Shown piece by piece: positions 1-64,000 of a DNA stretch of 64,000 bases. The notes under the pieces were generated by a model that searched no databases, was not told the origin of the DNA, and saw nothing but the letters and a program-made list of their open reading frames with translations. Position 1 is the stretch's first letter, and each line of letters starts with the position of its first letter. The DNA comes from a virus: positions 57,998-121,997 of IMG/VR virus record IMGVR_UViG_3300013006_000020; one strand, written 5' to 3'. The translations under genes were made by a program, and so were the position numbers.

Positions 1-654
1 AACGGAGCGATCACTACAACTGCTGCTACAGCAACACTGTTTAATGCTACAGCTTCTCGTGTAAACATTGGCGCTGGTGCAAGCGGGGTTCTTATAGGTC
101 ACGCTACTGGTGTCGTTACTGTTGGTGATATTGCTGTCAACGACGGAACCATTTCTACAACTGCCGCAACAGCCACACTTTTTGACGCAACAGCCACCAC
201 CATAACAATTGGCAGCGCTGCTACAACAACAAACATAGCAGCTATTACCGGTAGTCAAACCATCAATATTGGTGCTGGAAATACTGCGGTTTTTACCACC
301 AAAACCATAAACATTGGCACAAATGGAGCGGCTGGAAGTATTTCTAACGTAAACATTGGAAATACGGTCGCGGGAGGAACTGTTACAATAAACGGCACAT
401 TAGCTGTGAACAGTGGAACTCTCACAACAGCTAATTCCACAGGCTTCATATTTAACGCAGGCACTTCTCGCGTAAACATTGGTGGCGCAGCAAGTGGTGT
501 AATGATTGGTAACGCTACTGGTGTCGTGACAGTTGGTGATATTGCCGTTAACAACGGAGCAATTACTACGACAGCAGCCACCGCAACACTATTCAATGCT
601 ACGGCTTCTCGCGTAAACATTGGCGCTGGCGCTAGTGGTGTGCAAATTGGACAT
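1..654 (+). repeat. Diverged direct repeats inside the fibre gene
   Basis: Codons 1-30 (bases 1-90) and the codons at 553-642 encode the same 30 residues, yet differ at many third positions. The following stretch (SRVNIGxxxSGVxIGxxTGVVTVGDIAVN) recurs at about 52-135 and 472-552. The repeat unit is about 44 codons. Identical protein with synonymous drift shows an old duplication kept by selection on the protein. Confidence 0.8.
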
Positions 655-1029
655 CCAACTGGAACAGTTGTGATGGGAAACATTAGTGCTACTGGACATG
701 TTTCTGCGGCAAGTGGATATAGAATTGCATCAGCGGCAATCAATGCACAAACAGCAACTGGTTATACGCTAGTTTCTACAGATAATGGTAAAATAATAAC
801 CTTTGATAGCGCCGCCACGCACACGCTAAGAATACCAACTGGTCTGGATATTGGATTTAATGCCACAATAATTCAACTTGGAACTGGACAAGTTACCTGT
901 ACTGGTTTAGCTGGAGCAACAGTCAACTGCTACGCATCTGGAAACAAAATACTAGGACAGCACGGATCTGCAAGCGTACTATGCTATGCTAGCAATGTCT
1001 ATAATTTAGCAGGAACACTCGGAATATGA
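1..1029 (+). CDS. Tail fibre-like repetitive protein, 5' end outside the window
   Basis: The frame is open from base 1 to the TGA at 1027-1029, so the start lies upstream. The visible 342 residues are rich in Gly, Ala, Thr, Asn and Val, with recurring short strands such as SRVNIG, VVTVGDIAVN and TINIG. Such beta-rich repeats are typical of phage tail fibre shafts. The last 100 residues are not repetitive and may form the tip or a trimerisation domain. No enzymatic motif was seen. The stop overlaps the start of the next gene (ATGA), suggesting coupled translation. A function in host binding is inferred from composition and neighbours only. Confidence 0.7.
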   Translation, partial: NGAITTTAATATLFNATASRVNIGAGASGVLIGHATGVVTVGDIAVNDGTISTTAATATLFDATATTITIGSAATTTNIAAITGSQTINIGAGNTAVFTTKTINIGTNGAAGSISNVNIGNTVAGGTVTINGTLAVNSGTLTTANSTGFIFNAGTSRVNIGGAASGVMIGNATGVVTVGDIAVNNGAITTTAATATLFNATASRVNIGAGASGVQIGHPTGTVVMGNISATGHVSAASGYRIASAAINAQTATGYTLVSTDNGKIITFDSAATHTLRIPTGLDIGFNATIIQLGTGQVTCTGLAGATVNCYASGNKILGQHGSASVLCYASNVYNLAGTLGI

Positions 1030-1934
1030 TTGTAATACCAAGCGCAAAGCCACGATTAACATATAATCCAAGAGCAGAAATAGCAGAGTTTGGCACAAAG
1101 AGATCATCTGGTACATTTGGAGCACTTGGTTCATTTCAAGTAGGCTCTTATACTGGATGGTTTAAGGTTAATTGGTGGGATGGAACATCCACTCTTTATA
1201 ATCCTGGCATTGGTGTCTCAAGCGCATCAAAGGCTATTTCTGCGCCATATGATACAACAGCTGAAAAAAGATTTTCAATTATACCAACAAACTCATCTGG
1301 TGTTCAGATTGGCCAATTAAGCAATATTGCTTTTGGCAACAGCAGTCTTTCTCCAATAAGTTATGTTGATGTTCTTGGTTTATCTAAACTTGAGAATTTC
1401 GCTTGTGATCCAGGAACTAATTTAACGTCGTACACACACAATGGAAGAATAAAATATTTAACTCTTAGTAATATTTCACTTACATCTATTTCAATTCCAC
1501 CTGGAAGCTTAACTCAGAGGATTACAATAGTTGGCAGTACAACCTTTACTACTTTAAACGGCCTAGATAATGTAAAAAACACATTACAAGAATTTGAATT
1601 GTCAACCTGTACATCGTTTACATCTGCTATAGATCTTTCCAACTTCTTAGCGTTATACCACATTGATATTAAGAGCAGTGCAATAACTTCGATTAGAGCG
1701 CAAAACTGCGCGCTAAATCTTGTATACTATTCTGACTATAATAATTTTTCTGGAGGTGCCGAATTTGATGGCTCAAATTTAGATAGAACGGCAATAGTTC
1801 AATTTTTTAATGATCTTGCAAACGGAAATGGCTATCTTGATGTTTCTGGTACGATAGGCGCAGCATCTTTAACCGCATCTGACATTTTGATTGCAACTAA
1901 TAAGGGGTACACAGTACTTAACATCCCAAGCTAA
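1026..1934 (+). CDS. Leucine-rich-repeat-like tail-associated protein
   Basis: 302 aa. Residues 1-90 look like an Ig-like or beta-sandwich head (GWFKVNWWDGT). From about residue 115 there are regular leucine/isoleucine-spaced segments (SYVDVLGLSKLENFACD, IKYLTLSNISLTSISIP, LQEFELSTCTSFTSAID, LYHIDIKSSAITSI) that read like irregular bacterial leucine-rich repeats of the internalin type. There is no signal peptide or membrane segment. It overlaps the fibre gene by 4 bases and the next gene by 1 base (TAATG). A receptor-binding or fibre-accessory role is inferred. Confidence 0.6.
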   Translation: MIVIPSAKPRLTYNPRAEIAEFGTKRSSGTFGALGSFQVGSYTGWFKVNWWDGTSTLYNPGIGVSSASKAISAPYDTTAEKRFSIIPTNSSGVQIGQLSNIAFGNSSLSPISYVDVLGLSKLENFACDPGTNLTSYTHNGRIKYLTLSNISLTSISIPPGSLTQRITIVGSTTFTTLNGLDNVKNTLQEFELSTCTSFTSAIDLSNFLALYHIDIKSSAITSIRAQNCALNLVYYSDYNNFSGGAEFDGSNLDRTAIVQFFNDLANGNGYLDVSGTIGAASLTASDILIATNKGYTVLNIPS

Positions 1935-2578
1935 TGTCTTATTTTATAACACCAAACTATAGCGTCGCATTTATACCAAAATCTGGTTGTTCAACGATTT
2001 CTCGTGCTGTAATTAAAGCTTTTCAAACAGATGAAGAGTTGCTTATAACAACTGCTTCGTATCCTGTTGGTAAAAATGCAGATAACTCAATGTGGCAAGG
2101 TTTTGTGAAAAGAGAAAAATATCCATCAAAATCAATACTTGCAATGATAAGAAATCCAATAGAAAGATTTCGATCAGCAATAGCCCAATTTCATGCCGTT
2201 GATGTTAACGCGGTAATTGATTCATTAATTAATGGATCAAAATTTGTATCTGGAACAGCGAGAGCAAGGGAAATAAATGCAAGCACTAATGCACATTTTA
2301 AACCTCAAATACTATGGGTTGATGCAAACACTAAATTATATAAATTCCCAGATCATATAAATGAGGCGGCTGTTGAAATAGGCTTTACCTTACCGCTTCC
2401 ACAAATTAACGTCGCTAGTTTTACAAAGCCAACGCTTGACGAGCAGCAAACGGCAATACTAGAGTCTTACTACGCAGAGGATATAGTCCTGTTTAATTCT
2501 ATCACATCGCCTGGCATAATTAGTGGAGTTATTTCTGCAAATCCACCAAACTTAACTCCACCAAGCGGTGAAGAGTAA
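1934..2578 (+). CDS. Sulfotransferase-family protein
   Basis: 214 aa. The N-terminal PKSGCSTI (about residues 16-23) matches the 5'-phosphosulfate (PAPS) binding loop of sulfotransferases (PKxGxTS/T), and RNPIERFRSAIAQF (about 73-86) matches their 3'-phosphate site (RxPxxRxxS). Family members move sulfate from PAPS to sugars or other acceptors. The length is short but fits bacterial Sulfotransfer_2-type proteins. The C-terminus is proline-rich and probably disordered. The start follows the upstream stop as TAATG. A substrate cannot be named; virion or host glycan is possible. Activity is inferred from motifs only. Confidence 0.65.
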   Translation: MSYFITPNYSVAFIPKSGCSTISRAVIKAFQTDEELLITTASYPVGKNADNSMWQGFVKREKYPSKSILAMIRNPIERFRSAIAQFHAVDVNAVIDSLINGSKFVSGTARAREINASTNAHFKPQILWVDANTKLYKFPDHINEAAVEIGFTLPLPQINVASFTKPTLDEQQTAILESYYAEDIVLFNSITSPGIISGVISANPPNLTPPSGEE

Positions 2579-2580
2579 TT

Positions 2581-2590
2581 GTGTATATTA
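2581..2590 (+). promoter_or_regulatory. Putative phage promoter, GTGTATATTA
   Basis: GTGTAT plus an AT run lies directly after the stop of the sulfotransferase-like gene and 5 bases before the next ATG (2595). The same motif stands in front of several other genes here (5281, 16990, 20381, 23730, 29161, 36101, 50881). It resembles the T4 late promoter core TATAAATA. Confidence 0.45.
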
Positions 2591-2594
2591 AACT

Positions 2595-2876
2595 ATGAAA
2601 GCAAATAGCCATAAAGTAAAGAGGGCGCTTCGTGCCTTGCAGATAGCAATGGGTATGGAGGTGACTTCATACAAAGGAATTAATGTTGGAGACAGAGTTA
2701 AGGACATTAATCAACAATGCATGCACTTTGGAAGTATTGGTGTAGTTACAGAGATTGAGCCGCTTCCAAACAATAGTGGTTATCTTATTCATTATACGGT
2801 TGAGAATGATGGGCCTTCTTATAGCCCAGGCACAGTACTAACAAAAACAGAAGATCAATTGGAGAAAATATCATGA
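2595..2876 (+). CDS. Small basic protein with SH3/KOW-like core
   Basis: 93 aa, not recognised. A basic N-terminal helix (about residues 1-22) precedes a beta-rich segment with GDRV and FGSIGVVTEI, the pattern of a KOW/SH3-like barrel. The next gene has a similar core (GDIV...WGEVLEI), so the two may be distant paralogues. It starts a (+) run of three overlapping genes behind the GTGTAT motif. Confidence 0.55.
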   Translation: MKANSHKVKRALRALQIAMGMEVTSYKGINVGDRVKDINQQCMHFGSIGVVTEIEPLPNNSGYLIHYTVENDGPSYSPGTVLTKTEDQLEKIS

Positions 2877-3118
2877 GCGAAGAAGAAAACGAATACTCTT
2901 ACACACCACCACAGCAGCCACAGCAGCCACAAGTGGCTAGCATTTCCGAGGGCGATATAGTTAGCTGCGGAAACAAGGACTCAGTTAACTTCGGCGTTTG
3001 GGGCGAGGTTTTAGAAATTAACTCTGGGATTGCAACGATTAAAATAATGAATCCTGAGTTTCCACGCAACACTGGATGGAATATAGCGGAAAGTGTTGAG
3101 AGTCTGGAGAAGTTATGA
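2873..3118 (+). CDS. Small acidic protein with SH3-like core
   Basis: 81 aa. An N-terminal low-complexity Pro/Gln stretch (residues about 9-20) leads into a barrel-like segment (GDIVSCGN, GVWGEVLEINSG). It overlaps its upstream neighbour by 4 bases (ATGA) and the next gene by 4 bases. Function unknown; the resemblance to the preceding protein suggests duplication. Confidence 0.5.
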   Translation: MSEEENEYSYTPPQQPQQPQVASISEGDIVSCGNKDSVNFGVWGEVLEINSGIATIKIMNPEFPRNTGWNIAESVESLEKL

Positions 3119-3495
3119 CCGAATCTGAACTTGACGTAATTTTTGCAGCTGAGCAAACGCAAGCCGTTGAGTATCAGGGCAAGAAAGTTACCCTTAACCA
3201 ACCAAGGCGAATAGGCAAGGGTGATCCAGGTTACGGCAAGAAGAAGTTTTATGTTTATGTAAAGAATGATCGCGGCAATGTTGTTCGCGTGATGTTTGGT
3301 GATCCTAATATGGAAATCCGTCGTGACGATCCACAAAGACGAAAAAACTACAGATCTCGTCACGGATGCAGTAATCCAGGACCAAAGTGGAAAGCAAACT
3401 ATTGGTCATGTAGGATGTGGGAAGCTAAAAAATCCGTTACTGATTATACTAGTAGCGGATTAATTAAGGCTTTTATACGTGCAATAAATTCTTGA
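3115..3495 (+). CDS. Conserved phage protein with KKFYVYVKND / FGDPNMEI domain
   Basis: 126 aa. The central block KKKFYVYVKNDRGNVVRVMF, then GDPNMEIRRDDPQRRKNYRSRH and KANYWSCRMW, is a strongly conserved domain I recognise from many phage proteins of unknown function (DUF5872-like, from memory). It often appears in or near virion genes. The C-terminal 20 residues look unrelated. It ends this (+) run, and its stop is adjacent to the convergent stop at 3496. Confidence 0.6.
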   Translation: MTESELDVIFAAEQTQAVEYQGKKVTLNQPRRIGKGDPGYGKKKFYVYVKNDRGNVVRVMFGDPNMEIRRDDPQRRKNYRSRHGCSNPGPKWKANYWSCRMWEAKKSVTDYTSSGLIKAFIRAINS

Positions 3496-4290
3496 TTACA
3501 CAGTGTTATCAGGTGGTTGATTGTTGCCTTGGTTTTGTTGCAACCAAATACCTAGAGCAATTATTGTTGCCGCGACTGTACCAACTGCAATACCAGCTGG
3601 TAAACCCAAGCCTGTTAAATCTAGAACAAATGATCCAGCGGCTAAAGCTACGCCAAGAGCAATTATGGCTGCTACGGTTAGACCTAGACCAGCCAACCAA
3701 TTAGCAAGTTGTTCGTTGCCACCGTTTGCCAACACATACATTCTAATAGCAGCATTTTGAGCGCCTGTTCGAAGATAGATGGCGGCTATTGCAATAAGAC
3801 CTTCCTCGGTTTTATCCTTTAATCTTTCTAAAACTTCATCGGGTGTAAGCCCTAAGCCGTCAGCCGCAACCCCTATTCTGATTTTCACTTCATTAAGAGA
3901 TAAAAACTCTGCCCTGCACTCATCGTCTAATTTATCGATTACGTCTTTTAGAATTGAAAATAACTCAACGGCATCCATCCCAGGTTCAGGCTTAGAATTT
4001 TTTATTCTTCTTATTAATATATCTAAAGCCTTTTTTGCACAAGCACCTGTACCAGACTGATTTTCTTTATATAATTGGTATAATTTACGTAACAGGGGAA
4101 TTAAAAGCAAGCCAAGTGTTGGTAATAAGACTGTAACCCACGTGTAATCTTTAGGTTCTTCTTGTCTTATTGAGTCATCAGATTCTAGAGGTCCAATGCC
4201 CTCAAATGTATTTGGCGCTATAACTGTATCGCCTTTACGTGCGGCGATCTTGGCAATGTAGTTGAATAGACGAATGTCGTTTTCTCTCAT
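3496..4290 (-). CDS. Membrane protein, possible paralogue of the upstream gene
   Basis: 264 aa, not recognised. Layout: about 45 soluble residues, one hydrophobic helix (VTVLLPTLGLLLIPLL), a soluble helical middle, then a glycine/alanine-rich double hydrophobic hairpin (about 195-250) and a Gln/Asn-rich tail. The 330-aa protein upstream has the same order of parts. It overlaps that gene by 4 bases (ATGA). A virion or membrane-associated structural role is a guess. Confidence 0.55.
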   Translation of the reverse strand: MRENDIRLFNYIAKIAARKGDTVIAPNTFEGIGPLESDDSIRQEEPKDYTWVTVLLPTLGLLLIPLLRKLYQLYKENQSGTGACAKKALDILIRRIKNSKPEPGMDAVELFSILKDVIDKLDDECRAEFLSLNEVKIRIGVAADGLGLTPDEVLERLKDKTEEGLIAIAAIYLRTGAQNAAIRMYVLANGGNEQLANWLAGLGLTVAAIIALGVALAAGSFVLDLTGLGLPAGIAVGTVAATIIALGIWLQQNQGNNQPPDNTV

Positions 4291-5279
4291 GTTGATGGCA
4301 CCAGTCCTCTAGCTATCTTCTCTAATATCTCTTGTATTCTTTGTAGCGCAGCAGGATTTAATGCTGCCCCAGCCGCACTTGCTGCAGAGGCAGCAGCATT
4401 CGCTGCAGTTGAAGACAACCATACACCAAGAGTGGCAAGGCTTCCACCACCAAGCAAGAATGCGCTGAGGGCAACAAGACCCGCAGCAAGCGCCGCCACT
4501 AGAACTGTAGAGCCGACGCCATATGAATCACTAAATCCACTTACAAGAAGTGTAGCGGCATCAACAGCTAAAGCTGTAGTCATGGCAGAACCAACACCAA
4601 TTACAAAAGCGTAAGCAAAAGCTTCTAGATCGCCATCATTAAAATATTTATCAATAGCGAATCTAATTTTATCAAGAATACCTTGTGGTAAGTTTGGAAG
4701 TCTATCTGTTACATACTTTTTAAAAATATCTTTAACAAGTCCAGGAAATGATGTGATACAATTTCTTAGTTTTTTACGAATATCCGACATTTCTTCTGGA
4801 CTATCAACATTATTTATACCTCTAACATTGTCTATTGCTGTACCTATTTGGGTCATAGCAGTACCCCCCTCTTTAAACGCGTCCCACGCCGTTCTTAGCG
4901 CTATAAGAAGTTCTGTTAATCCCATATTTGATGTTAAACTTTGACCAGTCTGCGATCCAAGAGAACCACCAAGACTTGTCCTGAAGGCATTTGAAACTAT
5001 TCTTATAATATCTTCTTTTAACCATCTATTTATTAATTTTGCGCACTCTTTAAACTTTTTTATATTTTGACTTTTAGCCCAAGCAAATGCAACAACTGCA
5101 CTAAGCCCAAGTGCCTTAGCTAGCGATATAAAAAAACTATAATCATCAGAATCACTAACCGGCGCATCTTCTTCCATTGGTTCAGCAGTATATAAAACTG
5201 TTGGAATAGGACTATTAACAGCAAATGCGTAATTGTTAGCTATAGAATTTAGTGATTTAATGAAGCGTTGGTTGTTCAC
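4287..5279 (-). CDS. Membrane protein with Ala/Gly-rich C-terminus, GTG start
   Basis: 330 aa, starting at GTG 5279, 2 bases after the promoter-like GTGTATTATTTAT. The N-terminus (about 40 residues, ending SPIPTVLYTAEP) precedes a hydrophobic helix (FFISLAKALGLSAVVAFAW). The C-terminal third is hydrophobic and rich in Ala/Gly. It is not recognised. The short N-terminal helix followed by a P-x-LY-x-x-P stretch resembles the leader of the Cys-rich paralogues at 21002-23706, possibly a shared virion-targeting or propeptide element. Confidence 0.55.
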   Translation of the reverse strand: MNNQRFIKSLNSIANNYAFAVNSPIPTVLYTAEPMEEDAPVSDSDDYSFFISLAKALGLSAVVAFAWAKSQNIKKFKECAKLINRWLKEDIIRIVSNAFRTSLGGSLGSQTGQSLTSNMGLTELLIALRTAWDAFKEGGTAMTQIGTAIDNVRGINNVDSPEEMSDIRKKLRNCITSFPGLVKDIFKKYVTDRLPNLPQGILDKIRFAIDKYFNDGDLEAFAYAFVIGVGSAMTTALAVDAATLLVSGFSDSYGVGSTVLVAALAAGLVALSAFLLGGGSLATLGVWLSSTAANAAASAASAAGAALNPAALQRIQEILEKIARGLVPST

Positions 5280-5280
5280 A

Positions 5281-5293
5281 ATAAATAATACAC
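5281..5293 (-). promoter_or_regulatory. Putative phage promoter, GTGTATTATTTAT
   Basis: Read on the minus strand the motif ends 1 base before the GTG start at 5279. If it is a -10-type element, the transcript would be leaderless or nearly so. Same family as the motif at 2581 on the other strand. Confidence 0.45.
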
Positions 5294-5295
5294 AA

Positions 5296-5502
5296 TCAGA
5301 TTTGCAGTAAAAAGAACTTCTTTTTGTGATGAGCCATTTTTGCGTACTTTAGCACATCTATTACAGTATCTATTTCTTCTATAGAAGACAGGAGAACTGA
5401 TGATCCACCTGATTTTAATTCAATACCATGTTCTCTTTCAATTATTTCAATTCCACGAACACGATGAGAGGCTTTAATTTCACCAAAATTATTAGGACTC
5501 AT
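5296..5502 (-). CDS. Small hypothetical protein
   Basis: 68 aa from the ATG at 5502 (MSPNNFGEIKASH). This start was preferred to one at 5535 because it limits overlap with the upstream gene to 11 bases. Mixed alpha/beta, with a C-terminal lysine-rich end. No motif recognised. Confidence 0.45.
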   Translation of the reverse strand: MSPNNFGEIKASHRVRGIEIIEREHGIELKSGGSSVLLSSIEEIDTVIDVLKYAKMAHHKKKFFLLQI

Positions 5503-5683
5503 TGGATTCTTTATTGCAGTTGATCTCAACACCATCTACCTTTGTAAAGGTTTTAGCGTAATCAATAGCCCTATTCCATAAGTCAATATCCATTTCTTTC
5601 GTGTACTCAGCAAACTTCAGACCAAATACAATCATCGCCTTAGCAAGTCTCGGATCCATATCGTTCATATCTATTTCGTCCAT
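5492..5683 (-). CDS. Small acidic hypothetical protein
   Basis: 63 aa from ATG 5683. This start was chosen because a perfect AGGAGG lies 4 bases upstream, whereas the longer open frame to 5704 would begin inside a terminator-like hairpin. Helical and acidic at the N-terminus (MDEIDMNDMDP). Function unknown. Confidence 0.6.
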   Translation of the reverse strand: MDEIDMNDMDPRLAKAMIVFGLKFAEYTKEMDIDLWNRAIDYAKTFTKVDGVEINCNKESNES

Positions 5684-5693
5684 AAATCCTCCT

Positions 5694-5728
5694 AAAAAGC
5701 CCACCAGAACAGTTACGGACTGATGGGC
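5694..5728 (-). terminator. Intrinsic terminator or attenuator
   Basis: On the minus strand GCCCATCAG pairs with CTGGTGGGC (9 pairs, one G-U) around a 12-base loop and is followed by TTTTT. The G-U pair would be an A-C mismatch on the other strand, so the structure belongs to the minus-strand RNA. It sits directly before the AGGAGG of the next gene. Confidence 0.7.
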
Positions 5729-5780
5729 GAACTACGCGTGTAACTCAGACGAGCCTAAGATGCCCGAATAGCGTAATCAC
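5694..5780 (-). ncRNA. Candidate structured leader RNA or small RNA
   Basis: Between the dnaE stop and the next Shine-Dalgarno there are about 87 bases with no frame of note but good pairing potential on the minus strand. ATTACGC can pair with GCGTAGT (7 pairs, one G-U) enclosing a CGGGC/GCTCG hairpin with a 7-base loop, followed by the 9-pair terminator hairpin. A promoter-like GTGTATATATA lies just before it. It could be an independent short RNA or an attenuating leader of the 5683 gene. Inference from sequence only. Confidence 0.4.
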
Positions 5781-5781
5781 C

Positions 5782-5792
5782 TATATATACAC
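5782..5792 (-). promoter_or_regulatory. Putative phage promoter, GTGTATATATA
   Basis: Immediately follows the TAA of dnaE on the minus strand. Member of the GTGTAT family. Would drive the leader RNA at 5694-5780. Confidence 0.4.
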
Positions 5793-7676
5793 TTAATCAT
5801 AATACGAGTATGAAAACTCCCCAAACTCAATTTCATCAAGTTTGAAATTAATCATGCGCTGTATTTGCAAGACTTTTTCAAGAGCCGTCACACCAAGGAT
5901 ATCAAATTTAACACCACCTAAATATTCAATATCAGCTCCTTCAACATCAATTACCATAGAGTCTAGCTTTTCTGAATATACCATTGGAAATAGATTGCTT
6001 AGTGGTTGATCGGCAATAATTATTCCTGCAGCGTGTACACTTTCATTTCTTGGAACTTCCTCAATACGAAGTGCGTAGTCAAATGCTTCTTTGAACTGCT
6101 CGTAATATTCAGCAATAGATTTGATATTATCAATATTCCAACGAATAATGCCGTATGATGGATCTTCCTTTTGCATTTCAACAAGATCATCAGTAATCTT
6201 TGCCTCTTCAGCAAACTTTTTAGTGATCTGATTTGAAACATCAAAATAGTCTTGCGTTGGCTTCAAAAGCTTAAATACTTCTTTTATTGCGCCGCGACCC
6301 TTAAACCTTGAGTGAGTAATAATATGACCAACGCAATCGTTTCCGTATTTTTCCCTAATATATCCAATAAGTGACTCTCTAAAAGACGGGGGTACATCCA
6401 TGTCAATATCTGGTAGTGATACGTTTTCTTTAGTGTTTCTGCCTTCATTGTAAAATCTTTCAAACGGCAATTCTCTTCCCAGATCGTATCCAAGTGTTGG
6501 ATCTGGGCGCATTGGATCAACTGAGGATATGCCTATTAAGTAAGAGATCATGCATCCAGAAGAAGAACCTCTGATATCAGCCGGGACCCCCTTTGATCGC
6601 AGACTATTTATAATGTCATGTACAATGAGGAAGTAAGACGACATGCCTGCCTGTTTAAACACCTCTAGCTCATGCTGAATTCTTTTGATATAAGCGTCTT
6701 TTAGTGCTGGATCTTGCTTAAACTCATCCAGAAGACCAGTTGACTTAAACCCTGTACGACAAAGCTGGCGCAAATACTCGTGTGAATCGGTAATTTTATG
6801 ATCGCCAACCTTAAAACTAGGAAGGATTGGGCGTTCCTGGATAGTGTAATCTTCAACTAGATCAAGCAGCTTGAGGGTCTTTTCACCATTCTTAAGCTCT
6901 TTAGACAGGTATCCGCGCGCCCATCGCTTGTCAAATATTCTCGAATCGCTGATAGCATCACAGCACGAGCCACCATCATCCTTGGCTTTAGTCAATAGTT
7001 CGTGAAGCTCAAGATCTTCTTTATTTAGATAGTGAATATTATGTGCTGGCATAGAATCAGAAAATTCTTCGCTGATTTTTTTACCCAATACAAGATGTAC
7101 TGGTAGAAAGCTTACATCATATGTAAGAAAAACATGCTCATATTTCTTACGATAATTTGCTAGGACTTTTTCAACGCGAATCTTCCAGTCTTTATACAGT
7201 AGCTTTTCGCAATCTTCTACAGAGTCGCTTGCATACGCCATTTCATAATTTACAAAAGCGCTAGAGTATATTTCGCTACGCAGATCACCAATAAGACAAA
7301 TCAGTCCAGCCTTATACGGATAAAGTGTTTCTACTTGAGTACGGGGCATACCATTAAAAGCAAGGGCTTCTTTGGTTCTAGCCATAGAAACAAGCTTAAC
7401 TATATTTTTATATCCAATCTTGTTTTTGGCTAGTAGCGTAATGCGACCAACAAATTCTTCGCCATTGTATGTATCAAGCTCCACGCCAATAATTGGTTTG
7501 ACTCCCGAGTCTTTGCATTCCTTAAAGAAGGGGACTACACCTTTAATATTGTTGTGATCGGTCATACAAATTGCTGGTATGCCGTATTCTTTGCATTTGG
7601 AAACAAGAGAATCAATGGTGACAACGCTATCAAGAAGTGACCATGAAGTATGTACGTGAATAGGAATGTAGCTCAT
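5793..7676 (-). CDS. dnaE: DNA polymerase III alpha (DnaE), N-terminal half only
   Basis: 627 aa; bacterial DnaE is about 1,100-1,200 aa. The PHP domain is at the N-terminus (HVHTSWSLLDS at 7-17, MTDHNN at 38-43). The palm follows: RGSSSGCMISYL (369-380), the two catalytic aspartates in PDIDMD (422-427), HAAGIIIAD (548-556), and the third catalytic aspartate in VKFDILG (D592, equivalent to E. coli D555). The protein ends 35 residues later with a clean TAA. Fingers, HhH and OB domains are missing and no second half follows in this window. No intein signature is seen at the end. It probably works with a separately encoded C-terminal subunit. It overlaps the RecB-like gene by 4 bases. Confidence 0.85.
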   Translation of the reverse strand: MSYIPIHVHTSWSLLDSVVTIDSLVSKCKEYGIPAICMTDHNNIKGVVPFFKECKDSGVKPIIGVELDTYNGEEFVGRITLLAKNKIGYKNIVKLVSMARTKEALAFNGMPRTQVETLYPYKAGLICLIGDLRSEIYSSAFVNYEMAYASDSVEDCEKLLYKDWKIRVEKVLANYRKKYEHVFLTYDVSFLPVHLVLGKKISEEFSDSMPAHNIHYLNKEDLELHELLTKAKDDGGSCCDAISDSRIFDKRWARGYLSKELKNGEKTLKLLDLVEDYTIQERPILPSFKVGDHKITDSHEYLRQLCRTGFKSTGLLDEFKQDPALKDAYIKRIQHELEVFKQAGMSSYFLIVHDIINSLRSKGVPADIRGSSSGCMISYLIGISSVDPMRPDPTLGYDLGRELPFERFYNEGRNTKENVSLPDIDMDVPPSFRESLIGYIREKYGNDCVGHIITHSRFKGRGAIKEVFKLLKPTQDYFDVSNQITKKFAEEAKITDDLVEMQKEDPSYGIIRWNIDNIKSIAEYYEQFKEAFDYALRIEEVPRNESVHAAGIIIADQPLSNLFPMVYSEKLDSMVIDVEGADIEYLGGVKFDILGVTALEKVLQIQRMINFKLDEIEFGEFSYSYYD

Positions 7677-8671
7677 TGGTCGTCTTTAAATGTATTTCTT
7701 CTGTCAGAAGTCTTTAGTGCTTTTTCTTCAGCTTTGCTCTTACGAACCTCTCCGACCCTTAGTATAGTTTTGTCGATTCCGTTAGCAATTAGATAGTTAA
7801 ATACATTATCGCATACGCTGCAACCATTTGCAGTCTTCGTTTTTCCGAAGTGGCAAGTGGTCTTACATTTCCATGCTTGAGAGCCGTTTACTTCTTTAAT
7901 TCTAGTTGGCAAATGATTGCCCTTAATCGTGTTGAACTGCTCTTTAATTATGTTAAGCGTTTCTTTACGCTGATCATCATCAAAACAAACAGTAAACGGC
8001 CCACCATCATTAACAAAGTGAATTGTAAGAAGTCTTGTTTTGTATTGAGGATACAGCATGGAGACAGCAAGATCGTACATACGAAGCTGTATATCTTTGC
8101 TCGCAAAGTAGTCGTATTCCTTAAGCTCTCCAGTTTCCCATGACTTTCTCGATCCTGTTTTCCAATCTATAATTTCTAGTGTTTGGTCGTCAAGCTTGGT
8201 AATAAGATCTATTGTTCCACGAATCTCATAATTACCAGCGGTTGTTTTTTTACTAAGAACATCGTAGTACTCAAAGGTAAAACCAGGGAGTGTTAGAGGA
8301 ATTCTAAACTGCCGCTCAGTATGAAGCACCTTGAGATTTCTTGGATCGTATTTAGTTCCTAGAACTTTTTCTATTGATTTAAGACAAAACTTTTTGTCAG
8401 CACCGTCCGCTAACTCAATCTTGCCCGTATTTTCAGTCTTATATCTCTTCCAGCAAATATCAAGAAGCTTAACATGATCAAGCAAAAGGCCGTCTTTATG
8501 ACCTAGTTTTGTGGCTCTAGCCATTATTTCAAGCACATGGTGAACTATTGTACCGAGCAATGCTTTTTTACCAGAGCCACTTGGTATTTCTAGAATTGAA
8601 TCAAGAAAAAATTGAAACTGACAACCTTCATATGTTTTAATGGATGATGCTCTTAGATATTGAATGTTCAT
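7673..8671 (-). CDS. RecB/Cas4-like PD-(D/E)XK exonuclease
   Basis: 332 aa. Motifs of the PDDEXK_1 (RecB C-terminal) family are in order: LRASSIKTYEGCQFQFFLD at the N-terminus, GTIVHHVLEIMA, then the catalytic GTIDLI ... LEIIDWKTG (D...DxK), and QLRMYDLAV. Cysteines near the C-terminus (CKTTCHFGK, CSVCDNVF), with one near the N-terminus (C17), could hold an Fe-S cluster as in AddB and Cas4; this is inference. Expected role: ssDNA end processing in replication or recombination. It lies in an overlapping operon between the SLOG gene and dnaE. Confidence 0.75.
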   Translation of the reverse strand: MNIQYLRASSIKTYEGCQFQFFLDSILEIPSGSGKKALLGTIVHHVLEIMARATKLGHKDGLLLDHVKLLDICWKRYKTENTGKIELADGADKKFCLKSIEKVLGTKYDPRNLKVLHTERQFRIPLTLPGFTFEYYDVLSKKTTAGNYEIRGTIDLITKLDDQTLEIIDWKTGSRKSWETGELKEYDYFASKDIQLRMYDLAVSMLYPQYKTRLLTIHFVNDGGPFTVCFDDDQRKETLNIIKEQFNTIKGNHLPTRIKEVNGSQAWKCKTTCHFGKTKTANGCSVCDNVFNYLIANGIDKTILRVGEVRKSKAEEKALKTSDRRNTFKDDQ

Positions 8672-9123
8672 CTGCTGCTCTTTTCAATGACAGGCTCTAC
8701 TCTAACGATTGGTTGATTAAATATTCGCTCTGAGTTTTTTATAACTACAAGCTCATTTGCCGTCGTTTCTATAAAGTCCTGTGTTGATTTTATCTTTTTG
8801 GGGGAGTATCCTCCACCGTTTTTTACAAACTTTTGCTTCGATAGCTTCAAGATTTCTTTATATACTTTTTGTATTTGTGGAGGCCATCGTTCCTCTATTC
8901 CTTTGAATGGAATATATATAACATATGGTATTTCATTTTCATGACAAGCGTATATAAAATCTAATTCAAAGCCTATTGATGCACGTACTATGCATATTGA
9001 ATCATCGGTATCAATAGCACTGAGATGCGCAATCATTTGATTGCGAACAAATAATCTAACTGGGTCGTTAAGATCATATGCTCCGTTAAAGTTAACCGCC
9101 TCTGACTTTACGCCAATTATCAT
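8668..9123 (-). CDS. SLOG-domain protein (YpsA-like)
   Basis: 151 aa. The region GFELDFIYACHENEIPYVIYIPFKGIEERWP... followed by an IQKVYKEILK helix resembles YpsA-type SLOG proteins, which bind nucleotide-like ligands in a Rossmann-like fold. N-terminal IIGVKSEAVNFNGAYDLNDPVRLFVR fits the first strand-helix unit, though the usual glycine-rich GSR start is not obvious. It overlaps dNMP kinase and the RecB-like gene by 4 bases each. A role in nucleotide sensing is inferred; some SLOG proteins belong to phage-defence or anti-defence systems. Confidence 0.5.
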   Translation of the reverse strand: MIIGVKSEAVNFNGAYDLNDPVRLFVRNQMIAHLSAIDTDDSICIVRASIGFELDFIYACHENEIPYVIYIPFKGIEERWPPQIQKVYKEILKLSKQKFVKNGGGYSPKKIKSTQDFIETTANELVVIKNSERIFNQPIVRVEPVIEKSSR

Positions 9124-9758
9124 ATATAAAGCTCTAGTATTTTTTTAATGGCGTCATTTTTCTCTTCCATGTCCATATCATCATTTTGTATGAAATGAAA
9201 TTTTTTGATATTACTGAAGTCATAATTATCAAGAGCCGTTTCGCTTTCGTGTTGATTATTAAGTGGATTGCGTGTGAACTTTATCACTATTGGTTCGTAA
9301 AATGTTGCGTAATTTATTTCATTTGGGAATCGCGCATCTGAGATCAATGCAAAATCAAGGTTTTCCTCTTTGATTTTCTTAATGGTGGCTTGAACCCAAC
9401 AGTCTTGATAAAATCTTCTAAAGATATTTGTACCAAAAACTTGCATTACGTCTCGTGCAGTCATATGGTCAGTTAATTTAGACATTGGCTTATTTTGCAT
9501 TATCATTGCAATATCACTTCCAGACATTGGTAAATCAGACCACTTGAATTGTGTTAAAGTGTTTTTATCCGAGTTTTCACCCCAGCATTGATTATATTCA
9601 AGACCAAGTATATTAACGCATACTTGTTTAAGAGAATCAGCAAATGGATAGATTTTTGATGAATAGCCATGTTCTTTTAGAAAGCCTCTAACATAAGAAC
9701 AAGCTGTGTCTTTTCCACTCTGCGCCTTGCCAGTCATTATAACAATTTGTGTTTTCAT
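9120..9758 (-). CDS. Deoxynucleoside monophosphate kinase
   Basis: 212 aa. Walker A GKAQSGKDT (about residues 10-18) with the D that marks this family, FGTNIFRRFYQDCW in the middle, and SDARFPNE (about 140-147) are hallmarks of T4 gp1-type dNMP kinases. These phosphorylate dGMP, dTMP and modified dCMP to feed dNTP synthesis. It sits between primase (4-base overlap) and the SLOG gene, in the replication operon. Confidence 0.85.
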   Translation of the reverse strand: MKTQIVIMTGKAQSGKDTACSYVRGFLKEHGYSSKIYPFADSLKQVCVNILGLEYNQCWGENSDKNTLTQFKWSDLPMSGSDIAMIMQNKPMSKLTDHMTARDVMQVFGTNIFRRFYQDCWVQATIKKIKEENLDFALISDARFPNEINYATFYEPIVIKFTRNPLNNQHESETALDNYDFSNIKKFHFIQNDDMDMEEKNDAIKKILELYI

Positions 9759-10792
9759 TTAGTGAGTACCTGTATTTGTGGAAGTACCTGAGACTCAAAA
9801 TCCTCTCTCGAGAGCATATCTGGATCTTTATTGTCGGTAAGTATTTTAGATATTGAAAATCTAGAATTAAACAAAGACTTTATTCTTGACGCAGCTTTTA
9901 TTCCCGCTTCGTCAGAATCCATCATAAGACCTAATTTATTTGCTCCTACAGACTGTAATAGATCAGCCTGTCGATTAGATAATGAAGAACCCATTACGGC
10001 AACAACGTTTCTGACGCCGTACATATGCATTCTCCAACAGTCAAATGGACCCTCAACTATTACAGCAAATCCGGTTTTTTTAATTTCGCTTGCGGCATTA
10101 TGGATGTTATATATCTCAATTGATTTATTGAATCCTTTGGGATAGTTACGCCACTTTCCATAAAGTTTTCTGTAAGTCTCATCTATGGTATACTTTTCAG
10201 GAAAATACCATCCAAGGTTATTTTTTTCAAAGATTGATCTGCCCGTGATGCCAACAAGATTTCCATTAATATTTCTGATTGGAATCATTAATCTGTGGTG
10301 GTAGGTTTTGCCGTTAGTGGAAACACCAGCCTCAAAAAACTTGCATAATTCTGGAGAAAAACCTCTAGACTTTATGAAATTATGGTTTTGGTCTAGCTTT
10401 GATAGCCTTGCGTCTGAGATTATTTTGTTATCAGCAAGCTCTTGTCTATTTCTAGCAACAATAGCATCTGCGAAATCATCTGACTCAATCACTGACTGTA
10501 TCCAATCAATAGCATCAGAAAAGCTTATTTTCTTTAAACCTCGCACAAGACCAATTATGTCATTTCCATATTTATGGTGGCACCCATGCGTAAAGCAAGA
10601 CCAGCAACATTTTCCAAAATGATAGCTAAATGCTGTCTGGTTATCACCACCGTGAACAGGGCATTCTTGTTGAACAGCAGTGCTTCCATTAAATTCAAAA
10701 CCAAGAGCCTGCAAGATCTTGTAATCGTTCTCGCAGGCAATCTTTTTGAAGATTTTTAATTCTTCAGAATTCAATGTCGTCTTCGTCGTCAT
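9755..10792 (-). CDS. DNA primase (DnaG type, short)
   Basis: 345 aa. A CHC2-type zinc finger is formed by C44, H47 and the C62/C63/C66 cluster. A Toprim domain follows: VIVEGPFDCWRM (catalytic E) and GLMMDSDEAGIKAA (DxD). The DnaB-binding C-terminal domain of cellular DnaG is absent, which is common in phage primases. It makes RNA primers for lagging-strand synthesis, presumably with the helicase encoded just upstream (29-base overlap). Confidence 0.85.
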   Translation of the reverse strand: MTTKTTLNSEELKIFKKIACENDYKILQALGFEFNGSTAVQQECPVHGGDNQTAFSYHFGKCCWSCFTHGCHHKYGNDIIGLVRGLKKISFSDAIDWIQSVIESDDFADAIVARNRQELADNKIISDARLSKLDQNHNFIKSRGFSPELCKFFEAGVSTNGKTYHHRLMIPIRNINGNLVGITGRSIFEKNNLGWYFPEKYTIDETYRKLYGKWRNYPKGFNKSIEIYNIHNAASEIKKTGFAVIVEGPFDCWRMHMYGVRNVVAVMGSSLSNRQADLLQSVGANKLGLMMDSDEAGIKAASRIKSLFNSRFSISKILTDNKDPDMLSREDFESQVLPQIQVLTK

Positions 10793-12203
10793 CTTGGTTT
10801 ATGTTGTTACCTGATTCTAGTATTTCAAAATTAAATTTGCCCTCAACCATTTCGGATCTCTCAAGATTTGAAACAATATTGATGTACTCCGAGGATGCAT
10901 CCATTCCGCCACCATATCTAGTATCTATTACAATTAGCTTTCTATCGCCATTTGCCTTGCTGTCTCCAGCAGCCACATCTTCGTCTGTCTTTTTCTTTAT
11001 ATAAGCAAGGCTAGAGCAAAGCCATAGGATTCTGTCGCTGCCAGAAACCACGCTGCTATCTTCCTTGCTAATTCCATCACGATTGAGCTGAACCGTGGCA
11101 AGTACTGGAACGTCATTCTTTACCGCAAAATTGTGAAGCTTAGTGATAAAATCACCAAGATATTGATATTCCTGGAAATCTCCTACATCAGCAAGATCCA
11201 TCGTTTTAAGATAGTCAAGCATAATCAGGCAGTCTTTTGTGTTTCCACCCTCATCGCGCCCAACAACAGAAGATATCCAACGACGAGCTATCGACATTAT
11301 TTCTTCTGGTTTTTTACCAGCAATACTAATGTGATAAAACGGCATGGTTTTGATTGCAGAAAGAGCTTGATCAATAGAAAACTTAAGATTTTCTTTTTGA
11401 GAGAACTGTCCAGTTTCAATCGATTGTTGATCAACACCAGAATGTAAAGAAACCCACTTAACTGATTGAGTTTCTTTTTTCATCTCTGTATCTAGATACA
11501 AAACTGGAATGCCCTGCTTTGCCATGTTAGCCGCAACATTTAGGCAGAATGTGCTTTTACCAACTTTGGGTCTAGCACCAACTACGTTTACTGTGCCACG
11601 ACGATATCCACCGCCAATGGTTTGATCGTAGCGTGGATATCCTGTAGGAATGCCAGCAGATTTTACAGGATTCTCTGCTAAATATTTAATGTGACCTTCT
11701 GCAAACTGACCAATCTGCACAAGATCATTTTCACTAGTTACCTCTGGAATAAACTCAAAGACAGAAGATTCAACTGTTGATGCCACATCGACAATGCTTT
11801 CTGATCCACTCAAATCACCAATGGACTTGATTCCAGACTCAAGTTTCTTCTTCAAAGAACGGCATAGACTCCAAAACTTTACCTGTCTTGCAAAGTGTTG
11901 ATAATCTACTCTTTCAGAGTCTATTGCTTGAATAGCGGCTATAGACTGTGATTCTTTTGCAGAAACCTGGCCAGTCTTTGATATTTCAGATATCAGCAGT
12001 TGAGGGCTAATCTTTGATGAATTTCCAGCCTCAGCTAGCGTGGCAATGGCAAAGAAGCATTTACCAAGAAGTGGATCACCAAAGTCAGAGTCTACTATCG
12101 TAATATCACTAGAGTAAATAATATCAGCGCCACTGTTCATGGCGCATGATATCAAGCTTTCTTCGCAAACGGATTGATTATATGACTTTACTTTGCTCTG
12201 CAT
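10764..12203 (-). CDS. dnaB: Replicative DNA helicase (DnaB family)
   Basis: 479 aa. Residues about 1-150 correspond to the N-terminal collar domain, and the RecA-like motor follows: Walker A GARPKVGKST (209-218), VLYLDTEM (H1a), CLIMLDYLKTMD (Walker B), VPVLATVQLNRDG (H3), and RYGGG near the C-terminus. The tail is acidic (DDDEDDIEF). It unwinds duplex DNA at the fork as a hexamer. The collar lacks some usual DnaB residues by eye. Upstream gene overlap is 16 bases. Confidence 0.85.
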   Translation of the reverse strand: MQSKVKSYNQSVCEESLISCAMNSGADIIYSSDITIVDSDFGDPLLGKCFFAIATLAEAGNSSKISPQLLISEISKTGQVSAKESQSIAAIQAIDSERVDYQHFARQVKFWSLCRSLKKKLESGIKSIGDLSGSESIVDVASTVESSVFEFIPEVTSENDLVQIGQFAEGHIKYLAENPVKSAGIPTGYPRYDQTIGGGYRRGTVNVVGARPKVGKSTFCLNVAANMAKQGIPVLYLDTEMKKETQSVKWVSLHSGVDQQSIETGQFSQKENLKFSIDQALSAIKTMPFYHISIAGKKPEEIMSIARRWISSVVGRDEGGNTKDCLIMLDYLKTMDLADVGDFQEYQYLGDFITKLHNFAVKNDVPVLATVQLNRDGISKEDSSVVSGSDRILWLCSSLAYIKKKTDEDVAAGDSKANGDRKLIVIDTRYGGGMDASSEYINIVSNLERSEMVEGKFNFEILESGNNINQDDDEDDIEF

Positions 12204-12691
12204 TTATTGCACTTTATCTTGATGGAACTATCAGATTGTAGCATCCCAGCAGGGTACTCTTTGTTAAAATCAAATGTGGTTGAGCAAACCTCGCACTTTC
12301 TCATATTGGCCTTATAAGCATCTCTGTATTGCTTTTTACGGTTACTTAACTTTTTGACTTCTTCATTGTAATTTGGAAGCGCATCTTCAGGCAGCTCAAA
12401 CTCTTTACTAGATATGAATCGTTGATCCCCAGAGTCTTCTGTGTCTTGATCTTCTTTAATATCATCTGCTACATATTCGTAATTAGAATCATCAACTAGA
12501 TCATTCAGTATAATTTTTCGAATTGCTTCTAGCTTTTCGCTATCTAATGAGTTTGCTGGTTGAGCAATAACTATTGGTGCTGTTTCACCAAATATAGTTG
12601 AATAAAACTCTCGTACCGCCTCCATGTTATTTGTCATGATGGCCTTTTGAAGAAAACCTTTAAGATCTTTCATTTGTTCCTCTCTTTTCAA
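12188..12691 (-). CDS. Hypothetical protein with C-terminal zinc ribbon
   Basis: 167 aa. Acidic helical N-terminal two thirds, then a C-terminal CxxC...CxxC ribbon (CEVCSTTFDF, CNKCRAK). It lies directly before dnaB (16-base overlap), the position where T4-like phages carry a helicase loader, but no sequence support for that role is visible. Function unknown. Confidence 0.55.
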   Translation of the reverse strand: MKREEQMKDLKGFLQKAIMTNNMEAVREFYSTIFGETAPIVIAQPANSLDSEKLEAIRKIILNDLVDDSNYEYVADDIKEDQDTEDSGDQRFISSKEFELPEDALPNYNEEVKKLSNRKKQYRDAYKANMRKCEVCSTTFDFNKEYPAGMLQSDSSIKIKCNKCRAK

Positions 12692-13142
12692 AACAAAGAT
12701 TTTTTATTGAAGAAGCCATAAACTCAATCTTCTTGTCTATGTCTTCTATTGTTCGTAACTGAACTTCGCAAAGCGTTTTTATTGATTCGAGTTCCTTTGC
12801 AATAGAATCATTTCGCTTAATTATAAGTGACTTTTCTGCAAGTCCATAACCGTTTGTATTTGGAAGCTCACGACCAACAATTGAATTAATATTGGCGTCG
12901 CACCAAGAAATATTAGCTCTGAGTCTATTCGCCTCAGTCTTTATATAAAGCCCATACTGCGAAAGTCTGATACAGTCAATGGCGAGATCTTCTCGATTGG
13001 CAGACTTTAAATAATCACGAGTCATCCCAAGAAGTCTGTCAACTTCTGGTGGAACCATGACTGCCGCAAACTTAAATCTATCGCGGAATTCAGCCATCTT
13101 CTTTTGTATTTCAGATCGGTCCATTAGATTTGTGGATTCCAA
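12660..13142 (-). CDS. Helical hypothetical protein in the replication operon
   Basis: 160 aa, predicted almost fully alpha-helical with heptad-like hydrophobic spacing (about 5-75 and 100-150). No known motif. Its frame overlaps the gene on either side by about 32 bases, which is long but in line with this operon. Confidence 0.5.
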   Translation of the reverse strand: MESTNLMDRSEIQKKMAEFRDRFKFAAVMVPPEVDRLLGMTRDYLKSANREDLAIDCIRLSQYGLYIKTEANRLRANISWCDANINSIVGRELPNTNGYGLAEKSLIIKRNDSIAKELESIKTLCEVQLRTIEDIDKKIEFMASSIKNLCFEKRGTNERS

Positions 13143-13530
13143 AATGCACCTCTGCTTCCTTTAAAGAGTGTAGCGTTACAAGACGAATGTTATTTAATTC
13201 GCAAAACAATTCCTTAAGAGCATCTCTATGTTTCTGCCCCTCAAAGTCAGCAACTGTTTCATGAAAAAATGGATTCATTTCTGTATGCTGTTCACCTTGT
13301 ATTTCAAAGGCAATTTTTCGTTGAGGCAAATAAAAGTCAAGTGAGAGCCTTGTATCTGGTATTGTTACATCCTCTAGAATTGGATCTAAAGGATATTTGG
13401 ATAATATCATTTGCCCAATAGCATACTGTATTTTTGATCGACAAGCCGCACGGCTTTTCATCGGCCAAACACCTTTGCGAAGATCCCATACTATCTTCTT
13501 ATCAGGACTATTTACTGAAATCACTTGCAT
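13111..13530 (-). CDS. Vsr/PD-(D/E)XK-like endonuclease
   Basis: 139 aa. RLSLDFYLPQRKIAFEIQGEQH (about 61-82) is the characteristic core of small Vsr-like and EDxHD-type endonucleases: an acidic residue, a beta hairpin, then ExQGxxH. FFHETVADFEGQKHRD continues the fold. Related phage proteins are homing endonucleases or repair nucleases. It lies between RecA and the helicase genes with a 10-base overlap, so a recombination or repair role is as likely as homing. Confidence 0.6.
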   Translation of the reverse strand: MQVISVNSPDKKIVWDLRKGVWPMKSRAACRSKIQYAIGQMILSKYPLDPILEDVTIPDTRLSLDFYLPQRKIAFEIQGEQHTEMNPFFHETVADFEGQKHRDALKELFCELNNIRLVTLHSLKEAEVHFGIHKSNGPI

Positions 13531-14501
13531 GGCATTGCCATCGTTTCTACTTGTGAAAGCAATGAGGTGTAAAGCTTTTCATCCTTCTTCAGCAGCTCTA
13601 CGACAGCGAGTTGTCCTTGAATCTTTTCTTTTGCACCACCAACGCTATACCAGGCACCAGCCTTTTGAATCAGGCCAAGCTCACAGCAAATGTTAAAGAG
13701 ATCCATGTGCTCATCTACACCACGACCATAAATAATTGGCACGGTAACTTCCGATCCTGGGGCACCTAGCGCTGAAGCAATTACGTCAAAGTGCGCATTT
13801 TGACCAATTGTCTTGTTTGCTGAGTCATTAATATCCTGCTTCCAAGCCGCCTCTAGCCAAACCGATGCGCCATATTGTGCAGCATTACCACCTACCGTTG
13901 CGCTCTTCTTTCCGGGTCCTGGATTTGGATTGGCAATCATGTGAGTAAGCGCTATGAACGTACTATGGGTAACAGGAAGTATTTGGCTAACTCTGCGGAA
14001 TATTTTGTACATAAGCGTTGCAGTTCCAGCCATCTTAACAGAGTCACCAATATTAGAAGACAGCTCGCCCTCTGGGCACAACGCAGCAATTGAGTCAAGT
14101 ATGCAAATGGAATGTTCATTGTCTTTAAGGGTTTGAAAAATTAGATTAAGATAATCTTCAGCACTCAAGATTTTGCTTGAGTTTGATCTGACTATACTTA
14201 AATTTTCTTTATTGATATCTGGAAAACACGAAAGAAGCTCTGTGCGCAGGCGACCCTCTACATCAAAGAAGAAAGCCTTTTTAGATGGGTCTTTCCGGTG
14301 ACATTGCTGTACATAATGAAGAGCAAGGGTGGTTTTACCGACCTTTGGCTTTCCACTCAGCAAAACGCTAGTACCCTCTGGAATACCACCAGAAAGCGCG
14401 ATATCTAGAGATATTGTAGTTCTAAATACGCGGCCCTCTTCTTCGCGTAGTAGTTCTGATGGAATAAGAAAATCTTCAACTGCAAGTGGTTTTGTTGTCA
14501 T
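13521..14501 (-). CDS. RecA/UvsX-type recombinase
   Basis: 326 aa. Walker A GKPKVGKTT (about residues 50-58), AFFFDVEGRL (the catalytic E strand), Walker B SICILDSIAAL, then MAGTATLMYKIFRRV, FIALTHMIANP and KSATVGGNAAQYGASVWLEA, in RecA order. It drives strand exchange and recombination-dependent replication. The protein lacks the long N-terminal helix and C-terminal domain of cellular RecA, like phage UvsX. It shares ATGA with the gene upstream. Confidence 0.85.
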   Translation of the reverse strand: MTTKPLAVEDFLIPSELLREEEGRVFRTTISLDIALSGGIPEGTSVLLSGKPKVGKTTLALHYVQQCHRKDPSKKAFFFDVEGRLRTELLSCFPDINKENLSIVRSNSSKILSAEDYLNLIFQTLKDNEHSICILDSIAALCPEGELSSNIGDSVKMAGTATLMYKIFRRVSQILPVTHSTFIALTHMIANPNPGPGKKSATVGGNAAQYGASVWLEAAWKQDINDSANKTIGQNAHFDVIASALGAPGSEVTVPIIYGRGVDEHMDLFNICCELGLIQKAGAWYSVGGAKEKIQGQLAVVELLKKDEKLYTSLLSQVETMAMPCK

Positions 14502-14956
14502 ATAAGTCCTTTACGTAGTTTAGGCAGTCTTCGCGTATCTTCAACGACTATGTTAGAATCATCAAAGGTGTTTTTCTTCTTTTCTAGTTTGGCTTTTTCA
14601 AACTCAACTTGTTCGTTAAAAAGATTAAACACCATTGCTTTTTGCTTGTCCGATGTTAGGAATCTAATTGTGATAATGCCTCTTGTTTTGATGTATTTAA
14701 TTAACACCGAAGCACTGAAAACATGAAGTAGATTTTTTACATAGCTAAGCTCAAGGCGAAACTTCTCTGCAAGAGTTTTAAGTTCTGGAGTAGTTTGTGC
14801 GTTCTTTCTCCAAAAAGGAGAAATTGGCTTTGACGCCAATATTCCTTTCTTGATCTTCCATTCTATGTCGTTTAGTATAATCAGTTCTGTTATATAGGCT
14901 GATGTTTTAATTTTCAAGCCTGAGACGAAATTGCTATCGTGTTCTTGTTCTTGCAT
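14498..14956 (-). CDS. Hypothetical protein, possibly DNA-binding
   Basis: 152 aa. Basic and helical, ending KAKLEKKKNTFDD ... LRKGLI. The middle (residues about 20-110) has a helix-turn-helix-like rhythm but no definite motif. It is translationally coupled to the recombinase (4-base overlap), the place where a mediator or ssDNA-binding helper could be expected; this is inference from position. Confidence 0.5.
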   Translation of the reverse strand: MQEQEHDSNFVSGLKIKTSAYITELIILNDIEWKIKKGILASKPISPFWRKNAQTTPELKTLAEKFRLELSYVKNLLHVFSASVLIKYIKTRGIITIRFLTSDKQKAMVFNLFNEQVEFEKAKLEKKKNTFDDSNIVVEDTRRLPKLRKGLI

Positions 14957-15354
14957 CTTATTAGTGAGAATCCGCAGTCTTCTGGTCTGCGCTCCTCAAA
15001 CATCATAGCTTCGAGCAAATGATTATACCAGGTGATTTTAACGACATCACCTTCTAAATAGCCAGCTCCAATAAACTCTTGTGAGCCACCATCACCAAAT
15101 GTTATAGATGCTCGTTTGCCAAAAAAGTAGCCGTCTTTATTTGTTCCGATAGAAACTGATGTGATGTGTTCTTGTGGAAAATTTTTCTTTACCCAAAGCG
15201 CCATTGATGTGATTTCTTCGGAGCCAGAATTAACAGCATCTGTTAACTTAAACCACTCAGCTCCATCTTCGTTGATCTTGTCAAACCATGTTTTTTCTGA
15301 CTGAAGATTTACAGACCAAAAAACATTTAAATTTGGATCTATGCTTTGATTCAT
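14914..15354 (-). CDS. Hypothetical protein
   Basis: 146 aa, beta-rich (GYFFGKRASITFGDGGSQEF, GYLEGDVVKITWYNHLLEA). Mildly acidic. No domain recognised. It overlaps the downstream gene by 43 bases; the downstream start could be later. Confidence 0.5.
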   Translation of the reverse strand: MNQSIDPNLNVFWSVNLQSEKTWFDKINEDGAEWFKLTDAVNSGSEEITSMALWVKKNFPQEHITSVSIGTNKDGYFFGKRASITFGDGGSQEFIGAGYLEGDVVKITWYNHLLEAMMFEERRPEDCGFSLIRCKNKNTIAISSQA

Positions 15355-15355
15355 A

Positions 15356-15640
15356 TTATCGACCGTTCATACTATCAAATTTTTCGGAGGCGGACTTAGT
15401 ATGAACATAAGCACCTCTTTCTTCTGCGGCGGAACCTGTTTTAAAAATAGAAGACTTGGGTTCTGCAAGCTTTACTGCTTCGGTATCGATTAGATCTTGA
15501 TCACTAGTTTGTTTAGCGATCAACTCTAAAACTTCTTCCATTTGCTCTTTAGTAAGCCTTGTTTCCTCAGCATCATCAAATATTGTATTGATGGTTTTTT
15601 TACACTGTGTAAGGATTGATTTTAATATTGTTTTTTTCAT
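15356..15640 (-). CDS. Hypothetical helical protein
   Basis: 94 aa, helical, charged, no recognisable domain. It overlaps the upstream gene by 4 bases (ATGA) and ends 1 base before its downstream neighbour. Confidence 0.5.
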   Translation of the reverse strand: MKKTILKSILTQCKKTINTIFDDAEETRLTKEQMEEVLELIAKQTSDQDLIDTEAVKLAEPKSSIFKTGSAAEERGAYVHTKSASEKFDSMNGR

Positions 15641-15972
15641 CGCTTCACCGCCAACTCGACTCTCTTTAGTAGCAATGGATTTTTTGTTCGAAGATACTCA
15701 GAATATGCATCAAAGGCTTCTTTTGAGCATTCTGTTAGCTTAAATTCTGATTCCGATCTACCTGGCAGTTTTTTATAAAAGTCATCAATTATTGGATTGA
15801 AAACTTTTCGTTGCGCACTGCTTTGCAGCACATAATATTTTGTTCCAGATTCTGAAATCTGCATTTTTGCACAAGCTTTATTCTCATCGGATGAATTGCC
15901 GTATTCATTTACATACTCGCTTGAGTATTTTTTTTCACCACTAATTTCATCTATTGATTTTATAAATTTCAT
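15637..15972 (-). CDS. Hypothetical protein
   Basis: 111 aa. Beta-rich N-terminal half (KYYVLQSSAQRKVFNP), helical C-terminal half. No motif. Four-base overlaps on both sides mark it as part of a tightly coupled run from 17426 to 14498. Confidence 0.5.
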   Translation of the reverse strand: MKFIKSIDEISGEKKYSSEYVNEYGNSSDENKACAKMQISESGTKYYVLQSSAQRKVFNPIIDDFYKKLPGRSESEFKLTECSKEAFDAYSEYLRTKNPLLLKRVELAVKR

Positions 15973-16268
15973 TTTTGTTTTACAAAAGCTGTTAGCTTTA
16001 TATCTCCAGATATTTGATCTGTCATGAAGTCAACTATTTCGGTATTGAAACGAGAATCTTCAATTGGTGTGCAGGACAAAACACCTTCTATCTCAAATGG
16101 GCCTGATCCAATATATCCACTTTCAAACCACTTGGCTTCAACAGTTTGCCTTGGCATTTTTTCACCAATGGATCGCGACCAAATATTAACCATTCGTTTT
16201 CCAGTATCATTACAGATAAATGTGTAACACGAAAGCTCATCATCGATTTTTTTTATTTCAACACTCAT
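15969..16268 (-). CDS. Hypothetical protein
   Basis: 99 aa, beta-rich (ELSCYTFICNDTGKRMVNIWSRS). No motif. Coupled by 4-base overlaps to both neighbours. Confidence 0.5.
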   Translation of the reverse strand: MSVEIKKIDDELSCYTFICNDTGKRMVNIWSRSIGEKMPRQTVEAKWFESGYIGSGPFEIEGVLSCTPIEDSRFNTEIVDFMTDQISGDIKLTAFVKQK

Positions 16269-16615
16269 GGCATTTTCCCTTCCATAATATAGGCAGTTTT
16301 TTGTGTTGGTGTCATTTGAGAAATTGACTTTGCTTTATTTTTAGCTTCCCGTTTCTTTTTTCTGTTTGACTCCCAATCAAGGGCACTCTTTGGAAGCTCT
16401 CCTCTTTTTACTGCATCTTCAGTATTTTTATTTGCTAGATCACCAATTGTTTTTGGTTGAGATGAGTCAACCACGGCATTGATACCAGAAAAATCACGAG
16501 CCAAACATTCATTGCAACCACAGGATGGGCATTGAATTGGTTTTTCGTCTGACATCTTAAGCCAGATTTCAAAGTGATGTTGGCAGCTTTGGCAATCGAA
16601 TGGGTATATAGGCAT
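16265..16615 (-). CDS. FmdB-like zinc ribbon protein
   Basis: 116 aa. The start MPIYPFDCQSCQHHFEIW and CPSCGCNECLARDFSG give the CxxC...CxxC ribbon of the FmdB regulatory family. The C-terminal half is basic (SNRKKKREAKNKAK). Many phages and bacteria carry such ribbons; a transcription-related role is presumed, not shown. It shares one base with the upstream gene. Confidence 0.65.
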   Translation of the reverse strand: MPIYPFDCQSCQHHFEIWLKMSDEKPIQCPSCGCNECLARDFSGINAVVDSSQPKTIGDLANKNTEDAVKRGELPKSALDWESNRKKKREAKNKAKSISQMTPTQKTAYIMEGKMP

Positions 16616-16986
16616 TACTTGCCCTTAACGTATTTTTTAAACTTGGGAATAACTTTAAAATCCCAATCTATTATAGCCTCGTAAATGTCCCCATTACGTG
16701 TAAGTTTTCCAGCTTTTACAAATTCTTCGCATAGCATTATGCTGTAAAGTTCTTCTACAAGCTGAGAATCTTTTGGCTTTAAAAAAGCAAGATTAATTGG
16801 AAAATCAACCTCTCCACTTAAGTACTTGTGTACAACTATTGTTTTTTTACAAATATCTTTTTTGTTTCTATCATCTAATTTTTTATCAAACACTTCGCAG
16901 GAAAGCTCCTCTGAAGACAATATTTGTGAGTATATTGAAAGGAGTGAGCCACGATTTTCATTTATATATTTCTCTGCGCTCATCAA
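16615..16986 (-). CDS. Hypothetical protein behind a GTGTAT promoter motif
   Basis: 123 aa, helical, with two in-frame ATGs at the start (16986 and 16983). No recognisable domain. A CTAGTGTATTTA motif that includes the dUTPase stop codon lies 3 bases upstream, so a new transcript may start here. Confidence 0.5.
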   Translation of the reverse strand: MMSAEKYINENRGSLLSIYSQILSSEELSCEVFDKKLDDRNKKDICKKTIVVHKYLSGEVDFPINLAFLKPKDSQLVEELYSIMLCEEFVKAGKLTRNGDIYEAIIDWDFKVIPKFKKYVKGK

Positions 16987-16989
16987 TCA

Positions 16990-16998
16990 TAAATACAC
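16990..16998 (-). promoter_or_regulatory. Putative phage promoter, GTGTATTTA
   Basis: Minus-strand CTAGTGTATTTA overlaps the TAG of the dUTPase gene. Identical CTAGTGTATT strings occur at 29161-29176 and 50880-50892, also before gene starts. Confidence 0.45.
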
Positions 16999-17426
16999 TA
17001 GACCCCAGTGTGCCCGAACCCACCAGTGCCACGCTCTGTTGTTGATAACTCTCGAGCCTCAACAAACTCAGGTTTAATCACTTTTGCAAAAACCATTTGC
17101 GCAATCCTATCACCAATATGTACCTCAAAAGTCTTTTCACCGAAGTTAGCAAGTATTACACCGACATCTCCACGATAATCTGAATCAATTGTTCCAGGTG
17201 CATTGAGAACAAAGATTCCATTTTTAATTGCCAAACCACTTCTAGAGCGTATTTGTCCCTCAATGTTTGGCGGCATCTCAAGTGATAAATTTGTTTTTAC
17301 AAGAGCGATTTTTCCAGGTTCGATGGTCACCGCAGCTGCTGAGCACAAATCAACACCAGCAGATCCAGCCGTGGCATATGAAGGAATTTTTGCATTTTCA
17401 GAAAACGTTTTTATTTTAATAATCAT
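16998..17426 (-). CDS. dut: dUTPase (dUTP diphosphatase)
   Basis: 142 aa, the normal length for the trimeric family. All five motifs are present: AGVDLCSA, RSRSGLA, the catalytic APGTIDSDYRGD, RIAQMVF and the C-terminal RGTGGFGHTG. It hydrolyses dUTP to dUMP, keeping uracil out of DNA and supplying dUMP to ThyX (29802). Overlaps the RNR gene by 4 bases. Confidence 0.95.
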   Translation of the reverse strand: MIIKIKTFSENAKIPSYATAGSAGVDLCSAAAVTIEPGKIALVKTNLSLEMPPNIEGQIRSRSGLAIKNGIFVLNAPGTIDSDYRGDVGVILANFGEKTFEVHIGDRIAQMVFAKVIKPEFVEARELSTTERGTGGFGHTGV

Positions 17427-19339
17427 GTGATATCAACCAGTTCGCATTTATCGCCACTACACGCAAATGTTTGTGTGCCGATAGTGGAATCAGTCTTTTC
17501 GTAAGAAGTTAATTTTGACCAATCAAAATCTATTGGCATAGAAACAAGCACTTTCTCGTATTCTTCCTTAGAGCAGTCCTGATATGGTGCCTGTCTATAA
17601 GAATGGTCTGAGTGTGGTAAGAAGGAAATTCCACTGATCTCGTCAAAGTGGTTATATACCCAAGCACCAACTTCCATCCATTCGTGTTCTTTGACTGTTA
17701 CAGTAATAGACGGCTTATGTTCACACCAGTTTCTTTGATACATTAGCCAAGCATCAAGATGCTGTATTGCAGTGAATGAATTTCTAGTTCTCGAGCCTTC
17801 CGCTTTCATGGGGAATGAGAAAACCATTGTTGTGTCTGGCTTCATTACACATGCCTCGTAGGGAAAGCCATTGTCAATCATTAGCTTACACAATGGATCC
17901 TTCTTATCAGCCCGAACAGTTCTGATATAGTAGTTATTATGGCGTGGATGAATGCCAGAGGCAGCATCAACAAGTTGAGAAACAGTACCGCTTGGTTTTA
18001 CACAAGTGATTGCTGCTGCTGCATTTATGCCGACTTCCTTTGCAAATTTTTTATTTGTATCAATAGCAACTTGCTTTACTCTTTTTAGCATATCTTCGGT
18101 TTCAGGACATACAGTACCCATCATTTGATTGTCCATTATTCCTGTAAGTGAAACGCCGAGTAGAGCCTCTTCATCACAATTGTTCTTCCATTCTGATGAA
18201 AGATATGGGAAATATGTTAGTGAGGCCTGAAATGTTCCAAGGATGGTGGCCAATCTCGTCTTTCTAGAAAGGGATTCCTCTGTGTCGTCGTGACGAACAA
18301 TAACCTCTGTTAGATTGCAGAACTCACGATCTCTTAGGATAATTTCAGAACATGGGTTGGTTCCGAACTCATAGGATGCGTCTCTTCGATCTCCTAGTTT
18401 TTCAACAGTCTTTTTGCATGCCTCACGATTGAAGATACCGCGTTCGCCACTTTTGCTCTTGTAAAGCGAAACCCATTCTTCCATAAAGATACCAATGTCT
18501 GGTCTTTCCTTGTAGGCAACGGAGTTATTTGCAAGACCGCGTTGTGGATTTTCATTCCACCAAGCCCCAGACTTTGCGTCTCGCATTCTTTCATCAGTAA
18601 GATTGCTGAGCGATATAAGTGCAGATCTTCGCACACCTCCAACCACGACAACTTCTGCAATCTTACAGACCACATCGTGGCACTCGATTGAAGTGAGTTT
18701 TCTTCCTGCAGCCTTCTTAAAAGTATCAATAGTGAATCTAAAGAGATCTTCCAGTGGCCCCGGACCAGATGCACGTCCACCAAATGTCTTGAGTCTTGCG
18801 CCAGAAGCACGAACTTTTGACACGTCCCATTTTGGAATTTGGCCTCCAATAAGTAGGGATACCAGTTCTCTGTATGCCTTAGCCCAGCCAGCCTTGCTAT
18901 CTTGAACGACAATAGTAGTCTCGCTGTTTGTAAACTCTTCAGCGATAGTTGGGAGCTTTTCGACGTATTGTCGCTCAACAGAAAATCCAACTCCCGTGCC
19001 GCACAGGAGAATGTATAAGATTTCGTCAAACGCCCTGACTCGGCTGACCGTGACATATGAACAATTATACCCCGCAACATTATCTCGCTTCAAGGCTTCA
19101 CCGGCGGTCATCAGCGCCCGCATGCTTGGCATAATTTCAAGATTAAGTACAGCTGTTTTAAGCTCTGTAACCAAATCTTTGTTAATATTATAAGATTGAT
19201 TTGTCTTTAGATGATTAACAAAAAAATCAAAGTATCTGTCAACAGTTTCAATCCACGTTTCACGACGGCCAAGCTCATCGCGAAATCTTGAGTATCTTGA
19301 TAAATGAATAAACTGTTGGTACTGTGTTGGTAGACTCAT
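17423..19339 (-). CDS. nrdJ: B12-dependent class II ribonucleotide reductase
   Basis: 638 aa, close to the monomeric RTPR type of Lactobacillus leichmannii. Visible: GRRETWIETVDRYFDFF near the N-terminus, the first active-site cysteine in VAGYNCSYVTV, NPCSE (radical cysteine loop) in FGTNPCSEIIL, FCNLTEV (second of the disulfide pair), VKPSGTVSQLVDAASGIHPRH, and the C-terminal CxxxxC pair (C627, C632) that passes electrons from thioredoxin. It makes dNTPs without oxygen or a second subunit but needs adenosylcobalamin from the host. It is the first gene of a run that includes dut. Confidence 0.9.
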   Translation of the reverse strand: MSLPTQYQQFIHLSRYSRFRDELGRRETWIETVDRYFDFFVNHLKTNQSYNINKDLVTELKTAVLNLEIMPSMRALMTAGEALKRDNVAGYNCSYVTVSRVRAFDEILYILLCGTGVGFSVERQYVEKLPTIAEEFTNSETTIVVQDSKAGWAKAYRELVSLLIGGQIPKWDVSKVRASGARLKTFGGRASGPGPLEDLFRFTIDTFKKAAGRKLTSIECHDVVCKIAEVVVVGGVRRSALISLSNLTDERMRDAKSGAWWNENPQRGLANNSVAYKERPDIGIFMEEWVSLYKSKSGERGIFNREACKKTVEKLGDRRDASYEFGTNPCSEIILRDREFCNLTEVIVRHDDTEESLSRKTRLATILGTFQASLTYFPYLSSEWKNNCDEEALLGVSLTGIMDNQMMGTVCPETEDMLKRVKQVAIDTNKKFAKEVGINAAAAITCVKPSGTVSQLVDAASGIHPRHNNYYIRTVRADKKDPLCKLMIDNGFPYEACVMKPDTTMVFSFPMKAEGSRTRNSFTAIQHLDAWLMYQRNWCEHKPSITVTVKEHEWMEVGAWVYNHFDEISGISFLPHSDHSYRQAPYQDCSKEEYEKVLVSMPIDFDWSKLTSYEKTDSTIGTQTFACSGDKCELVDIT

Positions 19340-19390
19340 GTTAGTAGTTATTATAGGATTATTAGTTTCGCATACACCTTGATCGTGGAT

Positions 19391-20368
19391 TCAAATTGCA
19401 TATTCTGCTGCGATTTTTTGCGCGTAAATATCCACACCGTACTTCTTGTAGAGATCGAAATTCTTCATGCCAATACTTTGTCGATCTTGTGCCGAAATAG
19501 ACGCCATCTTTTTTGTGCGATCTAGTAGATCTTCAAAGTCCTTGCACAACCATTCTTCACTCTCAAAAAGTTCTGGTATGGCAGAGTCTGCATAAGAAAG
19601 AACTGGCTTGCCGTGAGAAAAAGCCTCTAGTATAGAGAAACAGAATGCCTCATTTGAGGATGGGTAGTGGTATACATCACAAGAGTTGAGGATATTAAGC
19701 TTTTGCTCTTCATTGATGTTTGCCATAACCATTGCATTTTGTGCGTTAGTATGATTTAAATATGCTGCAACGCCATCAAAATATGCACGATCTAGTATTT
19801 CGCCGCCAATAATAAACTGATTCTCTGGCATTCGTGCGGCGCAATAAATAGTATCGTGAATCATTTTTGAAGGACAGAAACTTGAGACACGACCAAAAAC
19901 TGGAACTTCTGATTGTTCTTTAATTGTCTCTGAGGAATTAATTCCATACTTAACAATTTCCCCATTAGTAACCCATGGGCTAAGAGACTTTTGATATTCT
20001 GAGCTAAAGAAAACTTTATTGAATTGTGTGTGATCAAAACCGACTTGTTGCCCACAAAGTATACTAGCAAAGCGCTTGCACTTTGGAAGGTTACTAAAGA
20101 AGGATGGATTTTGTGAGCCTGGAAGGAACACATGAATTACATCTGGATTGAACTTATGAATATAATCCACACAAGAGTTATCATAATCAAAACCCTTATC
20201 TAGGTATAGTCGAGTTTCCCCTAGTTTAGAGAACTTTTCCCTATAAGGGCCATCAATACAACCAATAAATGTCATTTCATTGTTTGCAGACAATTGTTTT
20301 GCTAGGTTAAAAGAGGCTAAAGATGAGCCTCCCGAGTTAAAGAAGTTGTTGACGAAAGCTATTCGCAT
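19391..20368 (-). CDS. GT-B glycosyltransferase (group 1)
   Basis: 325 aa from ATG 20368 (MRIAFVNNFFNSGGSS), preferred over a longer frame because it starts the Rossmann strand. The GGSS loop, a middle PVFGRVSSFCPSKMI and a C-terminal VYHYPSSNEAFCFSILEAFSHGKPVLSYA (the EX7E-type donor site) fit family GT4. Likely adds sugar to phage DNA, a virion protein or a host glycan. It ends the minus block and faces the (+) island divergently across 34 bases. Confidence 0.8.
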   Translation of the reverse strand: MRIAFVNNFFNSGGSSLASFNLAKQLSANNEMTFIGCIDGPYREKFSKLGETRLYLDKGFDYDNSCVDYIHKFNPDVIHVFLPGSQNPSFFSNLPKCKRFASILCGQQVGFDHTQFNKVFFSSEYQKSLSPWVTNGEIVKYGINSSETIKEQSEVPVFGRVSSFCPSKMIHDTIYCAARMPENQFIIGGEILDRAYFDGVAAYLNHTNAQNAMVMANINEEQKLNILNSCDVYHYPSSNEAFCFSILEAFSHGKPVLSYADSAIPELFESEEWLCKDFEDLLDRTKKMASISAQDRQSIGMKNFDLYKKYGVDIYAQKIAAEYAI

Positions 20369-20380
20369 ATTAGAGTATAG

Positions 20381-20391
20381 GTGTATAAATA
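20381..20391 (+). promoter_or_regulatory. Putative late promoter, GTGTATAAATA
   Basis: Contains TATAAATA, the exact T4 late promoter core, inside the local GTGTAT motif, 11 bases before the ATG at 20403. It is the only signal in the 34-base divergent gap and would serve the (+) Cys-rich island. Confidence 0.55.
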
Positions 20392-20402
20392 AAAGTACAG
20401 CT

Positions 20403-21005
20403 ATGGATACCAAAGAACCCGACTATATTTTTACAACTCGTGAAGCTGCCGAAAACATGGCAAAGAAACTTGACTGTGGCGGCACGCAGGAGTTTTATAA
20501 CATAGATGGCAAGCAAAGTGGATTAAAAGCAAATACAACCTATTATCTGCCGTGCTCTTCACGTGAGGCACTTCACGATAATTTGGCGAAGTATAAAAAG
20601 AAAATGTCAAAAGCTGAAGCTGTTGACACAGATGAAATTGATTTTCCAGAGTGCGAAGGGCCAGTTTCATTTGATGCTTTCCTAAAATCTTATTTTACAC
20701 AGGGCGGCGACTATGTTAGTGACTCTGTTAAAAATTCTCTTAAGAAAAAGGCTGAAGATTATAATAAAAAAGGAAAACACAAGATACGAACGTCAACACT
20801 TGTGACGGTTTTTAGAAGAGGTATTGGTGCTTACAAAACAAATCCTCAGAGCGTAAGACCAAATGTACGAAGTGCAGATCAATGGGGATACGGAAGAGTA
20901 AATGGTTTCTTGCACGCTCTAAGAACAGGGTCATTTAAGAGAAAACCATTTGATACAGATTTGTTACCAGCATCACATAGCCTATCATCTAAAGGCAAAA
21001 AATGA
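20403..21005 (+). CDS. Conserved phage protein (DUF5824-like)
   Basis: 200 aa from ATG 20403; a longer frame to 20280 overlaps the divergent gene and lacks support. The C-terminal half (TLVTVFRRGIGAYKTNPQSVRP ... WGYGRVNGFLHALRTG ... FDTDLLPASHSLS) matches a widespread phage domain of unknown function (DUF5824 from memory). The N-terminal half is a separate unit. It opens the (+) island and overlaps the first Cys-rich paralogue by 4 bases. Confidence 0.65.
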   Translation: MDTKEPDYIFTTREAAENMAKKLDCGGTQEFYNIDGKQSGLKANTTYYLPCSSREALHDNLAKYKKKMSKAEAVDTDEIDFPECEGPVSFDAFLKSYFTQGGDYVSDSVKNSLKKKAEDYNKKGKHKIRTSTLVTVFRRGIGAYKTNPQSVRPNVRSADQWGYGRVNGFLHALRTGSFKRKPFDTDLLPASHSLSSKGKK

Positions 21006-21955
21006 AATTAGAAGACCAAATTCGCAAATTAATTGCGTTTAAAAAACCAGAGCCAACTGCGTTATATGAGCCAACGCCAATGGTAGATGAGCCTGTTGTT
21101 GATTCTATTAAACCAAAAGGTGGTAGTGGATTACGCGGGGCAGAAACATGCAGCTACTGGGATGGTGGGCCATGGGCATGGCCAATGCTGGCTAATCCCA
21201 TGTGCAAAATATGTGACACAAATCCACAGCCATTTTGTGATTGCTTGAGGGCTTATAACAATCCATGCTATAGAGAGCATATACCATGGCGGAACCATCC
21301 TGATCCACAACCACCTACACTGCCTCCAGCTTTTCCAAATATGCCAGAGGGCTGTCCTAGTATTGAACAGATGGACGGTCCTGGATACACCGAGGAGGAA
21401 TGGGTTGGTAATCCAGAAACACTTAGTGGCGAAAGATATATATGGAATAGCTGGCCTTGGTTAACAAGAACCGCCGATGGTAAACTAGGCGAATATGATT
21501 TTCACGGGCTATACAATTGGCCTGGAGATCCAGAAACAGATGGTGGTAGCAATCCAAATTTTCATCCACTTGATCCAGACAGCTTATGGAGCACAGATAT
21601 TGATGGACGGCGCTGGTACATGCGTGATATATGGGCTTATTGGTTTGGGCCTAACGGAGGTGGTACTTTTTATCCAACACTTCGAGATAGGAGAATGAAG
21701 GAAATGGGATGCTTTGGTATTCCTCTTTTGCGCACCAATGGTGCGTGTTGCGCGCCCGCTGGAGAGTTTGGTGGCTTTACGTGTAGCTCAACCACTAGTA
21801 ATCAATGTAATGGGACTTTTTATCCTGGAAGGAACTGCGCGGATATTGGAGGCGATAATTGTGGTTTGGCACGAAATCCCATTCAAGAAAGCAATCAAGT
21901 AAAAAGACCGAAAGAAGCAATGGATATGGTGGTTTCATTACTGAAGAGAAAATAA
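21002..21955 (+). CDS. Cys-rich paralogue 1 with C-terminal GACC domain
   Basis: 317 aa. Three parts: an N-terminal amphipathic helix and proline stretch (LIAFKKPEPTALYEPTPMV), a variable Trp/Pro/Asn-rich middle, and a C-terminal cysteine domain: GACCAPAGEFGGFTC, QCNGTFYPGRNCADIGGDNCG. A last segment KRPKEAMDMVVSLLKRK is helical. No classical signal peptide. The cysteine spacing resembles GACC..DG.C....C..G repeats that I associate with planctomycete extracellular proteins. Probably virion-exposed. Shares layout with the next three genes. Confidence 0.65.
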   Translation: MKLEDQIRKLIAFKKPEPTALYEPTPMVDEPVVDSIKPKGGSGLRGAETCSYWDGGPWAWPMLANPMCKICDTNPQPFCDCLRAYNNPCYREHIPWRNHPDPQPPTLPPAFPNMPEGCPSIEQMDGPGYTEEEWVGNPETLSGERYIWNSWPWLTRTADGKLGEYDFHGLYNWPGDPETDGGSNPNFHPLDPDSLWSTDIDGRRWYMRDIWAYWFGPNGGGTFYPTLRDRRMKEMGCFGIPLLRTNGACCAPAGEFGGFTCSSTTSNQCNGTFYPGRNCADIGGDNCGLARNPIQESNQVKRPKEAMDMVVSLLKRK

Positions 21956-21956
21956 A

Positions 21957-22943
21957 ATGAAAAGATCATTAGAATCAATACTAAATAAACTTATAGCCAA
22001 AGTTGAACTAGCGCCCTTATACGACCCTGTTCCATTAGAGCCAGAGGTAGGCCCTGGTGAAGTAGCACAAAAAGGCGGCGGGAGACCTGGAGAACGTGGT
22101 TGCGGATATGCCGTACTTGGAATGGGTCAACCTGGTTTATGGGGTGGTCGTGAGCCAGGATCTTATAACTCAACTGTAAATTATAGTATTGCATATGGAG
22201 ATTGCCCGCTTTGCAGGGGAGCTTCACCACCAGCATTTTGTGCTTGCATAGCTGCTTATAGCAATCCGTGTTATAACTGGCACTGGAGTAATGGTACTGG
22301 TAATTTGAATCCTGATCAAACTAATCCAACCTGGGATCCTCCAGCGTATTCTTCTTATCCGCCTGGATGCCCAAGTAAAGAAGAATTAGAAGGGTTTGGA
22401 TATACCGAAGAAGAATGGATTGGCAATCCAGAAACTCTTACTGGCCAGCGATACAGATGGTTTGCTTGGGATTATTTAACAAGAATAAGAAACCCAGATG
22501 GTAGCTGGTCTCCTAGTCAACATGCTCCATTGGGATATGAAACTATATGGGGATACGGCCAGGCAAACCCATTTGATCCAGAAGCATACGCTTCTAGCAT
22601 TCCAAGAATAACTATGCGTCAACTGTGGGAAGAGTTTTTTTCAGGAATTTATGGTAGATATCGCCCAACATTACTGCAGAGAAAAATGTTGGAGAGCGGA
22701 TGCAACGGAAATCCAGGCGAGCAGATAGGCGCTTGCTGCAGTCCAGATGGTGAATTTGGCGGTTTTAGATGTTCTCAAACTTACGGCCATGAATGTCAGG
22801 GAACCTTTCATTCTGGAAAAACATGCGCAGATATCGGTGGCGATAATTGCGGTTCTGCAATGAATCCCATCCAACAAAACGACCAAACAAAAAAGACAAA
22901 AGAAGCAATGGACATGGTGATGTCTTTACTTAAAAAAAAATAA
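21957..22943 (+). CDS. Cys-rich paralogue 2 with C-terminal GACC domain
   Basis: 328 aa. The N-terminus (SILNKLIAKVELAPLYDPVP) and C-terminal domain (GACCSPDGEFGGFRC ... ECQGTFHSGKTCADIGGDNCG ... KEAMDMVMSLLKKK) match paralogue 1. The middle is also related to paralogue 1 (CxxCxxxxxPFCxC / CPLCRGASPPAFCACIAAY, GYTEEEWxGNPETL, then a tract before the GACC domain). Starts 1 base after the previous stop (TAAAATG). Confidence 0.65.
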   Translation: MKRSLESILNKLIAKVELAPLYDPVPLEPEVGPGEVAQKGGGRPGERGCGYAVLGMGQPGLWGGREPGSYNSTVNYSIAYGDCPLCRGASPPAFCACIAAYSNPCYNWHWSNGTGNLNPDQTNPTWDPPAYSSYPPGCPSKEELEGFGYTEEEWIGNPETLTGQRYRWFAWDYLTRIRNPDGSWSPSQHAPLGYETIWGYGQANPFDPEAYASSIPRITMRQLWEEFFSGIYGRYRPTLLQRKMLESGCNGNPGEQIGACCSPDGEFGGFRCSQTYGHECQGTFHSGKTCADIGGDNCGSAMNPIQQNDQTKKTKEAMDMVMSLLKKK

Positions 22944-22944
22944 A

Positions 22945-23706
22945 ATGAAAAGATCAATAGAAGACATTATTAAATTAGTGGCTGTAAAACAAGCGGCTCC
23001 TCCACCAACCCGTTTAGAAAAGCCTAGTACGGTAAAAGAAGATCCGACGCGGCCTATGGCCACTCTTTGTGGAATAACATATCCAGCAGAATATGACAAT
23101 GGTATAGCAGTTGGCCACTACGACGTGCGAGAAGTTTACCGAGATATAATACCTTGGATGTATTGCAGACCTCTACCAGAGGGTGGATGCGAACCACTAT
23201 ACCCTTCAGAACCTATCGACTCGATGCCATCTCAACAAACCGTAACGGATAGGGATTTGCCTTTGACTTGGCAAAGGGAACACCCAGAGTTTAATCCTAA
23301 CGATCCGGCAACATGGGGTTCCGTATTTGGTCCTGGTGGTTTTGTTGATCGTATGATAAGATACGCTAATTGCCCAAGGGACGAAAACTATCAACCAATA
23401 CCTTGTCATAGTGAGGAAACTATTCGTGAATTTATTGATATTGTTCGTCAGTTTTACGCCGTTAGATGCGGATTTGTAGCTTCTCAGACTGGCGCTTGCT
23501 GTAGTCCTGATGGAGAATTTGGCGGATTTAGATGTGATTCAACCACAAGCACTGGATGTGTGGGAAATTTTTATCCTGGAAAGAGCTGTGCAGACATCAA
23601 TGGAAACAATTGTGGTTTAGCACCAAATCCGCTTCAGCAAAGCAATCAAGTGAAAAGACCGAAAGAAGCAATAGATATGGTTATGTCCTCACTTAAAAGG
23701 TCATAA
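22945..23706 (+). CDS. Cys-rich paralogue 3 with C-terminal GACC domain
   Basis: 253 aa. Same N- and C-terminal parts (GACCSPDGEFGGFRC, GCVGNFYPGKSCADINGNNCG, KRPKEAIDMVMSSLKRS). The middle differs from paralogues 1-2 but matches paralogue 4: VTDRDLPLTWQREHPEFNP and WGSVFGPGGF. The array thus has two subfamilies (1-2 and 3-4) with a shared end domain. Confidence 0.65.
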   Translation: MKRSIEDIIKLVAVKQAAPPPTRLEKPSTVKEDPTRPMATLCGITYPAEYDNGIAVGHYDVREVYRDIIPWMYCRPLPEGGCEPLYPSEPIDSMPSQQTVTDRDLPLTWQREHPEFNPNDPATWGSVFGPGGFVDRMIRYANCPRDENYQPIPCHSEETIREFIDIVRQFYAVRCGFVASQTGACCSPDGEFGGFRCDSTTSTGCVGNFYPGKSCADINGNNCGLAPNPLQQSNQVKRPKEAIDMVMSSLKRS

Positions 23707-23729
23707 AAATTAAGTTGGTATCTGAATAG

Positions 23730-23741
23730 GTGTATTTTATA
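23730..23741 (+). promoter_or_regulatory. Putative phage promoter, GTGTATTTTATA
   Basis: Lies in the 47-base gap between paralogues 3 and 4, preceded by ATAG as at 20381. A weak AGG follows at 23743-23745, upstream of the ATG at 23754. Confidence 0.45.
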
Positions 23742-23753
23742 CAGGTAAATAAA

Positions 23754-24560
23754 ATGTCAGATTCAATTGAAAATAAACTCCGTAATATTTCAAAGTCAGT
23801 TAAAGCACCGCCAATTCCAACTCTTTTACGAAGGCCTGAAAAAGTAGATGAAAGTCTCATGGTCGGTGGAGGCGGTGGTGGCTCTTATAGCATTTGTGGA
23901 GTAGAAATTCCAAATGATGATAATTACACTATATTTATGGTGTACACCACTATAATTAGTGCCATGTATTGCAGAGAAGCACCGGTCGCCGGGTGCTACA
24001 CCGTGTTCGTTGGCCAACCATTTGATGGTTCGATAACTGGCGAAGGCCAAGTTACTGACCGAGATCTGCCTTTAACTTGGCAAAGAAACCACCCTGAATT
24101 TGACCCTGCAGATCCAGGCACTTGGGGTTCCGTATTTGGTCCTGGTGGTCTAGCTGAAAGATATGTAAGATTCTGGAATTGCAACGAGGCTGATGGCGGT
24201 ATGGACGGAAATGGACCATGCTCCAACGGCTATGATCTTGCTAAAATTGCACGACTGGTTGAGATAATTCGTCAGCTTTATATTGCTAAATGCGGATTTG
24301 CTGTATCTTCAGCGGGAGCTTGTTGCGCGCCAGCTGGAGAATTTGGTGGCTTTACTTGTACAGAAGTCGCTGGAACAAATAACTGTCAGGGGAATTTTTA
24401 CCCAGGACAAAGCTGTCAACAAATCGGTGGCAACAATTGCGGTTTAGCGCCAAATCCACTTCAGCAAAACCCAAACGAGCAAAAGATGCGAAACCGAGAC
24501 GAGCAAAAGAAAGTTGCTGGTGAGTTAATAAAACAACTGAGGTTATTTACAAAAAAATAA
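23754..24560 (+). CDS. Cys-rich paralogue 4 with C-terminal GACC domain
   Basis: 268 aa from ATG 23754 (MSDSIENKLRNISKSV); an upstream in-frame ATG at 23730 lies within the promoter motif. Middle domain as in paralogue 3 (VTDRDLPLTWQRNHPEFDP, WGSVFGPGGL). C-terminal GACCAPAGEFGGFTC, NCQGNFYPGQSCQQIGGNNCG. A glycine run follows the N-terminal helix. The lysine-rich tail is longer than in the others. Confidence 0.65.
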   Translation: MSDSIENKLRNISKSVKAPPIPTLLRRPEKVDESLMVGGGGGGSYSICGVEIPNDDNYTIFMVYTTIISAMYCREAPVAGCYTVFVGQPFDGSITGEGQVTDRDLPLTWQRNHPEFDPADPGTWGSVFGPGGLAERYVRFWNCNEADGGMDGNGPCSNGYDLAKIARLVEIIRQLYIAKCGFAVSSAGACCAPAGEFGGFTCTEVAGTNNCQGNFYPGQSCQQIGGNNCGLAPNPLQQNPNEQKMRNRDEQKKVAGELIKQLRLFTKK

Positions 24561-24564
24561 AACA

Positions 24565-24921
24565 ATGAAAAACTACATCGCAAAACTTAATATTGCTGCT
24601 GCAGAGTACTTTACAGTTGCCGGTATGGCAAGACACGTTTGCGTATATTGCTCAGCTTCAGGTTCAGCCTCAGGTTTTTATAAACCAGACCGTGTTATTG
24701 TTAGTGCGACAGGCGATAGATGTAGAGGAAACTATACGCTATCTTATGATATACCAGCAAGCCCTTCTGGAACCTGCGAATACGCTTTTTGCCAGAACGT
24801 ATCTGGTGTTGTAATAGGGCGTATTGGGGCTTATTATTGCTCATCACAGCCCCCTGTTTTTAGTACACCAATTCCATCGAGAGTTACACCACAAGCTGCA
24901 CCGCCATTTAGAATGATGTAA
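24565..24921 (+). CDS. Small Cys-rich protein ending the (+) island
   Basis: 118 aa with seven cysteines, Ser/Pro-rich, beta-prone. It lacks the GACC domain, so it is not an obvious paralogue, but it has similar composition and lies 4 bases after paralogue 4. Its stop faces that of the minus-strand nuclease at 24925. Probably a surface or virion protein; inference only. Confidence 0.5.
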   Translation: MKNYIAKLNIAAAEYFTVAGMARHVCVYCSASGSASGFYKPDRVIVSATGDRCRGNYTLSYDIPASPSGTCEYAFCQNVSGVVIGRIGAYYCSSQPPVFSTPIPSRVTPQAAPPFRMM

Positions 24922-24924
24922 AGA

Positions 24925-25401
24925 TTATCTTATAAAACTTTCTATGGGCCTGAGTACACGCTGCTCAAGCCCATATGTTTTTCCATAACCAAGATCAATC
25001 AAGTTTTTGTCTTGTATAAGATCTGCAGAAGAACACCATCCAACTATGTTATAGTTTGGTCGCTGACCAACAATTAAAACGTAAACATCTGAAGGTGTTT
25101 CGCTCTTGGATCGTCTAGCCAAAAGTTTACCGGATTTATACTTAGTTGTTTTAATATCAATCTTCTTGCCGTTAAATAGTACATCATCACCGCCCTTTCG
25201 GGGGCTAATTGACATATCTGGATACAGATTTACCGCCTTGCAAAAGGCAAACTCTCCACATATTCCCTCTAGGTCTGTTTCTTCACATGACTGAGGACCA
25301 ATCTTTTTATCAGAAACGCCCCCGTTTCTATTGGAGGCGTATCTGTTTTTCGCAAGCCATTCACATATTTTTATTTCAGATTCAGTTAGCTTTACTATCA
25401 T
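24925..25401 (-). CDS. PD-(D/E)XK-type nuclease
   Basis: 158 aa. EGICGEFAFCKAVN, then GGDDVLFNGKKIDIKTTKYK gives the E...D...DxK layout of restriction-fold nucleases found in many phages. Likely an endonuclease or resolvase; specificity cannot be told. Overlaps the methyltransferase gene by 20 bases. Confidence 0.6.
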   Translation of the reverse strand: MIVKLTESEIKICEWLAKNRYASNRNGGVSDKKIGPQSCEETDLEGICGEFAFCKAVNLYPDMSISPRKGGDDVLFNGKKIDIKTTKYKSGKLLARRSKSETPSDVYVLIVGQRPNYNIVGWCSSADLIQDKNLIDLGYGKTYGLEQRVLRPIESFIR

Positions 25402-26572
25402 TTTTAGGAACTTTCATTACACAAAGATTTTCATTAAGTCCTTCAAGTATAACAGGCCGTCTTCCATTTGAAGTGGCAATTTCATAAAACCCAAGTGTGG
25501 CAGCATACACAGTTCTAAATTTAAAATCATCAATTGCAACAATAATATCACCACTAAATTGCAATGTGTTTTTCATATCTTCTAATGCTGTTTCGTAGGA
25601 ATGACCACCATCAATAAAAATAAATGCTGTTTTGTCTGGGTTATTTATTTTTTCAATTACACCTGGAAGAGTTTGTGTGGACGCTCCTTGTACAAGTGAG
25701 ATTGATGTTGATGGACTAAATAGTGGTGATATAGTATTGACAATATCTTTGGCTTCTTCTATTGATAGAGGCTTTTCCTCTGGCGGAAGTTCGTTGACTG
25801 ATGCGGAATCAAAAAGATCTAGGAAAAAATACGAAGTTGCTTGTGATGACATCAGTACATCTATCGATGTTCCAAGTCTATAGCACCCAATTTCAATATA
25901 AAAATCTGGATTGAAATATTTAACGCACTTTATAATGTCATCTAATTTATCTAAAAGAATGCTTTTGATCTTCTTTGCGTTTTCATTTCGCTTAAAAAGA
26001 ACGTCAATTTGAACTATGGTTTTACCAAATTTATTTTCACCAACAACATAATGTGGAAGGAAACCAATAGACATCATCTTCTTGGTTATTCCCTGCATTC
26101 TTTCCGAACCTTTATTGTACTCAACAACAGGAAGCTCAAGAAGAACCCACTTTGCCTTTTGTATAACACTTTCGCCACCACAAATTATTGGCATTTCCGA
26201 TCCCTGAGTATCGATTTTAATTAGATCAAAATCGCTATCACCAAGAAGATCATCAAGTCTGATTGTCTCTAAATTAATAGTATCGTATTGTCCATCCTCG
26301 TAAAATTGAGTATTTTCTTTAAAGAAAGAAGCGCCTTGACAGGTTTTTTCGGAGCTATTAATAAAGAAGCTTTTGTTTGTTTGTTCGTTACCAAGAGCAC
26401 AAATTAAATAGTCAGCACCACACTCCCGCAATGAGTCTTCGCATCTTGGATTTGCTTCAATAGACAAGATCTTTGCTTGCGGATTTATTGATTTATACTC
26501 AAGAAAGGTTTGTCCTATATTGGCCCCTATGTCAAGTATCTTTTTTGATTCTTTAATTATTTGCTCAAGCAT
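25382..26572 (-). CDS. FkbM methyltransferase fused to a second SAM methyltransferase
   Basis: 396 aa. N-terminal domain (1-190) is FkbM-like: ILDIGANIGQTFLEY (SAM loop), SIEANPRC, LIKIDTQGSEMPII. The second domain (about 205-390) is a class I fold of the Methyltransf_24 type: YIEIGCYRLGTSIDVL, FIFIDGGHSYETALEDM, IIVAIDDFK. FkbM enzymes O-methylate sugars; the second type often acts on small molecules or glycans. It overlaps a glycosyltransferase gene (8 bases), so the pair probably decorates a glycan. Two complete domains in one chain are unusual for a phage. Confidence 0.75.
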   Translation of the reverse strand: MLEQIIKESKKILDIGANIGQTFLEYKSINPQAKILSIEANPRCEDSLRECGADYLICALGNEQTNKSFFINSSEKTCQGASFFKENTQFYEDGQYDTINLETIRLDDLLGDSDFDLIKIDTQGSEMPIICGGESVIQKAKWVLLELPVVEYNKGSERMQGITKKMMSIGFLPHYVVGENKFGKTIVQIDVLFKRNENAKKIKSILLDKLDDIIKCVKYFNPDFYIEIGCYRLGTSIDVLMSSQATSYFFLDLFDSASVNELPPEEKPLSIEEAKDIVNTISPLFSPSTSISLVQGASTQTLPGVIEKINNPDKTAFIFIDGGHSYETALEDMKNTLQFSGDIIVAIDDFKFRTVYAATLGFYEIATSNGRRPVILEGLNENLCVMKVPKNDSKAN

Positions 26573-27464
26573 TTATTTTTCTCGCTTGCAATATTTTAGC
26601 CATTTGATTAAATGAGTCTATGCCGTGATTTGGATTTTGAATATCTGCAAAACCAAAGCTGCAGGCTCCAACATTTTCATTTACTAATAGCCGGCAACCA
26701 CACATTGATGCTTCTACAACGGTACGCGCAGAAGCCTCTTTCCAATTGGGCAAATGCAAGAAGAATTTTGCTGCATTCATTGCTTTGGCAACTTCTTCTG
26801 GTGTTCCAACCCCTATATAGTTTTCTGGATCTATAAGAGATAGATCTCCTCGTCCTATAAACTTTATGTTGTTTCCAAACATATATTGAGCCTCAACAAC
26901 ACCTTTTGCTTCAGTTATTGCTCCAACGTAAAGTACATTTATAGGTCTTTCGGATTCTGTGTTGTAGAATATCTTGTGATCCACCTTTTGAAAGTAGTTA
27001 AATCCATTTGGAATAATACCACCAATAAAACGACACCACTCGTGATAATGAAGTGGACTCAAGAAGATATTTGCAAAACTATTGCTCATAAGAGCAGCCA
27101 TAAATGTTTTTATAGCATTAGGTTGATATCTATCACTATCAGCAAGTCTCCAGCCACCGTAATCTTCTGGTGTTGCACCAGTGTATGCGCATTCAAAAAC
27201 AACTGTTGGGGTCTTAGTATTTAAGAATTGTTTTTGCTCGCTAGGACCAAACCATTTTGATCCGCTTGGGTCGTTAAATAGATCAAAGAAAATACAAAGA
27301 TCAGCTCTTTCAGGTTCTTGAAATTGATCATTTGGAGTTATAATATTGACGTAATAACCAACGTTCTTAAGAGCCTGTATCAAATCTCTTCCAGTTGTAT
27401 GACCACCGCTCAAATAATAATCATCGCTAAGTGGGCTTATAATAGTATATATATTTGCTATCAC
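26565..27464 (-). CDS. GT-B glycosyltransferase (group 1), GTG start
   Basis: 299 aa starting at GTG 27464. The fold is supported by the SGGHTTGRD loop, INVLYVGAITEAKGV (start of the donor domain) and FFLHLPNWKEASARTVVEASMCGCRLLV (EX7E-like site). It precedes the FkbM fusion gene in a two-gene glycan-modification unit. There is no obvious Shine-Dalgarno. Confidence 0.75.
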   Translation of the reverse strand: MIANIYTIISPLSDDYYLSGGHTTGRDLIQALKNVGYYVNIITPNDQFQEPERADLCIFFDLFNDPSGSKWFGPSEQKQFLNTKTPTVVFECAYTGATPEDYGGWRLADSDRYQPNAIKTFMAALMSNSFANIFLSPLHYHEWCRFIGGIIPNGFNYFQKVDHKIFYNTESERPINVLYVGAITEAKGVVEAQYMFGNNIKFIGRGDLSLIDPENYIGVGTPEEVAKAMNAAKFFLHLPNWKEASARTVVEASMCGCRLLVNENVGACSFGFADIQNPNHGIDSFNQMAKILQARKINA

Positions 27465-27481
27465 GAGTATAGTATAGCAAA

Positions 27482-27501
27482 AACCGGCATTTCTGCCGGT
27501 T
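27482..27501 (-). terminator. Intrinsic terminator
   Basis: AACCGGCA/TGCCGGTT, an 8-pair stem with a 4-base loop. It is flanked by TTTTT-type runs on both strands (TTTTTGC on minus, CTTGTTTT on plus), so it can act in both directions. It ends the 28520-27526 structural transcripts and separates them from the glycosyltransferase unit. Confidence 0.8.
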
Positions 27502-27525
27502 CTTGTTTTAAGTGTTTAGTTTTAT

Positions 27526-27906
27526 TTACTTATCGCCAATAAAGTTATCTCTCACTGCAGAAATGTAATCTGCAGCAAGTGTTATTTTACCAAGCATCCA
27601 AGCTTCTATTTCTTTACCCTGTTCTACATGCTGAGCAATCTCGCCAGCGTTTACAATAAGTGCGTTTATATCACTCATAAACATTTCTTTGGTTTCTTCA
27701 TCGACCTCAGAAGTGTCCATTTCTTCCATTTCTGGCATCTCTTCTTCGCCCATCTCCATAGGCATTTGCATAGCCTCTGGAGACATAGCAGGGGCATCAT
27801 CACCCATTTGAGTCTGCTGCATCATCATTGGCATTTGTGTCATGCCCATCTCGTCTTGACCAACGGCGTGTTGAAGTTTTGAAATCAGGTCTTTAATATT
27901 TGACAT
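27526..27906 (-). CDS. Met/Glu-rich protein with conserved phage C-terminal helix
   Basis: 126 aa. N-terminal helix (SNIKDLISKLQHAVG), a methionine- and glutamate-rich low-complexity middle (about 20-65), then IEAWMLGKITLAADYISAVRDNF, a C-terminal segment I know from many phage virion-region proteins (WMxxKITxAADYI). Probable minor structural or scaffold protein; inference. Confidence 0.6.
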   Translation of the reverse strand: MSNIKDLISKLQHAVGQDEMGMTQMPMMMQQTQMGDDAPAMSPEAMQMPMEMGEEEMPEMEEMDTSEVDEETKEMFMSDINALIVNAGEIAQHVEQGKEIEAWMLGKITLAADYISAVRDNFIGDK

Positions 27907-27914
27907 GTTTATCC

Positions 27915-28520
27915 TTATTCTAGGTAGTTATTGTTTCTAGTTCCAGGGATTATTCTTCTGGCCTTAATGCTAAACATTACACCCGAAGCTTCATCTGGAG
28001 TTCCTTCAAACTTTAAACCAACGGATTGGTTTCTAGCAACAGTTCTAGCAGTATCTGATAGCAAAACGCCAGTTGCAACGGTGTGAGCCGCTGTTGTTAA
28101 ACTCATCGCAGAAGTAATGGCTGTACCATTATCAAAAGCAGTTCCGCTATTTGATTTGAAGAGTGTTGCTGAAAGTGAGGCAACGTTTGGGCTGCTTGAT
28201 CTAAATCTTATGCTGTCAATGATGAAATCGTGCTCTGCTATAAATATTCCACCATTACCAGTAAAGCACTCTGATGGAGAGTTAAACTTAATGGAAATAG
28301 TTTCATCATCATCATCCATCTGCATTGATCTACCGCCGAATGATTCTGTGGTACCAGCTGAAACTTGCAGTTGTTTTGGACCTCTAAAGGAAGTAAACGC
28401 CTTGCTTGGCTGTGTGTTAAACACGGATTGATTTTCAATACCGTTGTTAATACCAACGTCTCTCCCAGAGCCTTTAAAGACGCTTTTATTGTTATTTAAT
28501 GTTGTTATGTTTGTTGACAT
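27915..28520 (-). CDS. Probable virion structural protein
   Basis: 201 aa, beta-rich, with no enzyme motif. It pairs with the 204-aa neighbour upstream (12-base gap) and carries a good Shine-Dalgarno (AAGGAT). The region ISIKFNSPSECFTGNGGIFIAEHDFIIDSIRF looks like a decoration or tail-associated beta domain. Not recognised as a known family. Confidence 0.55.
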   Translation of the reverse strand: MSTNITTLNNNKSVFKGSGRDVGINNGIENQSVFNTQPSKAFTSFRGPKQLQVSAGTTESFGGRSMQMDDDDETISIKFNSPSECFTGNGGIFIAEHDFIIDSIRFRSSSPNVASLSATLFKSNSGTAFDNGTAITSAMSLTTAAHTVATGVLLSDTARTVARNQSVGLKFEGTPDEASGVMFSIKARRIIPGTRNNNYLE

Positions 28521-28532
28521 TTTTTATGCCTT

Positions 28533-29147
28533 TTATCCTTTGCCTACGCTGAATACTTCAACCCCACCTATTGATTTGTTTCCGCCAGTGTACTTTGTGT
28601 AGTAAGTAAGACCCTTATTTCTAACGTATGTCTCATTACCAGAGGCTGTATCTGCATTAAAAGTTGTGGATGTGGGTTCAGCGTTAGCGGCTTTGTCGCC
28701 AAGAATTGCTATGTTAGATCCGTTAACTTCAAGAACACGACCGTAAAGATCTATCCATCTAGTGTTTTCACCATCCTGCTTGTTCTCTTTAAGATCGTAT
28801 TGTTTAATTAGGCTGTATGTTCTTGTGCCGCCATCAGGAACTCGCTCTACACTGCCAGCCAATGGCTGAGCAGAAGCGAGAGCTGTATCCCCAGGCTTTC
28901 TTCGGAATTCTGACTGGGCGAAGCCAGCAACTCTTGCAGTGAATGAACCAGCAGCAAAAGTTCTTTCTACATAGCTTGGTACAGAGACATCTGCCTTTGA
29001 AAGGCTAGAAAAATTACCAAGCTTATCAAATGTTGCGCTTGGTGGAGTGTCTTGATTTCTTCTGATACCAAGGCCGCGAGCGGTCTGAGCGTAGTTTGAT
29101 TCAGCGGTTGTGTATGTGGTTGCACTAGAAGTTGATTTGGTTGCCAT
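28533..29147 (-). CDS. Probable virion structural protein
   Basis: 204 aa, Ser/Thr/Ala/Gly-rich, beta-prone, opening with MATKSTSSATTYTTAE and carrying ARGLGIRRNQDTPPSATFD. It is the first gene behind a GTGTATTTTAAAA motif and has an AGAGGAT Shine-Dalgarno, consistent with strong late expression. It could be a neck, tube or decoration protein; no family recognised. Confidence 0.55.
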   Translation of the reverse strand: MATKSTSSATTYTTAESNYAQTARGLGIRRNQDTPPSATFDKLGNFSSLSKADVSVPSYVERTFAAGSFTARVAGFAQSEFRRKPGDTALASAQPLAGSVERVPDGGTRTYSLIKQYDLKENKQDGENTRWIDLYGRVLEVNGSNIAILGDKAANAEPTSTTFNADTASGNETYVRNKGLTYYTKYTGGNKSIGGVEVFSVGKG

Positions 29148-29160
29148 TTTTATCCTCTTG

Positions 29161-29173
29161 TTTTAAAATACAC
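29161..29173 (-). promoter_or_regulatory. Putative late promoter, GTGTATTTTAAAA
   Basis: Minus-strand CTAGTGTATTTTAAAA lies in the 47-base gap before the structural gene at 29147. The downstream AAGAGGATAAAAATG supplies a ribosome binding site. Confidence 0.5.
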
Positions 29174-29194
29174 TAGTTTGTTTTTTAATACCAA

Positions 29195-29872
29195 TCATAA
29201 TTTATCTAGTAGAAGCTTTGGAATTGCCGCCGATGGAGTTCCTACAAGCTTATATCCCATGTCAAATATGGTAAATATATTCCCTATTTTATTAGGGACA
29301 GAACCAAAGTATTCGTAGTTTTCAAAACCAGACACCTTACATATTTTGGATGCCTGCTTTATCTCTTTGAGGTCTTTTGGATTAGAAAGAAAACCAGAAA
29401 AAACAAGCCGTATATCTTCATACGGAGCAATTACACTAAGAAGCTTAGACAGTTGCTCGTCGGATTTAAGCCAAGAAAACTCCACCGCAACTCTCTTTTC
29501 AACCGCAGATAAATCAGATAGCTCAAGCAAAAACTCCCTTATTTTTTCGTAATTACAAGACTCAACATCATTTTTATCTAAACTAGTAATTACCCCCATA
29601 CACGAACTACCCCTAATAGAAAAGGTCTTAACAAGACAGTCTAGTACACTATCTTTGCTAAGACCCTGATACGGGTAGTTGATTGACGCTATAAGGTGGT
29701 TATTTTGTGGAAGTCCAGGCTCAAATAAATCTAAAGACGCAGTATCAACAACACAGCCATAAAAGCCATGTTCGTTGACAAATGCGTAATCATAAACAAT
29801 CTTATTGCCGTTCGACTTTAGCGACAGGCTTGTTATGATTATTTTCTCTAGTAGTTCCTGCCGTTTTGACAT
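29195..29872 (-). CDS. Diverged TIM-barrel-like protein, possibly DeoC-related
   Basis: 225 aa. Several segments line up by eye with deoxyribose-phosphate aldolase: LIASINYPYQGLSKDSVLDCL (VATVIGFPxG...), KRVAVEFSWLKSDEQLSKLL, IRLVFSGF (at the place of the active-site VKTSTGF) and a C-terminal GYKLVGTPSAA (GAxRIGTS). The Schiff-base lysine is not seen, so classical aldolase activity is doubtful. It overlaps thyX by 71 bases; a later start is possible. The assignment is tentative. Confidence 0.35.
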   Translation of the reverse strand: MSKRQELLEKIIITSLSLKSNGNKIVYDYAFVNEHGFYGCVVDTASLDLFEPGLPQNNHLIASINYPYQGLSKDSVLDCLVKTFSIRGSSCMGVITSLDKNDVESCNYEKIREFLLELSDLSAVEKRVAVEFSWLKSDEQLSKLLSVIAPYEDIRLVFSGFLSNPKDLKEIKQASKICKVSGFENYEYFGSVPNKIGNIFTIFDMGYKLVGTPSAAIPKLLLDKL

Positions 29873-30575
29873 TTTTTAACTGCTCCCAACAAACCGGAAA
29901 TAACGGCGCGATTATCTTACTTATTGCGTCGGCATATTCTCTAACTTCCCACTGCGCGTGCTGGTCAGATCTTTGTAGATATACACGTGAGTAAGCCGCC
30001 AAAGAACCTGTCCACCACCATTCCGTGTAAGTTCCTTGGGGAAGCACTGATCTTGCTTGCTCTGGAGCAACACCATGAGCTAATAGTTCTTCATAACTCC
30101 ACATAGATTCCTCGACTGCCATTTGGTAGTGACGATTAATAGTATCAAGATCCTCATTAAATTCAAGAAAATCTTCTGACCCTTGCTTTGCCCCATTGAC
30201 TGGAGCACCACGCCAACGCGGCTGATATACCTGTGGCGTATCTGAAACATAACGACGACTTACTTCATTTTCAGTAAAACCAACCTTGTGCTTAAAAAGC
30301 TGTGTGCGTACAAAGATTGGAGCTTTAATTCGCAGAGTAATCTGAGGATGCGAAAATGGTGTCCAGTGCTTGTGTTCAGCAAGATATTTAATTAGATTCT
30401 TGTCTTTTTGTGAAAGTGTTTTAACTGGGCTTTCATCACTTTCCCCGAATGGATAGTCCATCGCCCAATCACTCTCTTTGTTAAAAGACACTCGAGCTGA
30501 ATTTACAACCGTTAAATCACTACCCATATGCTCAACAAGCTGAACATGTCCGTGGTCAAGAATCTTTATCTTCAT
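29802..30575 (-). CDS. thyX: Flavin-dependent thymidylate synthase
   Basis: 257 aa. The ThyX signature appears as FKHKVGFTENEVSRRYV, a variant of RHRxxSxNExSxRY in which the first Arg residues are Lys. HWTPFSHPQITLRI upstream and WEVREYADAI downstream also match. It methylates dUMP to dTMP with FAD, NADPH and methylene-THF. The residue changes in the signature are worth noting but occur in some phage ThyX proteins. It overlaps the next gene downstream by 71 bases and its upstream neighbour by 20. Confidence 0.9.
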   Translation of the reverse strand: MKIKILDHGHVQLVEHMGSDLTVVNSARVSFNKESDWAMDYPFGESDESPVKTLSQKDKNLIKYLAEHKHWTPFSHPQITLRIKAPIFVRTQLFKHKVGFTENEVSRRYVSDTPQVYQPRWRGAPVNGAKQGSEDFLEFNEDLDTINRHYQMAVEESMWSYEELLAHGVAPEQARSVLPQGTYTEWWWTGSLAAYSRVYLQRSDQHAQWEVREYADAISKIIAPLFPVCWEQLKNVKTAGTTRENNHNKPVAKVERQ

Positions 30576-30999
30576 TTTCTTTCGCTTTCTCGCTTATATG
30601 ATCTCTATATGCTTTATTAAACTGCTGTTTTATTTGAGTTTCATCAAACTGCTCTGCTATTGTCACGAACATTCGATAGGGTGATTTTACTAATATTTTC
30701 TCTACACCATCTATGGAACCAAGTGAATCAGCCATATCATAAGTGATGGGAAAATTTACAAACACCATAAAGTCATTACTTTTTCTAAAAGCACATTGCG
30801 GACTAAAAAGAGGCAGGAGGTCTCCATTTACTTCTATTGTCTTTGGAAACGGAGAATCCTCATCAGCGGAATCAAATATTCTCTTAGAATTTGGATCGTG
30901 ACATCTGCTCATTTCACCAGTTGGTTCATTACAGATAGGACATAATTTTTTTTCCCAGCGAATCTCTGGCTTTTTTGTCCAGTCAACTTTCTTTTTCAT
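30556..30999 (-). CDS. Hypothetical protein with a zinc-binding pair
   Basis: 147 aa. An N-terminal CPICNEPTGEMSRCHD could bind a metal. The C-terminal half (FMVFVNFPITYDMADSLGSIDGVEKILVKSPYRMFVTIA) reads as a ferredoxin-like alpha/beta domain. Not recognised. Upstream of thyX with a 20-base overlap. Confidence 0.5.
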   Translation of the reverse strand: MKKKVDWTKKPEIRWEKKLCPICNEPTGEMSRCHDPNSKRIFDSADEDSPFPKTIEVNGDLLPLFSPQCAFRKSNDFMVFVNFPITYDMADSLGSIDGVEKILVKSPYRMFVTIAEQFDETQIKQQFNKAYRDHISEKAKENEDKDS

Positions 31000-31072
31000 T
31001 TTGTTTCTTGTATATTGTGGCGCACAAGCTTGGTAAAAACAACAAAACTTTTCTCTTTTACCATATCAATTA

Positions 31073-31186
31073 TTATTTTTTGTATGTCTCTTTAAAGTAA
31101 ATTAAGACTTCTGCAATCCCAAGAGCAATGAAGGGTAGTAAGGTGGCACAAGCAAACCACCAAAATGGTACGGTTTGTTCTACCAT
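31073..31186 (-). CDS. Very small membrane protein
   Basis: 37 aa (MVEQTVPFWWFACATLLPFI...). One transmembrane helix (about residues 7-30) and a lysine-rich C-terminus. Its ATG overlaps the stop of the preceding small gene (TAATG). Unknown function; a holin-like or membrane-modulating role is possible. Confidence 0.45.
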   Translation of the reverse strand: MVEQTVPFWWFACATLLPFIALGIAEVLIYFKETYKK

Positions 31187-31341
31187 TAGACTTCACATCC
31201 TGTTTTTCTTCTCTTTGTGATAAATTGTTTTATCATTCCTTCAATGCCACCAAATAGCATAAAAGGAATTATAATCATAAAACAAATAGTGAGTACAGAC
31301 ACTCTTTTAAATTCTTCAATAAAAAGATCAATGGATCGCAT
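31186..31341 (-). CDS. Very small membrane protein
   Basis: 51 aa. Amphipathic start MRSIDLFIEEFKRVSV, one transmembrane helix (about 14-34, LTICFMIIIPFMLFGG), then a basic tail KQFITKRRKTGCEV. The start is inside the last codons of the LpxH-like gene (14-base overlap) and the stop is coupled to the 37-aa gene. Confidence 0.45.
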   Translation of the reverse strand: MRSIDLFIEEFKRVSVLTICFMIIIPFMLFGGIEGMIKQFITKRRKTGCEV

Positions 31342-32086
31342 AGGTGTCCAGTTTTAAAGATCCATCTGAGTCTTCGTAAAGAAATGTGCAGTTGTCTTTC
31401 TCTGTCCAGCAGCCGCAGTTAGCATATGTAATATTATTTACAGTATACAACCTTGGTTCGTGCAAATGCCCACAGATAACTCCATCATATTTCTTTTCCT
31501 TGGCGTATTTAATAACAACGCTTTCAAAGCTTTCGATGAACTGGGCCGCTCTCTTTACTTTGATCTTCACATACTTGGAGACAGACCAGTATCGCATTCC
31601 CATCATTCTTCTGCACCAGTTGAACCAATCATTAATTTCCAATATCAACTCGTATCCATAGTCACCGAGTTTATAAATATAAGAGCTGACTGGAAACTTT
31701 GTGAGGAAATCAAATTGGTGTCCGTGAAGAACAAGAAACTTCTTTCCTGAAGAAGTAGTATATTCTTCTCGTTCACTCAAACTGACATTACCAAAGATAT
31801 GATGACCTGAAAACTTTGCCATGAACTCATCATGATTTCCATAGATGTAATGAATCTTTGTACCCTTACGAGAAAGTTTCAACAATCTTTCGATCACTTC
31901 CATATGATGATTTTGTTTCTCAGAATTCATGGAGAAGGCTTGCTTAAACCTCCAAATATCAATAATATCTCCAACCAAAAAGATATTATCAAATTCATTG
32001 TTCTTGAGAAACGCAATTAAAGGTTTTGTTTTAGCTTTTTTAGAAGCTAAATGGAAGTCTGAAAGAAAGACGGTTTTGTAATGCAT
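31328..32086 (-). CDS. LpxH-like metallophosphoesterase
   Basis: 252 aa. All calcineurin-type metal motifs are present in LpxH order: SDFHL, GDIID, GNHDE, HGHQFD, CGHLHEP. LpxH cleaves UDP-2,3-diacylglucosamine to lipid X in lipid A synthesis; related proteins act on other diphosphates. The NCGCWTEKDNCTFLYE stretch near the C-terminus also fits the LpxH/YbbF group. An action on host lipid A or UDP-sugars is inferred. Followed by two tiny membrane proteins in the same run. Confidence 0.75.
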   Translation of the reverse strand: MHYKTVFLSDFHLASKKAKTKPLIAFLKNNEFDNIFLVGDIIDIWRFKQAFSMNSEKQNHHMEVIERLLKLSRKGTKIHYIYGNHDEFMAKFSGHHIFGNVSLSEREEYTTSSGKKFLVLHGHQFDFLTKFPVSSYIYKLGDYGYELILEINDWFNWCRRMMGMRYWSVSKYVKIKVKRAAQFIESFESVVIKYAKEKKYDGVICGHLHEPRLYTVNNITYANCGCWTEKDNCTFLYEDSDGSLKLDTYAIH

Positions 32087-32094
32087 TATATTAT

Positions 32095-32304
32095 TTATTT
32101 GTCTTTTCGGAACCTGTTCATAAATTCACATTTACAATGCTGGAACTCAACTTCATCGGTATGAATGAGAAGCCCATCCCAATCATCGCACCAATGCCAT
32201 CCATCGGCTAGTTCCTGTGCTGTCAGTATGAAGCTCTCATCGCCATCAAATGGCTGCATAAGATAGTCCCAACGCTCTTGGGTCATTTTGTGTTTATTAG
32301 TCAT
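32095..32304 (-). CDS. Small Trp-rich hypothetical protein
   Basis: 69 aa from ATG 32304 (MTNKHKMTQERWDYLM), chosen because it overlaps the upstream stop by 8 bases only. The segment GWHWCDDWDGLLIHTDEVEFQHCKC has two to three cysteines and looks like a small metal- or ligand-binding fold. Similar GWHxCxDWDxLLI proteins recur in phages; function unknown. Confidence 0.5.
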   Translation of the reverse strand: MTNKHKMTQERWDYLMQPFDGDESFILTAQELADGWHWCDDWDGLLIHTDEVEFQHCKCEFMNRFRKDK

Positions 32305-32680
32305 CGGTGCGATCCTTATAACAGTCCCACTTTCGTAGGTCGGCATAACGATATGCGGAGATAGTGTTGTCAAAGTTAAATGTCTTGAGATCGCATACTT
32401 CTCGTCTCGCATCGTCGCGCTCAGATCTCAATTCAATTATCTGCGCCAACAATTCATCATGTGCTGTGAAATAAGTTTCGCGTTCTTCCTGCAATTTCTT
32501 GTTCATTAAGCCAACAGGTTCGCAGGCATTACAACAGCCCTCAAAGCCCTCTTTGATTTCGTTAAGTTCATAGGCAAGATGCACAATATCCTCACGGAGT
32601 GTTTTAATCATTTGCAATAGAACATCAGTCGGAGGAACTGTATCACCGTGATCATTGTCGCCTACGAAGTTAACAGCCAT
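32297..32680 (-). CDS. Coiled-coil protein with ERDxARRxxC...WDCYK motif
   Basis: 127 aa from ATG 32680 (MAVNFVGDND). A long helical middle is followed by RSERDDARREVCDL and LRKWDCYK. The same pair of elements occurs in the proteins at 54961-55164 and 55161-55547. The two conserved cysteines could be linked or bind a metal. Unknown function. Confidence 0.55.
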   Translation of the reverse strand: MAVNFVGDNDHGDTVPPTDVLLQMIKTLREDIVHLAYELNEIKEGFEGCCNACEPVGLMNKKLQEERETYFTAHDELLAQIIELRSERDDARREVCDLKTFNFDNTISAYRYADLRKWDCYKDRTDD

Positions 32681-32780
32681 TAGAGTTCTTTCTTGGATAA
32701 ACAAGTACATATAAAAAAATTCCAACACAAATTGATACTACAACTAGTGTTATGACGAGATTGATATGGTAGTTTTCCAT
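32670..32780 (-). CDS. Very small membrane protein
   Basis: 36 aa (MENYHINLVITLVVVSICVG...), one transmembrane helix at about 7-28 and a basic tail. It overlaps the next gene start by 11 bases. One of several tiny membrane proteins in 31-33 kb. Confidence 0.45.
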   Translation of the reverse strand: MENYHINLVITLVVVSICVGIFLYVLVYPRKNSNGC

Positions 32781-32787
32781 GAGAGGG

Positions 32788-32970
32788 TTACTTTCCAAAG
32801 GTAATAGTGATCTTTTCTGCTATCTGAATACACAACATAAGCATCATAAATGCTGTCCCGAGAAACATAGTGGTGACGGCGACATTCATGATGAGTGCTA
32901 GCACACCTTGTTCTGGAAAGAGGCTCAAAGTTTTAGTGGAAGTCTTGGTTTTCTTTTTCTTAGTAGTCAT
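32788..32970 (-). CDS. Small membrane protein with basic N-terminus
   Basis: 60 aa. Lys/Thr-rich first 15 residues, then one strong transmembrane helix (about 23-50, methionine-rich). Overlaps the upstream gene by 4 bases. A holin or antiholin-like shape, but nothing specific. Confidence 0.5.
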   Translation of the reverse strand: MTTKKKKTKTSTKTLSLFPEQGVLALIMNVAVTTMFLGTAFMMLMLCIQIAEKITITFGK

Positions 32971-33203
32971 TGGTTTTTCTTATCGGTTTTATTGAAATAT
33001 TCGCACTTCTCTCGCACTTCTGTCGCACTTTTATTCAAATGAAGAAGCAGATCAGTAGTACTCATTGGATAATGTTTAGTTACTCTTCGCGCCCGTTCTC
33101 TAATATAAATTGGAACTTTAGGCGTGGCCTTGGAGTTCATTAAATCATACAAGAAAACTCTTGCTGATTCAATCGCTCGTATCATTTCTTCGTTCGTTGT
33201 CAT
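32967..33203 (-). CDS. BPSL0761-like small protein
   Basis: 78 aa. MTTNEEMIRAIESARVFLYDL then RERARRVTKHYP matches the small BPSL0761 family (MT...RTRAVxxTREFL...R..A.RLLRHYP), known in bacteria and phages without assigned function. Helical. Confidence 0.55.
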   Translation of the reverse strand: MTTNEEMIRAIESARVFLYDLMNSKATPKVPIYIRERARRVTKHYPMSTTDLLLHLNKSATEVREKCEYFNKTDKKNQ

Positions 33204-33480
33204 TATTTAAAAATACAGTTTGTATTACTGTGTCTGACGGATCATTACGAGACTCAATTAACGTTGATGATTTTTCAAGAACACCCTTTACCATTGCTTG
33301 TGTCTTTTCAAGACCAATTATTGGAGCAAGTGCATCGGCGGCATCAAGAAAACAGTCCTTTGAAATTTGAGAACAGTATAATATTCTATACGCCAAATCA
33401 TCGGTGATCTCTGATTCATCATCATATTCTATCTCTGTTGAGTAATCATCGCCATCAATTTCGAAGTGAACCGATATCAT
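33169..33480 (-). CDS. Hypothetical protein
   Basis: 103 aa from ATG 33480 (MISVHFEIDGDDYS). Acidic N-terminal beta strand pair, helical middle (AYRILYCSQISKDCFLDAADAL). Overlaps the downstream gene by 35 bases. No domain recognised. Confidence 0.5.
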   Translation of the reverse strand: MISVHFEIDGDDYSTEIEYDDESEITDDLAYRILYCSQISKDCFLDAADALAPIIGLEKTQAMVKGVLEKSSTLIESRNDPSDTVIQTVFLNNDNERRNDTSD

Positions 33481-33703
33481 CAATTGTCCTTTCCTCAAGA
33501 GCAATACAATGAACTATTACACTTTCCTTGTAGTTGATGTCTGCCCATTGATGAGTTGGTTTTACGCTGTAGCTCTTGCCGATTTCTGGAGAGAACTTAT
33601 TGAATCGGCAATACAGCTCATGATGTCCATTGTTGTATTTTGCTGGCTGGTCTACTGAAAAGATTTGAGGGTTTTCTGTTTCGCGCTTTACTTTAACAAT
33701 CAT
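33455..33703 (-). CDS. Hypothetical protein
   Basis: 82 aa, mostly beta (MIVKVKRETENPQIFSVD). Two histidine-containing stretches. No family recognised. Overlaps the downstream gene by 26 bases. Confidence 0.45.
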   Translation of the reverse strand: MIVKVKRETENPQIFSVDQPAKYNNGHHELYCRFNKFSPEIGKSYSVKPTHQWADINYKESVIVHCIALEERTIDDIGSLRN

Positions 33704-33705
33704 TA

Positions 33706-34326
33706 TTATTCTCCAAAGATTTTAGATGTATTGAGTGCAGAATACTTGTACGGCTTGCTCAGCTTTTCGCTCCAGAACGATGGAAGACCCATCTTTACTT
33801 TCTGTGGACGATCAAGTTGATTCGGACAATACAATATAGCCTCTTCTTGTGCAAGCTTGAAGGTCGATGGCATGATGTTGTGATTTTTATGTGCAATAAT
33901 TTTCTTGATAATGCTGCCCTGCTTTACCATGTTGAAATCTAGGTTCTTTATGAGCCATGTATCAACATATGACTCCATTCCTTTATTGATCCAACGGGTA
34001 TCGCTAGTTGAAAATACAAGAGTAATGTCACGTTGTCTAGCCAGGGAACACATCATCAACAGCGCATCATTGTTTCGTCTTTCATACTTGGGGAATACGA
34101 GTTGTGGTTCGTCAACCCAAATAACACAGTCCGAAACATCCTCAAAAGAAATGGATGGTATATTTTGCACACCACTTCCTTCTAACGCCTCTGGAAACGG
34201 GTGATCAACAATATAAGTCTTTCTGTCCTTTACAGCAGATAAAATATTAAAACAAGCAGCGGTTTTTCCGCTGCCTGTATTTCCAACGACCGATACGACT
34301 TTAGTTTTATCCCAGTTGAAGCTCAT
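33706..34326 (-). CDS. P-loop ATPase, Zot/packaging-ATPase-like
   Basis: 206 aa from ATG 34326 (MSFNWDKTKVVSVVG), 1 base after the upstream stop; earlier starts at 34374 or 34407 are possible. Walker A VVGNTGSGKTAA, Walker B CVIWVDEPQLVFP, then MMCSLARQRDITLVFSTSDTRWI, a sensor-like region as in Zot and HerA-FtsK-type ATPases (R-Q-R-x-x-x-x-x-S-T). It could move DNA or act in assembly. It is too small to be a large terminase, and no nuclease domain follows. Confidence 0.55.
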   Translation of the reverse strand: MSFNWDKTKVVSVVGNTGSGKTAACFNILSAVKDRKTYIVDHPFPEALEGSGVQNIPSISFEDVSDCVIWVDEPQLVFPKYERRNNDALLMMCSLARQRDITLVFSTSDTRWINKGMESYVDTWLIKNLDFNMVKQGSIIKKIIAHKNHNIMPSTFKLAQEEAILYCPNQLDRPQKVKMGLPSFWSEKLSKPYKYSALNTSKIFGE

Positions 34327-34327
34327 G

Positions 34328-34885
34328 TCACATTGTAGCTTGTGGAATTGCGGACTTAAATCGAACGCCACCATTCTTGCCACGCTTGAATTCAATCTTA
34401 TCGCCATACTTTGCGATAATCATATCACGCATGTCATTGGGGTAAATATTGTAAGTTTGTGCAAGTGCTACTAGCTTTGCTGTACCACTGCTAACCATAC
34501 CTTCAAATTCACTCCAATTGATTTGAACTACTGACGGATCGTTCTTTGATATTCTCTTCTTCATCTTATTCTCCTTTGTGTTTTTAGGGGCTTCAATCCA
34601 AGCAATGTCGCGTAAACATTTTACGCATATAGGGCTTACATACTTTCCATACGAAAAAGGTAAATGATCCAACTTCTGATAGCAGTGCCTGCATAAACAA
34701 CCCTCAGGCTTTCCTTCATTGTTGGTGGTGACGAGTACCATACTCCCATCACCTTGATTCATATCAGTATAGCTAAATTGTTTCGCTATCTTTTTATTTT
34801 CGGTTTTTCTTTGCTCGAATTCTTCCAAGATCTGGTCCAACGAACGGAATATCCATTTTGACTCGGTACTTTGAATAATTGTCAT
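34328..34885 (-). CDS. Zinc-finger protein with possible internal start
   Basis: 185 aa in the long frame. CLCRHC...CVKC (about 63-89) forms a treble-clef-like zinc site; the C-terminal 78 residues (MKKRISKNDPSVVQINWSEF...) look like a separate helical DNA-binding unit. The ATG of that unit (34564) has a textbook AAGGAG 6 bases upstream inside the gene, so a short second product may be made. The start at 34885 overlaps the upstream nuclease by 92 bases; 34762 is an alternative. Confidence 0.55.
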   Translation of the reverse strand: MTIIQSTESKWIFRSLDQILEEFEQRKTENKKIAKQFSYTDMNQGDGSMVLVTTNNEGKPEGCLCRHCYQKLDHLPFSYGKYVSPICVKCLRDIAWIEAPKNTKENKMKKRISKNDPSVVQINWSEFEGMVSSGTAKLVALAQTYNIYPNDMRDMIIAKYGDKIEFKRGKNGGVRFKSAIPQATM

Positions 34886-35312
34886 TTAGTGAAATCTCGC
34901 TTGATATATGACGGATGGATTCCCACGGAAGTAAATACCACGTGTCTGTGATCGGGTTGTATGCCGCCAAGAAATTAAAATCGCCTTCTTCATAAGGAAC
35001 CTTTTTATTCCTGCCGGCTTTTTTGCGAATGTCACATCGGAATGATTCTTTGTTTTTGTCATAGTAACATTGTTTTACTTGAATTGTTACAAACTCATCA
35101 CGTAGAATACCACGAACCACAAAATCATAATGAAGTTCTTCTAGCAGAGGACGGGCACATTCCCATCCATTTAAATGACAAACAGATGGGAACAACATCT
35201 GCGCGTACATTCCGCTATTAAACTTTAGCTTTTTGCCTTGCGCTTTTGCTTTTGTGGTTTTTGATCGTTGTTGACTTCGTCGAGCAGAAGAAATATTAGT
35301 GCTGTTCGCCAT
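34794..35312 (-). CDS. PD-(D/E)XK homing-type endonuclease
   Basis: 172 aa. FPSVCHLNGWECARPLLEELHYDFVV, FVTIQVKQCYYDK, then YEEGDFNFLAAYNPITDTWYLLPWE match the PDDEXK_5 group that includes the intron endonuclease I-Ssp6803I. The basic N-terminus may bind DNA. No intron or intein was seen next to it, so it may be a free-standing homing enzyme or have been recruited for repair. Confidence 0.65.
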   Translation of the reverse strand: MANSTNISSARRSQQRSKTTKAKAQGKKLKFNSGMYAQMLFPSVCHLNGWECARPLLEELHYDFVVRGILRDEFVTIQVKQCYYDKNKESFRCDIRKKAGRNKKVPYEEGDFNFLAAYNPITDTWYLLPWESIRHISSEISLNDNYSKYRVKMDIPFVGPDLGRIRAKKNRK

Positions 35313-35692
35313 TTATATCCTGGTTTATTGGCACGATAGGTGCCGTTCTTATATTGTAGCGCAGTCCACTCAAGAATGAACTCAATATCCTTTGCTTTTT
35401 CCTGGGAGATTCCGGTTTGTTGAGAAATTACAAAAGCTTCTACGGCAAGCATTGCTGCTGAAACCGTGATTTGTTTTTCCCATTCCTTGTCGTACATCAC
35501 AATCGATTCAAGAACTGTATAGATAAAGGAGAAGCTCTTCTTCAGCTCTTTTGCAATGATGCTGTATTCTCTTTCTGCAGCATTCATCGTTTGGTGATTG
35601 CCAATCGTGGACTGCATATGAAGCGCTAGGTTAGTGGTGATGTGAACAAAAAGAATTTCAGTTGGAACTGATTTGTCGGACTTTTCAATCAT
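35225..35692 (-). CDS. Helical hypothetical protein
   Basis: 155 aa, mostly helical with a very basic C-terminus (NNDQKPQKQKRKAKS). No recognised domain. Overlaps the nuclease downstream by 88 bases and shares one base with the gene upstream. Confidence 0.45.
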   Translation of the reverse strand: MIEKSDKSVPTEILFVHITTNLALHMQSTIGNHQTMNAAEREYSIIAKELKKSFSFIYTVLESIVMYDKEWEKQITVSAAMLAVEAFVISQQTGISQEKAKDIEFILEWTALQYKNGTYRANKPGYKWRTALIFLLLDEVNNDQKPQKQKRKAKS

Positions 35693-36099
35693 TATTGCTC
35701 TCGCACATCCTGCTTAAGTTTCTTTGAAACCTCTTTACCTTTTTCCGTGAGGTTTACTACGGTAGCTCCGTCTTCTTTACGAACGACTGAGGCAAGACCC
35801 GCTCTTTCGAGGTCGTGTATCTTGCTTTCAATAAGTATTGCAATTGCCAGCTCACTATCTATTTCTGACAATACTGTATCTAAATTATTTTTTATGAACT
35901 TATCTATGGCTGAAACCATAGGTGAAACACCAGAAAGATATCTCCAAACTACAGTATAGTAAGCCGCCTTGGCTGAAACCTGTTCTGGAGTAAGCTCACT
36001 TTCTTGTGTCTCAATTTGGGTACAAACAAGACTATATGCAGACATTATATTTTTATAGTCTGCAAATAAAATCTTTTTTGCGTCATTGTACCTTTTCAT
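35692..36099 (-). CDS. Hypothetical protein with winged-helix-like end
   Basis: 135 aa. The C-terminal part (LERAGLASVVRKEDGATVVNLTEKGKEVSKKL) has the wing and recognition pattern of a MarR-like winged helix. It follows the sigma factor with a 1-base overlap and starts at a GTGTATTAATAATT motif, so a transcription-related role is plausible. Confidence 0.5.
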   Translation of the reverse strand: MKRYNDAKKILFADYKNIMSAYSLVCTQIETQESELTPEQVSAKAAYYTVVWRYLSGVSPMVSAIDKFIKNNLDTVLSEIDSELAIAILIESKIHDLERAGLASVVRKEDGATVVNLTEKGKEVSKKLKQDVREQ

Positions 36100-36629
36100 T
36101 AATTATTAATACACCTTTTGCCGTCTTCACAAGCTCTAGAAATGACCTGATATATCTTCTGTTTACTGCAATTAATCTTCCTGGCAATAGCATCAATGGT
36201 CATGTCATCTACAAATCGCATCTTCATAATCTGAGCGTGTTCTGGTTTAATCTTGCCAAGGATTTTCTCAATCTGCTCTACTGACTCATTGATTGATTTT
36301 TCCATATAAAAGTTCCTAGGTCGCTCTTCAAAAATCTTTGAGGCTACCCTATAAATTTTATTTTTCTTAGTAAGTAGATCCTTTACTACCCCACGACCGC
36401 GATTAAAGGCGTATGTAGAAAAGTCCGCCTTTTCTGGATCATATCGGAAACGATTTTCCCATAGATCAATATAAATTTCTTGAACCGCATCATCTCTTTC
36501 GGAAATGGGTAGTTTACCAATGAGCGGTCCACTTCTAGGAAATCTATTCTTAATATAGCAAATGATATAATCATTAGCCTGCGTATCGCTCATTTGTACA
36601 AACACAGGTCGTCTTTCAAGTGTCGCCAT
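36099..36629 (-). CDS. Sigma-70-family factor
   Basis: 176 aa from ATG 36629 (MATLERRPVF), which has GGAGT 8 bases upstream. Region 2: ISERDDAVQEIYIDLWENRFRYDP ... FSTYAFNRGRGVVKDLL. Region 4: KPEHAQIMKMRFVDDMTIDAIARKINCSKQKIYQVISRACE. It lacks regions 1 and 3, like ECF and phage late sigma factors. It should redirect host RNA polymerase, and the GTGTAT motifs in this window are the natural candidates for its targets. Confidence 0.8.
   Translation of the reverse strand: MATLERRPVFVQMSDTQANDYIICYIKNRFPRSGPLIGKLPISERDDAVQEIYIDLWENRFRYDPEKADFSTYAFNRGRGVVKDLLTKKNKIYRVASKIFEERPRNFYMEKSINESVEQIEKILGKIKPEHAQIMKMRFVDDMTIDAIARKINCSKQKIYQVISRACEDGKRCINN
36101..36114 (-). promoter_or_regulatory. Possible promoter, GTGTATTAATAATT
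   Basis: The motif includes the last codons and stop of the sigma gene, ending 1 base before the ATG at 36099. Preceded by AG as at 20381 and 23730. Weaker than others because it is within coding sequence. Confidence 0.3.
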
Positions 36630-36677
36630 TGTTTTACTCCGTTTCTTTTTCATCGCGCTCTATCTTTAATGGTCAAG

Positions 36678-36751
36678 CGTTCCCGGTTGGACTCGAACCA
36701 ACGACCTGCCGCTTAGAAGGCGGCTGCTCTATCCAGCTGAGCTACGGGAAC
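36678..36751 (-). tRNA. tRNA-Arg (anticodon TCT)
   Basis: Full cloverleaf: acceptor GTTCCCG/CGGGAAC, D arm GCTC..GAGC, anticodon stem GCCGC/GCGGC with loop CTTCTAA, T arm GTTGG-TTCGAGT-CCAAC, discriminator G. CCA is not encoded. Reads AGA, a codon common in AT-rich phage genes. Confidence 0.95.
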
Positions 36752-36757
36752 AGTGCT

Positions 36758-36967
36758 TTAGTATGATACTACACGACATCCATCAAAGATGCCACGCCAA
36801 AACTCTCGAATTTTCAAAAGTTCTTTTTTTGTGCACTGATATGAAACTGTACTGTATCCATAACTTGAAGAAACATTGAGGTGTTCAATATCAAAATTTT
36901 TGATTGCTGCACCGAATGTAATCATATCTTCTGGCGTATTTATCTTGACTTCAACTATAGCTGTCAT
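36758..36967 (-). CDS. Small hypothetical protein
   Basis: 69 aa, one alpha/beta unit (TAIVEVKINTPEDMITFGAAIKNF...). Ends CRVVSY. No family recognised. Overlaps the upstream small membrane gene by 4 bases. Confidence 0.5.
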   Translation of the reverse strand: MTAIVEVKINTPEDMITFGAAIKNFDIEHLNVSSSYGYSTVSYQCTKKELLKIREFWRGIFDGCRVVSY

Positions 36968-37104
36968 AGTGATCCCTCTCTCATCTTATTAAAGATAAGG
37001 CAGAAAATAACTGCCTTGGACATAAAAAGTGTTACGTGAATAAGAATAGCAGCAGCCATTTCTGATGGCGTCCAGGTCTTTCCGTTTTGATCTGTGAATT
37101 CCAT
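36964..37104 (-). CDS. Very small membrane protein
   Basis: 46 aa (MEFTDQNGKTWTPSEMAAAI...). Soluble N-terminus of 15 residues, one transmembrane helix (about 16-39). The ATG shares a base with the stop of the phosphoesterase gene (TAATG) and its TGA overlaps the next ATG. Confidence 0.5.
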   Translation of the reverse strand: MEFTDQNGKTWTPSEMAAAILIHVTLFMSKAVIFCLIFNKMREGSL

Positions 37105-37670
37105 TAGTTATTTTCCAGTCCCATCTTGTCCATTACTTGCATTAGTGAAATTGGCATATAGTTATTTACATCAACACCAACATCATATCTATTTTTAATT
37201 GTAGAAAATAGCTTACCGTGCGTGTGTCCGTGAAGATGAACCGATCCAAAATTCTGACTACTCCATGACTCAATCGGATAATGCATCAGAATTACTTTTG
37301 TGTGTCGTCTATTCTCAGGCATTGAAAGAAACAAATGCTTTCCTGAAATTTCTTGATATTCGTATATGCCCTTGAATGAAGTAGTTCGATTGTTAGCATA
37401 TGTAGCGGATGGGTCGTGATTGCCACACAAAAGATAAACATTCTTGCACTTAATGCGATCAAGAATTCTATTTACCTCAGTCTCCCATCTCTTTCCATTT
37501 GAGTGAAAACAAAAGTCACCAAGATGATAAAGATCATCACGCTCACTAACCATTGAGTTAATGTTATTTACAATAACTTCTTCCATTTGCTCCATTGAAG
37601 AAAATGGTCTATTGCAGTACTTAATAATGTTTGAGTGCCCAAAGTGTGTGTCAGATGTTAGCCAGATCAT
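37104..37670 (-). CDS. Calcineurin-like metallophosphoesterase
   Basis: 188 aa. TSDTHFGHSNIIKYCNRPF, LGDFCF, LCGNHDPS, LMHYPIESW and LHGHTHGK are the five metal-binding motifs. This short form is common in phages and bacteria (annotated as phosphatase or phosphodiesterase). The substrate is unknown; cyclic nucleotides or RNA ends are possibilities. Confidence 0.8.
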   Translation of the reverse strand: MIWLTSDTHFGHSNIIKYCNRPFSSMEQMEEVIVNNINSMVSERDDLYHLGDFCFHSNGKRWETEVNRILDRIKCKNVYLLCGNHDPSATYANNRTTSFKGIYEYQEISGKHLFLSMPENRRHTKVILMHYPIESWSSQNFGSVHLHGHTHGKLFSTIKNRYDVGVDVNNYMPISLMQVMDKMGLENN

Positions 37671-37681
37671 GTTAATTTAAA

Positions 37682-37918
37682 TCAGTATGCTGTAGAAATA
37701 ACCGCAGCAGCAACAAGCAGCATTGGTATTATTACAAAGAAAATGGTAATTATTATAGCTGTATATGAAACTACTTCTTCAAAAATTTCAGCTTTTGTTT
37801 TTCTTCTTTGGGTAGTTTGGGTATCCCCAGTCCCGTGGTTCTGTAACTGCTTTTTCTTTGTCACAAAATCCACATATTCCTGTATGGTATGTTGATACTC
37901 GTATTGCTTTTTTGGCAT
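37682..37918 (-). CDS. Small membrane protein overlapping a zinc-finger gene
   Basis: 78 aa. The C-terminal 36 residues hold one strong transmembrane helix (YTAIIITIFFVIIPMLLVAAAVI). The first 42 residues overlap the gene at 37788-37982 in another frame. The start at 37918 has no clear Shine-Dalgarno, so the N-terminus is uncertain. Confidence 0.45.
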   Translation of the reverse strand: MPKKQYEYQHTIQEYVDFVTKKKQLQNHGTGDTQTTQRRKTKAEIFEEVVSYTAIIITIFFVIIPMLLVAAAVISTAY

Positions 37919-37982
37919 TTATTTCTTTCGCGCAGTCATTGCAGATCCACGCGGGATAATTATCTTCGGTGAATTTTTTCAT
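37788..37982 (-). CDS. Small zinc-finger protein
   Basis: 64 aa from ATG 37982, which lies 3 bases after the 3' end of the tRNA; a longer frame would include the tRNA. CNDCAKEI...CGFCDKEKAVTEPRDWGYP is a CxxC/CxxC ribbon found in many phage proteins. Function unknown. Confidence 0.6.
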   Translation of the reverse strand: MKKFTEDNYPAWICNDCAKEINAKKAIRVSTYHTGICGFCDKEKAVTEPRDWGYPNYPKKKNKS

Positions 37983-37985
37983 AAA

Positions 37986-38058
37986 TAGGGCCGGTGGGAT
38001 TCGAACCCACACTTTATTGATTTTGAGTCAATTGACTCTGCCGTTGGTCTACGGCCCC
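37986..38058 (-). tRNA. tRNA with anticodon CAA (Leu), short variable loop
   Basis: Acceptor GGGGCCG/CGGCCCT (G1-U72), D arm GAC..GTC, anticodon stem ATTGA/TCAAT with loop CTCAAAA, variable loop AAAGT, T arm GTGGG-TTCGAAT-CCCAC, discriminator A. The anticodon CAA reads UUG (Leu). Bacterial tRNA-Leu normally has a long variable arm; this one has 5 bases, so its charging identity is uncertain. No CCA encoded. Confidence 0.85.
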
Positions 38059-38064
38059 AAGCTT

Positions 38065-38081
38065 CCCCAGTCGCATTGGGG
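38065..38081 (-). other. Hairpin upstream of the CAA tRNA
   Basis: CCCCA-ATGCGAC-TGGGG, 5 pairs, just 5' of the tRNA on the minus strand and without a T run. It may separate the preceding message from the tRNA or assist processing. Confidence 0.35.
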
Positions 38082-38087
38082 TATCAT

Positions 38088-38717
38088 TTACATCATATAA
38101 TCGGCAATAATATCTAGCAATTCTTCTTTTGTGATTTCTTGTTCTGGCTTAAATAATCCATCATTTTTAATGATATTATGCATAATTGCCTCAAGACGCT
38201 TTTTAACAACAGGATATTTGTTCTTAAATGTTATTGCTACCCCACGATCACGTGTGTCTAGTCTATCTGAATGAACCCCAGAGTCTCCTTCAAAACAGCC
38301 CTCAATCAGCACTAGTTCTTTAGATGAAAAATATCGATTAAGCGGAGAGCTTTTTAGATTTTCAAAACAATCATAAACCTCTTCACCGTTATCAAACTCT
38401 ACACCATTAAATAGATTAACTGATGAAACAAAAATTGATCCTAGAGCGCAAACCCTACAGTTTTTTACCTTCTTGGTGTAGTCCTGTGCGGGAAATGGCA
38501 TTAAGCGACAAGTATCATCACTTTCAAGGTACCGCTCTACTCCATCAGAAACGATTTCTTCTAGTGATCCCATCTTTGGATCTTCCATCCACACGCCAAC
38601 CTGTGGAATAATCTTCCTGGTCTTGATCTGTGAAATAACATCCTTGGCAATAGCAACACGCATTTGATTCTTTGTTAGTGTCTTCTTCTTTGTCTTAGTC
38701 TTTGTTTTAGTAGCCAT
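38088..38717 (-). CDS. Hypothetical protein with CALG motif
   Basis: 209 aa from ATG 38717 (MATKTKTKTKKKTLTKNQ). Lys/Thr-rich start, then KNCRVCALGSIFVSSVNLFNG, a CAxGA-like motif seen in small phage families (DUF6197-like by eye). Helical C-terminus. Function unknown. Confidence 0.5.
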   Translation of the reverse strand: MATKTKTKTKKKTLTKNQMRVAIAKDVISQIKTRKIIPQVGVWMEDPKMGSLEEIVSDGVERYLESDDTCRLMPFPAQDYTKKVKNCRVCALGSIFVSSVNLFNGVEFDNGEEVYDCFENLKSSPLNRYFSSKELVLIEGCFEGDSGVHSDRLDTRDRGVAITFKNKYPVVKKRLEAIMHNIIKNDGLFKPEQEITKEELLDIIADYMM

Positions 38718-38725
38718 TTTTATCC

Positions 38726-39280
38726 TTATAGTGTCTTTGAGCAATAATCGTACATGGCAATTCCGCTTGCCGTGCCGACATTTAAACTTCTTACTGAACC
38801 GTACTGCTGAATATAGATTTTATCGTGGCAAATATCAAGAACTTCTTTTGGAATTCCAACTTGTTCTTGTCCAAATACCATCAGTACGTGTTCGTTTTTG
38901 GGCCAACAATAATCGTTGACTGAAAACGAATCTTTAACATTATCCACGCCAACAACTCTTAAGTATTTGTGGATCTTGTAGAGATTTTTAATTTCTTTCT
39001 TTAGATCGTCAATTTCTTTTACATGTTTGAAGTTTGTATAAATGTGGGTTCCAACTGTACCACGGCGATCATATCTCTTATTGCCGTATACAAGAACCTC
39101 TTTCGCAAGAAAGGCGTTGGAATTTCGCACTACTGTCGCAATATTAAAATCATTAAGTAGGTTACAACACAACACGCTAAAATTATTTCTGCGTGTATCA
39201 AGATCAGTCATTATTGCTTCATGCGTCCAATACCTGTAGTGGTCGATTATGTTGCGCGTTTCCGTTGTTTGTGTTTGCAT
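38726..39280 (-). CDS. SPOUT (TrmH/SpoU) RNA 2'-O-methyltransferase
   Basis: 184 aa. All three SPOUT motifs are visible: NDFNIATVVRNSNAFLAKEVLVYG, MVFGQEQVGIPKEVLD, and IQQYGSVRSLNVGTASGIAMYDYC (the trefoil knot). It transfers methyl from SAM to a ribose 2'-OH in tRNA or rRNA. The long start is kept although it overlaps uvsE by 62 bases, because YRYWTHEAIMTDLD belongs to the family N-terminus. Its neighbourhood of tRNA genes makes tRNA the likely target. Confidence 0.8.
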   Translation of the reverse strand: MQTQTTETRNIIDHYRYWTHEAIMTDLDTRRNNFSVLCCNLLNDFNIATVVRNSNAFLAKEVLVYGNKRYDRRGTVGTHIYTNFKHVKEIDDLKKEIKNLYKIHKYLRVVGVDNVKDSFSVNDYCWPKNEHVLMVFGQEQVGIPKEVLDICHDKIYIQQYGSVRSLNVGTASGIAMYDYCSKTL

Positions 39281-40196
39281 AAAGTCTCCTGTGCGAAATA
39301 AGAGCCTGATCTTTCATCTTCGTTTCAAGCATTACATCGTAATCAATTGTGTCACTAAGTGCTGGTATCTCATTGATAGCCCAGTTACTGTGCGCTTGAG
39401 GTCGGTTGTCGTCTCTACTCTCTGAGTAATGAACCTTCGGTACTTCGCAAAAACCACCCCATGTTCTAAATGCCATATCTGCAGCTTCAATCAGAGATTC
39501 TTGATTGCAAAACTTGTGATGGTGAATGTCAAGAACTAATTTGACTGTGCAATATTTTGCGATCATCTTAAACAAATCGCTCATGCTCCACATGCTTGCT
39601 TTGTCATCATTCTCTAGTGTAAGCCGACGTTTAATACGGTCATCAAGCTTGCAAAACGATGACAAGAAGCGGCCAGAGGTAGCATGTTTATTTTCGTAAA
39701 CACCACCAACATGGATGTTAATAGCAAACTCATCACCATAACCAAGCAAGTCACCAATTAAACTATGCATTTCAAGGCACTTGATGCTTTTTGCTACAAT
39801 CTCTTGATCTGGTGACGATATGCAAGTATATGGCCCTGGATGACAAGAAAGGCGCATATTGTTTGCCTTTGCAAAATTGCCAGCCTCTTTCATATGCCAG
39901 CGTATCAAAACAGCTTGTTGTGGTCTGAGATCATCAAGAGAATAGCCAATCGTCGGATGATCCATAAATGGAAAAATCCCGCTTCCGATTCGGAAGAACT
40001 TTATATCATTGTCTTTGTTCCACTTGAGAATCTTGATTAAATCAGCGCAGTTTTGAACTGCTAGCTCACCCGCTCGCTCTTTATTAAAATTGGACAGGCG
40101 CAATGTCCTGTCCGTAAAAATCCTGTCTTTCTTTGGTGTGCCTTCGCTGTTTAGCGAAAGATTTTGACACGCATATCCAAAATTTCTAAGCGTCAT
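39219..40196 (-). CDS. uvsE: UV damage endonuclease (UvsE/UVDE)
   Basis: 325 aa. TIM-barrel UVDE motifs in order: FGYACQNLSL, FRIGSGIFPF, RLSCHPGPYTCISSP, NIHVGGVYENK, RLTLENDD, KLVLDIHHHKF, VHYSESR, DYDVMLETKMKD. UVDE nicks DNA 5' to UV photoproducts and abasic sites. It protects phage DNA from light damage, consistent with a sunlit aquatic setting. Overlaps the methyltransferase gene by 11 bases and the SPOUT gene by 62. Confidence 0.9.
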   Translation of the reverse strand: MTLRNFGYACQNLSLNSEGTPKKDRIFTDRTLRLSNFNKERAGELAVQNCADLIKILKWNKDNDIKFFRIGSGIFPFMDHPTIGYSLDDLRPQQAVLIRWHMKEAGNFAKANNMRLSCHPGPYTCISSPDQEIVAKSIKCLEMHSLIGDLLGYGDEFAINIHVGGVYENKHATSGRFLSSFCKLDDRIKRRLTLENDDKASMWSMSDLFKMIAKYCTVKLVLDIHHHKFCNQESLIEAADMAFRTWGGFCEVPKVHYSESRDDNRPQAHSNWAINEIPALSDTIDYDVMLETKMKDQALISHRRLYANTNNGNAQHNRPLQVLDA

Positions 40197-40830
40197 TTAG
40201 TAGCCCTTGATACATTTCAAGATTAATAAAGTCGTTATTCATCACTTGTAGTTTAATTGCACCTTCCCATAAAAGTTGAATTTCTTCATTTGTTTCAGGG
40301 TTGCATTTGCTACCAACTTCATCAAGTTTGTAAGAATAGTCAAGTGCGTTTATTTTAGGATAAGCCAAAATGCCATCGGTATAAATATCAAATATCCATC
40401 TGTGGTGGTGATATCCACGCCAAGCGCCTTCTCGTCTCTTGAGTTCAGCGTATTTAGATGGCATGGCAATAAATCCAGCCTTACAAAAATGTGTCATTGC
40501 CCTGCAAGCAAATCCAGGAGATGCTATATCCTCTAGAATATGAGTGCAAATAGCAAAATCAAATGGTCCATTTATTGCAACATCATCTTTAATCCTTTGC
40601 CAAACATTAGGATGCGATATGTTACCAAAAAAACCAATCTTGTTATGAAGTAGTTTATTTTGTTCTGTCGGCTGAACTAGATCGACGTAGTGTGTCGTAA
40701 AAGGAAAAGCCCAACTGTCTTGAGAATGACTGGCGCCAATATCAATAACACGCGAATATTTTGAGTCTTGTAAATGTCTTAATACAAAATCTCGATCCCA
40801 CATCTTTGTGTAGATTGGCTTATTTATCAT
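40186..40830 (-). CDS. Class I SAM-dependent methyltransferase
   Basis: 214 aa. VIDIGASHSQDSW (SAM loop), DFAICTHILEDIASP (motif IV region) and the helix CRAMTHFCKAGFIAMP match small class I methyltransferases. There is no DNA MTase catalytic motif (no DPPY or PC). Substrate unknown. In an overlapping run with uvsE. Confidence 0.65.
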   Translation of the reverse strand: MINKPIYTKMWDRDFVLRHLQDSKYSRVIDIGASHSQDSWAFPFTTHYVDLVQPTEQNKLLHNKIGFFGNISHPNVWQRIKDDVAINGPFDFAICTHILEDIASPGFACRAMTHFCKAGFIAMPSKYAELKRREGAWRGYHHHRWIFDIYTDGILAYPKINALDYSYKLDEVGSKCNPETNEEIQLLWEGAIKLQVMNNDFINLEMYQGLLNDA

Positions 40831-41011
40831 AAATGTTTTTTACCTCATACATATCTTTATGGACTGTATGGTTTTTTCTAAAAGACTCAGCCTCTTTTTC
40901 TGTTTCCCATACAGCAATTTCATCTCTAGATTCCATCATCCAGTCTTTAATTGCTTTACACCAAAGCCCCCATTGTTCATGGGATTTCTTCAATTGTGTG
41001 TGATGCGTCAA
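40820..41011 (-). CDS. Small hypothetical protein
   Basis: 63 aa, Trp- and Glu-rich, helical. TEKEAESFRKNH resembles small phage proteins that bind peptides or RNA, but no family is recognised. Overlaps the methyltransferase by 11 bases and the lipoprotein gene by 35. Confidence 0.45.
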   Translation of the reverse strand: MTHHTQLKKSHEQWGLWCKAIKDWMMESRDEIAVWETEKEAESFRKNHTVHKDMYEVKNIYDK

Positions 41012-41216
41012 GTCGAATCTCCTTGTTTTCAGGCATGATGCAAACGTCTAGATCAACAAAGGTAACTTTGTCACTCCACGACATCTTTACTGTGTAATCA
41101 TCACAATTCTCAATGACGACTTGATGACGAAACTCATCATAATATGAATTAGGTTCTTGTTCGTTAGATGAGCATGAACAAATAAGTGTAGTAGCAAGCA
41201 ATAGTATTTTTTTCAT
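40977..41216 (-). CDS. Small lipoprotein
   Basis: 79 aa. MKKILLLATTLICSCSS is a lipoprotein signal with lipobox ICS-C15, followed by an acidic 62-residue domain with two further cysteines (C38, C58). It would be anchored in a host membrane after cleavage. Superinfection exclusion or spanin-type roles are possible; inference only. Confidence 0.6.
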   Translation of the reverse strand: MKKILLLATTLICSCSSNEQEPNSYYDEFRHQVVIENCDDYTVKMSWSDKVTFVDLDVCIMPENKEIRLDASHTIEEIP

Positions 41217-41218
41217 AA

Positions 41219-41291
41219 TGCCTCCAGTAGGGATCGAACCTACGACCTATCGGTTAAAAGCCGAATGCTCTACCATCTGAGCTATAGAGGC
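41219..41291 (-). tRNA. tRNA-Lys (anticodon TTT)
   Basis: Acceptor GCCTCTA/TGGAGGC, D arm GCTC..GAGC, anticodon stem TTCGG/CCGAT with loop CTTTTAA, T arm GTAGG-TTCGATC-CCTAC, discriminator A, no encoded CCA. Reads AAA/AAG. Confidence 0.95.
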
Positions 41292-41296
41292 GTAAT

Positions 41297-41366
41297 GCGT
41301 AGTCCCAGTGCTGCCCTGGTTTGAGCCGATTATAAGTCGGCCTGCGAAGCTGTCCGCCCACTACGC
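41297..41366 (-). tRNA. tRNA-like cloverleaf, anticodon TAT (Ile), unusual T loop
   Basis: Five bases upstream of tRNA-Lys. Perfect 7-pair acceptor GCGTAGT/ACTACGC, D-like arm GCG..CGC, 5-pair anticodon stem GCCGA/TCGGC with 7-base loop CTTATAA (anticodon TAT), then CCAG-GGCAGCA-CTGG in the T-arm place. The T loop lacks TTC, and position 8 is G not T. It may be a degenerate tRNA-Ile for AUA, a tRNA mimic, or another RNA. Confidence 0.5.
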
Positions 41367-41379
41367 GAAAGTACTTATT

Positions 41380-41634
41380 CTAGTCGCTCTCCTCAGGACT
41401 TTCTTCTTTTGTGAGCACGATTTTGCTCTTTTTGTTGTTTACGTGCCCAGTGGCATTAGTAATAAAGTAATTGGACTTTTGTCGATCATCATCGTGACCA
41501 AGACGATAATTGATTTGATCAATGCCCATACTTGTAATTTTTTCTTTATTAAGCATAGAAACAATCGCCAAAGAAAAATCTCTAGCGTCGTTTTCGTTAA
41601 ACGGCATTGGGATGTCGATATGTAATCTGTACAT
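41380..41634 (-). CDS. Small hypothetical protein
   Basis: 84 aa. YRLHIDIPMPFNENDARDFSLAIVSMLN looks like an alpha/beta domain of the ferredoxin type. Acidic tail. Shares one base with the upstream gene. Function unknown. Confidence 0.5.
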   Translation of the reverse strand: MYRLHIDIPMPFNENDARDFSLAIVSMLNKEKITSMGIDQINYRLGHDDDRQKSNYFITNATGHVNNKKSKIVLTKEESPEESD

Positions 41635-41828
41635 TACTTTTGCTGTGTTACAAAAGATACTGTGATTGGACCAACACGAGATTCAAACATACCATTAGTG
41701 TTTGAGATGTTTAGACCCCAAACAAAAGGCCAAACTTGAATCGTGGAAGCAACCAAATTGTTACCAAAACCAATACCAAAATTAAAGGTTCCCAAATGCT
41801 GCATAAACTTGTTAATTGTTTTGATCAT
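41634..41828 (-). CDS. Small Phe/Asn/Gly-rich hypothetical protein
   Basis: 64 aa. Beta-prone, with aromatic and glycine residues alternating (FNFGIGFGNNLVASTIQVWPFVWGLNI). No signal peptide. Not recognised. Overlaps the upstream gene by 17 bases. Confidence 0.45.
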   Translation of the reverse strand: MIKTINKFMQHLGTFNFGIGFGNNLVASTIQVWPFVWGLNISNTNGMFESRVGPITVSFVTQQK

Positions 41829-42324
41829 TTTCCATTTCCTTAGTTAGTTCGTCAATTTCTTCTTCTGAGGACACAACGTCTTTGACCGCTTGCGCTGTTG
41901 CATTTACCATTTCAGTTTGCTCATCAGCATTAGAAACTCCTGCAACTTCAGCAAGGGTTGCTTTTGTAAAAGCAACTAGTTGTTTAATTTTTCCACCTAT
42001 TGGGGTGTAATTTCCAGTTCCATCTTCATCTTTGTGAAGATCTTTTGGGCAATTAGATTTTGGCATCCACAGCCGTGGGCTATAATCTTTTTCAACCTCA
42101 ACAGTAGGATCGTAAAGCGCTGCAAGATCTCTAGTTCCACAACCGCAAGAGCCACAAAACATTTTACCATCACGTGGTCTTTTTTGAACTTGATCACACC
42201 CTTCGCAAGCTTTTCTTCTCTCTTGGTAAACATCAAGAGATACACAGCCGTTTTTCATTAAACCTGAAAAAGACTGTAGCAGCTGCGTTGCTTTGGTGAT
42301 ACTAAACTTGGTATCTTCTGACAT
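41812..42324 (-). CDS. Cys-rich zinc-binding protein
   Basis: 170 aa. RRKACEGCDQVQKRPRDGKMFCGSCGCGTRDLA and NCPKDLH give six or more cysteines in two CxxC-type sites, a layout common in phage and bacterial proteins of unknown role. The C-terminal 70 residues are helical and acidic. Possibly structural or RNA-binding. Confidence 0.55.
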   Translation of the reverse strand: MSEDTKFSITKATQLLQSFSGLMKNGCVSLDVYQERRKACEGCDQVQKRPRDGKMFCGSCGCGTRDLAALYDPTVEVEKDYSPRLWMPKSNCPKDLHKDEDGTGNYTPIGGKIKQLVAFTKATLAEVAGVSNADEQTEMVNATAQAVKDVVSSEEEIDELTKEMENDQNN

Positions 42325-42335
42325 GGCTAGTTATT

Positions 42336-43427
42336 TTAGCAACTAGAGCACGGTTTTAACAATGACCAAAGAAAGAATTTATTTGCTTCATAAACATTAA
42401 GCCCTGTATATTCTCCTGCTGGACCAGTAAAACAATTAATTGTTGTTGGGAACGTGGTATTGGAAACTCCGCATGGTACTAGAGATGGAACGATAGTAGC
42501 CCCTTCAAGGCTTCTCTGCCAAGCAAACATATTTCTATCTCCAAGATACATGATATAGCCCTTTTCGATTTTTTCGTAAGCAAAGGGTCTTAGTGTTGAT
42601 GTTGTTGCTGGGCAGCAAAGCGAAGGATTAGGAGGTGGACCAATACATCCGCTATTAAGATTTGTAAATGACGCAGAAATATCATTTGTCAGCGAAATAC
42701 CACCAGATGAGTGACCAACACCAAATGCAGAAATCCAGTGTTGAGTTGCTTCTTCAGATGACTTAAATATTTCACCATCTGGATCATTAGACGGTACTAG
42801 AACCCTTCCTGTCCAGTACCTGTTAATCTGTGTTCCAGCGCAAGAACAACCAAGATTTGCTTGTGTGCATGTAGTGATATTAGCTGTAGCCACATCTGGA
42901 AGTATAGTTAGTCCAGATGATACACCATTTCTACAAGCAGTCAATGTTGTATTCATGGTATTCAGATTTGCTTCTGTAGTTCCAGCGGCGGTACCAGAAG
43001 CGGTTCTGCTTACAGTATCTCCAATTGCTACAATCTTCCCTCCATTTCTAACATATTCATAAAGCTTTGCATTTACCGCTGATGCACTTCCAGTACCAAG
43101 CCAATTATCATAACTTGGATACAAGGAAGGCGTCTGGAGTGATGCACCTGTAAGCTGTACAAGACCAAAATATACTACAGAACAAGTGTTTAAGGTTTCA
43201 ATGCTATCAACGCGAATAACATTGGCTTTGCCATCGTACATTTTTTCAAAGTCAGTTTTGCACGGCGAAGCTACTGTGCCTGCAAATATTGTTGCATCTG
43301 TAAGAATTCCAATGTTGTTGCAGCAGCAAACCCTATGATTGCTCATTTCAGTATATACACCTACATATTGTGGGTGTGAACAACTTGAAATTAAACAACC
43401 AAGACTAATAATGATTGGCTTAATCAT
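42336..43427 (-). CDS. Large Cys-rich lipoprotein
   Basis: 363 aa from ATG 43427 (MIKPIIISLGCLISSC), which gives a clean lipobox ISS-C. The mature part has over a dozen cysteines and two alpha/beta stretches (VVYFGLVQLTG, YEYVRNGGKIVAIGDTVS, KGYIMYLGDRNMFAW) that resemble a ThuA/glutamine-amidotransferase-like fold. It would sit on the host envelope and may alter the cell surface or exclude other phages; inference. A start at 43436 overlaps the upstream gene slightly more. Confidence 0.6.
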   Translation of the reverse strand: MIKPIIISLGCLISSCSHPQYVGVYTEMSNHRVCCCNNIGILTDATIFAGTVASPCKTDFEKMYDGKANVIRVDSIETLNTCSVVYFGLVQLTGASLQTPSLYPSYDNWLGTGSASAVNAKLYEYVRNGGKIVAIGDTVSRTASGTAAGTTEANLNTMNTTLTACRNGVSSGLTILPDVATANITTCTQANLGCSCAGTQINRYWTGRVLVPSNDPDGEIFKSSEEATQHWISAFGVGHSSGGISLTNDISASFTNLNSGCIGPPPNPSLCCPATTSTLRPFAYEKIEKGYIMYLGDRNMFAWQRSLEGATIVPSLVPCGVSNTTFPTTINCFTGPAGEYTGLNVYEANKFFLWSLLKPCSSC

Positions 43428-43812
43428 CAATTCCACTCGCGTAAAGACCTGATGTGGTAAAATAAACAGACTCAGCGTAATGGACAGCCCTGTGTGGATT
43501 GTCCTTAATATGGAAAAATGCCATCTTATATGGGTCGTATGTAATCTTTACTGCGTGTGGCGGAAGCTCGTAATCATCAGGCATTGTCTTGAAAATTCCG
43601 CGAACACCAGCGTGAACATTCTTTTGGTTGGTTTGCAGAACCCTTGCCCTACCAGCCTGTGAAACTTTTAGGTTTGCGTTTTTGATAATAAACCCATGCG
43701 GATAGTGCGTAAGAACACGCTTATGCTTCTCTCCGCGAATTGAAAAGCAGTTTTTATGAAGGTTTCGATACACAAAAACAAGAACATTATCAATGGGCAA
43801 AGTCAGTGTCAT
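43420..43812 (-). CDS. Conserved hypothetical protein (RNLHKxCxSIR)
   Basis: 130 aa from ATG 43812 (MTLTLPIDNVLVF). VYRNLHKNCFSIRGEK ... KVSQAGRARVLQTNQKNVHAGVRG is a block I know from bacterial and plasmid hypothetical proteins. A basic patch could bind nucleic acid. Function unknown. Confidence 0.55.
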   Translation of the reverse strand: MTLTLPIDNVLVFVYRNLHKNCFSIRGEKHKRVLTHYPHGFIIKNANLKVSQAGRARVLQTNQKNVHAGVRGIFKTMPDDYELPPHAVKITYDPYKMAFFHIKDNPHRAVHYAESVYFTTSGLYASGIDD

Positions 43813-44023
43813 GATCAACTCCAAGCTCGATTGTTAGAACCAGGTGCGCAACTTGACTCATTTCAACAGGTGTGTCGCCGTAGTGCTTCATCACCCAATC
43901 AAAAATATCTTTTACCGATGAAAAATAATGATTTTCTCCACCAATAAAAGGGTCACCAACCATAAGAACGTATTTACCATCTCCATCATAATCAATTTGA
44001 AGCGATTTTTCTGCATTAAGCAT
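43790..44023 (-). CDS. Small hypothetical protein
   Basis: 77 aa, acidic alpha/beta (YVLMVGDPFIGGENHYFSSV). No motif recognised. Overlaps the deaminase-like gene by 8 bases. Confidence 0.5.
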   Translation of the reverse strand: MLNAEKSLQIDYDGDGKYVLMVGDPFIGGENHYFSSVKDIFDWVMKHYGDTPVEMSQVAHLVLTIELGVDHDTDFAH

Positions 44024-44414
44024 ATTCGTACCATCCGTTGTCTGTGCTGTAAATAACCCGTCTAATTTCTGGACACGCCAAGATTAACTGTTGGCATGAT
44101 TTGCATGGCTTTGAGTTTCTAAGAATAGGAACCCTTTCAGATAGTGATGATGAGCTAAGTCTAATATTTACTAGAGTTGCATTATAAAATTCGTTTGACT
44201 TCTTTGCTTTCAAAATAGCTGAAAGCTCTGAGTGCATTGTTCCAAATCTACAATTAAACTTAAGAGCCAGTGGGTGCGTTTGCATACTTCTATTAACGCC
44301 AAGGGCAATAATTTTACTTCGTCGCAAAACAAAAGAAACATGCTTAGAGTCAGAGTCAATATCTTCAATAAGAGACATTGAAATATCAGCGCATTTTGTC
44401 AGCCTTGAAATCAT
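44016..44414 (-). CDS. Cytidine-deaminase-fold protein
   Basis: 132 aa from ATG 44414; the open frame continues to 44561 and a TTG start nearer the previous stop is possible. The zinc motif HSELSAILKAK (H-x-E) and NSKPCKSCQQLI (P-C-x-x-C) define the deaminase fold. IIALGVNRSMQTHP precedes them as in dCMP/CMP and APOBEC-like deaminases. Would fit dCMP or cytidine deamination in the dTMP pathway, but the substrate is not certain. Confidence 0.65.
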   Translation of the reverse strand: MISRLTKCADISMSLIEDIDSDSKHVSFVLRRSKIIALGVNRSMQTHPLALKFNCRFGTMHSELSAILKAKKSNEFYNATLVNIRLSSSSLSERVPILRNSKPCKSCQQLILACPEIRRVIYSTDNGWYEYA

Positions 44415-44478
44415 AGCAGGATCAAGGAGAAGAGATCCTTTTGACTGTTTGTCACGATTGTGACCATCAGAAGTCAAT

Positions 44479-44736
44479 TCACTTTGCGTCTGACGGATCG
44501 TGCTCGTCGTTGTTATCTGGATCATCGTTAATAAACTCGTAATCGCTTTCTGTTTCGCCAACGCTCTTAAGTCTGTAATTTTCCCATACTGGTGCAGAAG
44601 AACAATTCCATTCGCATAAAAGCTGACGCATTACATTGATCTTAGTCTCCATTTCAAATAGCAATTTAATAACCTCATTTGTGTTTGCAAAATTAATGTT
44701 GAACTTTTTAAGATCAATTGTGTTTTCTTCACTCAT
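44479..44736 (-). CDS. Small acidic hypothetical protein
   Basis: 85 aa. N-terminal helix (DLKKFNINFANTNEVIKLLFEME...), acidic Asp/Asn-rich tail. Not recognised. Its end overlaps the open N-terminal extension of the deaminase frame. Confidence 0.45.
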   Translation of the reverse strand: MSEENTIDLKKFNINFANTNEVIKLLFEMETKINVMRQLLCEWNCSSAPVWENYRLKSVGETESDYEFINDDPDNNDEHDPSDAK

Positions 44737-44739
44737 GAA

Positions 44740-44958
44740 TTATCCTTTTACAAATTGCAATCCAACGATTACATTGTTTTCAATTACCGCTGCAGCAAGC
44801 CACGTTTTATTTCCAATTTTTATACGCTTTTCACTAATGTAATCTGCAACATTGGCTGTAATCCATGTTCCGTCTGGCAGATTAAATCTAGAATCTTTAG
44901 AGATATTGGTCTTGTACCATATCCCATCCATTGACATCAGGTGTCTTAGATAACTCAT
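44740..44958 (-). CDS. Small hypothetical protein
   Basis: 72 aa from ATG 44958 (MSYLRHLMSMDG), coupled to the upstream stop as TAATG. Beta-rich (TWITANVADYI, KTWLAAAVIENNVIVGLQF). Function unknown. Confidence 0.5.
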   Translation of the reverse strand: MSYLRHLMSMDGIWYKTNISKDSRFNLPDGTWITANVADYISEKRIKIGNKTWLAAAVIENNVIVGLQFVKG

Positions 44959-45566
44959 TATAGAACCGCTCCCCACTGTTCAGCCATCGCCTTAGCGATT
45001 CCTGGAAATGTTTTTGATCTCATCTTTGCTCTTTCAAAAGGGGAAAGCTTGAATGCATCAGCATACCACTTTGGCATTGTCTTTCCACTTTTGTATTTCA
45101 CAACCTCCCCTGCTGAAACAATATTAGTTGGCTTCAAGAGCGGAAGATTCTTAAGCCATAGACAAGTCTTCTTGCTAAACGAGTCGCCAAATTGATATGG
45201 CTGAATGATTTGATCTGGCTTTCGCCAAACACTAGACATCACACCAACTGGATTCTCAATGGCAATCTTGTCACACTTTGCTGTGGCAAAAACCATAAAG
45301 AAATCAATACCTTGCTGTTGTCGCCCATCCTTTCTTTTCTGCTCAAACCATGCAGCACCAGAAACAGCTAGATGCGTACACGGAGGAAAGGCAATAATCA
45401 TATCCCAATCCTGATCAAGAAGTGGCAGAACATCTTGCTGCAAATGCCATTCTGGATTTGATCCGCTGCAAGGCGCAATATCACAGGAGAAGGCTTCATG
45501 ACCAAGAAGCCTAAATTCCTTTGTTACCGCCTGACTCTCTTCACAAGCCAAAAGAATTTTTGCCAT
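44958..45566 (-). CDS. Phage DNA cytosine methyltransferase-like protein
   Basis: 202 aa. LLACEESQAVTKEFRLLGHEAFSCDIAP (SAM region), FPPCTHLAVSGAAWF (PC catalytic-type loop) and IENPVGVM, with a GDSFSKKTCLWLKNLPLL tail. This small family is annotated in many phages as DNA cytosine-5 methyltransferase. The catalytic PPC is intact, but the recognition domain is short. It may protect phage DNA from restriction. Confidence 0.7.
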   Translation of the reverse strand: MAKILLACEESQAVTKEFRLLGHEAFSCDIAPCSGSNPEWHLQQDVLPLLDQDWDMIIAFPPCTHLAVSGAAWFEQKRKDGRQQQGIDFFMVFATAKCDKIAIENPVGVMSSVWRKPDQIIQPYQFGDSFSKKTCLWLKNLPLLKPTNIVSAGEVVKYKSGKTMPKWYADAFKLSPFERAKMRSKTFPGIAKAMAEQWGAVL

Positions 45567-45584
45567 TATAAACCCCTTCTGTTA

Positions 45585-45731
45585 TTAAATTCCTATTGAA
45601 GGATCTAGAGATATCATCATGTAATATCCTAGCGCAAGATAACTAAACACAAATATAGATATCATAAATACGACCCATATAATGTCTAGTATTTCTAGTA
45701 GTTCACTTTTATTTATTTTGTACTTTACCAT
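45585..45731 (-). CDS. Very small membrane protein
   Basis: 48 aa (MVKYKINKSELLEILDIIWV...). A charged N-terminal helix leads into one transmembrane helix (about 18-41). It overlaps the upstream gene end by 7 bases. Confidence 0.5.
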   Translation of the reverse strand: MVKYKINKSELLEILDIIWVVFMISIFVFSYLALGYYMMISLDPSIGI

Positions 45732-45916
45732 CCGATGAAAGGCTCTTTTTTCTGAAGCTCAACAAAGTATTCTTTTTCTGGAAACGTTTTTGATGCTGAT
45801 GATATTGCCTTCTTCAAACCACAATCATCTAAAACCATCTCGCAATACACAGCTTCTTTTCTTTCGCTGATTTTGCGATATACGACAAACCAGGCAGGAT
45901 ACTTTCTTTTTTTCAT
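45725..45916 (-). CDS. Small basic hypothetical protein
   Basis: 63 aa (MKKRKYPAWFVVYRKIS...). Alpha/beta, basic N-terminus. It begins directly behind a terminator-like hairpin, an attenuator arrangement like that at 5694. Confidence 0.5.
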   Translation of the reverse strand: MKKRKYPAWFVVYRKISERKEAVYCEMVLDDCGLKKAISSASKTFPEKEYFVELQKKEPFIGW

Positions 45917-45921
45917 AAAAA

Positions 45922-45949
45922 TCTGGCCAGGGTTTTACCCCCAACCAGA
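45922..45949 (-). terminator. Terminator-like hairpin before a gene start
   Basis: Minus strand TCTGG...CCAGA with an inner GGGT/ACCC stem, followed by TTTTT and then ATG at 45916. Likely ends the upstream message or attenuates the downstream one. Confidence 0.6.
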
Positions 45950-45962
45950 CCAATTATAGTTT

Positions 45963-46184
45963 TTATCCAAGACTTCTTGAATACGATGCTTTTTCAATTG
46001 GGCAAACGCGTTCTTCAATCAACGACTTAAGTTTCTTTGCCTCGTCTTTTGTCCCATTAAACAAAACCCAAAACTCGTCGTGTCCTGGAACAACACCTAG
46101 ATTAAATTCTGGAAGCTCTCTTGTTACTGTTACACAAAAACCATCCATATCAACCGCATTAATTCTAAACTTATGGTAAGACAT
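45963..46184 (-). CDS. Small hypothetical protein
   Basis: 73 aa, alpha/beta (FRINAVDMDGFCVTV, FWVLFNGTKDEAKKL). No family recognised. Shares one base with the upstream gene. Confidence 0.5.
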   Translation of the reverse strand: MSYHKFRINAVDMDGFCVTVTRELPEFNLGVVPGHDEFWVLFNGTKDEAKKLKSLIEERVCPIEKASYSRSLG

Positions 46185-46381
46185 TAGTCTTCCTTAATTT
46201 CAAAAACAATGTAAGAATTTTCAGGGAGAGCACTGAGATCACACTCATCGTCAAGAATGCGTTGCTTTAGGCGGGTCGAATCCTTCTTTCTAAAAAGTTC
46301 GACATTACAAAAGTGGTTTTCGTCTTCACGATATGCATAAAATGAATTGTCAATACGCTGAATAACTAGAAAGCTCTTCAT
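46184..46381 (-). CDS. Small hypothetical protein
   Basis: 65 aa, alpha/beta (MKSFLVIQRIDNSFYAYRED...). No motif. First gene downstream of the 12-pair hairpin at 46408; AAC GGA A... before the ATG gives a weak Shine-Dalgarno. Confidence 0.5.
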   Translation of the reverse strand: MKSFLVIQRIDNSFYAYREDENHFCNVELFRKKDSTRLKQRILDDECDLSALPENSYIVFEIKED

Positions 46382-46407
46382 ACTGTTTCCGTTCTTATGA
46401 GGAGTTT

Positions 46408-46436
46408 GGGGGATCTAGATACGGTCTAGACCCCCC
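46408..46436 (-). other. Strong 12-pair RNA hairpin
   Basis: Minus strand GGGGGGTCTAGA-CCGTA-TCTAGATCCCCC pairs over 12 bases with one G-U, which would be an A-C mismatch on the other strand. It lies between the DUF932 gene and the next small gene. No T run follows, so it is more likely a processing or stability element than an intrinsic terminator. Confidence 0.7.
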
Positions 46437-46459
46437 ATTGACTCCAGTTGCTATTTAAA

Positions 46460-47455
46460 TCAGACGAGGGCAAGAGCAGAATTAAATGCCTCGCGCTTCT
46501 TGACCGCACCAGAAGACATCAGAACGCTGTACATCCTGTTGTTGGCGCGATCTGAATCATCAGTGCCCTTGGTGCTGCGCTGGTGATCCACAAAGCGAGT
46601 AACGGCATTAAAAGCAGCCCAGGCAGTACCTTCGATCTGAGCAAACTCAGTCTCAACCCAATTATTGTAAATCTGTTCACGCATATTTTCAGTGCGAGTA
46701 TTGTTCTTGGCATTCTCATTATCAGGGAACAGTGACTCAATGTAAGACTTGAGTTCTGTCTTGTTGATATTACGCTTTGCTAGTGCGTTCATCTGTTCGC
46801 CGTATTCCTCAATTTGATTATTGACAATACCAAGACGCTCACGGGCAAGATCAACCTTCATTGACATATTCTTGGTGTGGCGCATCTTAATACCGCGCTC
46901 AATTGAGAAACCATTGATTGCGAGACTAAAGGTGTTATTGCAAACCACACGAACAAGCGTTGGCATCATAGTGACACTCATGCTTCCATCGTGAGAAGTA
47001 GCAAGCATCACATAAGAGTTGGTAACATCATCAGTCTTGCCAACACGGAGTTCAGCAGGAAGCTTGGCAAGAATCCAAACAATCTTTCCACCGTGGATTG
47101 CTCCTGCGGTTTCATAGATTGCAAGCTTCTCGCCAACAACACCATCAAAGAACTCGAACGCTTCACTGTTCTGGAAAATCTTATAGTTCTTTCCGACAAC
47201 ACCAAGCACTGCATTGGTATCACCACGAACAACTGCAAAATTTTCAGGAACATCAATCTTGTTACCATCTCCATCAATCGTCCAAAGCGGAGTCTTAAAG
47301 AGTGAGTAATCAAGACCAGCATACTTGATTGCGTCTGCAGATGTTGCAGCATCTTCTTGAATCACAGTCCCAAGACCGTGCCACGGAACCATTCCGCGAG
47401 AAGAGAACATAGCAGCCTTACCAGTCGTCATGTCCAGCTTATGGCATTCGTTCAT
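46460..47455 (-). CDS. DUF932 / TIGR03299-type phage-plasmid protein
   Basis: 331 aa from ATG 47455 (MNECHKLDMTTGKAAMFSSR), which has AAGGAC in front; a longer frame to 47521 would include the hairpin. PWHGLGTVIQEDAATSADAIKYAGLDY, then FFDGVVGEKLAIYETAGAIHGGKIVWILAKLP, LVRVVCNNTFSLAI and RHTKNMSMKVDLAR are typical of the DUF932 family found in phages and plasmids. Role unproven; often near replication or recombination genes. Confidence 0.8.
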   Translation of the reverse strand: MNECHKLDMTTGKAAMFSSRGMVPWHGLGTVIQEDAATSADAIKYAGLDYSLFKTPLWTIDGDGNKIDVPENFAVVRGDTNAVLGVVGKNYKIFQNSEAFEFFDGVVGEKLAIYETAGAIHGGKIVWILAKLPAELRVGKTDDVTNSYVMLATSHDGSMSVTMMPTLVRVVCNNTFSLAINGFSIERGIKMRHTKNMSMKVDLARERLGIVNNQIEEYGEQMNALAKRNINKTELKSYIESLFPDNENAKNNTRTENMREQIYNNWVETEFAQIEGTAWAAFNAVTRFVDHQRSTKGTDDSDRANNRMYSVLMSSGAVKKREAFNSALALV

Positions 47456-47475
47456 TTCAGTGTCCTTGATGTTAA

Positions 47476-47514
47476 GGGGGAGGCGAAATAGCAACGCGCT
47501 ACTCATCCTCCCCC
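47476..47514 (-). other. GC-rich leader hairpin upstream of the DUF932 gene
   Basis: GGGGGAGG pairs with CCTCCCCC (8 pairs, 23-base loop) in the leader of the 47455 gene, ending 20 bases before the start codon. No T run. Probably an RNA stability or regulatory element. Confidence 0.55.
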
Positions 47515-47561
47515 ATACCAAAGTATTCTAGCAATTATTTTGTTGTTTGTCTGTCGTGTTT

Positions 47562-48410
47562 TCAGTAATTGTAGTAGTGATAGTCGTTATCAGATGGCTT
47601 GGGTGGATTATTGCAGCAGTCACTGCCACAGCAATCATCCTCATCATCACTCTCATCTTCCCATGAGAAGTCCGATCCATCTACAGAATAACAAGCATTG
47701 TTAAGCTGCTCCTTGAACTCAGAAAGAACAAGGTATTCGCAGCAACGCAACTTACGACTATCTTCGGACGGAACAGATACAACATCTCGCGGATTGATCT
47801 TGACAATCAAGAACTTAGAATCACCTTGTCCATATCCACGAACATAATCAAGGCTACCAGCATGCAAGCCAGCAGAGCATCCACGGGTGCAGTCATCGTC
47901 AACATTTGGACGCGACATTGAAACACGAGTCCCAATGCCGTTGTAAAACTTACCGCTGAAGATATCGTAGTAGTCACTACGAACAGCCTTGTAAGCCAGG
48001 AAGTGACCGTCTTCAGTAATCGGAAGACCCTCGTGTTCAAGGAACTCGTAAAGCTCATTACGAGAACGATAAGATGGGTTTGCCATCATGTTCTCAATGA
48101 ATCGAATGAGCGGCTCAAACGGGAGATCCTCACGCATGAATTGGAATACACGATCAACAATCAGACCGTGCATTGGCTCATCCTTGTAGTAGAGGGTTCC
48201 GTTGGCAACGCGAACACCATTGCTAGAGACGTAAGTACGAACAGCTTCTTCGACATTGATGAGCTTATGAAGCGAGGGCCAGTCACGAGAGCGAATTGCT
48301 TCGCGGCACTTCTGGAAATTAGGATGATCGGAATTGATCACCTTCGGTGCTTCGCCGGAGAAGACAACGGTCATGCTGAGATCGGTGCAGATGATAGATG
48401 GAGTGTTCAT
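47562..48410 (-). CDS. rIIB-like protein
   Basis: 282 aa from ATG 48410 (MNTPSIICTDLSMTVVF), preferred over 48485 because that would enter the rIIA end. RFIENMMANPSYRSRNELYEFLEHEGLPITEDGHFLAYKAVR is the rIIB hallmark, followed by CSAGLHAGSLDYVRGYG and VKINPRDVVSVPSEDS. The C-terminal 40 residues are acidic and cysteine-rich (DDCCGSDCC). In T4, rIIA/rIIB protect against lambda Rex exclusion and affect lysis. Confidence 0.85.
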   Translation of the reverse strand: MNTPSIICTDLSMTVVFSGEAPKVINSDHPNFQKCREAIRSRDWPSLHKLINVEEAVRTYVSSNGVRVANGTLYYKDEPMHGLIVDRVFQFMREDLPFEPLIRFIENMMANPSYRSRNELYEFLEHEGLPITEDGHFLAYKAVRSDYYDIFSGKFYNGIGTRVSMSRPNVDDDCTRGCSAGLHAGSLDYVRGYGQGDSKFLIVKINPRDVVSVPSEDSRKLRCCEYLVLSEFKEQLNNACYSVDGSDFSWEDESDDEDDCCGSDCCNNPPKPSDNDYHYYNY

Positions 48411-48429
48411 TGTAGTGGTTCCTTTGGGT

Positions 48430-50580
48430 TCAGAGCTTGACGATATAATCAATGATTTGGTTGTTGGTTTTGTTGTTACGATCAAAGCTACGAATCATCG
48501 AAAGCAGTGGGTATTGTTTTTCGAGGTTGTGAGTTAGTTCAGACTTAAGACTAGCAGCGTCTTCATTTTCAACGCTGATACCTTCAGCGAATGATGGAAA
48601 CCATCGTGAAAGTTCCTTGATGTTATCATAGCAACTACTCTTGGACTTGCTCTTGTTTTCCTCCATAAATTTCTTGACATTTTCCCAAAGGCCGATAATC
48701 TTCAGAATATCTGGCTTGTTTGTAAATTCGCTTCTGCGACTAGCGAGAACATCAAGCATGTTTTTGCTGAAAACGCCCATACCATAGTATGAGTTAAGTT
48801 CTTCCCATATATCATTAACGCTCTTGAATTGCACAAAAGATTTAACGAGTTGGTTTCCCTTGAGCTTTTCTTGCATGTAAGACATCACATCTGTCCACTT
48901 GTCATCAAAGCCTTCAGTTTCACTAACCTTAAAAACAGGAATCTTGGTGATATCTAGAGTGTCTCCAGTAACTTTGTTGAACGCCTTGATGATTGAGGCG
49001 AACTCCTTTGCGTTCAGCCTTGCGCCCAACAAACGAACAAAAAAGTGATCAGACTTGATGTACAAGCCGCCAAGCTTCTTGTCGCATTGCCCAGCATGAA
49101 AATTCTCTGACTGAGTTCCAAAGCCTTTAAGACTCTTTTCATCTCTGATAAAGAAGCAATTCTGCAATCTCTGACCCTTCTGTCGTGGGCCTCGAATTAC
49201 CTTTGGTGCTTCGGGAAGAACGCTTGCGTTTCTGAAGAGTGATGAACTTAGATGATTAAGCTTCAGCCAATCGTTCGATTGTGTGATTGTACCGGTGACA
49301 GAATCCTTACAATCAAAGAAACTGATAAGCACATAATGTTTGTTCATTGTCTTCGCATGATGTGTCATCTTAGCATAATTGCCACGCTGACCATCGTGAT
49401 AGAAGATCTCATCCACACCACGATAATTTGTCTTATCAAGAAAGATCTGGTGTACAATTTCGCTCTTTCCATTCGGGTTGTAAAGACGAGCAGAACAGAA
49501 GCTTGTGTTGATGTCAAGATTTGGAGAACTGATACTGACACCATTCCACTTAATCTTGCCATTAATGATATAGCTAAGGTGACGATTGTATGAAGCGTAA
49601 GTACGACGAGCCTCAATAATGTTGGCACAAGACTTAATCTTTGCTTCAGCATTGGCTGTAACTTCAGCCTCAATCTTCTTTACACGATTAAGAATCGCCT
49701 TTTTGGTAGCGTCATTATACTCAAGCTCTTCGCGGTTTGCAGAAATACTCAGCTCACCAATGGAAAACTCAATGCAGATTGGTGTAGTAAGAGCATTTAT
49801 GTTATGACTGCCATTGGTCAAGGTCTGGACATTGATTGGGTAACCAATATTTCCCATGATAGCGACAGCTGCTCTATTGTCATATTGACCGCTTTGTTCT
49901 TCGTAAATAATCCATCCACTTCCAGAAATCAGCTGCTTCTGATCACTCTGGAATACCAGGTTGCTGATGTTGACAACATTTGGCTTTACCTTGAAATACT
50001 TTACAGCCCGAACAATTTCGCGCTCAAACGAACTGATGTCTGAGATGTTTACAGGAATAACAATTTCAATTCCGCTTTCTTCGGTTGTTTCAGACTCAGA
50101 AATCTTTGCAATTGAACCAAGACGAGTCTCGTCAATGTACGCTGTGTATGTGTGCTTACGACCATCCTTGTAAGAAACGATGGTGAAAGAGTCTCCATAT
50201 GCAAATCCACTCTTTGAGCCAAGTCCAAGCTGACCAGTATATTCATTACTATTACGCTTGGTGCTGCGACCATACATACAGTAAACATTGCGAATATCAT
50301 CTTCGCTTAGTCCGCGACCATAATCACGAACCTTGAATTGCGGACTCATGCGAGTTGGAGCGGTGATCGTAACTGGTCGATCACGCATTTGATTTTCGAC
50401 ATTGGCATCTGCTGCATTTGTCGAATACTCACGGACAACCGCCGCAATCTTGTTGGAATACAGCTTACTGCGAAGAATGTCAAAGATGTAAACTAGGTCT
50501 TCACTTGACGAAATGCCAAACTTAGACTCTGTGAATGAACCAAAACGTTCAACGGTTGGGGGTGTGATATTTGAGATCAT
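48430..50580 (-). CDS. rIIA-like protein (GHKL ATPase domain)
   Basis: 716 aa. The N-terminal GHKL fold is clear: AAVVREYSTNAADANVE (N box), VRDYGRGLSEDDI (G1), GQLGLGSKSGFAYGDSF (G2). The rest is typical of T4 rIIA length. It partners rIIB downstream (20 bases apart). Its real function in phages is membrane-associated protection from host exclusion. Overlaps the upstream small gene by 4 bases. Confidence 0.85.
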   Translation of the reverse strand: MISNITPPTVERFGSFTESKFGISSSEDLVYIFDILRSKLYSNKIAAVVREYSTNAADANVENQMRDRPVTITAPTRMSPQFKVRDYGRGLSEDDIRNVYCMYGRSTKRNSNEYTGQLGLGSKSGFAYGDSFTIVSYKDGRKHTYTAYIDETRLGSIAKISESETTEESGIEIVIPVNISDISSFEREIVRAVKYFKVKPNVVNISNLVFQSDQKQLISGSGWIIYEEQSGQYDNRAAVAIMGNIGYPINVQTLTNGSHNINALTTPICIEFSIGELSISANREELEYNDATKKAILNRVKKIEAEVTANAEAKIKSCANIIEARRTYASYNRHLSYIINGKIKWNGVSISSPNLDINTSFCSARLYNPNGKSEIVHQIFLDKTNYRGVDEIFYHDGQRGNYAKMTHHAKTMNKHYVLISFFDCKDSVTGTITQSNDWLKLNHLSSSLFRNASVLPEAPKVIRGPRQKGQRLQNCFFIRDEKSLKGFGTQSENFHAGQCDKKLGGLYIKSDHFFVRLLGARLNAKEFASIIKAFNKVTGDTLDITKIPVFKVSETEGFDDKWTDVMSYMQEKLKGNQLVKSFVQFKSVNDIWEELNSYYGMGVFSKNMLDVLASRRSEFTNKPDILKIIGLWENVKKFMEENKSKSKSSCYDNIKELSRWFPSFAEGISVENEDAASLKSELTHNLEKQYPLLSMIRSFDRNNKTNNQIIDYIVKL

Positions 50581-50876
50581 GCTTTTCTAAAAGTTTCATC
50601 TTGCGATAAAGGTTCAATATTAACGGATGCTATTTTTTTACCAACTTCTTGAATTGTTTTATACTTGACAGACTGCGCATCTGCTTCGACTTCGTCTAAA
50701 ACAGATTCAATTACTTCAGTCTGAACACCAAAAGACACAGATATTCTAGCAGATTCTACGGCAGCAGATCTGAAAGAAGTAAATGTTTTTGCTGCACCAA
50801 CAGCAGAAAATGTGTTTCCGTTCCAGAAAAGCCCTAATGATTTATCGGACTTTATTTGACGTATTTGCAATGCCAT
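50577..50876 (-). CDS. Small hypothetical protein upstream of rIIA
   Basis: 99 aa. Alpha/beta, with VESARISVSFGVQTEVIESVLDEV helical. No family recognised. Preceded by CTAGTGTATTAC, 4 bases before the ATG. Confidence 0.5.
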   Translation of the reverse strand: MALQIRQIKSDKSLGLFWNGNTFSAVGAAKTFTSFRSAAVESARISVSFGVQTEVIESVLDEVEADAQSVKYKTIQEVGKKIASVNIEPLSQDETFRKA

Positions 50877-50880
50877 GATT

Positions 50881-50889
50881 GTAATACAC
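50881..50889 (-). promoter_or_regulatory. Putative phage promoter, GTGTATTAC
   Basis: Minus-strand CTAGTGTATTAC, sharing CTAGTGTATT with 16990 and 29161. It overlaps the TAG of the upstream gene and lies 4 bases before the ATG at 50876. Would drive the gene ahead of rIIA, and perhaps rIIA/rIIB. Confidence 0.45.
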
Positions 50890-51284
50890 TAGAGATGCTT
50901 CCTAATCACCTCTGTCATCTCTGTAGTTATGTTCTTAAACTCCTCAAAGCTTGCCTCAGGATTTACAAGTCTATTACCATAACTACTGCAAATCTTAAAG
51001 TTTGTTACTGAATCATTCTTGTTCTCGCTATTGAGCCAAAGAGAACATCGCAAAATTGTGGAGGTGTTATATGGTAAGCCACTGTAGCTCTTTCGACTAA
51101 AGACAGAATCACAAACATAAATTTCACAACCAATAGTCAAACCGTTATATGCACGAGACCATACATGAACCCAGGTATTAAACCCTGGCATATCTGCAAA
51201 TGGCATCCTCCTCATATTTGTGAAGCCATTGATGCTAGGAATCGTTCTGTTGTTGAAAAGGTAACGATTAAAAAGTGCAGTCAC
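50889..51284 (-). CDS. Hypothetical protein
   Basis: 131 aa. Beta-rich with HVWSRAYNGLTIGCEIYVCDSVFS and four cysteines. No known domain. Its TAG stop is part of the GTGTAT motif. Confidence 0.5.
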   Translation of the reverse strand: MTALFNRYLFNNRTIPSINGFTNMRRMPFADMPGFNTWVHVWSRAYNGLTIGCEIYVCDSVFSRKSYSGLPYNTSTILRCSLWLNSENKNDSVTNFKICSSYGNRLVNPEASFEEFKNITTEMTEVIRKHL

Positions 51285-51463
51285 TGAATACCTCCGATTG
51301 AGTCAAGGCCGATTTCAACTACAGGTTCAAAATCCTTTGCGTCACCACCTTCGTCAATTACCTTATTATATTGCTCAAGTGGGACAATGCAGATAGAACA
51401 TCCACGAACATCAGTAAAAGTTTCGCCATCATTAAGAACAACGACAGTAACAAATTCACTCAT
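51281..51463 (-). CDS. Small hypothetical protein
   Basis: 60 aa from ATG 51463 (MSEFVTVVVLNDGETFTDV), supported by GGAG 7 bases upstream; the longer frame to 51532 overlaps the upstream gene. FTDVRGCSICIVPLEQYNKV is a compact alpha/beta unit found in small phage proteins. Confidence 0.55.
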   Translation of the reverse strand: MSEFVTVVVLNDGETFTDVRGCSICIVPLEQYNKVIDEGGDAKDFEPVVEIGLDSIGGIQ

Positions 51464-51464
51464 T

Positions 51465-51674
51465 TTATTCTCCGTAATATTCAATAACATTGTCAATTGC
51501 TGATTGACCGTCTTCAAATAGCCAATTTTCACAGGTTGTGTATGCCGTCAGCCCAGTATTGGATTCTTCGTTTACGTAAGTTTGAAATTTGGTTGCTTCA
51601 GTAGCTTCCGTAAAGCAGTAGGTGTTTGAAACGTTTCCGTCGTCATCTTCAACAAGAACTGTCCAAATCGTCAT
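51465..51674 (-). CDS. Small acidic hypothetical protein
   Basis: 69 aa (MTIWTVLVEDDDGNVSNTYC...), alpha/beta, acidic. Function unknown. A AAGGAA-type ribosome site lies upstream. Confidence 0.5.
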   Translation of the reverse strand: MTIWTVLVEDDDGNVSNTYCFTEATEATKFQTYVNEESNTGLTAYTTCENWLFEDGQSAIDNVIEYYGE

Positions 51675-51687
51675 TGGATTCCTTTTA

Positions 51688-51837
51688 TTATCCTACCACA
51701 TCATCAATGTACCACTTGTATCCAACATCCTTAGCAAGATTCTTTAGATCAATGGTCAAAGTATCAATTTCCTCATCTGCAAGTGGGCCATTTACATCAT
51801 TGATTTCTGGATAATCAAAAACGACAATTACCTTCAT
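51688..51837 (-). CDS. Very small acidic protein
   Basis: 49 aa (MKVIVVFDYPEINDVNGPLA...). VIVVFDYPEI then a helix and DVGYKWYIDDVVG: a mini alpha/beta unit common in phage small proteins. Its ATG overlaps the upstream stop by 4 bases. Confidence 0.55.
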   Translation of the reverse strand: MKVIVVFDYPEINDVNGPLADEEIDTLTIDLKNLAKDVGYKWYIDDVVG

Positions 51838-52193
51838 AGCCAAGCATCTCCTTTCATATTGACTGTAAACCCACAGTTTTGACTCAGTGTATCGTAGACA
51901 TATTCAGCAAAATCAAAAGAGCTAACAAACTTCTTAACCCTTTCAACTTCCTTCTTATCTACAAGATTAAAACCGACACCCCAGGATGTCTGCACACTAG
52001 TAACTGTCTTTCTAGTGTAGTCAGTCAGTCGAATTTCTTTGATGTCCCAAACAGATGAAACAAAATCCATGTGTTCATCATCGTCTTCCTCATCCTCATT
52101 TAGAAATTCAATACCAACCTCAATTCTAATCTCGTATAGAGCATCATCGTCTGGAATGCAGACATCATTAAATACCATCGTCTTGGTGATCAT
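51834..52193 (-). CDS. Hypothetical protein with acidic loop
   Basis: 119 aa from ATG 52193 (MITKTMVFNDVCIPDD); the frame to 52247 overlaps the upstream gene. LNEDEEDDDEHMDF is an acidic loop between beta strands. Not recognised. Confidence 0.5.
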   Translation of the reverse strand: MITKTMVFNDVCIPDDDALYEIRIEVGIEFLNEDEEDDDEHMDFVSSVWDIKEIRLTDYTRKTVTSVQTSWGVGFNLVDKKEVERVKKFVSSFDFAEYVYDTLSQNCGFTVNMKGDAWL

Positions 52194-52201
52194 TGTTTTC
52201 C

Positions 52202-52873
52202 TTAGTGTTGAATGTATGAAACATTCTTTACTGACCTGTCCCAACAACTCCTACAGTTTCCACATGACTTCTGTCCAATTTTCTTTGATACTGGGCAAAT
52301 TACATTTTTATGTGTTTCTTTAATTGTGGTGATGATTACTGATGATGTGTTATCAAATCGTGCTGGGGCATTTTTATCAACGATGTGCGCAGAAACACGG
52401 ATACAAAGATTGCTTGGGATATCAAAATCAACAGAGTCAATAATTTCGTACTCTCGCGTTGGAAGCCAATGTTGGGTGTTCTTTGTGTTATCGCAAATAA
52501 TGCAGATGTTCTTTAGATGTTCGATTGATTGAAGATCACCACTATCGTGCCAACGAAAGAACTTGTCAGATCTTCGATTAATTGAGAAGATCATTGCAGG
52601 AACCCACATTGAATTAAAAAGCGATTCAAATCGTCTTGCGTTAGCAGCCTTTACATTACGCCAAGCGTAGTTGGAGTGGTGCTTACCTTGTCTAACCCAA
52701 TCCCAATCGTCTGCTGCATAGCAAGAAAAGCAAACAGATCCAGCGACAACTTTGAGTTTAGATCCGGTTTTACACTTGCTTGATGGGAGTCCGTATCCCC
52801 ATCCTGGCATCTTTGATGGCGCTGAAAAACCACCGTGAACCGTATCAGCTTGCTTTAGATTCTTGAACAGCAA
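52202..52873 (-). CDS. GP88-like protein
   Basis: About 224 aa if it starts at the TTG at 52873; the open frame continues to ATG 52999, but that part overlaps another likely gene (52845-53003). FSAPSKMPGWGYGLPSSKCK ... GSVCFSCYA, NARRFE and FFRWHDSGDLQSIEHL match the mycobacteriophage gene 88 family (GP88). A Cys-rich end (CGNCRSCWD) follows. The conserved cysteines suggest an Fe-S or zinc site. Function unknown. Confidence 0.6.
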   Translation of the reverse strand: MLFKNLKQADTVHGGFSAPSKMPGWGYGLPSSKCKTGSKLKVVAGSVCFSCYAADDWDWVRQGKHHSNYAWRNVKAANARRFESLFNSMWVPAMIFSINRRSDKFFRWHDSGDLQSIEHLKNICIICDNTKNTQHWLPTREYEIIDSVDFDIPSNLCIRVSAHIVDKNAPARFDNTSSVIITTIKETHKNVICPVSKKIGQKSCGNCRSCWDRSVKNVSYIQH

Positions 52874-53003
52874 CAGGTCGTTCTGCAGATTCTTCAGATC
52901 GTACACCGTTATCAATCTGTTGTTCAGTACGGGCAATTGCATGAGCATCGAAAACCTTTCCAATGGGCTTGTTAGCAAAAATGGCTTCGCAAATATCAAG
53001 CAT
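52845..53003 (-). CDS. Very small protein hidden under the GP88 frame
   Basis: 52 aa (MLDICEAIFANKPIGKVFDA...). Its amino acids look more like a real protein than the frame that overlaps it. Helical with an acidic C-terminal half. Its TGA lies near the likely start of the GP88 gene. Confidence 0.45.
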   Translation of the reverse strand: MLDICEAIFANKPIGKVFDAHAIARTEQQIDNGVRSEESAERPVAVQESKAS

Positions 53004-53020
53004 GAATTTATGTTGATCGA

Positions 53021-53176
53021 TCAATCTGCGCCTTCTTTCTCTTGTCGTTCGCTTTCAGCAAGTCTTTTGAGTACCGTACTGTATTGGTCATTGACTCTTT
53101 CAATAGACCTTTTGAGTGAACTGTCTGCGGTTTCTTCAGAGTCGCTTTGTTGACTTTTGTAATGGTCTGTATTCAC
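53021..53176 (-). CDS. Very small charged helical protein, GTG start
   Basis: 51 aa starting with GTG 53176, coupled as GTGA to the upstream stop. Mostly one long charged helix (SLKRSIERVNDQYSTVLKRLAESERQ). Unknown function. Confidence 0.45.
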   Translation of the reverse strand: MNTDHYKSQQSDSEETADSSLKRSIERVNDQYSTVLKRLAESERQEKEGAD

Positions 53177-53517
53177 AAATCTTCCCAGTTATTATCAATT
53201 ATATCTGCAATTGACTTGAACGAAAATCCACTGTTGTCATTTATATATGCAAGCGTTGTGCCGCCCAAGCTTCCATCATGAGACCTCATCTCAGCCCAGG
53301 TCTTTACTTCTTGAGGAAGAAGAGCTGGTTCATCTAAATACTTTTTCTCATTGGAGTCTTCGACCTCAGCCCAGTGATTTCTAGTTTCCTTTGCGTGAAG
53401 ATCACAAAGAACACCAAGACAGCAAAAGTGATTATTACAAAGAAGCATAAAACCTCCCTGCTTATACTCACCAGATCGCAACGCTGCAGACCATTGTTCA
53501 GCAATTTGCTTGTTCAT
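53173..53517 (-). CDS. Conserved phage hypothetical protein (CCLGVLCDL)
   Basis: 114 aa. QWSAALRSGEYKQGGFMLL, CCLGVLCDLHAKE and the C-terminal YINDNSGFSFKSIADIIDNNW are a recognisable block in many phage genomes. Cysteines may bind a metal. No known function. Shares one base with the upstream gene. Confidence 0.6.
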   Translation of the reverse strand: MNKQIAEQWSAALRSGEYKQGGFMLLCNNHFCCLGVLCDLHAKETRNHWAEVEDSNEKKYLDEPALLPQEVKTWAEMRSHDGSLGGTTLAYINDNSGFSFKSIADIIDNNWEDL

Positions 53518-53747
53518 TAGACTCCTAGATCCTTGAAATAGTTTGAGTTCTGCTCGTCAAGAATGTTTTCTGCTTCTCGCTCTTCTTCGGTTATTGAATT
53601 GTTGTGGACGTAATCCATGAGGGCATCTGCGCGCATTTCAATAAAGAAAAAGTCTTCTTCGGTCATCTTTGCGCTAGCCTTCTGCAAAATGTCACTGATG
53701 TAAACGCCAATGCTTTTTGCAACCTTCTTGTCGATCTTTGGATCCAT
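53517..53747 (-). CDS. Small helical hypothetical protein
   Basis: 76 aa from ATG 53747 (MDPKIDKKVAKSIGVYISDI), with a strong GGGGAGGT 8 bases upstream. Helical, acidic at the end. Start at 53825 rejected for overlap. Confidence 0.55.
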   Translation of the reverse strand: MDPKIDKKVAKSIGVYISDILQKASAKMTEEDFFFIEMRADALMDYVHNNSITEEEREAENILDEQNSNYFKDLGV

Positions 53748-53748
53748 T

Positions 53749-53964
53749 TTAGATACCTCCCCAATCCTTATGAAGTCCAGCGATCCAAGTTTCTTGGTAA
53801 CCAAACATGTACGCTTCAATCTCATCTGGATCAGTCAAGGAAATCCTTTCACCCTTGTAGGTTCCGTCTGGATACTTATGTGGATCACGTGGACGATTAT
53901 ACCAAGCGTCTGCAGATCCTCTGTCGTAAGGTGAGCCATGCCAATCTGGATACTTTTTGTCCAT
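53749..53964 (-). CDS. Conserved small phage protein (YDRGSADAWYNRPRDPH)
   Basis: 71 aa from ATG 53964 (MDKKYPDWHG) with AAGGAG 7 bases upstream. PYDRGSADAWYNRPRDPHKYPDG and a C-terminal EAYMFGYQETW resemble small phage proteins of the same layout. Function unknown. Confidence 0.6.
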   Translation of the reverse strand: MDKKYPDWHGSPYDRGSADAWYNRPRDPHKYPDGTYKGERISLTDPDEIEAYMFGYQETWIAGLHKDWGGI

Positions 53965-53965
53965 G

Positions 53966-54337
53966 TCAATCTCCTTCATCATCGTCAAATCTATCATTGT
54001 CTAGGTAGTCTTCAAGGTCCGGACCGTATGTATGATCATACCATGCCTGTCGCTGCTCCTCCTGGTATTCCAAACTCATGTGTTCCTCCCCCGTCTTATA
54101 ATTTTCACTATAAGGCTTCTTTGGATCCACAAAATTGCTTTCAAGAATCTCAAGAATGTCCGCAATGTTCTGCTCTTGGATCATGAAAGACGGCAGCTCG
54201 TGGCTCAAACTTTGACCGTCTTGACACAAAGAAAAGAATGACTGAATTGAGTCGTCTTCAACCATCTTTTCAAAGTTCGACCAAAGTTCTGAAATCTTTT
54301 CGTCTGAGACATCAATTAGCATAATTACTCTTGGCAT
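53966..54337 (-). CDS. Acidic hypothetical protein
   Basis: 123 aa. VIMLIDVSDEKISELWSNFEKMV starts an alpha/beta domain; the C-terminal 40 residues are Asp/Tyr-rich. Not recognised. Confidence 0.45.
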   Translation of the reverse strand: MPRVIMLIDVSDEKISELWSNFEKMVEDDSIQSFFSLCQDGQSLSHELPSFMIQEQNIADILEILESNFVDPKKPYSENYKTGEEHMSLEYQEEQRQAWYDHTYGPDLEDYLDNDRFDDDEGD

Positions 54338-54343
54338 TTGAAA

Positions 54344-54757
54344 TTACTCCAATTCGTTTTCACGAGCCTGTTCCATACGATGCTCAGCATTTACATTTGA
54401 GTAATGCTCAGCAGCCTGTGAAGCCCAATCGTTGTCTTGGGCGTCCTCAATGCAAATTTCCTCAAGGTGCTTGGAAACAACAGACTTGAGTTTATTTACA
54501 TCGTAGTTTTCTTCTTCAATTGCTGTATAGTCCACATCAATCCTTTCGCAAAGAATGGAAATGATTTCTACGATCAGAGGCTCGTATCGGCTATGGAAAA
54601 TGCCATACTGTGGCTCTGGTGGAAACAGATCCCACTTGGTAATTTCAAACTCCACATGAAGGAGACAGTTTCGCCCAAAACAACACTCAAGATCTGACTT
54701 AAGTGGCTCGCTCCTAAGGGCATTAATGTCAATTTCGGTTGTAAAGATCTTACCCAT
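54344..54757 (-). CDS. Hypothetical protein
   Basis: 137 aa from ATG 54757 (MGKIFTTEIDINAL), just inside an alternative start at 54766. Beta-rich N-terminal half, helical acidic C-terminal half with QDNDWASQAAEHYSN. No motif. Confidence 0.5.
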   Translation of the reverse strand: MGKIFTTEIDINALRSEPLKSDLECCFGRNCLLHVEFEITKWDLFPPEPQYGIFHSRYEPLIVEIISILCERIDVDYTAIEEENYDVNKLKSVVSKHLEEICIEDAQDNDWASQAAEHYSNVNAEHRMEQARENELE

Positions 54758-54965
54758 TGCCTTCATCCTCCAAAATCATAAGGTGTCCAGGTCCATTTCC
54801 TTCGGGATCTCGCATAATTAGACAGTCAAACTTTCTGCCCTTCTTTTCAATTCGCAGGCCATAGCAGCTTTCATAATCCTGACCATCAACAAGAACTTGA
54901 GTGATAACACCGCCAACTAGGGGAAGAAGGTATTCAATTTCGGGGTCGGTCTTGATGCGCTTAGC
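54750..54965 (-). CDS. Small hypothetical protein
   Basis: 71 aa from ATG 54965 (MAKRIKTDPEIEYLLPL), with AGGAG upstream. Beta-rich (GGVITQVLVDGQDYESCYGLRIEKKGRKFDCLIM). Overlaps both neighbours slightly. Confidence 0.5.
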   Translation of the reverse strand, partial: AKRIKTDPEIEYLLPLVGGVITQVLVDGQDYESCYGLRIEKKGRKFDCLIMRDPEGNGPGHLMILEDEGNG

Positions 54966-55164
54966 CATTTGTGTTCTCCTGCTTAAAACAGTCCCATCCA
55001 CGATCATCTGCAATTCGTTCTGGCTCTCTATAGTTCTCTAATGAATCTGCGGTCTGTCTGCAATACATCCGCCTCGCCTCGTCGCGCTCACGCAACGCAT
55101 CAACGAGTTGATTGTTGAGGTTCTTGATCGTTTCGTTCAGGTACTCGCGCTCTTCTTCGCTCAC
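54961..55164 (-). CDS. ERDxARRxxC...GWDCFK motif protein, GTG start
   Basis: 67 aa from GTG 55164, supported by AAGGAGG 7 bases upstream and by GTGA coupling to the previous stop. A helical N-terminus (SEEEREYLNETIKNLNNQL) leads to RERDEARRMYCRQ and GWDCFKQ. Same two-part motif as 55161-55547 and 32297-32680. Confidence 0.6.
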   Translation of the reverse strand: MSEEEREYLNETIKNLNNQLVDALRERDEARRMYCRQTADSLENYREPERIADDRGWDCFKQENTNG

Positions 55165-55547
55165 TTGTCGTCCTCCTTGAAACAGTCCCATCCACGGACA
55201 ACAGAGTGAAAAATTGGATTACTGCTATCGGTTCCATCAGCAGATGGATTCATAGCAAGAACCCTACAAAGCTCCCTCCTTGCCTGATCGCGTTCGGATC
55301 TTAGTTCATCTTTGTGACGATAGAAGATATCTCTGAAATTCTGTATCTCAGGTGAGAAGCCAGTATGACCATCCTTGAAGCAATCCCATCCCTTTGAGTG
55401 AGCATAGTCACCTCCAAGGAAGCCAGTCATGTGCATCATACTACAAACATCACGCCTTGCTTCATCGCGTTCCTTAATGAGTTGTTCAATCCGCCCATCG
55501 TAAATTGCCTTTTGCTCAATCAACAAAGTTCTGATCATTCCTGACAT
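55161..55547 (-). CDS. Protein with two ERDxARRxxC...GWDCFK units
   Basis: 128 aa from ATG 55547 (MSGMIRTLLIEQ) with AAGGAG upstream; the frame to 55658 overlaps another gene. Two units: KERDEARRDVCSM ... SKGWDCFK and SERDQARRELCRV ... VRGWDCFK. Helices before each unit. Likely an internal duplication; possible metal or protein binding by the paired cysteines. Unknown function. Confidence 0.6.
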   Translation of the reverse strand: MSGMIRTLLIEQKAIYDGRIEQLIKERDEARRDVCSMMHMTGFLGGDYAHSKGWDCFKDGHTGFSPEIQNFRDIFYRHKDELRSERDQARRELCRVLAMNPSADGTDSSNPIFHSVVRGWDCFKEDDK

Positions 55548-55557
55548 AGTGTTCTCC

Positions 55558-56124
55558 TTAAGATCCCAATTGATCCTTCTTATTTCCATACAAAGCACGA
55601 ATGACAAGAGATGCCTTTGCACGGTCAGAAAGTCCGCCAAGAAGACGCTGCTGCACAAAACTAAGTTGGGAGTCAGTCATGTTCCCATCAGCAACAAGCT
55701 TCTCAATGAACTCCGAAATTCCCTGACATTGGTTGACATACAGCAGTTCGTAAATAGACAACTGCCTGTCATCGTTCGCTGGTCGAATGTCAGTAGACAT
55801 TACCTTAATTGTTTCCTGCTTGTTTCCATCCTTTGATCGTGCCATCTTTAGTCTCCAGTCAAAGAAAAGTCCACGGAGTCGATCCCACACCAAAGCACAA
55901 AACGCGTTTCTGAGCAGCCAGGGCTGCTTTTTGATCGTATTTGAACACTCCAAACGCACCCACTCAGTCTTAACAATACCGTCTGTATACATAGGAGTAA
56001 GACAGATAAGGGTATGAAAAGACTCGCGGTCTACGAAGGTGTCATGAGGAGTTTCATCAGGTAAATTATCTTTCACAGAAGTCCTCAAATCAAAGTTTGG
56101 TTTTTCGTGGTTTTCTGTGGTCAT
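55558..56124 (-). CDS. Hypothetical protein
   Basis: 188 aa. SFHTLICLTPMYTDGIVKTEWVRLECSN beta-rich N-terminal part, then a helical part rich in Arg/Lys. KKQPWLLRNAFCALVWDRLRG and SIYELLYVNQCQGISEFIEKL are helices. Not recognised. A 91-base stretch without a gene lies upstream (56125-56215), AT/GT-rich, with nothing seen. Confidence 0.5.
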   Translation of the reverse strand: MTTENHEKPNFDLRTSVKDNLPDETPHDTFVDRESFHTLICLTPMYTDGIVKTEWVRLECSNTIKKQPWLLRNAFCALVWDRLRGLFFDWRLKMARSKDGNKQETIKVMSTDIRPANDDRQLSIYELLYVNQCQGISEFIEKLVADGNMTDSQLSFVQQRLLGGLSDRAKASLVIRALYGNKKDQLGS

Positions 56125-56215
56125 AACGGTATTGTGGATGTTGTGGTGGTGGGTTTCTGTGGTTTTAGAATGTTTTATGTGGTCTTAACGAAAGCAGTCG
56201 TTTGCTCCGTTGACT

Positions 56216-56461
56216 TCAGGAGAGATCCCACCAATGTCGGCACCATTCATCATTCTTATCACCGTTTTGATAAGCCCAATTGCGATATTGGGTGTTTGCT
56301 TTGATCCAGGCATTAGAGAGATCTGTGTAGAGAGTGTTGTAAAACTCCACAACATTCTCGTTAGTAGCCTTATCAAGTCTTTCTGCTACACGTTCTGCCT
56401 TTCTCATTAGATGTTCAGAGGCAAACCGGATCTTACGTTCGTGCTTTTTCTTTTGGCTCAT
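56216..56461 (-). CDS. Small basic helical protein
   Basis: 81 aa (MSQKKKHERKIRFASEHLMR...). Basic helices, then EFYNTLYTDLSNAWIKANTQYRN and a Trp-rich C-terminus. Possibly nucleic-acid-binding. Two overlapping frames were judged shadows. Confidence 0.5.
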   Translation of the reverse strand: MSQKKKHERKIRFASEHLMRKAERVAERLDKATNENVVEFYNTLYTDLSNAWIKANTQYRNWAYQNGDKNDEWCRHWWDLS

Positions 56462-56478
56462 TATGGCTATTCTTTTGG

Positions 56479-56694
56479 TTATGACTCATCAGAAGCGTCT
56501 TCGGTAAAGATCTGATCCCATCCATCAGGAGAAATACCACTAATGATGAACTCCCTATCTGCTGTGCTCAGATAAGGAAAAGCATTCTGGGCTAGCTTTC
56601 TACGCTCCTGCCAATCCACAAAGTCCTGTAGCTGAACAAAGACAGTGTAAGACTTGTGAGTAACAACGCAATTCTTGGTGATTTCAAACTTCAT
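56479..56694 (-). CDS. Small hypothetical protein
   Basis: 71 aa from ATG 56694 (MKFEITKNCVVTHKSYTV), 1 base after the upstream stop. Alpha/beta; SPDGWDQIFTEDASDES end. Unknown. Confidence 0.5.
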   Translation of the reverse strand: MKFEITKNCVVTHKSYTVFVQLQDFVDWQERRKLAQNAFPYLSTADREFIISGISPDGWDQIFTEDASDES

Positions 56695-56695
56695 A

Positions 56696-56878
56696 TCAAG
56701 CCTCCGTAAGAGCCTTTGCGAACCAACGAGCAAGACCGCCCCACATGCTGGAAATAAACAGACCGCAGATACCGTAGTATCCACCATGCCAGGCCATGTA
56801 GTAGCAAGTCATTATCACAACAAGACTTACAACGAAAGAAGCGACAATTATCCAGATTTTCCAAGTTGGCAGTTTCAT
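56696..56878 (-). CDS. Small membrane protein with two helices
   Basis: 60 aa. Two hydrophobic segments (about 6-29 and 32-50, WIIVASFVVSLVVIMTCYYMAW / GGYYGICGLFISSMWGG). Looks like a small hairpin membrane protein. The 131 bases before it (56879-57009) show no gene. Confidence 0.55.
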   Translation of the reverse strand: MKLPTWKIWIIVASFVVSLVVIMTCYYMAWHGGYYGICGLFISSMWGGLARWFAKALTEA

Positions 56879-57009
56879 GACTTTTTGAACTTTCTTTTAA
56901 AAGTGGCAATTATGTTATGGAATCGCCCTTTTGCTAACACCTATCATGTATGGGTTTGTCGTTGTAAGTGCGCTTTGTGTGAATGATTCTTCTTCTAGAA
57001 AGAAAGTAA

Positions 57010-57396
57010 TCACCACCAAGAAGTGTAGAAAACTCTCTTGTCTTCATCAAGGATTAACTGCTTAGCTTTCCTTACAAAGTCAAGGTCGTAAGAAATTTCA
57101 TCTTCGTGCCTAGAAGACTGACCAAAGAAGAAACCAACAGTGTCAGGAAGTCTATCCTCCTTAATAGTTTCTTCCAGGTTGTCCAAGTCATCAATGGTCA
57201 GCTCAACAGGAACGCAATTGAACTGGCTGTCCATACCACCCTTTTCTACATAAAGATTTTGCATCCATCCGTGAAGATTCGGGTGCTTTCGCCAGTAAGC
57301 AATCTCAAGACTGTCGTCGGGGCGAGCAAAGTCCACACGAACACCATCAGGAATCTCGTTTGCATCGCAAGCATAACACCACTGGTCTAGTCCCAT
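57010..57396 (-). CDS. Conserved phage protein (YWRKHPNLHGWMQNL)
   Basis: 128 aa. MGLDQWCYA, YWRKHPNLHGWMQNLYVEKGG, FNCVPVELTIDDLDNLEETI, LPDTVGFFFGQSS and a C-terminal YTSWW are well conserved blocks in many phages and bacteria (sometimes mis-annotated as phosphoglycerate kinase). Function unknown. Confidence 0.65.
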   Translation of the reverse strand: MGLDQWCYACDANEIPDGVRVDFARPDDSLEIAYWRKHPNLHGWMQNLYVEKGGMDSQFNCVPVELTIDDLDNLEETIKEDRLPDTVGFFFGQSSRHEDEISYDLDFVRKAKQLILDEDKRVFYTSWW

Positions 57397-57426
57397 TTGG
57401 GAGCCTTTCTGTGAGGAGTTTTCGGT

Positions 57427-57648
57427 TCAGCGCGACCTAGAATTTGCACGATCTGCCATTCTAATTGCTTCTACGTCTTCAGTTGGAATGCAGACAATCT
57501 CAGGGGCGGTCTTATGCGCAAAGACCATGTAACCCTTGAACGGTTTCTCATTTGAACACTTGATACAGCGGGTCGTATTTGGAAGTGCCTCTATACGAGC
57601 CGGTGGAATAACACATCCACATACAAGACAGGATTTAAGTGTGTCCAT
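57427..57648 (-). CDS. DksA/TraR-type zinc finger protein
   Basis: 73 aa. CLVCGCVIPPARIEALPNTTRCIKCS is the C4 zinc finger of the DksA/TraR family. The long coiled coil of DksA is missing, as in small phage TraR-like proteins. It could modulate host RNA polymerase; inference. Confidence 0.65.
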   Translation of the reverse strand: MDTLKSCLVCGCVIPPARIEALPNTTRCIKCSNEKPFKGYMVFAHKTAPEIVCIPTEDVEAIRMADRANSRSR

Positions 57649-57695
57649 AAGAAAGTGCTAGGAGAATGAGTGTTGAGATAATGAATCGTGCTTTA

Positions 57696-57854
57696 TTAAT
57701 TTTTCGTGTCTCTTTTTCTAGCCTTGTCATATAGAGCCAAAGCCAGAAACATTGCAGTCCGTGCTAGTTCCTGTTCAGTTTGCGATTTTCCATCGTGCAC
57801 ACAGTCCATGTATGCACGAACACATGACGCGAGTTTTTCTGTTTCTGATGTCAA
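57696..57854 (-). CDS. Very small protein, TTG start
   Basis: 52 aa starting at TTG 57854 with TTGA overlap to the upstream stop. Helical (LARTAMFLALALYDKARKRD). Rests on coding-like content and coupling only. Confidence 0.4.
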   Translation of the reverse strand: MTSETEKLASCVRAYMDCVHDGKSQTEQELARTAMFLALALYDKARKRDTKN

Positions 57855-58207
57855 ATTGGTCCATCAGTCAGATAAGCAACATCTGAAAGAAACTTTGCAA
57901 CAAAATCTGGGGACAAATCTGAAGCAACTCCGCTTCCGTCAAAGAAACCTTGCCATCGCTCTGCCAGGCCTTGAGGAAAGCTCTCGGGAGAAACACCATC
58001 CCCCTTCCACATGATCATCACTTCTGCTGTGTTGGAGTCAAAAGAAGAGTTCAAGCGCTCTTTGTGACTGGCAAAAGTATTTCTGTTTGAACAGTAGCAC
58101 ATCCATCCCCACTGTACAGACACCGAGTAGCCATTGGGAAAATCCATGGCAAATCCACGATGACCAATGACTGACTGATCAGAAGCTTTAAAACAAGAAT
58201 CACTCAT
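57851..58207 (-). CDS. Hypothetical protein (NGYSVSVQWG)
   Basis: 118 aa from ATG 58207 (MSDSCFKASDQS); a longer frame to 58258 overlaps more. FPNGYSVSVQWGWMCYC and AEVMIMW are blocks seen in phage proteins. LAERWQGFFDGSGV helix. Function unknown. Confidence 0.55.
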   Translation of the reverse strand: MSDSCFKASDQSVIGHRGFAMDFPNGYSVSVQWGWMCYCSNRNTFASHKERLNSSFDSNTAEVMIMWKGDGVSPESFPQGLAERWQGFFDGSGVASDLSPDFVAKFLSDVAYLTDGPI

Positions 58208-58376
58208 TGAAGGATCTCTTTCCATAAAGGGTTTGTGTTGCGACTCGAACGTCATCAAGAACTCTATTCAATTTTGAAGACAAAACAGGATCCTTTATTT
58301 CCTCACAGAGAGTGAGCAAGCTCATCCCCGCTCGAGAAACAGAGCAAACTGCACGAGCACGATCTTCTTCTGTCAT
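58200..58376 (-). CDS. Small helical protein
   Basis: 58 aa from ATG 58376 (MTEEDRARAVCSVSRAGM), 3 residues inside an alternative start. Helical with a basic end. Not recognised. Confidence 0.5.
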   Translation of the reverse strand: MTEEDRARAVCSVSRAGMSLLTLCEEIKDPVLSSKLNRVLDDVRVATQTLYGKRSFNE

Positions 58377-58408
58377 CTTATTCAATACCAGACCTCAGAA
58401 AAGAGAAA

Positions 58409-58439
58409 GGGGGTGGCGCCCACACTGAACGCCACCCCC
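58409..58439 (-). terminator. Intrinsic terminator
   Basis: Perfect 10-pair stem GGGGGTGGCG/CGCCACCCCC with an 11-base loop, followed on the minus strand by TTTCTCTTTTC. It ends the 58871 transcript. Confidence 0.75.
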
Positions 58440-58457
58440 ACACAAACCGACTCAGAC

Positions 58458-58871
58458 TTAGGCGCGGAGACCAGCCGACTTGAGAGCTGCCGTGTTGTTC
58501 TCGACAGCCTGAGACTTCTTCTGAGCAGCAAACAGCTCAGTCACAACATCATCACGGTGGATGCTACCCTTACCGGTGGTTCCACGTGCGATACCAGCGA
58601 GAGCAACAGCACGCTCCATCTGGCGGTCGATAGCTGCGATAGCAGCTGCCTTCGCGGACTCACCGAAAGCACGCAGGGTGTCCTCGGTGACTGGAACAGA
58701 CGCGTTCAGAAGCGACGCGACCTGGGCGTTGAGCTGAGACATGGCCTTCGACGGGGTCGCCTTGTCGTCACGGTACTCCGTCACCAGGGTCGTCAGCTGG
58801 GCTGCGCCCTTCTTGGTGGCGTTGATGGTGGAGGAGGCGATGGTCTCGACGGAGGTGTTGAGAGTGGTCAT
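58458..58871 (-). CDS. Ala/Thr-rich helical protein, paralogue A
   Basis: 137 aa from ATG 58871 (MTTLNTSVETIASST). Almost fully helical. Its C-terminus (GTTGKGSIHRDDVVTELFAAQKKSQAVENNTAALKSAGL) matches that of the protein at 60057-60485, so they are paralogues. The GC content is higher than in genes upstream of 58 kb. A possible TTGACA...TAACAG promoter lies about 90 bases upstream. It resembles abundant DNA- or virion-associated small proteins, but nothing specific. Confidence 0.6.
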   Translation of the reverse strand: MTTLNTSVETIASSTINATKKGAAQLTTLVTEYRDDKATPSKAMSQLNAQVASLLNASVPVTEDTLRAFGESAKAAAIAAIDRQMERAVALAGIARGTTGKGSIHRDDVVTELFAAQKKSQAVENNTAALKSAGLRA

Positions 58872-58970
58872 TGTTAGTACCTTAAAGTGAAAAGTGCGTT
58901 TGAAAAGACGATGAGTAACACAGTATTGAGTTGATGATTTGCTCATCTGTTATGATGACAGATTTGAGTG

Positions 58971-59255
58971 TCAAGCCTTGGAAACGGTAAACGTCACACC
59001 GTTCATGGTGACACGAGTGATGGTGTCGCAGTTGATGTGGCGGAACTCGCCCTTCTGCATGTCAAAGACGGTGACCAGGTTCTTGGATGCAGGGTCATAC
59101 TTCATACCCTCTCCAGTAACACCCTTCTTCACACCGCCCCTACAGTTCATGTCGCGCTCCTCTCCATTGGTGCGCTTCACGAAAGTCACGCCGAAGACAC
59201 GGCCGGATTCCTTGGCCTCTTCGATCTTATTAATTGCTTCTGACAGAGTGATCTG
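58971..59255 (-). CDS. Conserved small phage protein (FDMQKGEFRHINCDTI)
   Basis: 94 aa from ATG 59255 (MQITLSEAINKIEEAK). FGVTFVKRTNGEERDMNCRGGV and FDMQKGEFRHINCDTITRVT form a small beta barrel (SH3-like) common in phages. Function unknown. The 99 bases before 58871 hold a possible TTGACA...TAACAG promoter and no gene. Confidence 0.6.
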   Translation of the reverse strand, partial: QITLSEAINKIEEAKESGRVFGVTFVKRTNGEERDMNCRGGVKKGVTGEGMKYDPASKNLVTVFDMQKGEFRHINCDTITRVTMNGVTFTVSKA

Positions 59256-59269
59256 CATGTTGGTCTCTC

Positions 59270-59593
59270 TCAACTCATGGAATGGGCAGGAATCTCGAAG
59301 GAACGCTCCTTCACGATACGATCCTGCCATGGCTTGTCACCGACGACGCCGCTAGGCCCGGTCGAGTTCATGTATCCTTGGATCACAATCTCGACACAGT
59401 ATCCTCGCGGAACGTGCCGAAAGGTCTTGCGTGCGGAATCGCAGTAGGCATAGTAGAAGTCCTGCGCGGCAGCAAAGTTTTTGCCGTTATACAGAACCTC
59501 ACTCAGCTCTTCAACGACGCTTGAGTAATAGAACCTACCGTTCGAATCCGTGTGCAAACGATGCACGAGTTGCATAACCTTGACAAACTGCAT
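59270..59593 (-). CDS. Hypothetical protein
   Basis: 107 aa. MQFVKVMQLVHRLHTDSNGR start, alpha/beta, then CVEIVIQGYMNSTGPSGVVG. No motif. 93 bases without a gene lie upstream (59594-59686), with a small AGCGG/CCGCT hairpin. Confidence 0.5.
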   Translation of the reverse strand: MQFVKVMQLVHRLHTDSNGRFYYSSVVEELSEVLYNGKNFAAAQDFYYAYCDSARKTFRHVPRGYCVEIVIQGYMNSTGPSGVVGDKPWQDRIVKERSFEIPAHSMS

Positions 59594-59686
59594 TTTGACC
59601 TCCTTTGGTCAACATAGACACTCCCAGTAGTGTCTGATTCATTCACTTAGCGGACTGGGCCGCTTTGAGGAGTTTGTGTTAGACTG

Positions 59687-59986
59687 TTACTTACTGAGCA
59701 CGAAAAAATCATCACCGCCGATTTCCTTGATCTTCTTAATCAAGTTGTCAGCCATGATAGAAGCCGCCATGCGCATGATGTCTTCTTCAGACAGACCGAT
59801 CTTCTGAGTCAGGCTATGGACAGTTTCCAGCTCTGCTTCACTCAGCATATCAGGTTCTGCAATTGACATCACGGTTCGCACAATGATGCGACCAAGCAAC
59901 TTCTCTGAACTATTCAGAGTCTGCATATTGGTCAGATCTTGTGCGGTTGCGATCAGGGCGGACACTTCTGAGTCTTCTTTCTTCAT
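59687..59986 (-). CDS. Helical hypothetical protein
   Basis: 99 aa from ATG 59986 (MKKEDSEVSALIATAQ) with GGGAG 8 bases upstream. All-alpha, ends KEIGGDDFFVLSK. Function unknown. Confidence 0.5.
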   Translation of the reverse strand: MKKEDSEVSALIATAQDLTNMQTLNSSEKLLGRIIVRTVMSIAEPDMLSEAELETVHSLTQKIGLSEEDIMRMAASIMADNLIKKIKEIGGDDFFVLSK

Positions 59987-60005
59987 TGCATTTCTCCCTG
60001 GAGAG

Positions 60006-60038
60006 CCAGGGGTGAGGCGCTTCGGCCCCACCCCCAGG
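60006..60038 (-). other. GC-rich hairpin after the 60485 gene
   Basis: Imperfect stem CCTGGGGGTGGGGC-CGAA-GCGCCTCACCCCTGG between two genes. No T run, so a Rho-independent terminator is doubtful. Confidence 0.45.
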
Positions 60039-60056
60039 ACTCCGATATGAGTTCTC

Positions 60057-60485
60057 TTACGACGCCATTCCTGCCTTGCGGAGGGCAGCGCTGTTGTTCT
60101 CCGTTGCCGTCTTCTTCGAGGCGGCGGCGAACATTTCCGTCTTCACATCAGCGATGTGGATGCCGCCCGGACCCGTGGTGCCATCCGGGATCTGCGACAG
60201 TTCCAACGCTGCCTGAGCCTCCTGCTCCACGAGGGCCACGATCTGCGCCTTCAGCGCCTCGTAGCCTGCCTTGATCGCCGTCATGCGATCCTCAGCGCTC
60301 ATGGTGCGGGTGTTCAGAACCTGACCCACGACGCGGCGCACCTGGGACACGGCGGACGATGCCGTGCCAGCCTTGCGGAACTCGACCACGATCTCGGCCA
60401 CGCGGGTAGCCTCCTTCTTGGTCGCGTTGCGAGCGACGTTAGCGGGCGAGGTGGTGACGGACGAAGTAACGGTGGAGTTGGTCAT
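60057..60485 (-). CDS. Ala/Thr-rich helical protein, paralogue B
   Basis: 142 aa from ATG 60485 (MTNSTVTSSVTTSPANV). The C-terminus GTTGPGGIHIADVKTEMFAA...ENNSAALRKAGM matches paralogue A at 58458-58871; the helical body is also similar (ATKKEATRVAEIVVEFRKAGTASSAVSQ). It is distinctly GC-rich. Its leader carries a 19-base palindrome and a pair of hairpins, so it may be tightly controlled. Confidence 0.6.
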   Translation of the reverse strand: MTNSTVTSSVTTSPANVARNATKKEATRVAEIVVEFRKAGTASSAVSQVRRVVGQVLNTRTMSAEDRMTAIKAGYEALKAQIVALVEQEAQAALELSQIPDGTTGPGGIHIADVKTEMFAAASKKTATENNSAALRKAGMAS

Positions 60486-60498
60486 AACCAACCCTTTC

Positions 60499-60517
60499 TG
60501 TGTGACTGAGTCACACA
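60499..60517. promoter_or_regulatory. Perfect 19-base palindrome (operator candidate)
   Basis: TGTGTGACT-G-AGTCACACA, nine-base arms around one centre base, 13 bases before the ATG of the 60485 gene. Such symmetry without a loop fits a dimeric protein binding site better than an RNA hairpin. Confidence 0.5.
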
Positions 60518-60564
60518 AAGCGTATTAGTCCCTCAACCTGAGACATTTCAGGAATGTAGGGTTA

Positions 60565-60614
60565 CTGCAGGCGCCCCTGCAGAATTGTCTGTGAGAGGTT
60601 TCCCCCGCACAGAC
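60565..60614 (-). promoter_or_regulatory. Paired stem-loops in the leader of the 60485 gene
   Basis: CTGCAGG-CGCC-CCTGCAG and GTCTGTG...CACAGAC (7 pairs each) separated by 4 bases. Same two-hairpin layout as the modules at 62242 and 62667, but with different sequence. Confidence 0.5.
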
Positions 60615-60619
60615 TGTGT

Positions 60620-60832
60620 TTATACGTTCAGCTTCAGATCTCCGCTGATGAGAGCGTCGATGAGCTGCCTGTGTCCCTGTGCAGCAATTTGGAATCCTTC
60701 CTCACGATCCTTTCGGACCTTCGTGACCTCTTCCTTGAGACGAGCGTTCTCTTCCTTGAGCCGCTGATTCTCAAGCATCATGTCCTGAATCTTTCCACAC
60801 AGTTCGAAAAAGTTGATCATATCTGGGTCCAT
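60620..60832 (-). CDS. Small coiled-coil protein
   Basis: 70 aa from ATG 60832 (MDPDMINFFELCGKIQ) with GGAG upstream. Heptad-rich middle (LENQRLKEENARLKEEVTKVRK). Unknown role. The long frame to 61048 is a shadow of the kinase gene. Confidence 0.55.
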   Translation of the reverse strand: MDPDMINFFELCGKIQDMMLENQRLKEENARLKEEVTKVRKDREEGFQIAAQGHRQLIDALISGDLKLNV

Positions 60833-60833
60833 G

Positions 60834-61316
60834 TCATTCTCCGATCTTCTCCCACCGACTGCGCATACGTTCAATGGCTTCGGTGGGAACGCCATGAACA
60901 TTTCCAAAGTTGTTGTGCATCTCAACAATGCACACTTCCCAGTCCGCTGAGAACTCTTCGCTCTTCGCCAGGTCGATGTACGGCTGCATCTCCCAGAGTT
61001 GAGTGAATGTGTTGGAGACAGCGACTGGAGTTGGGTCACCAATTCCACAAGTACTCACTGGCTTACCATAGGGATCCCACGGAACATTGTCCGTAAAGAT
61101 CTCATAGCGACTACGCATGGCTTTCTTCACACCTTCCAAGCACCACGCATGAGCATCGCGCAACTTGGTTTGATCGAACTTGTACTCACCAGTCTTGGGG
61201 TCGGTGAAGTACATGTCAGCCTCAAAGTAGTTGCCGTAACCCACGAGATGATGTGCAAGTGTGGACTTTCCAGATCCCGGCAACCCACGGATGATGTACA
61301 GGGTGCATGACTTCAT
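60834..61316 (-). CDS. P-loop kinase (AAA_33 / PNK-like)
   Basis: 160 aa. Walker A IIRGLPGSGKSTLAHHL at the N-terminus, FEADMYF and LRDAHAWCLEGVKKAM, then VEMHNNFGNVHGVPTEAIERMRSRWE. This pattern (N4BP2L1-type AAA_33) marks small nucleotide or polynucleotide kinases. No phosphatase domain. It may phosphorylate nucleotides or RNA/DNA 5' ends. Overlaps the coiled-coil gene upstream by 4 bases. Confidence 0.75.
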   Translation of the reverse strand: MKSCTLYIIRGLPGSGKSTLAHHLVGYGNYFEADMYFTDPKTGEYKFDQTKLRDAHAWCLEGVKKAMRSRYEIFTDNVPWDPYGKPVSTCGIGDPTPVAVSNTFTQLWEMQPYIDLAKSEEFSADWEVCIVEMHNNFGNVHGVPTEAIERMRSRWEKIGE

Positions 61317-61720
61317 TCGAAGTTCCTTTCTGATGCACGATTCTTGCTGTTCCTCGACAAACGCCGCTGCAGATCCTCAGACAGATCCGCAATGTTTGCT
61401 AGCGTGGAACGCACCTCGTCGCGCTCCTTGACGATGCTCTCCATCACGAACTCGGAGTGGCGCTGCACACGCTCTAGCGAAGTGACTTTGCCCTCAAGAT
61501 CAGTCACTGACCGGGAAAGCTCTAGCTCCCGCATCACCATCTTGTTGTTCTCCTCCACGAGTTCACTGATCAGCGATCTCAGGTCGCTCAGAATCAGGTA
61601 CTCACCGAACGCACCCCGAACCATGGCCACCCCAGGACCGTGATCATTGCAAGCCCTGGCCTGAATGTTGCTGATGGACCCGTAGGCCTTGTCAACCCGC
61701 TCACTCAACTGCTTGTTCAT
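61313..61720 (-). CDS. Coiled-coil hypothetical protein
   Basis: 135 aa. Long coiled coil (about 45-125: LRSLISELVEENNKMVMRE, LEGKVTSLERVQRHSEFV). KERDEVRSTL is reminiscent of the ERDxARR motif but lacks the cysteine part. Upstream start has AAGGAAGG. Function unknown. Confidence 0.55.
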   Translation of the reverse strand: MNKQLSERVDKAYGSISNIQARACNDHGPGVAMVRGAFGEYLILSDLRSLISELVEENNKMVMRELELSRSVTDLEGKVTSLERVQRHSEFVMESIVKERDEVRSTLANIADLSEDLQRRLSRNSKNRASERNFE

Positions 61721-61771
61721 ACCAAACCTTCCTTTCTAGAAAGATCTATTAGCACCATGCCAATAGAAAAA

Positions 61772-61799
61772 GTCCGTACCCGATTTCTCAGATACGGAC
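61772..61799 (-). terminator. Intrinsic terminator
   Basis: GTCCGTA/TACGGAC, 7 pairs, 14-base loop, followed by TTTTTC on the minus strand. Ends the transcript of the small gene at 61823-61966. Confidence 0.8.
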
Positions 61800-61822
61800 C
61801 GAATGCTAGAGACGGCGAACCG

Positions 61823-61966
61823 TCACAGGGCCGAAGCCTCTTCGCTGTGGGACTGAAGCACGTCCACTCTCGTATACACGATGTGGCACGCCTCGATGAA
61901 TGAAATGTTCCGGCGCTTCATCAGGCTACGAACAACCTGATGGATCAGTACGTCGATGTCTGCCAT
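61823..61966 (-). CDS. Very small helical protein
   Basis: 47 aa (MADIDVLIHQVVRSLMKRRN...). A compact helical protein with one cysteine. Its ATG lies 3 bases after the upstream stop (TGA-TCC-ATG). Supported by coding-like composition and the terminator just behind it. Confidence 0.5.
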   Translation of the reverse strand: MADIDVLIHQVVRSLMKRRNISFIEACHIVYTRVDVLQSHSEEASAL

Positions 61967-61969
61967 GGA

Positions 61970-62206
61970 TCACTCTTCCTTGCCTTCGTAGGCCTTCTTG
62001 ACCTGACGACCCCAGAAGAACATGTCATACGCAAGATCCTTGGTATGAATCATGATGACCAGGGAGAACGAAAACAGCAGCCACTTGTTGATGTCATCCC
62101 CATATGGGAGATCAATGAAGAGCTGGGCGGCTCCCCAAATTGCCGCTATGGCAACAATCATCAGGAGAGCGAACTGGAAGATCGAACGGAAGAAACGCTT
62201 AACCAT
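61970..62206 (-). CDS. Small membrane protein with two helices
   Basis: 78 aa from ATG 62206 (MVKRFFRSIFQFALL) with AAAGGA upstream. Two hydrophobic helices (about 8-29 and 40-58) and a charged tail (GRQVKKAYEGKEE). Its leader holds the first paired-hairpin module. Confidence 0.55.
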   Translation of the reverse strand: MVKRFFRSIFQFALLMIVAIAAIWGAAQLFIDLPYGDDINKWLLFSFSLVIMIHTKDLAYDMFFWGRQVKKAYEGKEE

Positions 62207-62241
62207 AACAGATCCTTTGCCATTGGCAAAAGGGTAAGAAA

Positions 62242-62296
62242 CCTGTGGCGTACATACCACAGGGAAAACTCTCCATAGCCGTTAAGCCATGGAGAG
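62242..62296 (-). promoter_or_regulatory. Paired stem-loop module 1
   Basis: CCTGTGG-CGTACATA-CCACAGG, then GAAAA, then CTCTCCAT-AGCCGTTAAGCC-ATGGAGAG. On the minus strand the distal hairpin is followed by TTTT, so it may terminate the upstream message, and the second lies in the new leader. Module 2 has the same loops and compensated stems. Confidence 0.6.
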
Positions 62297-62313
62297 CAGA
62301 GGGGGTGTAAGTA

Positions 62314-62637
62314 TCAGCGCTCCATGAAGTTGAGCAGCATGGAGATGGCGTCCTCAGCAGCGCCAAAGCAGAGGTCGATGGCCCTGGGCTGATCGCCGTC
62401 CGTGGGGTCCATGCTACCGAAGTAGCACTCCTTCAAGCTGTCCCACAGGTCCACCACCTTGTCCAGGTTGACGTGGCTCCCGCCCAACTCCTCCGACAAC
62501 TCCACGATCAACTCCTTCATCTGTGGCTTCCTGATCGCCGTGTCGTCGCTGCTCTCCATGTGGCAGGCCAGGGTGGACAACGACTGCATGACGGCGTTGC
62601 AGCACAGGAAGTGAACCGGGGTCTTCTTCTGACGCAT
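62314..62637 (-). CDS. Helical hypothetical protein
   Basis: 107 aa from ATG 62637 (MRQKKTPVHFLCCNAVMQ) with AGGAG upstream. All-helical, with KELIVELSEELGG and DAISMLLNFMER. Unknown function. Its leader holds module 2. Confidence 0.5.
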   Translation of the reverse strand: MRQKKTPVHFLCCNAVMQSLSTLACHMESSDDTAIRKPQMKELIVELSEELGGSHVNLDKVVDLWDSLKECYFGSMDPTDGDQPRAIDLCFGAAEDAISMLLNFMER

Positions 62638-62666
62638 AGTAACTCTCCTATTCTGGAGTGTGAACA

Positions 62667-62721
62667 CTAGTGGCATACTTACCACTAGAAAATCCTCTCA
62701 CAGCAATCAAGCCATGAGAGG
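62667..62721 (-). promoter_or_regulatory. Paired stem-loop module 2
   Basis: CTAGTGG-CATACTTA-CCACTAG, then AAAAT, then CCTCTCA-CAGCAATCAAGCCA-TGAGAGG. Loops resemble module 1 (xATACxTA and ...xCAAGCCA) while stem bases differ in a compensated way. Placed between the exonuclease stop and the next Shine-Dalgarno. Confidence 0.6.
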
Positions 62722-62727
62722 TATGGT

Positions 62728-63246
62728 TTAGGCATTGCAGATGCGGTGGTTCTGCAAGAAGTGGAACAGGGCTGCAGTCACGTGAACATCACGCATGCAG
62801 TAGTCCTCCATCTCCTGCGACCACTGCGACCAGTCAGTGGACTTGCCAAAGTCCCCCTTCTCCATCCCAAGGCGCAGTCCCCACGCCTCAAGACTGTGTC
62901 GCCCCCACAATTCCCGAGGGAGTTTGTACTCGTTGTACCCATTGGGGAATGCGGACTTTGCGAGACGCCGTGCATCCTGCAGCACCACCCAGGACGGCAT
63001 CACGATGCGGTTGTTCGCGCACATCACACGGCGGTCGAACTCCACATTGAATCCGATGATCTCCTGTGAGTTCAGCGCGATGAAGTTGATGCCATGGCGG
63101 ACATCCTTCCCACGCCACCGGTACTCCTTGCCCTCGTCAATGTCCATGGCACACACACAGTGGACAGTCTTGAGGGAGGACGTGTCCCCCGCATTCCACG
63201 CCACGAAGTCGATGGCGTTCGTTTCGCAGTCAACGACGAGTCTCAT
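62728..63246 (-). CDS. Stand-alone 3'-5' exonuclease, T7 DNA polymerase type
   Basis: 172 aa. DEDD motifs: VVDCETNAI (DxE), IIGFNVEFDRRV (Exo II), then YCMRDVHVTAALFHFL (YxxxD). RHSLEAWGLRLGMEKGDFG also matches the exonuclease domain of T7-type family A polymerase. The chain ends where the polymerase domain would begin, so it is a free proofreading or nucleolytic domain. It could assist the truncated DnaE, but nothing in the sequence shows contact. Overlaps the upstream gene by 4 bases. Confidence 0.8.
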   Translation of the reverse strand: MRLVVDCETNAIDFVAWNAGDTSSLKTVHCVCAMDIDEGKEYRWRGKDVRHGINFIALNSQEIIGFNVEFDRRVMCANNRIVMPSWVVLQDARRLAKSAFPNGYNEYKLPRELWGRHSLEAWGLRLGMEKGDFGKSTDWSQWSQEMEDYCMRDVHVTAALFHFLQNHRICNA

Positions 63247-63656
63247 AGCAAACCTCCTCTTGCGGCAACTGCCGCCTTGAAGTCATGCACCACGCGAGCC
63301 TTCTCACGCAGTGCTGCCGCCTCCACTCTACGAGAGGGAGCCGGACGCCACTGAAGGGCAGCATCACGCTGCTCCACATGGCGATTGCGAGCCTTGGTGG
63401 ACGGTGACAGTCTGCCACGCAACTTAACGGCAGGCTCTTCCACCACCACCGTGTGTCCCAGGGCCATGGCACGACGCTCTTTGCCCACTGCAGGGATACG
63501 GTTACCACCCTGCTGGTCCACGATGAACCCCTTGGCTCCCGAGCGCTGCACAGTTCCCCCTGGCGTCTTGGGGTCTGGGAACCTCATCATCGTCAGGCCA
63601 CCACTGAACTCATTCGTTCTGTAGTGACCACTGAAGCGCCATTTGGTGATCGTCAT
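63243..63656 (-). CDS. Basic hypothetical protein
   Basis: 137 aa from ATG 63656 (MTITKWRFSGHYRTNEF), with AAAGGAGG 7 bases upstream. Arg/Ala-rich C-terminal half (KARNRHVEQRDAALQWRPAP...). Possibly nucleic-acid binding. The longer frame to 63794 lacks support. Confidence 0.55.
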   Translation of the reverse strand: MTITKWRFSGHYRTNEFSGGLTMMRFPDPKTPGGTVQRSGAKGFIVDQQGGNRIPAVGKERRAMALGHTVVVEEPAVKLRGRLSPSTKARNRHVEQRDAALQWRPAPSRRVEAAALREKARVVHDFKAAVAARGGLL

Positions 63657-63678
63657 TGGTTGTCCTCCTTTCAGGACT

Positions 63679-64000
63679 TTAGGACTGCATGCTGTTGAAT
63701 TCGTTGGGGTCGTAAGCCACGCCCTCAGCCCCGTGACCACAGTCATCACAGGTGCGCACCGTCCCCACTTGCTTAGTGTCTCCACCACACACACGGCACG
63801 TGATGGTCGCCTTGGCCCTCAGTCGCACAGACGATGGCATCGGCACACCAGACAGGCTCTCCTTCTTCGGCTCCTCTCCCGTGAACGGCTCCACCCTCAC
63901 ACAGGACGGCATGTTCTCGAGCATGGTCAGCAACTTCGTCAGCCCGCCCGTGGTCAGGAACTCCGGCACCTCATCCGCCGAAGGCTGCACGTACGTCAGA
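63679..64000 (-). CDS. Zinc-ribbon protein, 5' end outside the window
   Basis: The frame is open to the right edge without a good start, so it is probably truncated by the window. The end carries CRVCGGDTKQVGTVRTCDDCGHG, a CxxC...CxxC ribbon. GC-rich like its neighbours. Function unknown. Confidence 0.5.
   Translation of the reverse strand, partial: LTYVQPSADEVPEFLTTGGLTKLLTMLENMPSCVRVEPFTGEEPKKESLSGVPMPSSVRLRAKATITCRVCGGDTKQVGTVRTCDDCGHGAEGVAYDPNEFNSMQS

What the first reader, a model, noticed from the sequence alone, without database searches (positions are those of the whole stretch)
21002..24560. Tandem island of four proteins with a shared GACC cysteine domain
Four neighbouring (+) genes share an N-terminal helix-proline leader, a C-terminal GACCxPxGEFGGFxC...NCG domain and a KEAxDMV tail, with two unrelated middle types (1-2 and 3-4). 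The cysteine spacing resembles repeats of bacterial surface proteins. The island interrupts a long minus block and has its own promoter motifs. This looks like a diversifying virion-surface cassette, possibly for adhesion or immune-like variation.
Basis: partly seen in the sequence, partly recalled or inferred. Interest (0 to 1): 0.75.

Follow-up and report, generated by a model that had tools for sequence, protein, structure and literature searches.

The report
Hypervariable disulfide-rich phage protein cassette
A large, uncultured tailed phage carries a fast-changing row of cysteine-rich proteins that share a start peptide with a cell-wall-cutting enzyme and about a dozen other late proteins of the same phage, which suggests (not yet proven) a common address tag for proteins carried by the virus particle to the host surface.

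Summary
Four tandem (+) genes (21002-24560) share a leader helix, a six-cysteine GACC domain and, in three of four, a KEAxDMV tail. The operon runs from ~20381 to 24921: DUF5824 before them and a fifth leader protein after.

The window is half of a 122-kb tailed-phage contig. At the same site relatives carry 0-5 such genes between conserved flanks. Variation is by recombination in the shared 3' module (one junction seen), mosaic middle domains and high dN/dS (0.16-2.1; flanks 0.03-0.08). In each genome all copies have the same C-terminal type (GACC or GSCC).

The leader (amphipathic helix plus PxPTxLxxP) also starts about 16 other proteins, including a T4-type lysozyme and membrane-segment proteins. 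Leader proteins have even cysteine numbers, share the promoter motif GTGTATW with structural genes, and are among the fastest-evolving genes. GACC repeats are mostly planctomycetal.

Best reading: late, disulfide-bonded, virion-borne proteins sorted by a common leader, acting at the host envelope and diversifying by recombination. Virion location and sorting are inferred. No homologue in GenBank phages, Pfam, PHROGs or PDB; no reverse transcriptase or invertase. Works like T4 internal proteins; not shown to be one.

The parts
20381..20391 (+). GTGTATAAATA, phage late-type promoter motif (GTGTATW) heading the operon
   Evidence: motif within 42 nt before starts of structural genes 10/26, leader genes 8/20, other (-) genes 10/113
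20400..21005 (+). DUF5824-like protein, first gene of the operon and conserved left border of the variable cassette
   Evidence: Pfam PF19141 E 8.7e-4, below curated cut-off; 75-98% identical in relatives
21002..21955 (+). cassette gene 1 (long type): leader, variable middle with 8 Cys, GACC domain 21740-21862, KEAMDMV tail
21957..22943 (+). cassette gene 2 (long type): GACC domain 22728-22850
   Evidence: orthologue in L007 is a hybrid with the gene-3 tail
22945..23706 (+). cassette gene 3 (short type): GACC domain 23491-23613
   Evidence: AlphaFold pLDDT 73, no Foldseek match
23730..23741 (+). GTGTATTTTATA, second internal promoter motif, before gene 4
   Evidence: kept in L007 as part of the recombined intergenic stretch
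23754..24560 (+). cassette gene 4 (short type): GACC domain 24315-24440; divergent tail
24565..24921 (+). fifth (+) gene of the island: 118 aa, leader MKNYIAKLNIAAAEYF, 6 Cys, no GACC domain; the only one of these genes left in L023 and L024, which lack the cassette
24925..25401 (-). DUF5843 protein, conserved right border of the cassette
   Evidence: Pfam PF19161 E 4e-8, PHROG 18407 E 1e-15
3496..4290 (-). leader-type protein with hydrophobic C-terminal segments, rapidly evolving
4287..5279 (-). leader protein (SPIPTVLYTAEPMEED) with hydrophobic segments, dN/dS 0.58; strongest non-cassette leader match in this phage
27526..27906 (-). small leader-type protein (SNIKDLISKLQHAV), no Cys; in L023 and L025 a small leader protein with a GACC domain stands in this neighbourhood

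Best explanation
The four genes are the most variable part of a phage-wide set of about 20 late proteins that carry a common N-terminal sorting peptide (amphipathic helix, then PxPTxLxxP) and, mostly, a disulfide-bonded payload. The peptide loads them into or onto the virion during assembly; on infection they work at the host envelope next to a leader-tagged lysozyme and leader-tagged membrane proteins, helping the virion pass or bind host surface layers. The cassette changes by homologous recombination between tandem genes at the shared GACC/tail module, which swaps middle domains and changes copy number, under diversifying or relaxed selection. Shown: cassette anatomy, variability at a fixed site, one recombination junction, raised dN/dS, coherence of C-terminal type, leader on other genes, promoter and cysteine statistics. 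Inferred: disulfides, virion packaging, envelope site of action, benefit to the phage.
For: Fixed site, variable content: conserved flanks, 0-5 genes. Junction: L007 gene 2 is window gene 2 up to the end of the GACC domain, then window gene 3 tail, intergenic stretch and gene 4 start. dN/dS 0.16-2.13 in cassette pairs against 0.03-0.08 in RNR and DUF5824; between near-twins G000 and G003 leader genes and tail-tip genes are near the top of the dN/dS list (55910: 1.09; 44470: 1.00; 62284: 0.58; 79954: 0.55; median 0.08). Leader: cassette-trained profile, one iteration, 19 non-cassette hits at i-E<1, 15 in the first 40 residues, none in reversed proteins; PTx[LFV]x2-4P in N-termini of lysozyme, 55198, 62284 and relatives of 44470. 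Lysozyme: T4 lysozyme match E 1.3e-6 with the EG...D..G.T motif, G002 orthologue above the Pfam cut-off, leader kept in both. Cysteines: 29 of 30 cassette proteins even; leader proteins with 4 or more Cys 15/15 even in G000 and 28/31 in other genomes, other proteins 43/70. Promoters: structural 10/26, leader 8/20, other (-) 10/113, P = 0.0005 and 0.001; profile-only leader subset 4/5, P = 0.0006.
Against: No virion proteome; no relative has been isolated. The leader matches outside the cassette are individually weak (most i-E 0.1-1) and part of the leader list was first picked by eye, so the amphipathicity test is circular and the other tests partly so. The lysozyme has an odd Cys number (3) and is the only PF00959 match in the contig, so it may simply be the endolysin. 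A similarity of the cassette tail to the scaffold C-terminus was tested and not found. No cleavage site was identified.
Confidence: 0.5

Rival explanations
1. The proteins are displayed on the outside of the virion (head or tail decoration), the leader being a docking peptide; variable middles are adhesion domains.
For: GACC repeats occur in Planctomycetota proteins and, in other viral contigs, in long collagen-like or fibre-like proteins; cassette and tail-fibre/tail-tip genes are both among the fast-evolving genes.
Against: Leader also on proteins with membrane segments and on a muramidase, odd for a passive decoration; C-terminal type (GACC or GSCC) does not track tail-fibre type among GACC genomes.
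Confidence: 0.3
2. The leader is an export signal or lysis-stage module: proteins are made late, leave the cell by a non-Sec route or at lysis, and act free outside (with the lysozyme as endolysin).
For: No evident Sec signal peptide although disulfides are expected; lysozyme may be the only endolysin; late-type promoters.
Against: No known leader of this kind; many structurally unrelated cargoes; no transporter or processing peptidase recognised nearby.
Confidence: 0.12
3. Intracellular zinc-binding host-takeover proteins: the cysteines bind metal rather than forming disulfides.
For: Even cysteine numbers would also fit Cys4 zinc sites.
Against: The GACC spacing (CC, then single cysteines many residues apart) is not a usual zinc motif; the same repeat is in long multi-repeat Planctomycetota proteins that look extracellular (inference); late promoters.
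Confidence: 0.06
4. Assembly or binning artefact of tandem repeats in metagenomes.
For: All sequences are metagenomic contigs.
Against: Ten contigs with intact, differing reading frames, dN/dS below 1 in most pairs, and a separate near-identical contig, L006, with the same gene order.
Confidence: 0.02

Closest known systems
T4 internal head proteins (IPI, IPII, IPIII, Alt) with the capsid targeting sequence (PMC9026906)
   Same: Several unrelated, poorly conserved late proteins share a short N-terminal peptide and vary between close relatives; in T4 the peptide alone loads cargo into the head and cargo is ejected into the host.
   Different: T4's peptide is about 10 residues and cleaved by gp21; here the leader is 15-20 residues plus a PT motif with no known cleavage; payloads are cysteine-rich, larger and in tandem; a lysozyme and membrane proteins are among them; packaging untested.
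Ejection and inner-head proteins of giant phage SPN3US (PMC10052503)
   Same: Many internal head proteins, some with N-terminal propeptides, thought to be delivered to the cell.
   Different: Propeptides there are mostly 111-254 residues and shown by mass spectrometry; I know of no GACC domains or tandem hypervariable cassette in it.
GACC cysteine repeats of Planctomycetota (Phycisphaerae) proteins
   Same: Same motif order GACC..P.G..C..C..G.F....C; phage profile finds them at E 1.9e-5 to 5e-3.
   Different: Bacterial repeats are shorter and sit in long multi-repeat proteins; here one terminal domain with an EFGGF insert; reverse profile search is weak (best 0.001).
Diversity-generating retroelement variable proteins
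   Same: Hypervariable phage protein next to conserved genes.
   Different: No reverse transcriptase; variation is modular and recombinational.
GH24 phage lysozyme (T4 lysozyme family)
   Same: Leader-bearing protein at contig 8459-9304 matches T4 lysozyme including the catalytic motif.
   Different: It has about 57 residues of leader and proline-rich linker in front of the enzyme domain.

Membership tests
T4-type internal proteins with capsid targeting sequence | Shared N-terminal peptide on several otherwise unrelated proteins | tested here: met
   (weak individually, position-specific, none in reversed control)
T4-type internal proteins with capsid targeting sequence | Late expression with head genes | tested here: inconclusive
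   GTGTATW motif shared with portal, protease-scaffold and tape-measure genes; a motif, not a transcript
T4-type internal proteins with capsid targeting sequence | Peptide alone loads cargo into the prohead and is cleaved by the prohead protease | not testable with these tools
   needs virions
T4-type internal proteins with capsid targeting sequence | Sequence homology to known phage internal proteins | tested here: not met
   no PHROG, Pfam or GenBank-phage match for the cassette proteins
DGR target proteins | Reverse transcriptase in the genome | tested here: not met
   PF00078 no match in the 122-kb contig; controls ring
Invertible or recombinase-shuffled tail cassettes | Serine or tyrosine recombinase and inverted repeats | tested here: not met
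   PF00239, PF00589 none; no inverted repeats of 40 nt or more in 20400-25000
GACC cysteine repeat (Planctomycetota type) | Six-cysteine GACC pattern with significant profile similarity | tested here: met
   forward profile E 1.9e-5, 7e-5, 2.6e-4 in a set of 669 ORFs, no match in proteins without GxCC; reverse search marginal
Virion structural protein | Present in purified particles | not testable with these tools
   no proteome of any relative
GH24 lysozyme (contig 8459-9304) | Catalytic Glu/Asp/Thr motif and family profile score | tested here: met
   T4 lysozyme E 1.3e-6; G002 orthologue 23.3 bits, cut-off 22.3; the window phage's own copy 21.2 bits, just below

The most novel reading that the evidence does not exclude
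A modular virion cargo system: one N-terminal address peptide, unlike T4's, sorts some 20 interchangeable, disulfide-bonded or membrane-active proteins of a probable Planctomycetota phage into the particle for delivery to the host envelope, with a recombining tandem cassette as its diversity generator and a genome-wide matched C-terminal domain (GACC or GSCC) that must fit a common partner.
Probability: 0.3. Interest if true: 0.85.

Novelty: new variant of a known kind. Interest (0 to 1): 0.62.

Why it matters
If the leader is a packaging signal, it would let one predict which proteins of an uncultured phage lineage ride in the particle, give a second, independent example of peptide-addressed cargo besides T4, and provide a natural set of disulfide-bonded proteins that phages deliver to bacterial envelopes. 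The cassette offers a clear case of recombination-driven diversification without a reverse transcriptase or invertase. The Planctomycetota link, if right, points to a host group with few known phages (own knowledge).

Tried and rejected
Homologues in GenBank phages, Pfam, PHROGs, NCBIfam and PDB sequences: none. Foldseek of the short-type model (pLDDT 73): nothing in PDB or BFVD; the long-type model was too poor to search (40.7). Bacterial genomes with the short-type profile: none. Cassette tail as a mimic of the scaffold C-terminus: not supported. SleB-like hydrolase in place of the lysozyme in G005 (my reading by eye): not supported. Tail-fibre type as the partner that fixes GACC or GSCC: GACC genomes carry different fibre types, so not supported. 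DGR, invertase, integrase: absent. Standard sigma-70 promoters: not above chance. Two pattern scans for more GACC/GSCC cassettes had wrong spacing and say nothing.
Full report
What is there. The four ORFs exist as described. Genes 1 and 2 are one type (52% identical over the whole alignment, middles 39%), genes 3 and 4 another (middles 42%). All have a leader helix, a variable middle, a 41-42 residue domain with six cysteines beginning GACC, and a basic tail; the tail of gene 4 differs. The operon is longer than reported: a promoter-like GTGTATAAATA at 20381, a DUF5824-like gene (ATG 20400, stop overlapping the ATG of gene 1), the four genes, and a fifth small leader protein, 24565-24921.

Genome. 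The window is bases 57998-121997 of a 122-kb virus contig. It is a tailed phage: terminase (PHROG 2, E 3e-26), portal, tape measure, capsid-like protein. Structural genes lie on (+), replication genes mostly on (-). Its terminase is only about 22-26% identical to cultured phages. G001 (122.6 kb) is a circular permutation of the same gene order, so the contig is probably near complete.

Variation. IMG/VR relatives (L006 is nearly the same phage) keep the flanks: ribonucleotide reductase, glycosyltransferase and DUF5824 on the left, DUF5843 on the right. Gene counts are 4 in the window, 3 in L007, 4 in L008, 3 in L009, 5 in L010, 2 in L011, 2 in L019, 4 in L020, 2 in L022, 1 in L025, 0 in L023 and L024. 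Near-twins G003 and G007 are 94-100% identical in most shared genes, while the G003 cassette genes fall to 46-77%. In L007, gene 2 matches window gene 2 to the end of the GACC domain and window gene 3 from the tail through the spacer into gene 4: a recombination junction in the shared module that removed (or, in the other direction, added) a gene. dN/dS of cassette orthologues is 0.16-2.13 against 0.03-0.08 in the flanking genes (Nei-Gojobori, pairwise, so high values can also mean recombination or relaxed constraint).

Two C-terminal types. L008, L009 and L011 have GSCC..FSEFG..C..C.GVF..GG.C.G.NPCG or close variants in place of GACC, in 9 of 9 copies, while leaders and middles of several are 79-94% identical to GACC orthologues (L010_4 with L011_2, L007_3 with L009_3, L010_5 with L009_2, W_2 with L008_1). 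All 21 copies in the other genomes are GACC. Random assignment would leave every genome uniform with P about 3e-6, ignoring relatedness. Either gene conversion or the need to fit a common partner explains this; tail-fibre type does not look like that partner.

The leader is not confined to the cassette. A profile trained on cassette leaders, iterated once, gives 19 hits at i-E<1 among 963 other proteins of the phage contigs; 15 start within 40 residues of the N-terminus; reversed proteins give none. One of the 15 is a truncated cassette protein (G005_3_626) that slipped past the filter, and several are orthologues of one another. The best in this phage, contig 62284-63276 (window 4287-5279), reads SPIPTVLYTAEPMEED against PEPTALYEPTPMVDE in gene 1. 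The motif PTx[LFV]x2-4P is also at the N-terminus of 55198, of relatives of 44470, and of the protein at 8459-9304. That last protein is a T4-type lysozyme (E 1.3e-6 to T4 lysozyme, catalytic motif kept) with about 57 residues of leader and proline-rich linker. G002 has a 67% orthologue with leader FNSISKLRFIFGIEAPTPTVL, over the Pfam cut-off. In G005 an unrelated leader-type protein stands in its place. Other members by inspection: 3699, 4559, 5288, 5902, 6381, 6741, 7064, 7828, 55910, 61493, 85523. Three have hydrophobic C-terminal segments.

What the set has in common. (a) Promoters: GTGTATW is enriched upstream of starts (GTGTATA in 11 upstream regions, 20 copies in the contig); it precedes 10 of 26 structural and 8 of 20 leader genes but 10 of 113 other (-) genes (P 0.0005 and 0.001). 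Using only leaders found by the profile, 4 of 5 (P 0.0006). (b) Cysteines: 29 of 30 cassette proteins have an even number (range 9-18); leader proteins with four or more, 15 of 15 in this phage and 28 of 31 in four others, against 43 of 70 other proteins (P 0.0017). Related sequences are not independent, so these P values are upper estimates of the strength. Even numbers that change in pairs suggest disulfides, so a place outside the cytoplasm; yet none has an evident signal peptide (by inspection). (c) Speed: between G000 and near-twin G003, leader genes 55910, 44470, 62284 and 79954 and tail-tip genes are near the top of the dN/dS list.

GACC elsewhere. A scan for GACCxPDGxC in bacterial genomes stopped at its limit with 118 stretches; of the 80 listed, 66 are titled as Planctomycetota (my count). 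The phage profile matches these repeats with E 1.9e-5 to 5e-3, best match outside GxCC proteins 5.5; the reverse search is marginal (0.001 for G006, 0.16-0.6 for the window). Twenty-five other viral contigs have such repeats, several in long collagen-like or fibre-like proteins. This suggests, without proving, a planctomycetal host and an extracellular role.

How it most likely works. Leader proteins are made late and taken into or onto the particle through the common peptide; after release or on infection their disulfides form and they act at the host envelope, with the lysozyme opening peptidoglycan and membrane proteins perhaps forming a conduit. Variable middles meet variable host layers; recombination at the shared 3' module supplies variety. 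The packaging step is by analogy with T4, where the first 10 residues suffice to load an internal protein and where these proteins are poorly conserved between relatives (PMC9026906).

Limits. All data are metagenomic contigs; no proteome exists. The leader list was partly chosen by eye; the profile-only subset is small. Gene calls are mechanical. Structure prediction rests on 12-16 sequences.

Noticed in passing
whole contig; in the window e.g. 20381, 23730, 5287 (-), 29167 (-): Phage promoter-like motif GTGTATW, usually 5-30 nt before start codons of structural and leader genes; could serve to call late genes in this lineage.
   Followed up: partly
contig 4559-9304 (outside the window; L012): A second tandem leader cluster (MSLEKSIQKLTQVIQAAK paralogues, even Cys) upstream of the terminase, also varying in number between G000, G001, G002 and G005; some copies are preceded by a terminator-like GC hairpin plus T run and then the GTGTATA motif.
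   Followed up: partly
window 58000-64000: GC rises from about 0.40 to 0.57 towards the contig end; in G001 both contig ends adjoin, so the phage has one GC-rich region.
   Followed up: no
window 406-1934: Tail-fibre region (KNSTT..LLRGEIAVN N-terminus starting upstream of the window) with the 302-aa gene 1026-1934 ranging from 37 to 92% identity between relatives; dN/dS 1.23 between G000 and G007.
   Followed up: partly
contig 19039-20973 (L013:39-1973): Head gene between portal and capsid that looks like a protease-scaffold fusion (WMHKG, VSMEC; by inspection only); it contains SPIPTVQEPGA, resembling the leader motif, in G000 (SPISTLQEPGA in G001); no database match.
   Followed up: partly
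L023:12692-15493 and L025:6682-7395: Relatives without or with a short cassette carry other leader plus Cys-rich proteins, one of 494 aa with 22 Cys and one of 115 aa that is little more than leader plus GACC domain.
   Followed up: partly
L233-L257: GACC cysteine repeats in long fibre-like or collagen-like proteins of unrelated viral contigs (e.g. L256 with 14 GxCC motifs, L240 and L243).
   Followed up: no
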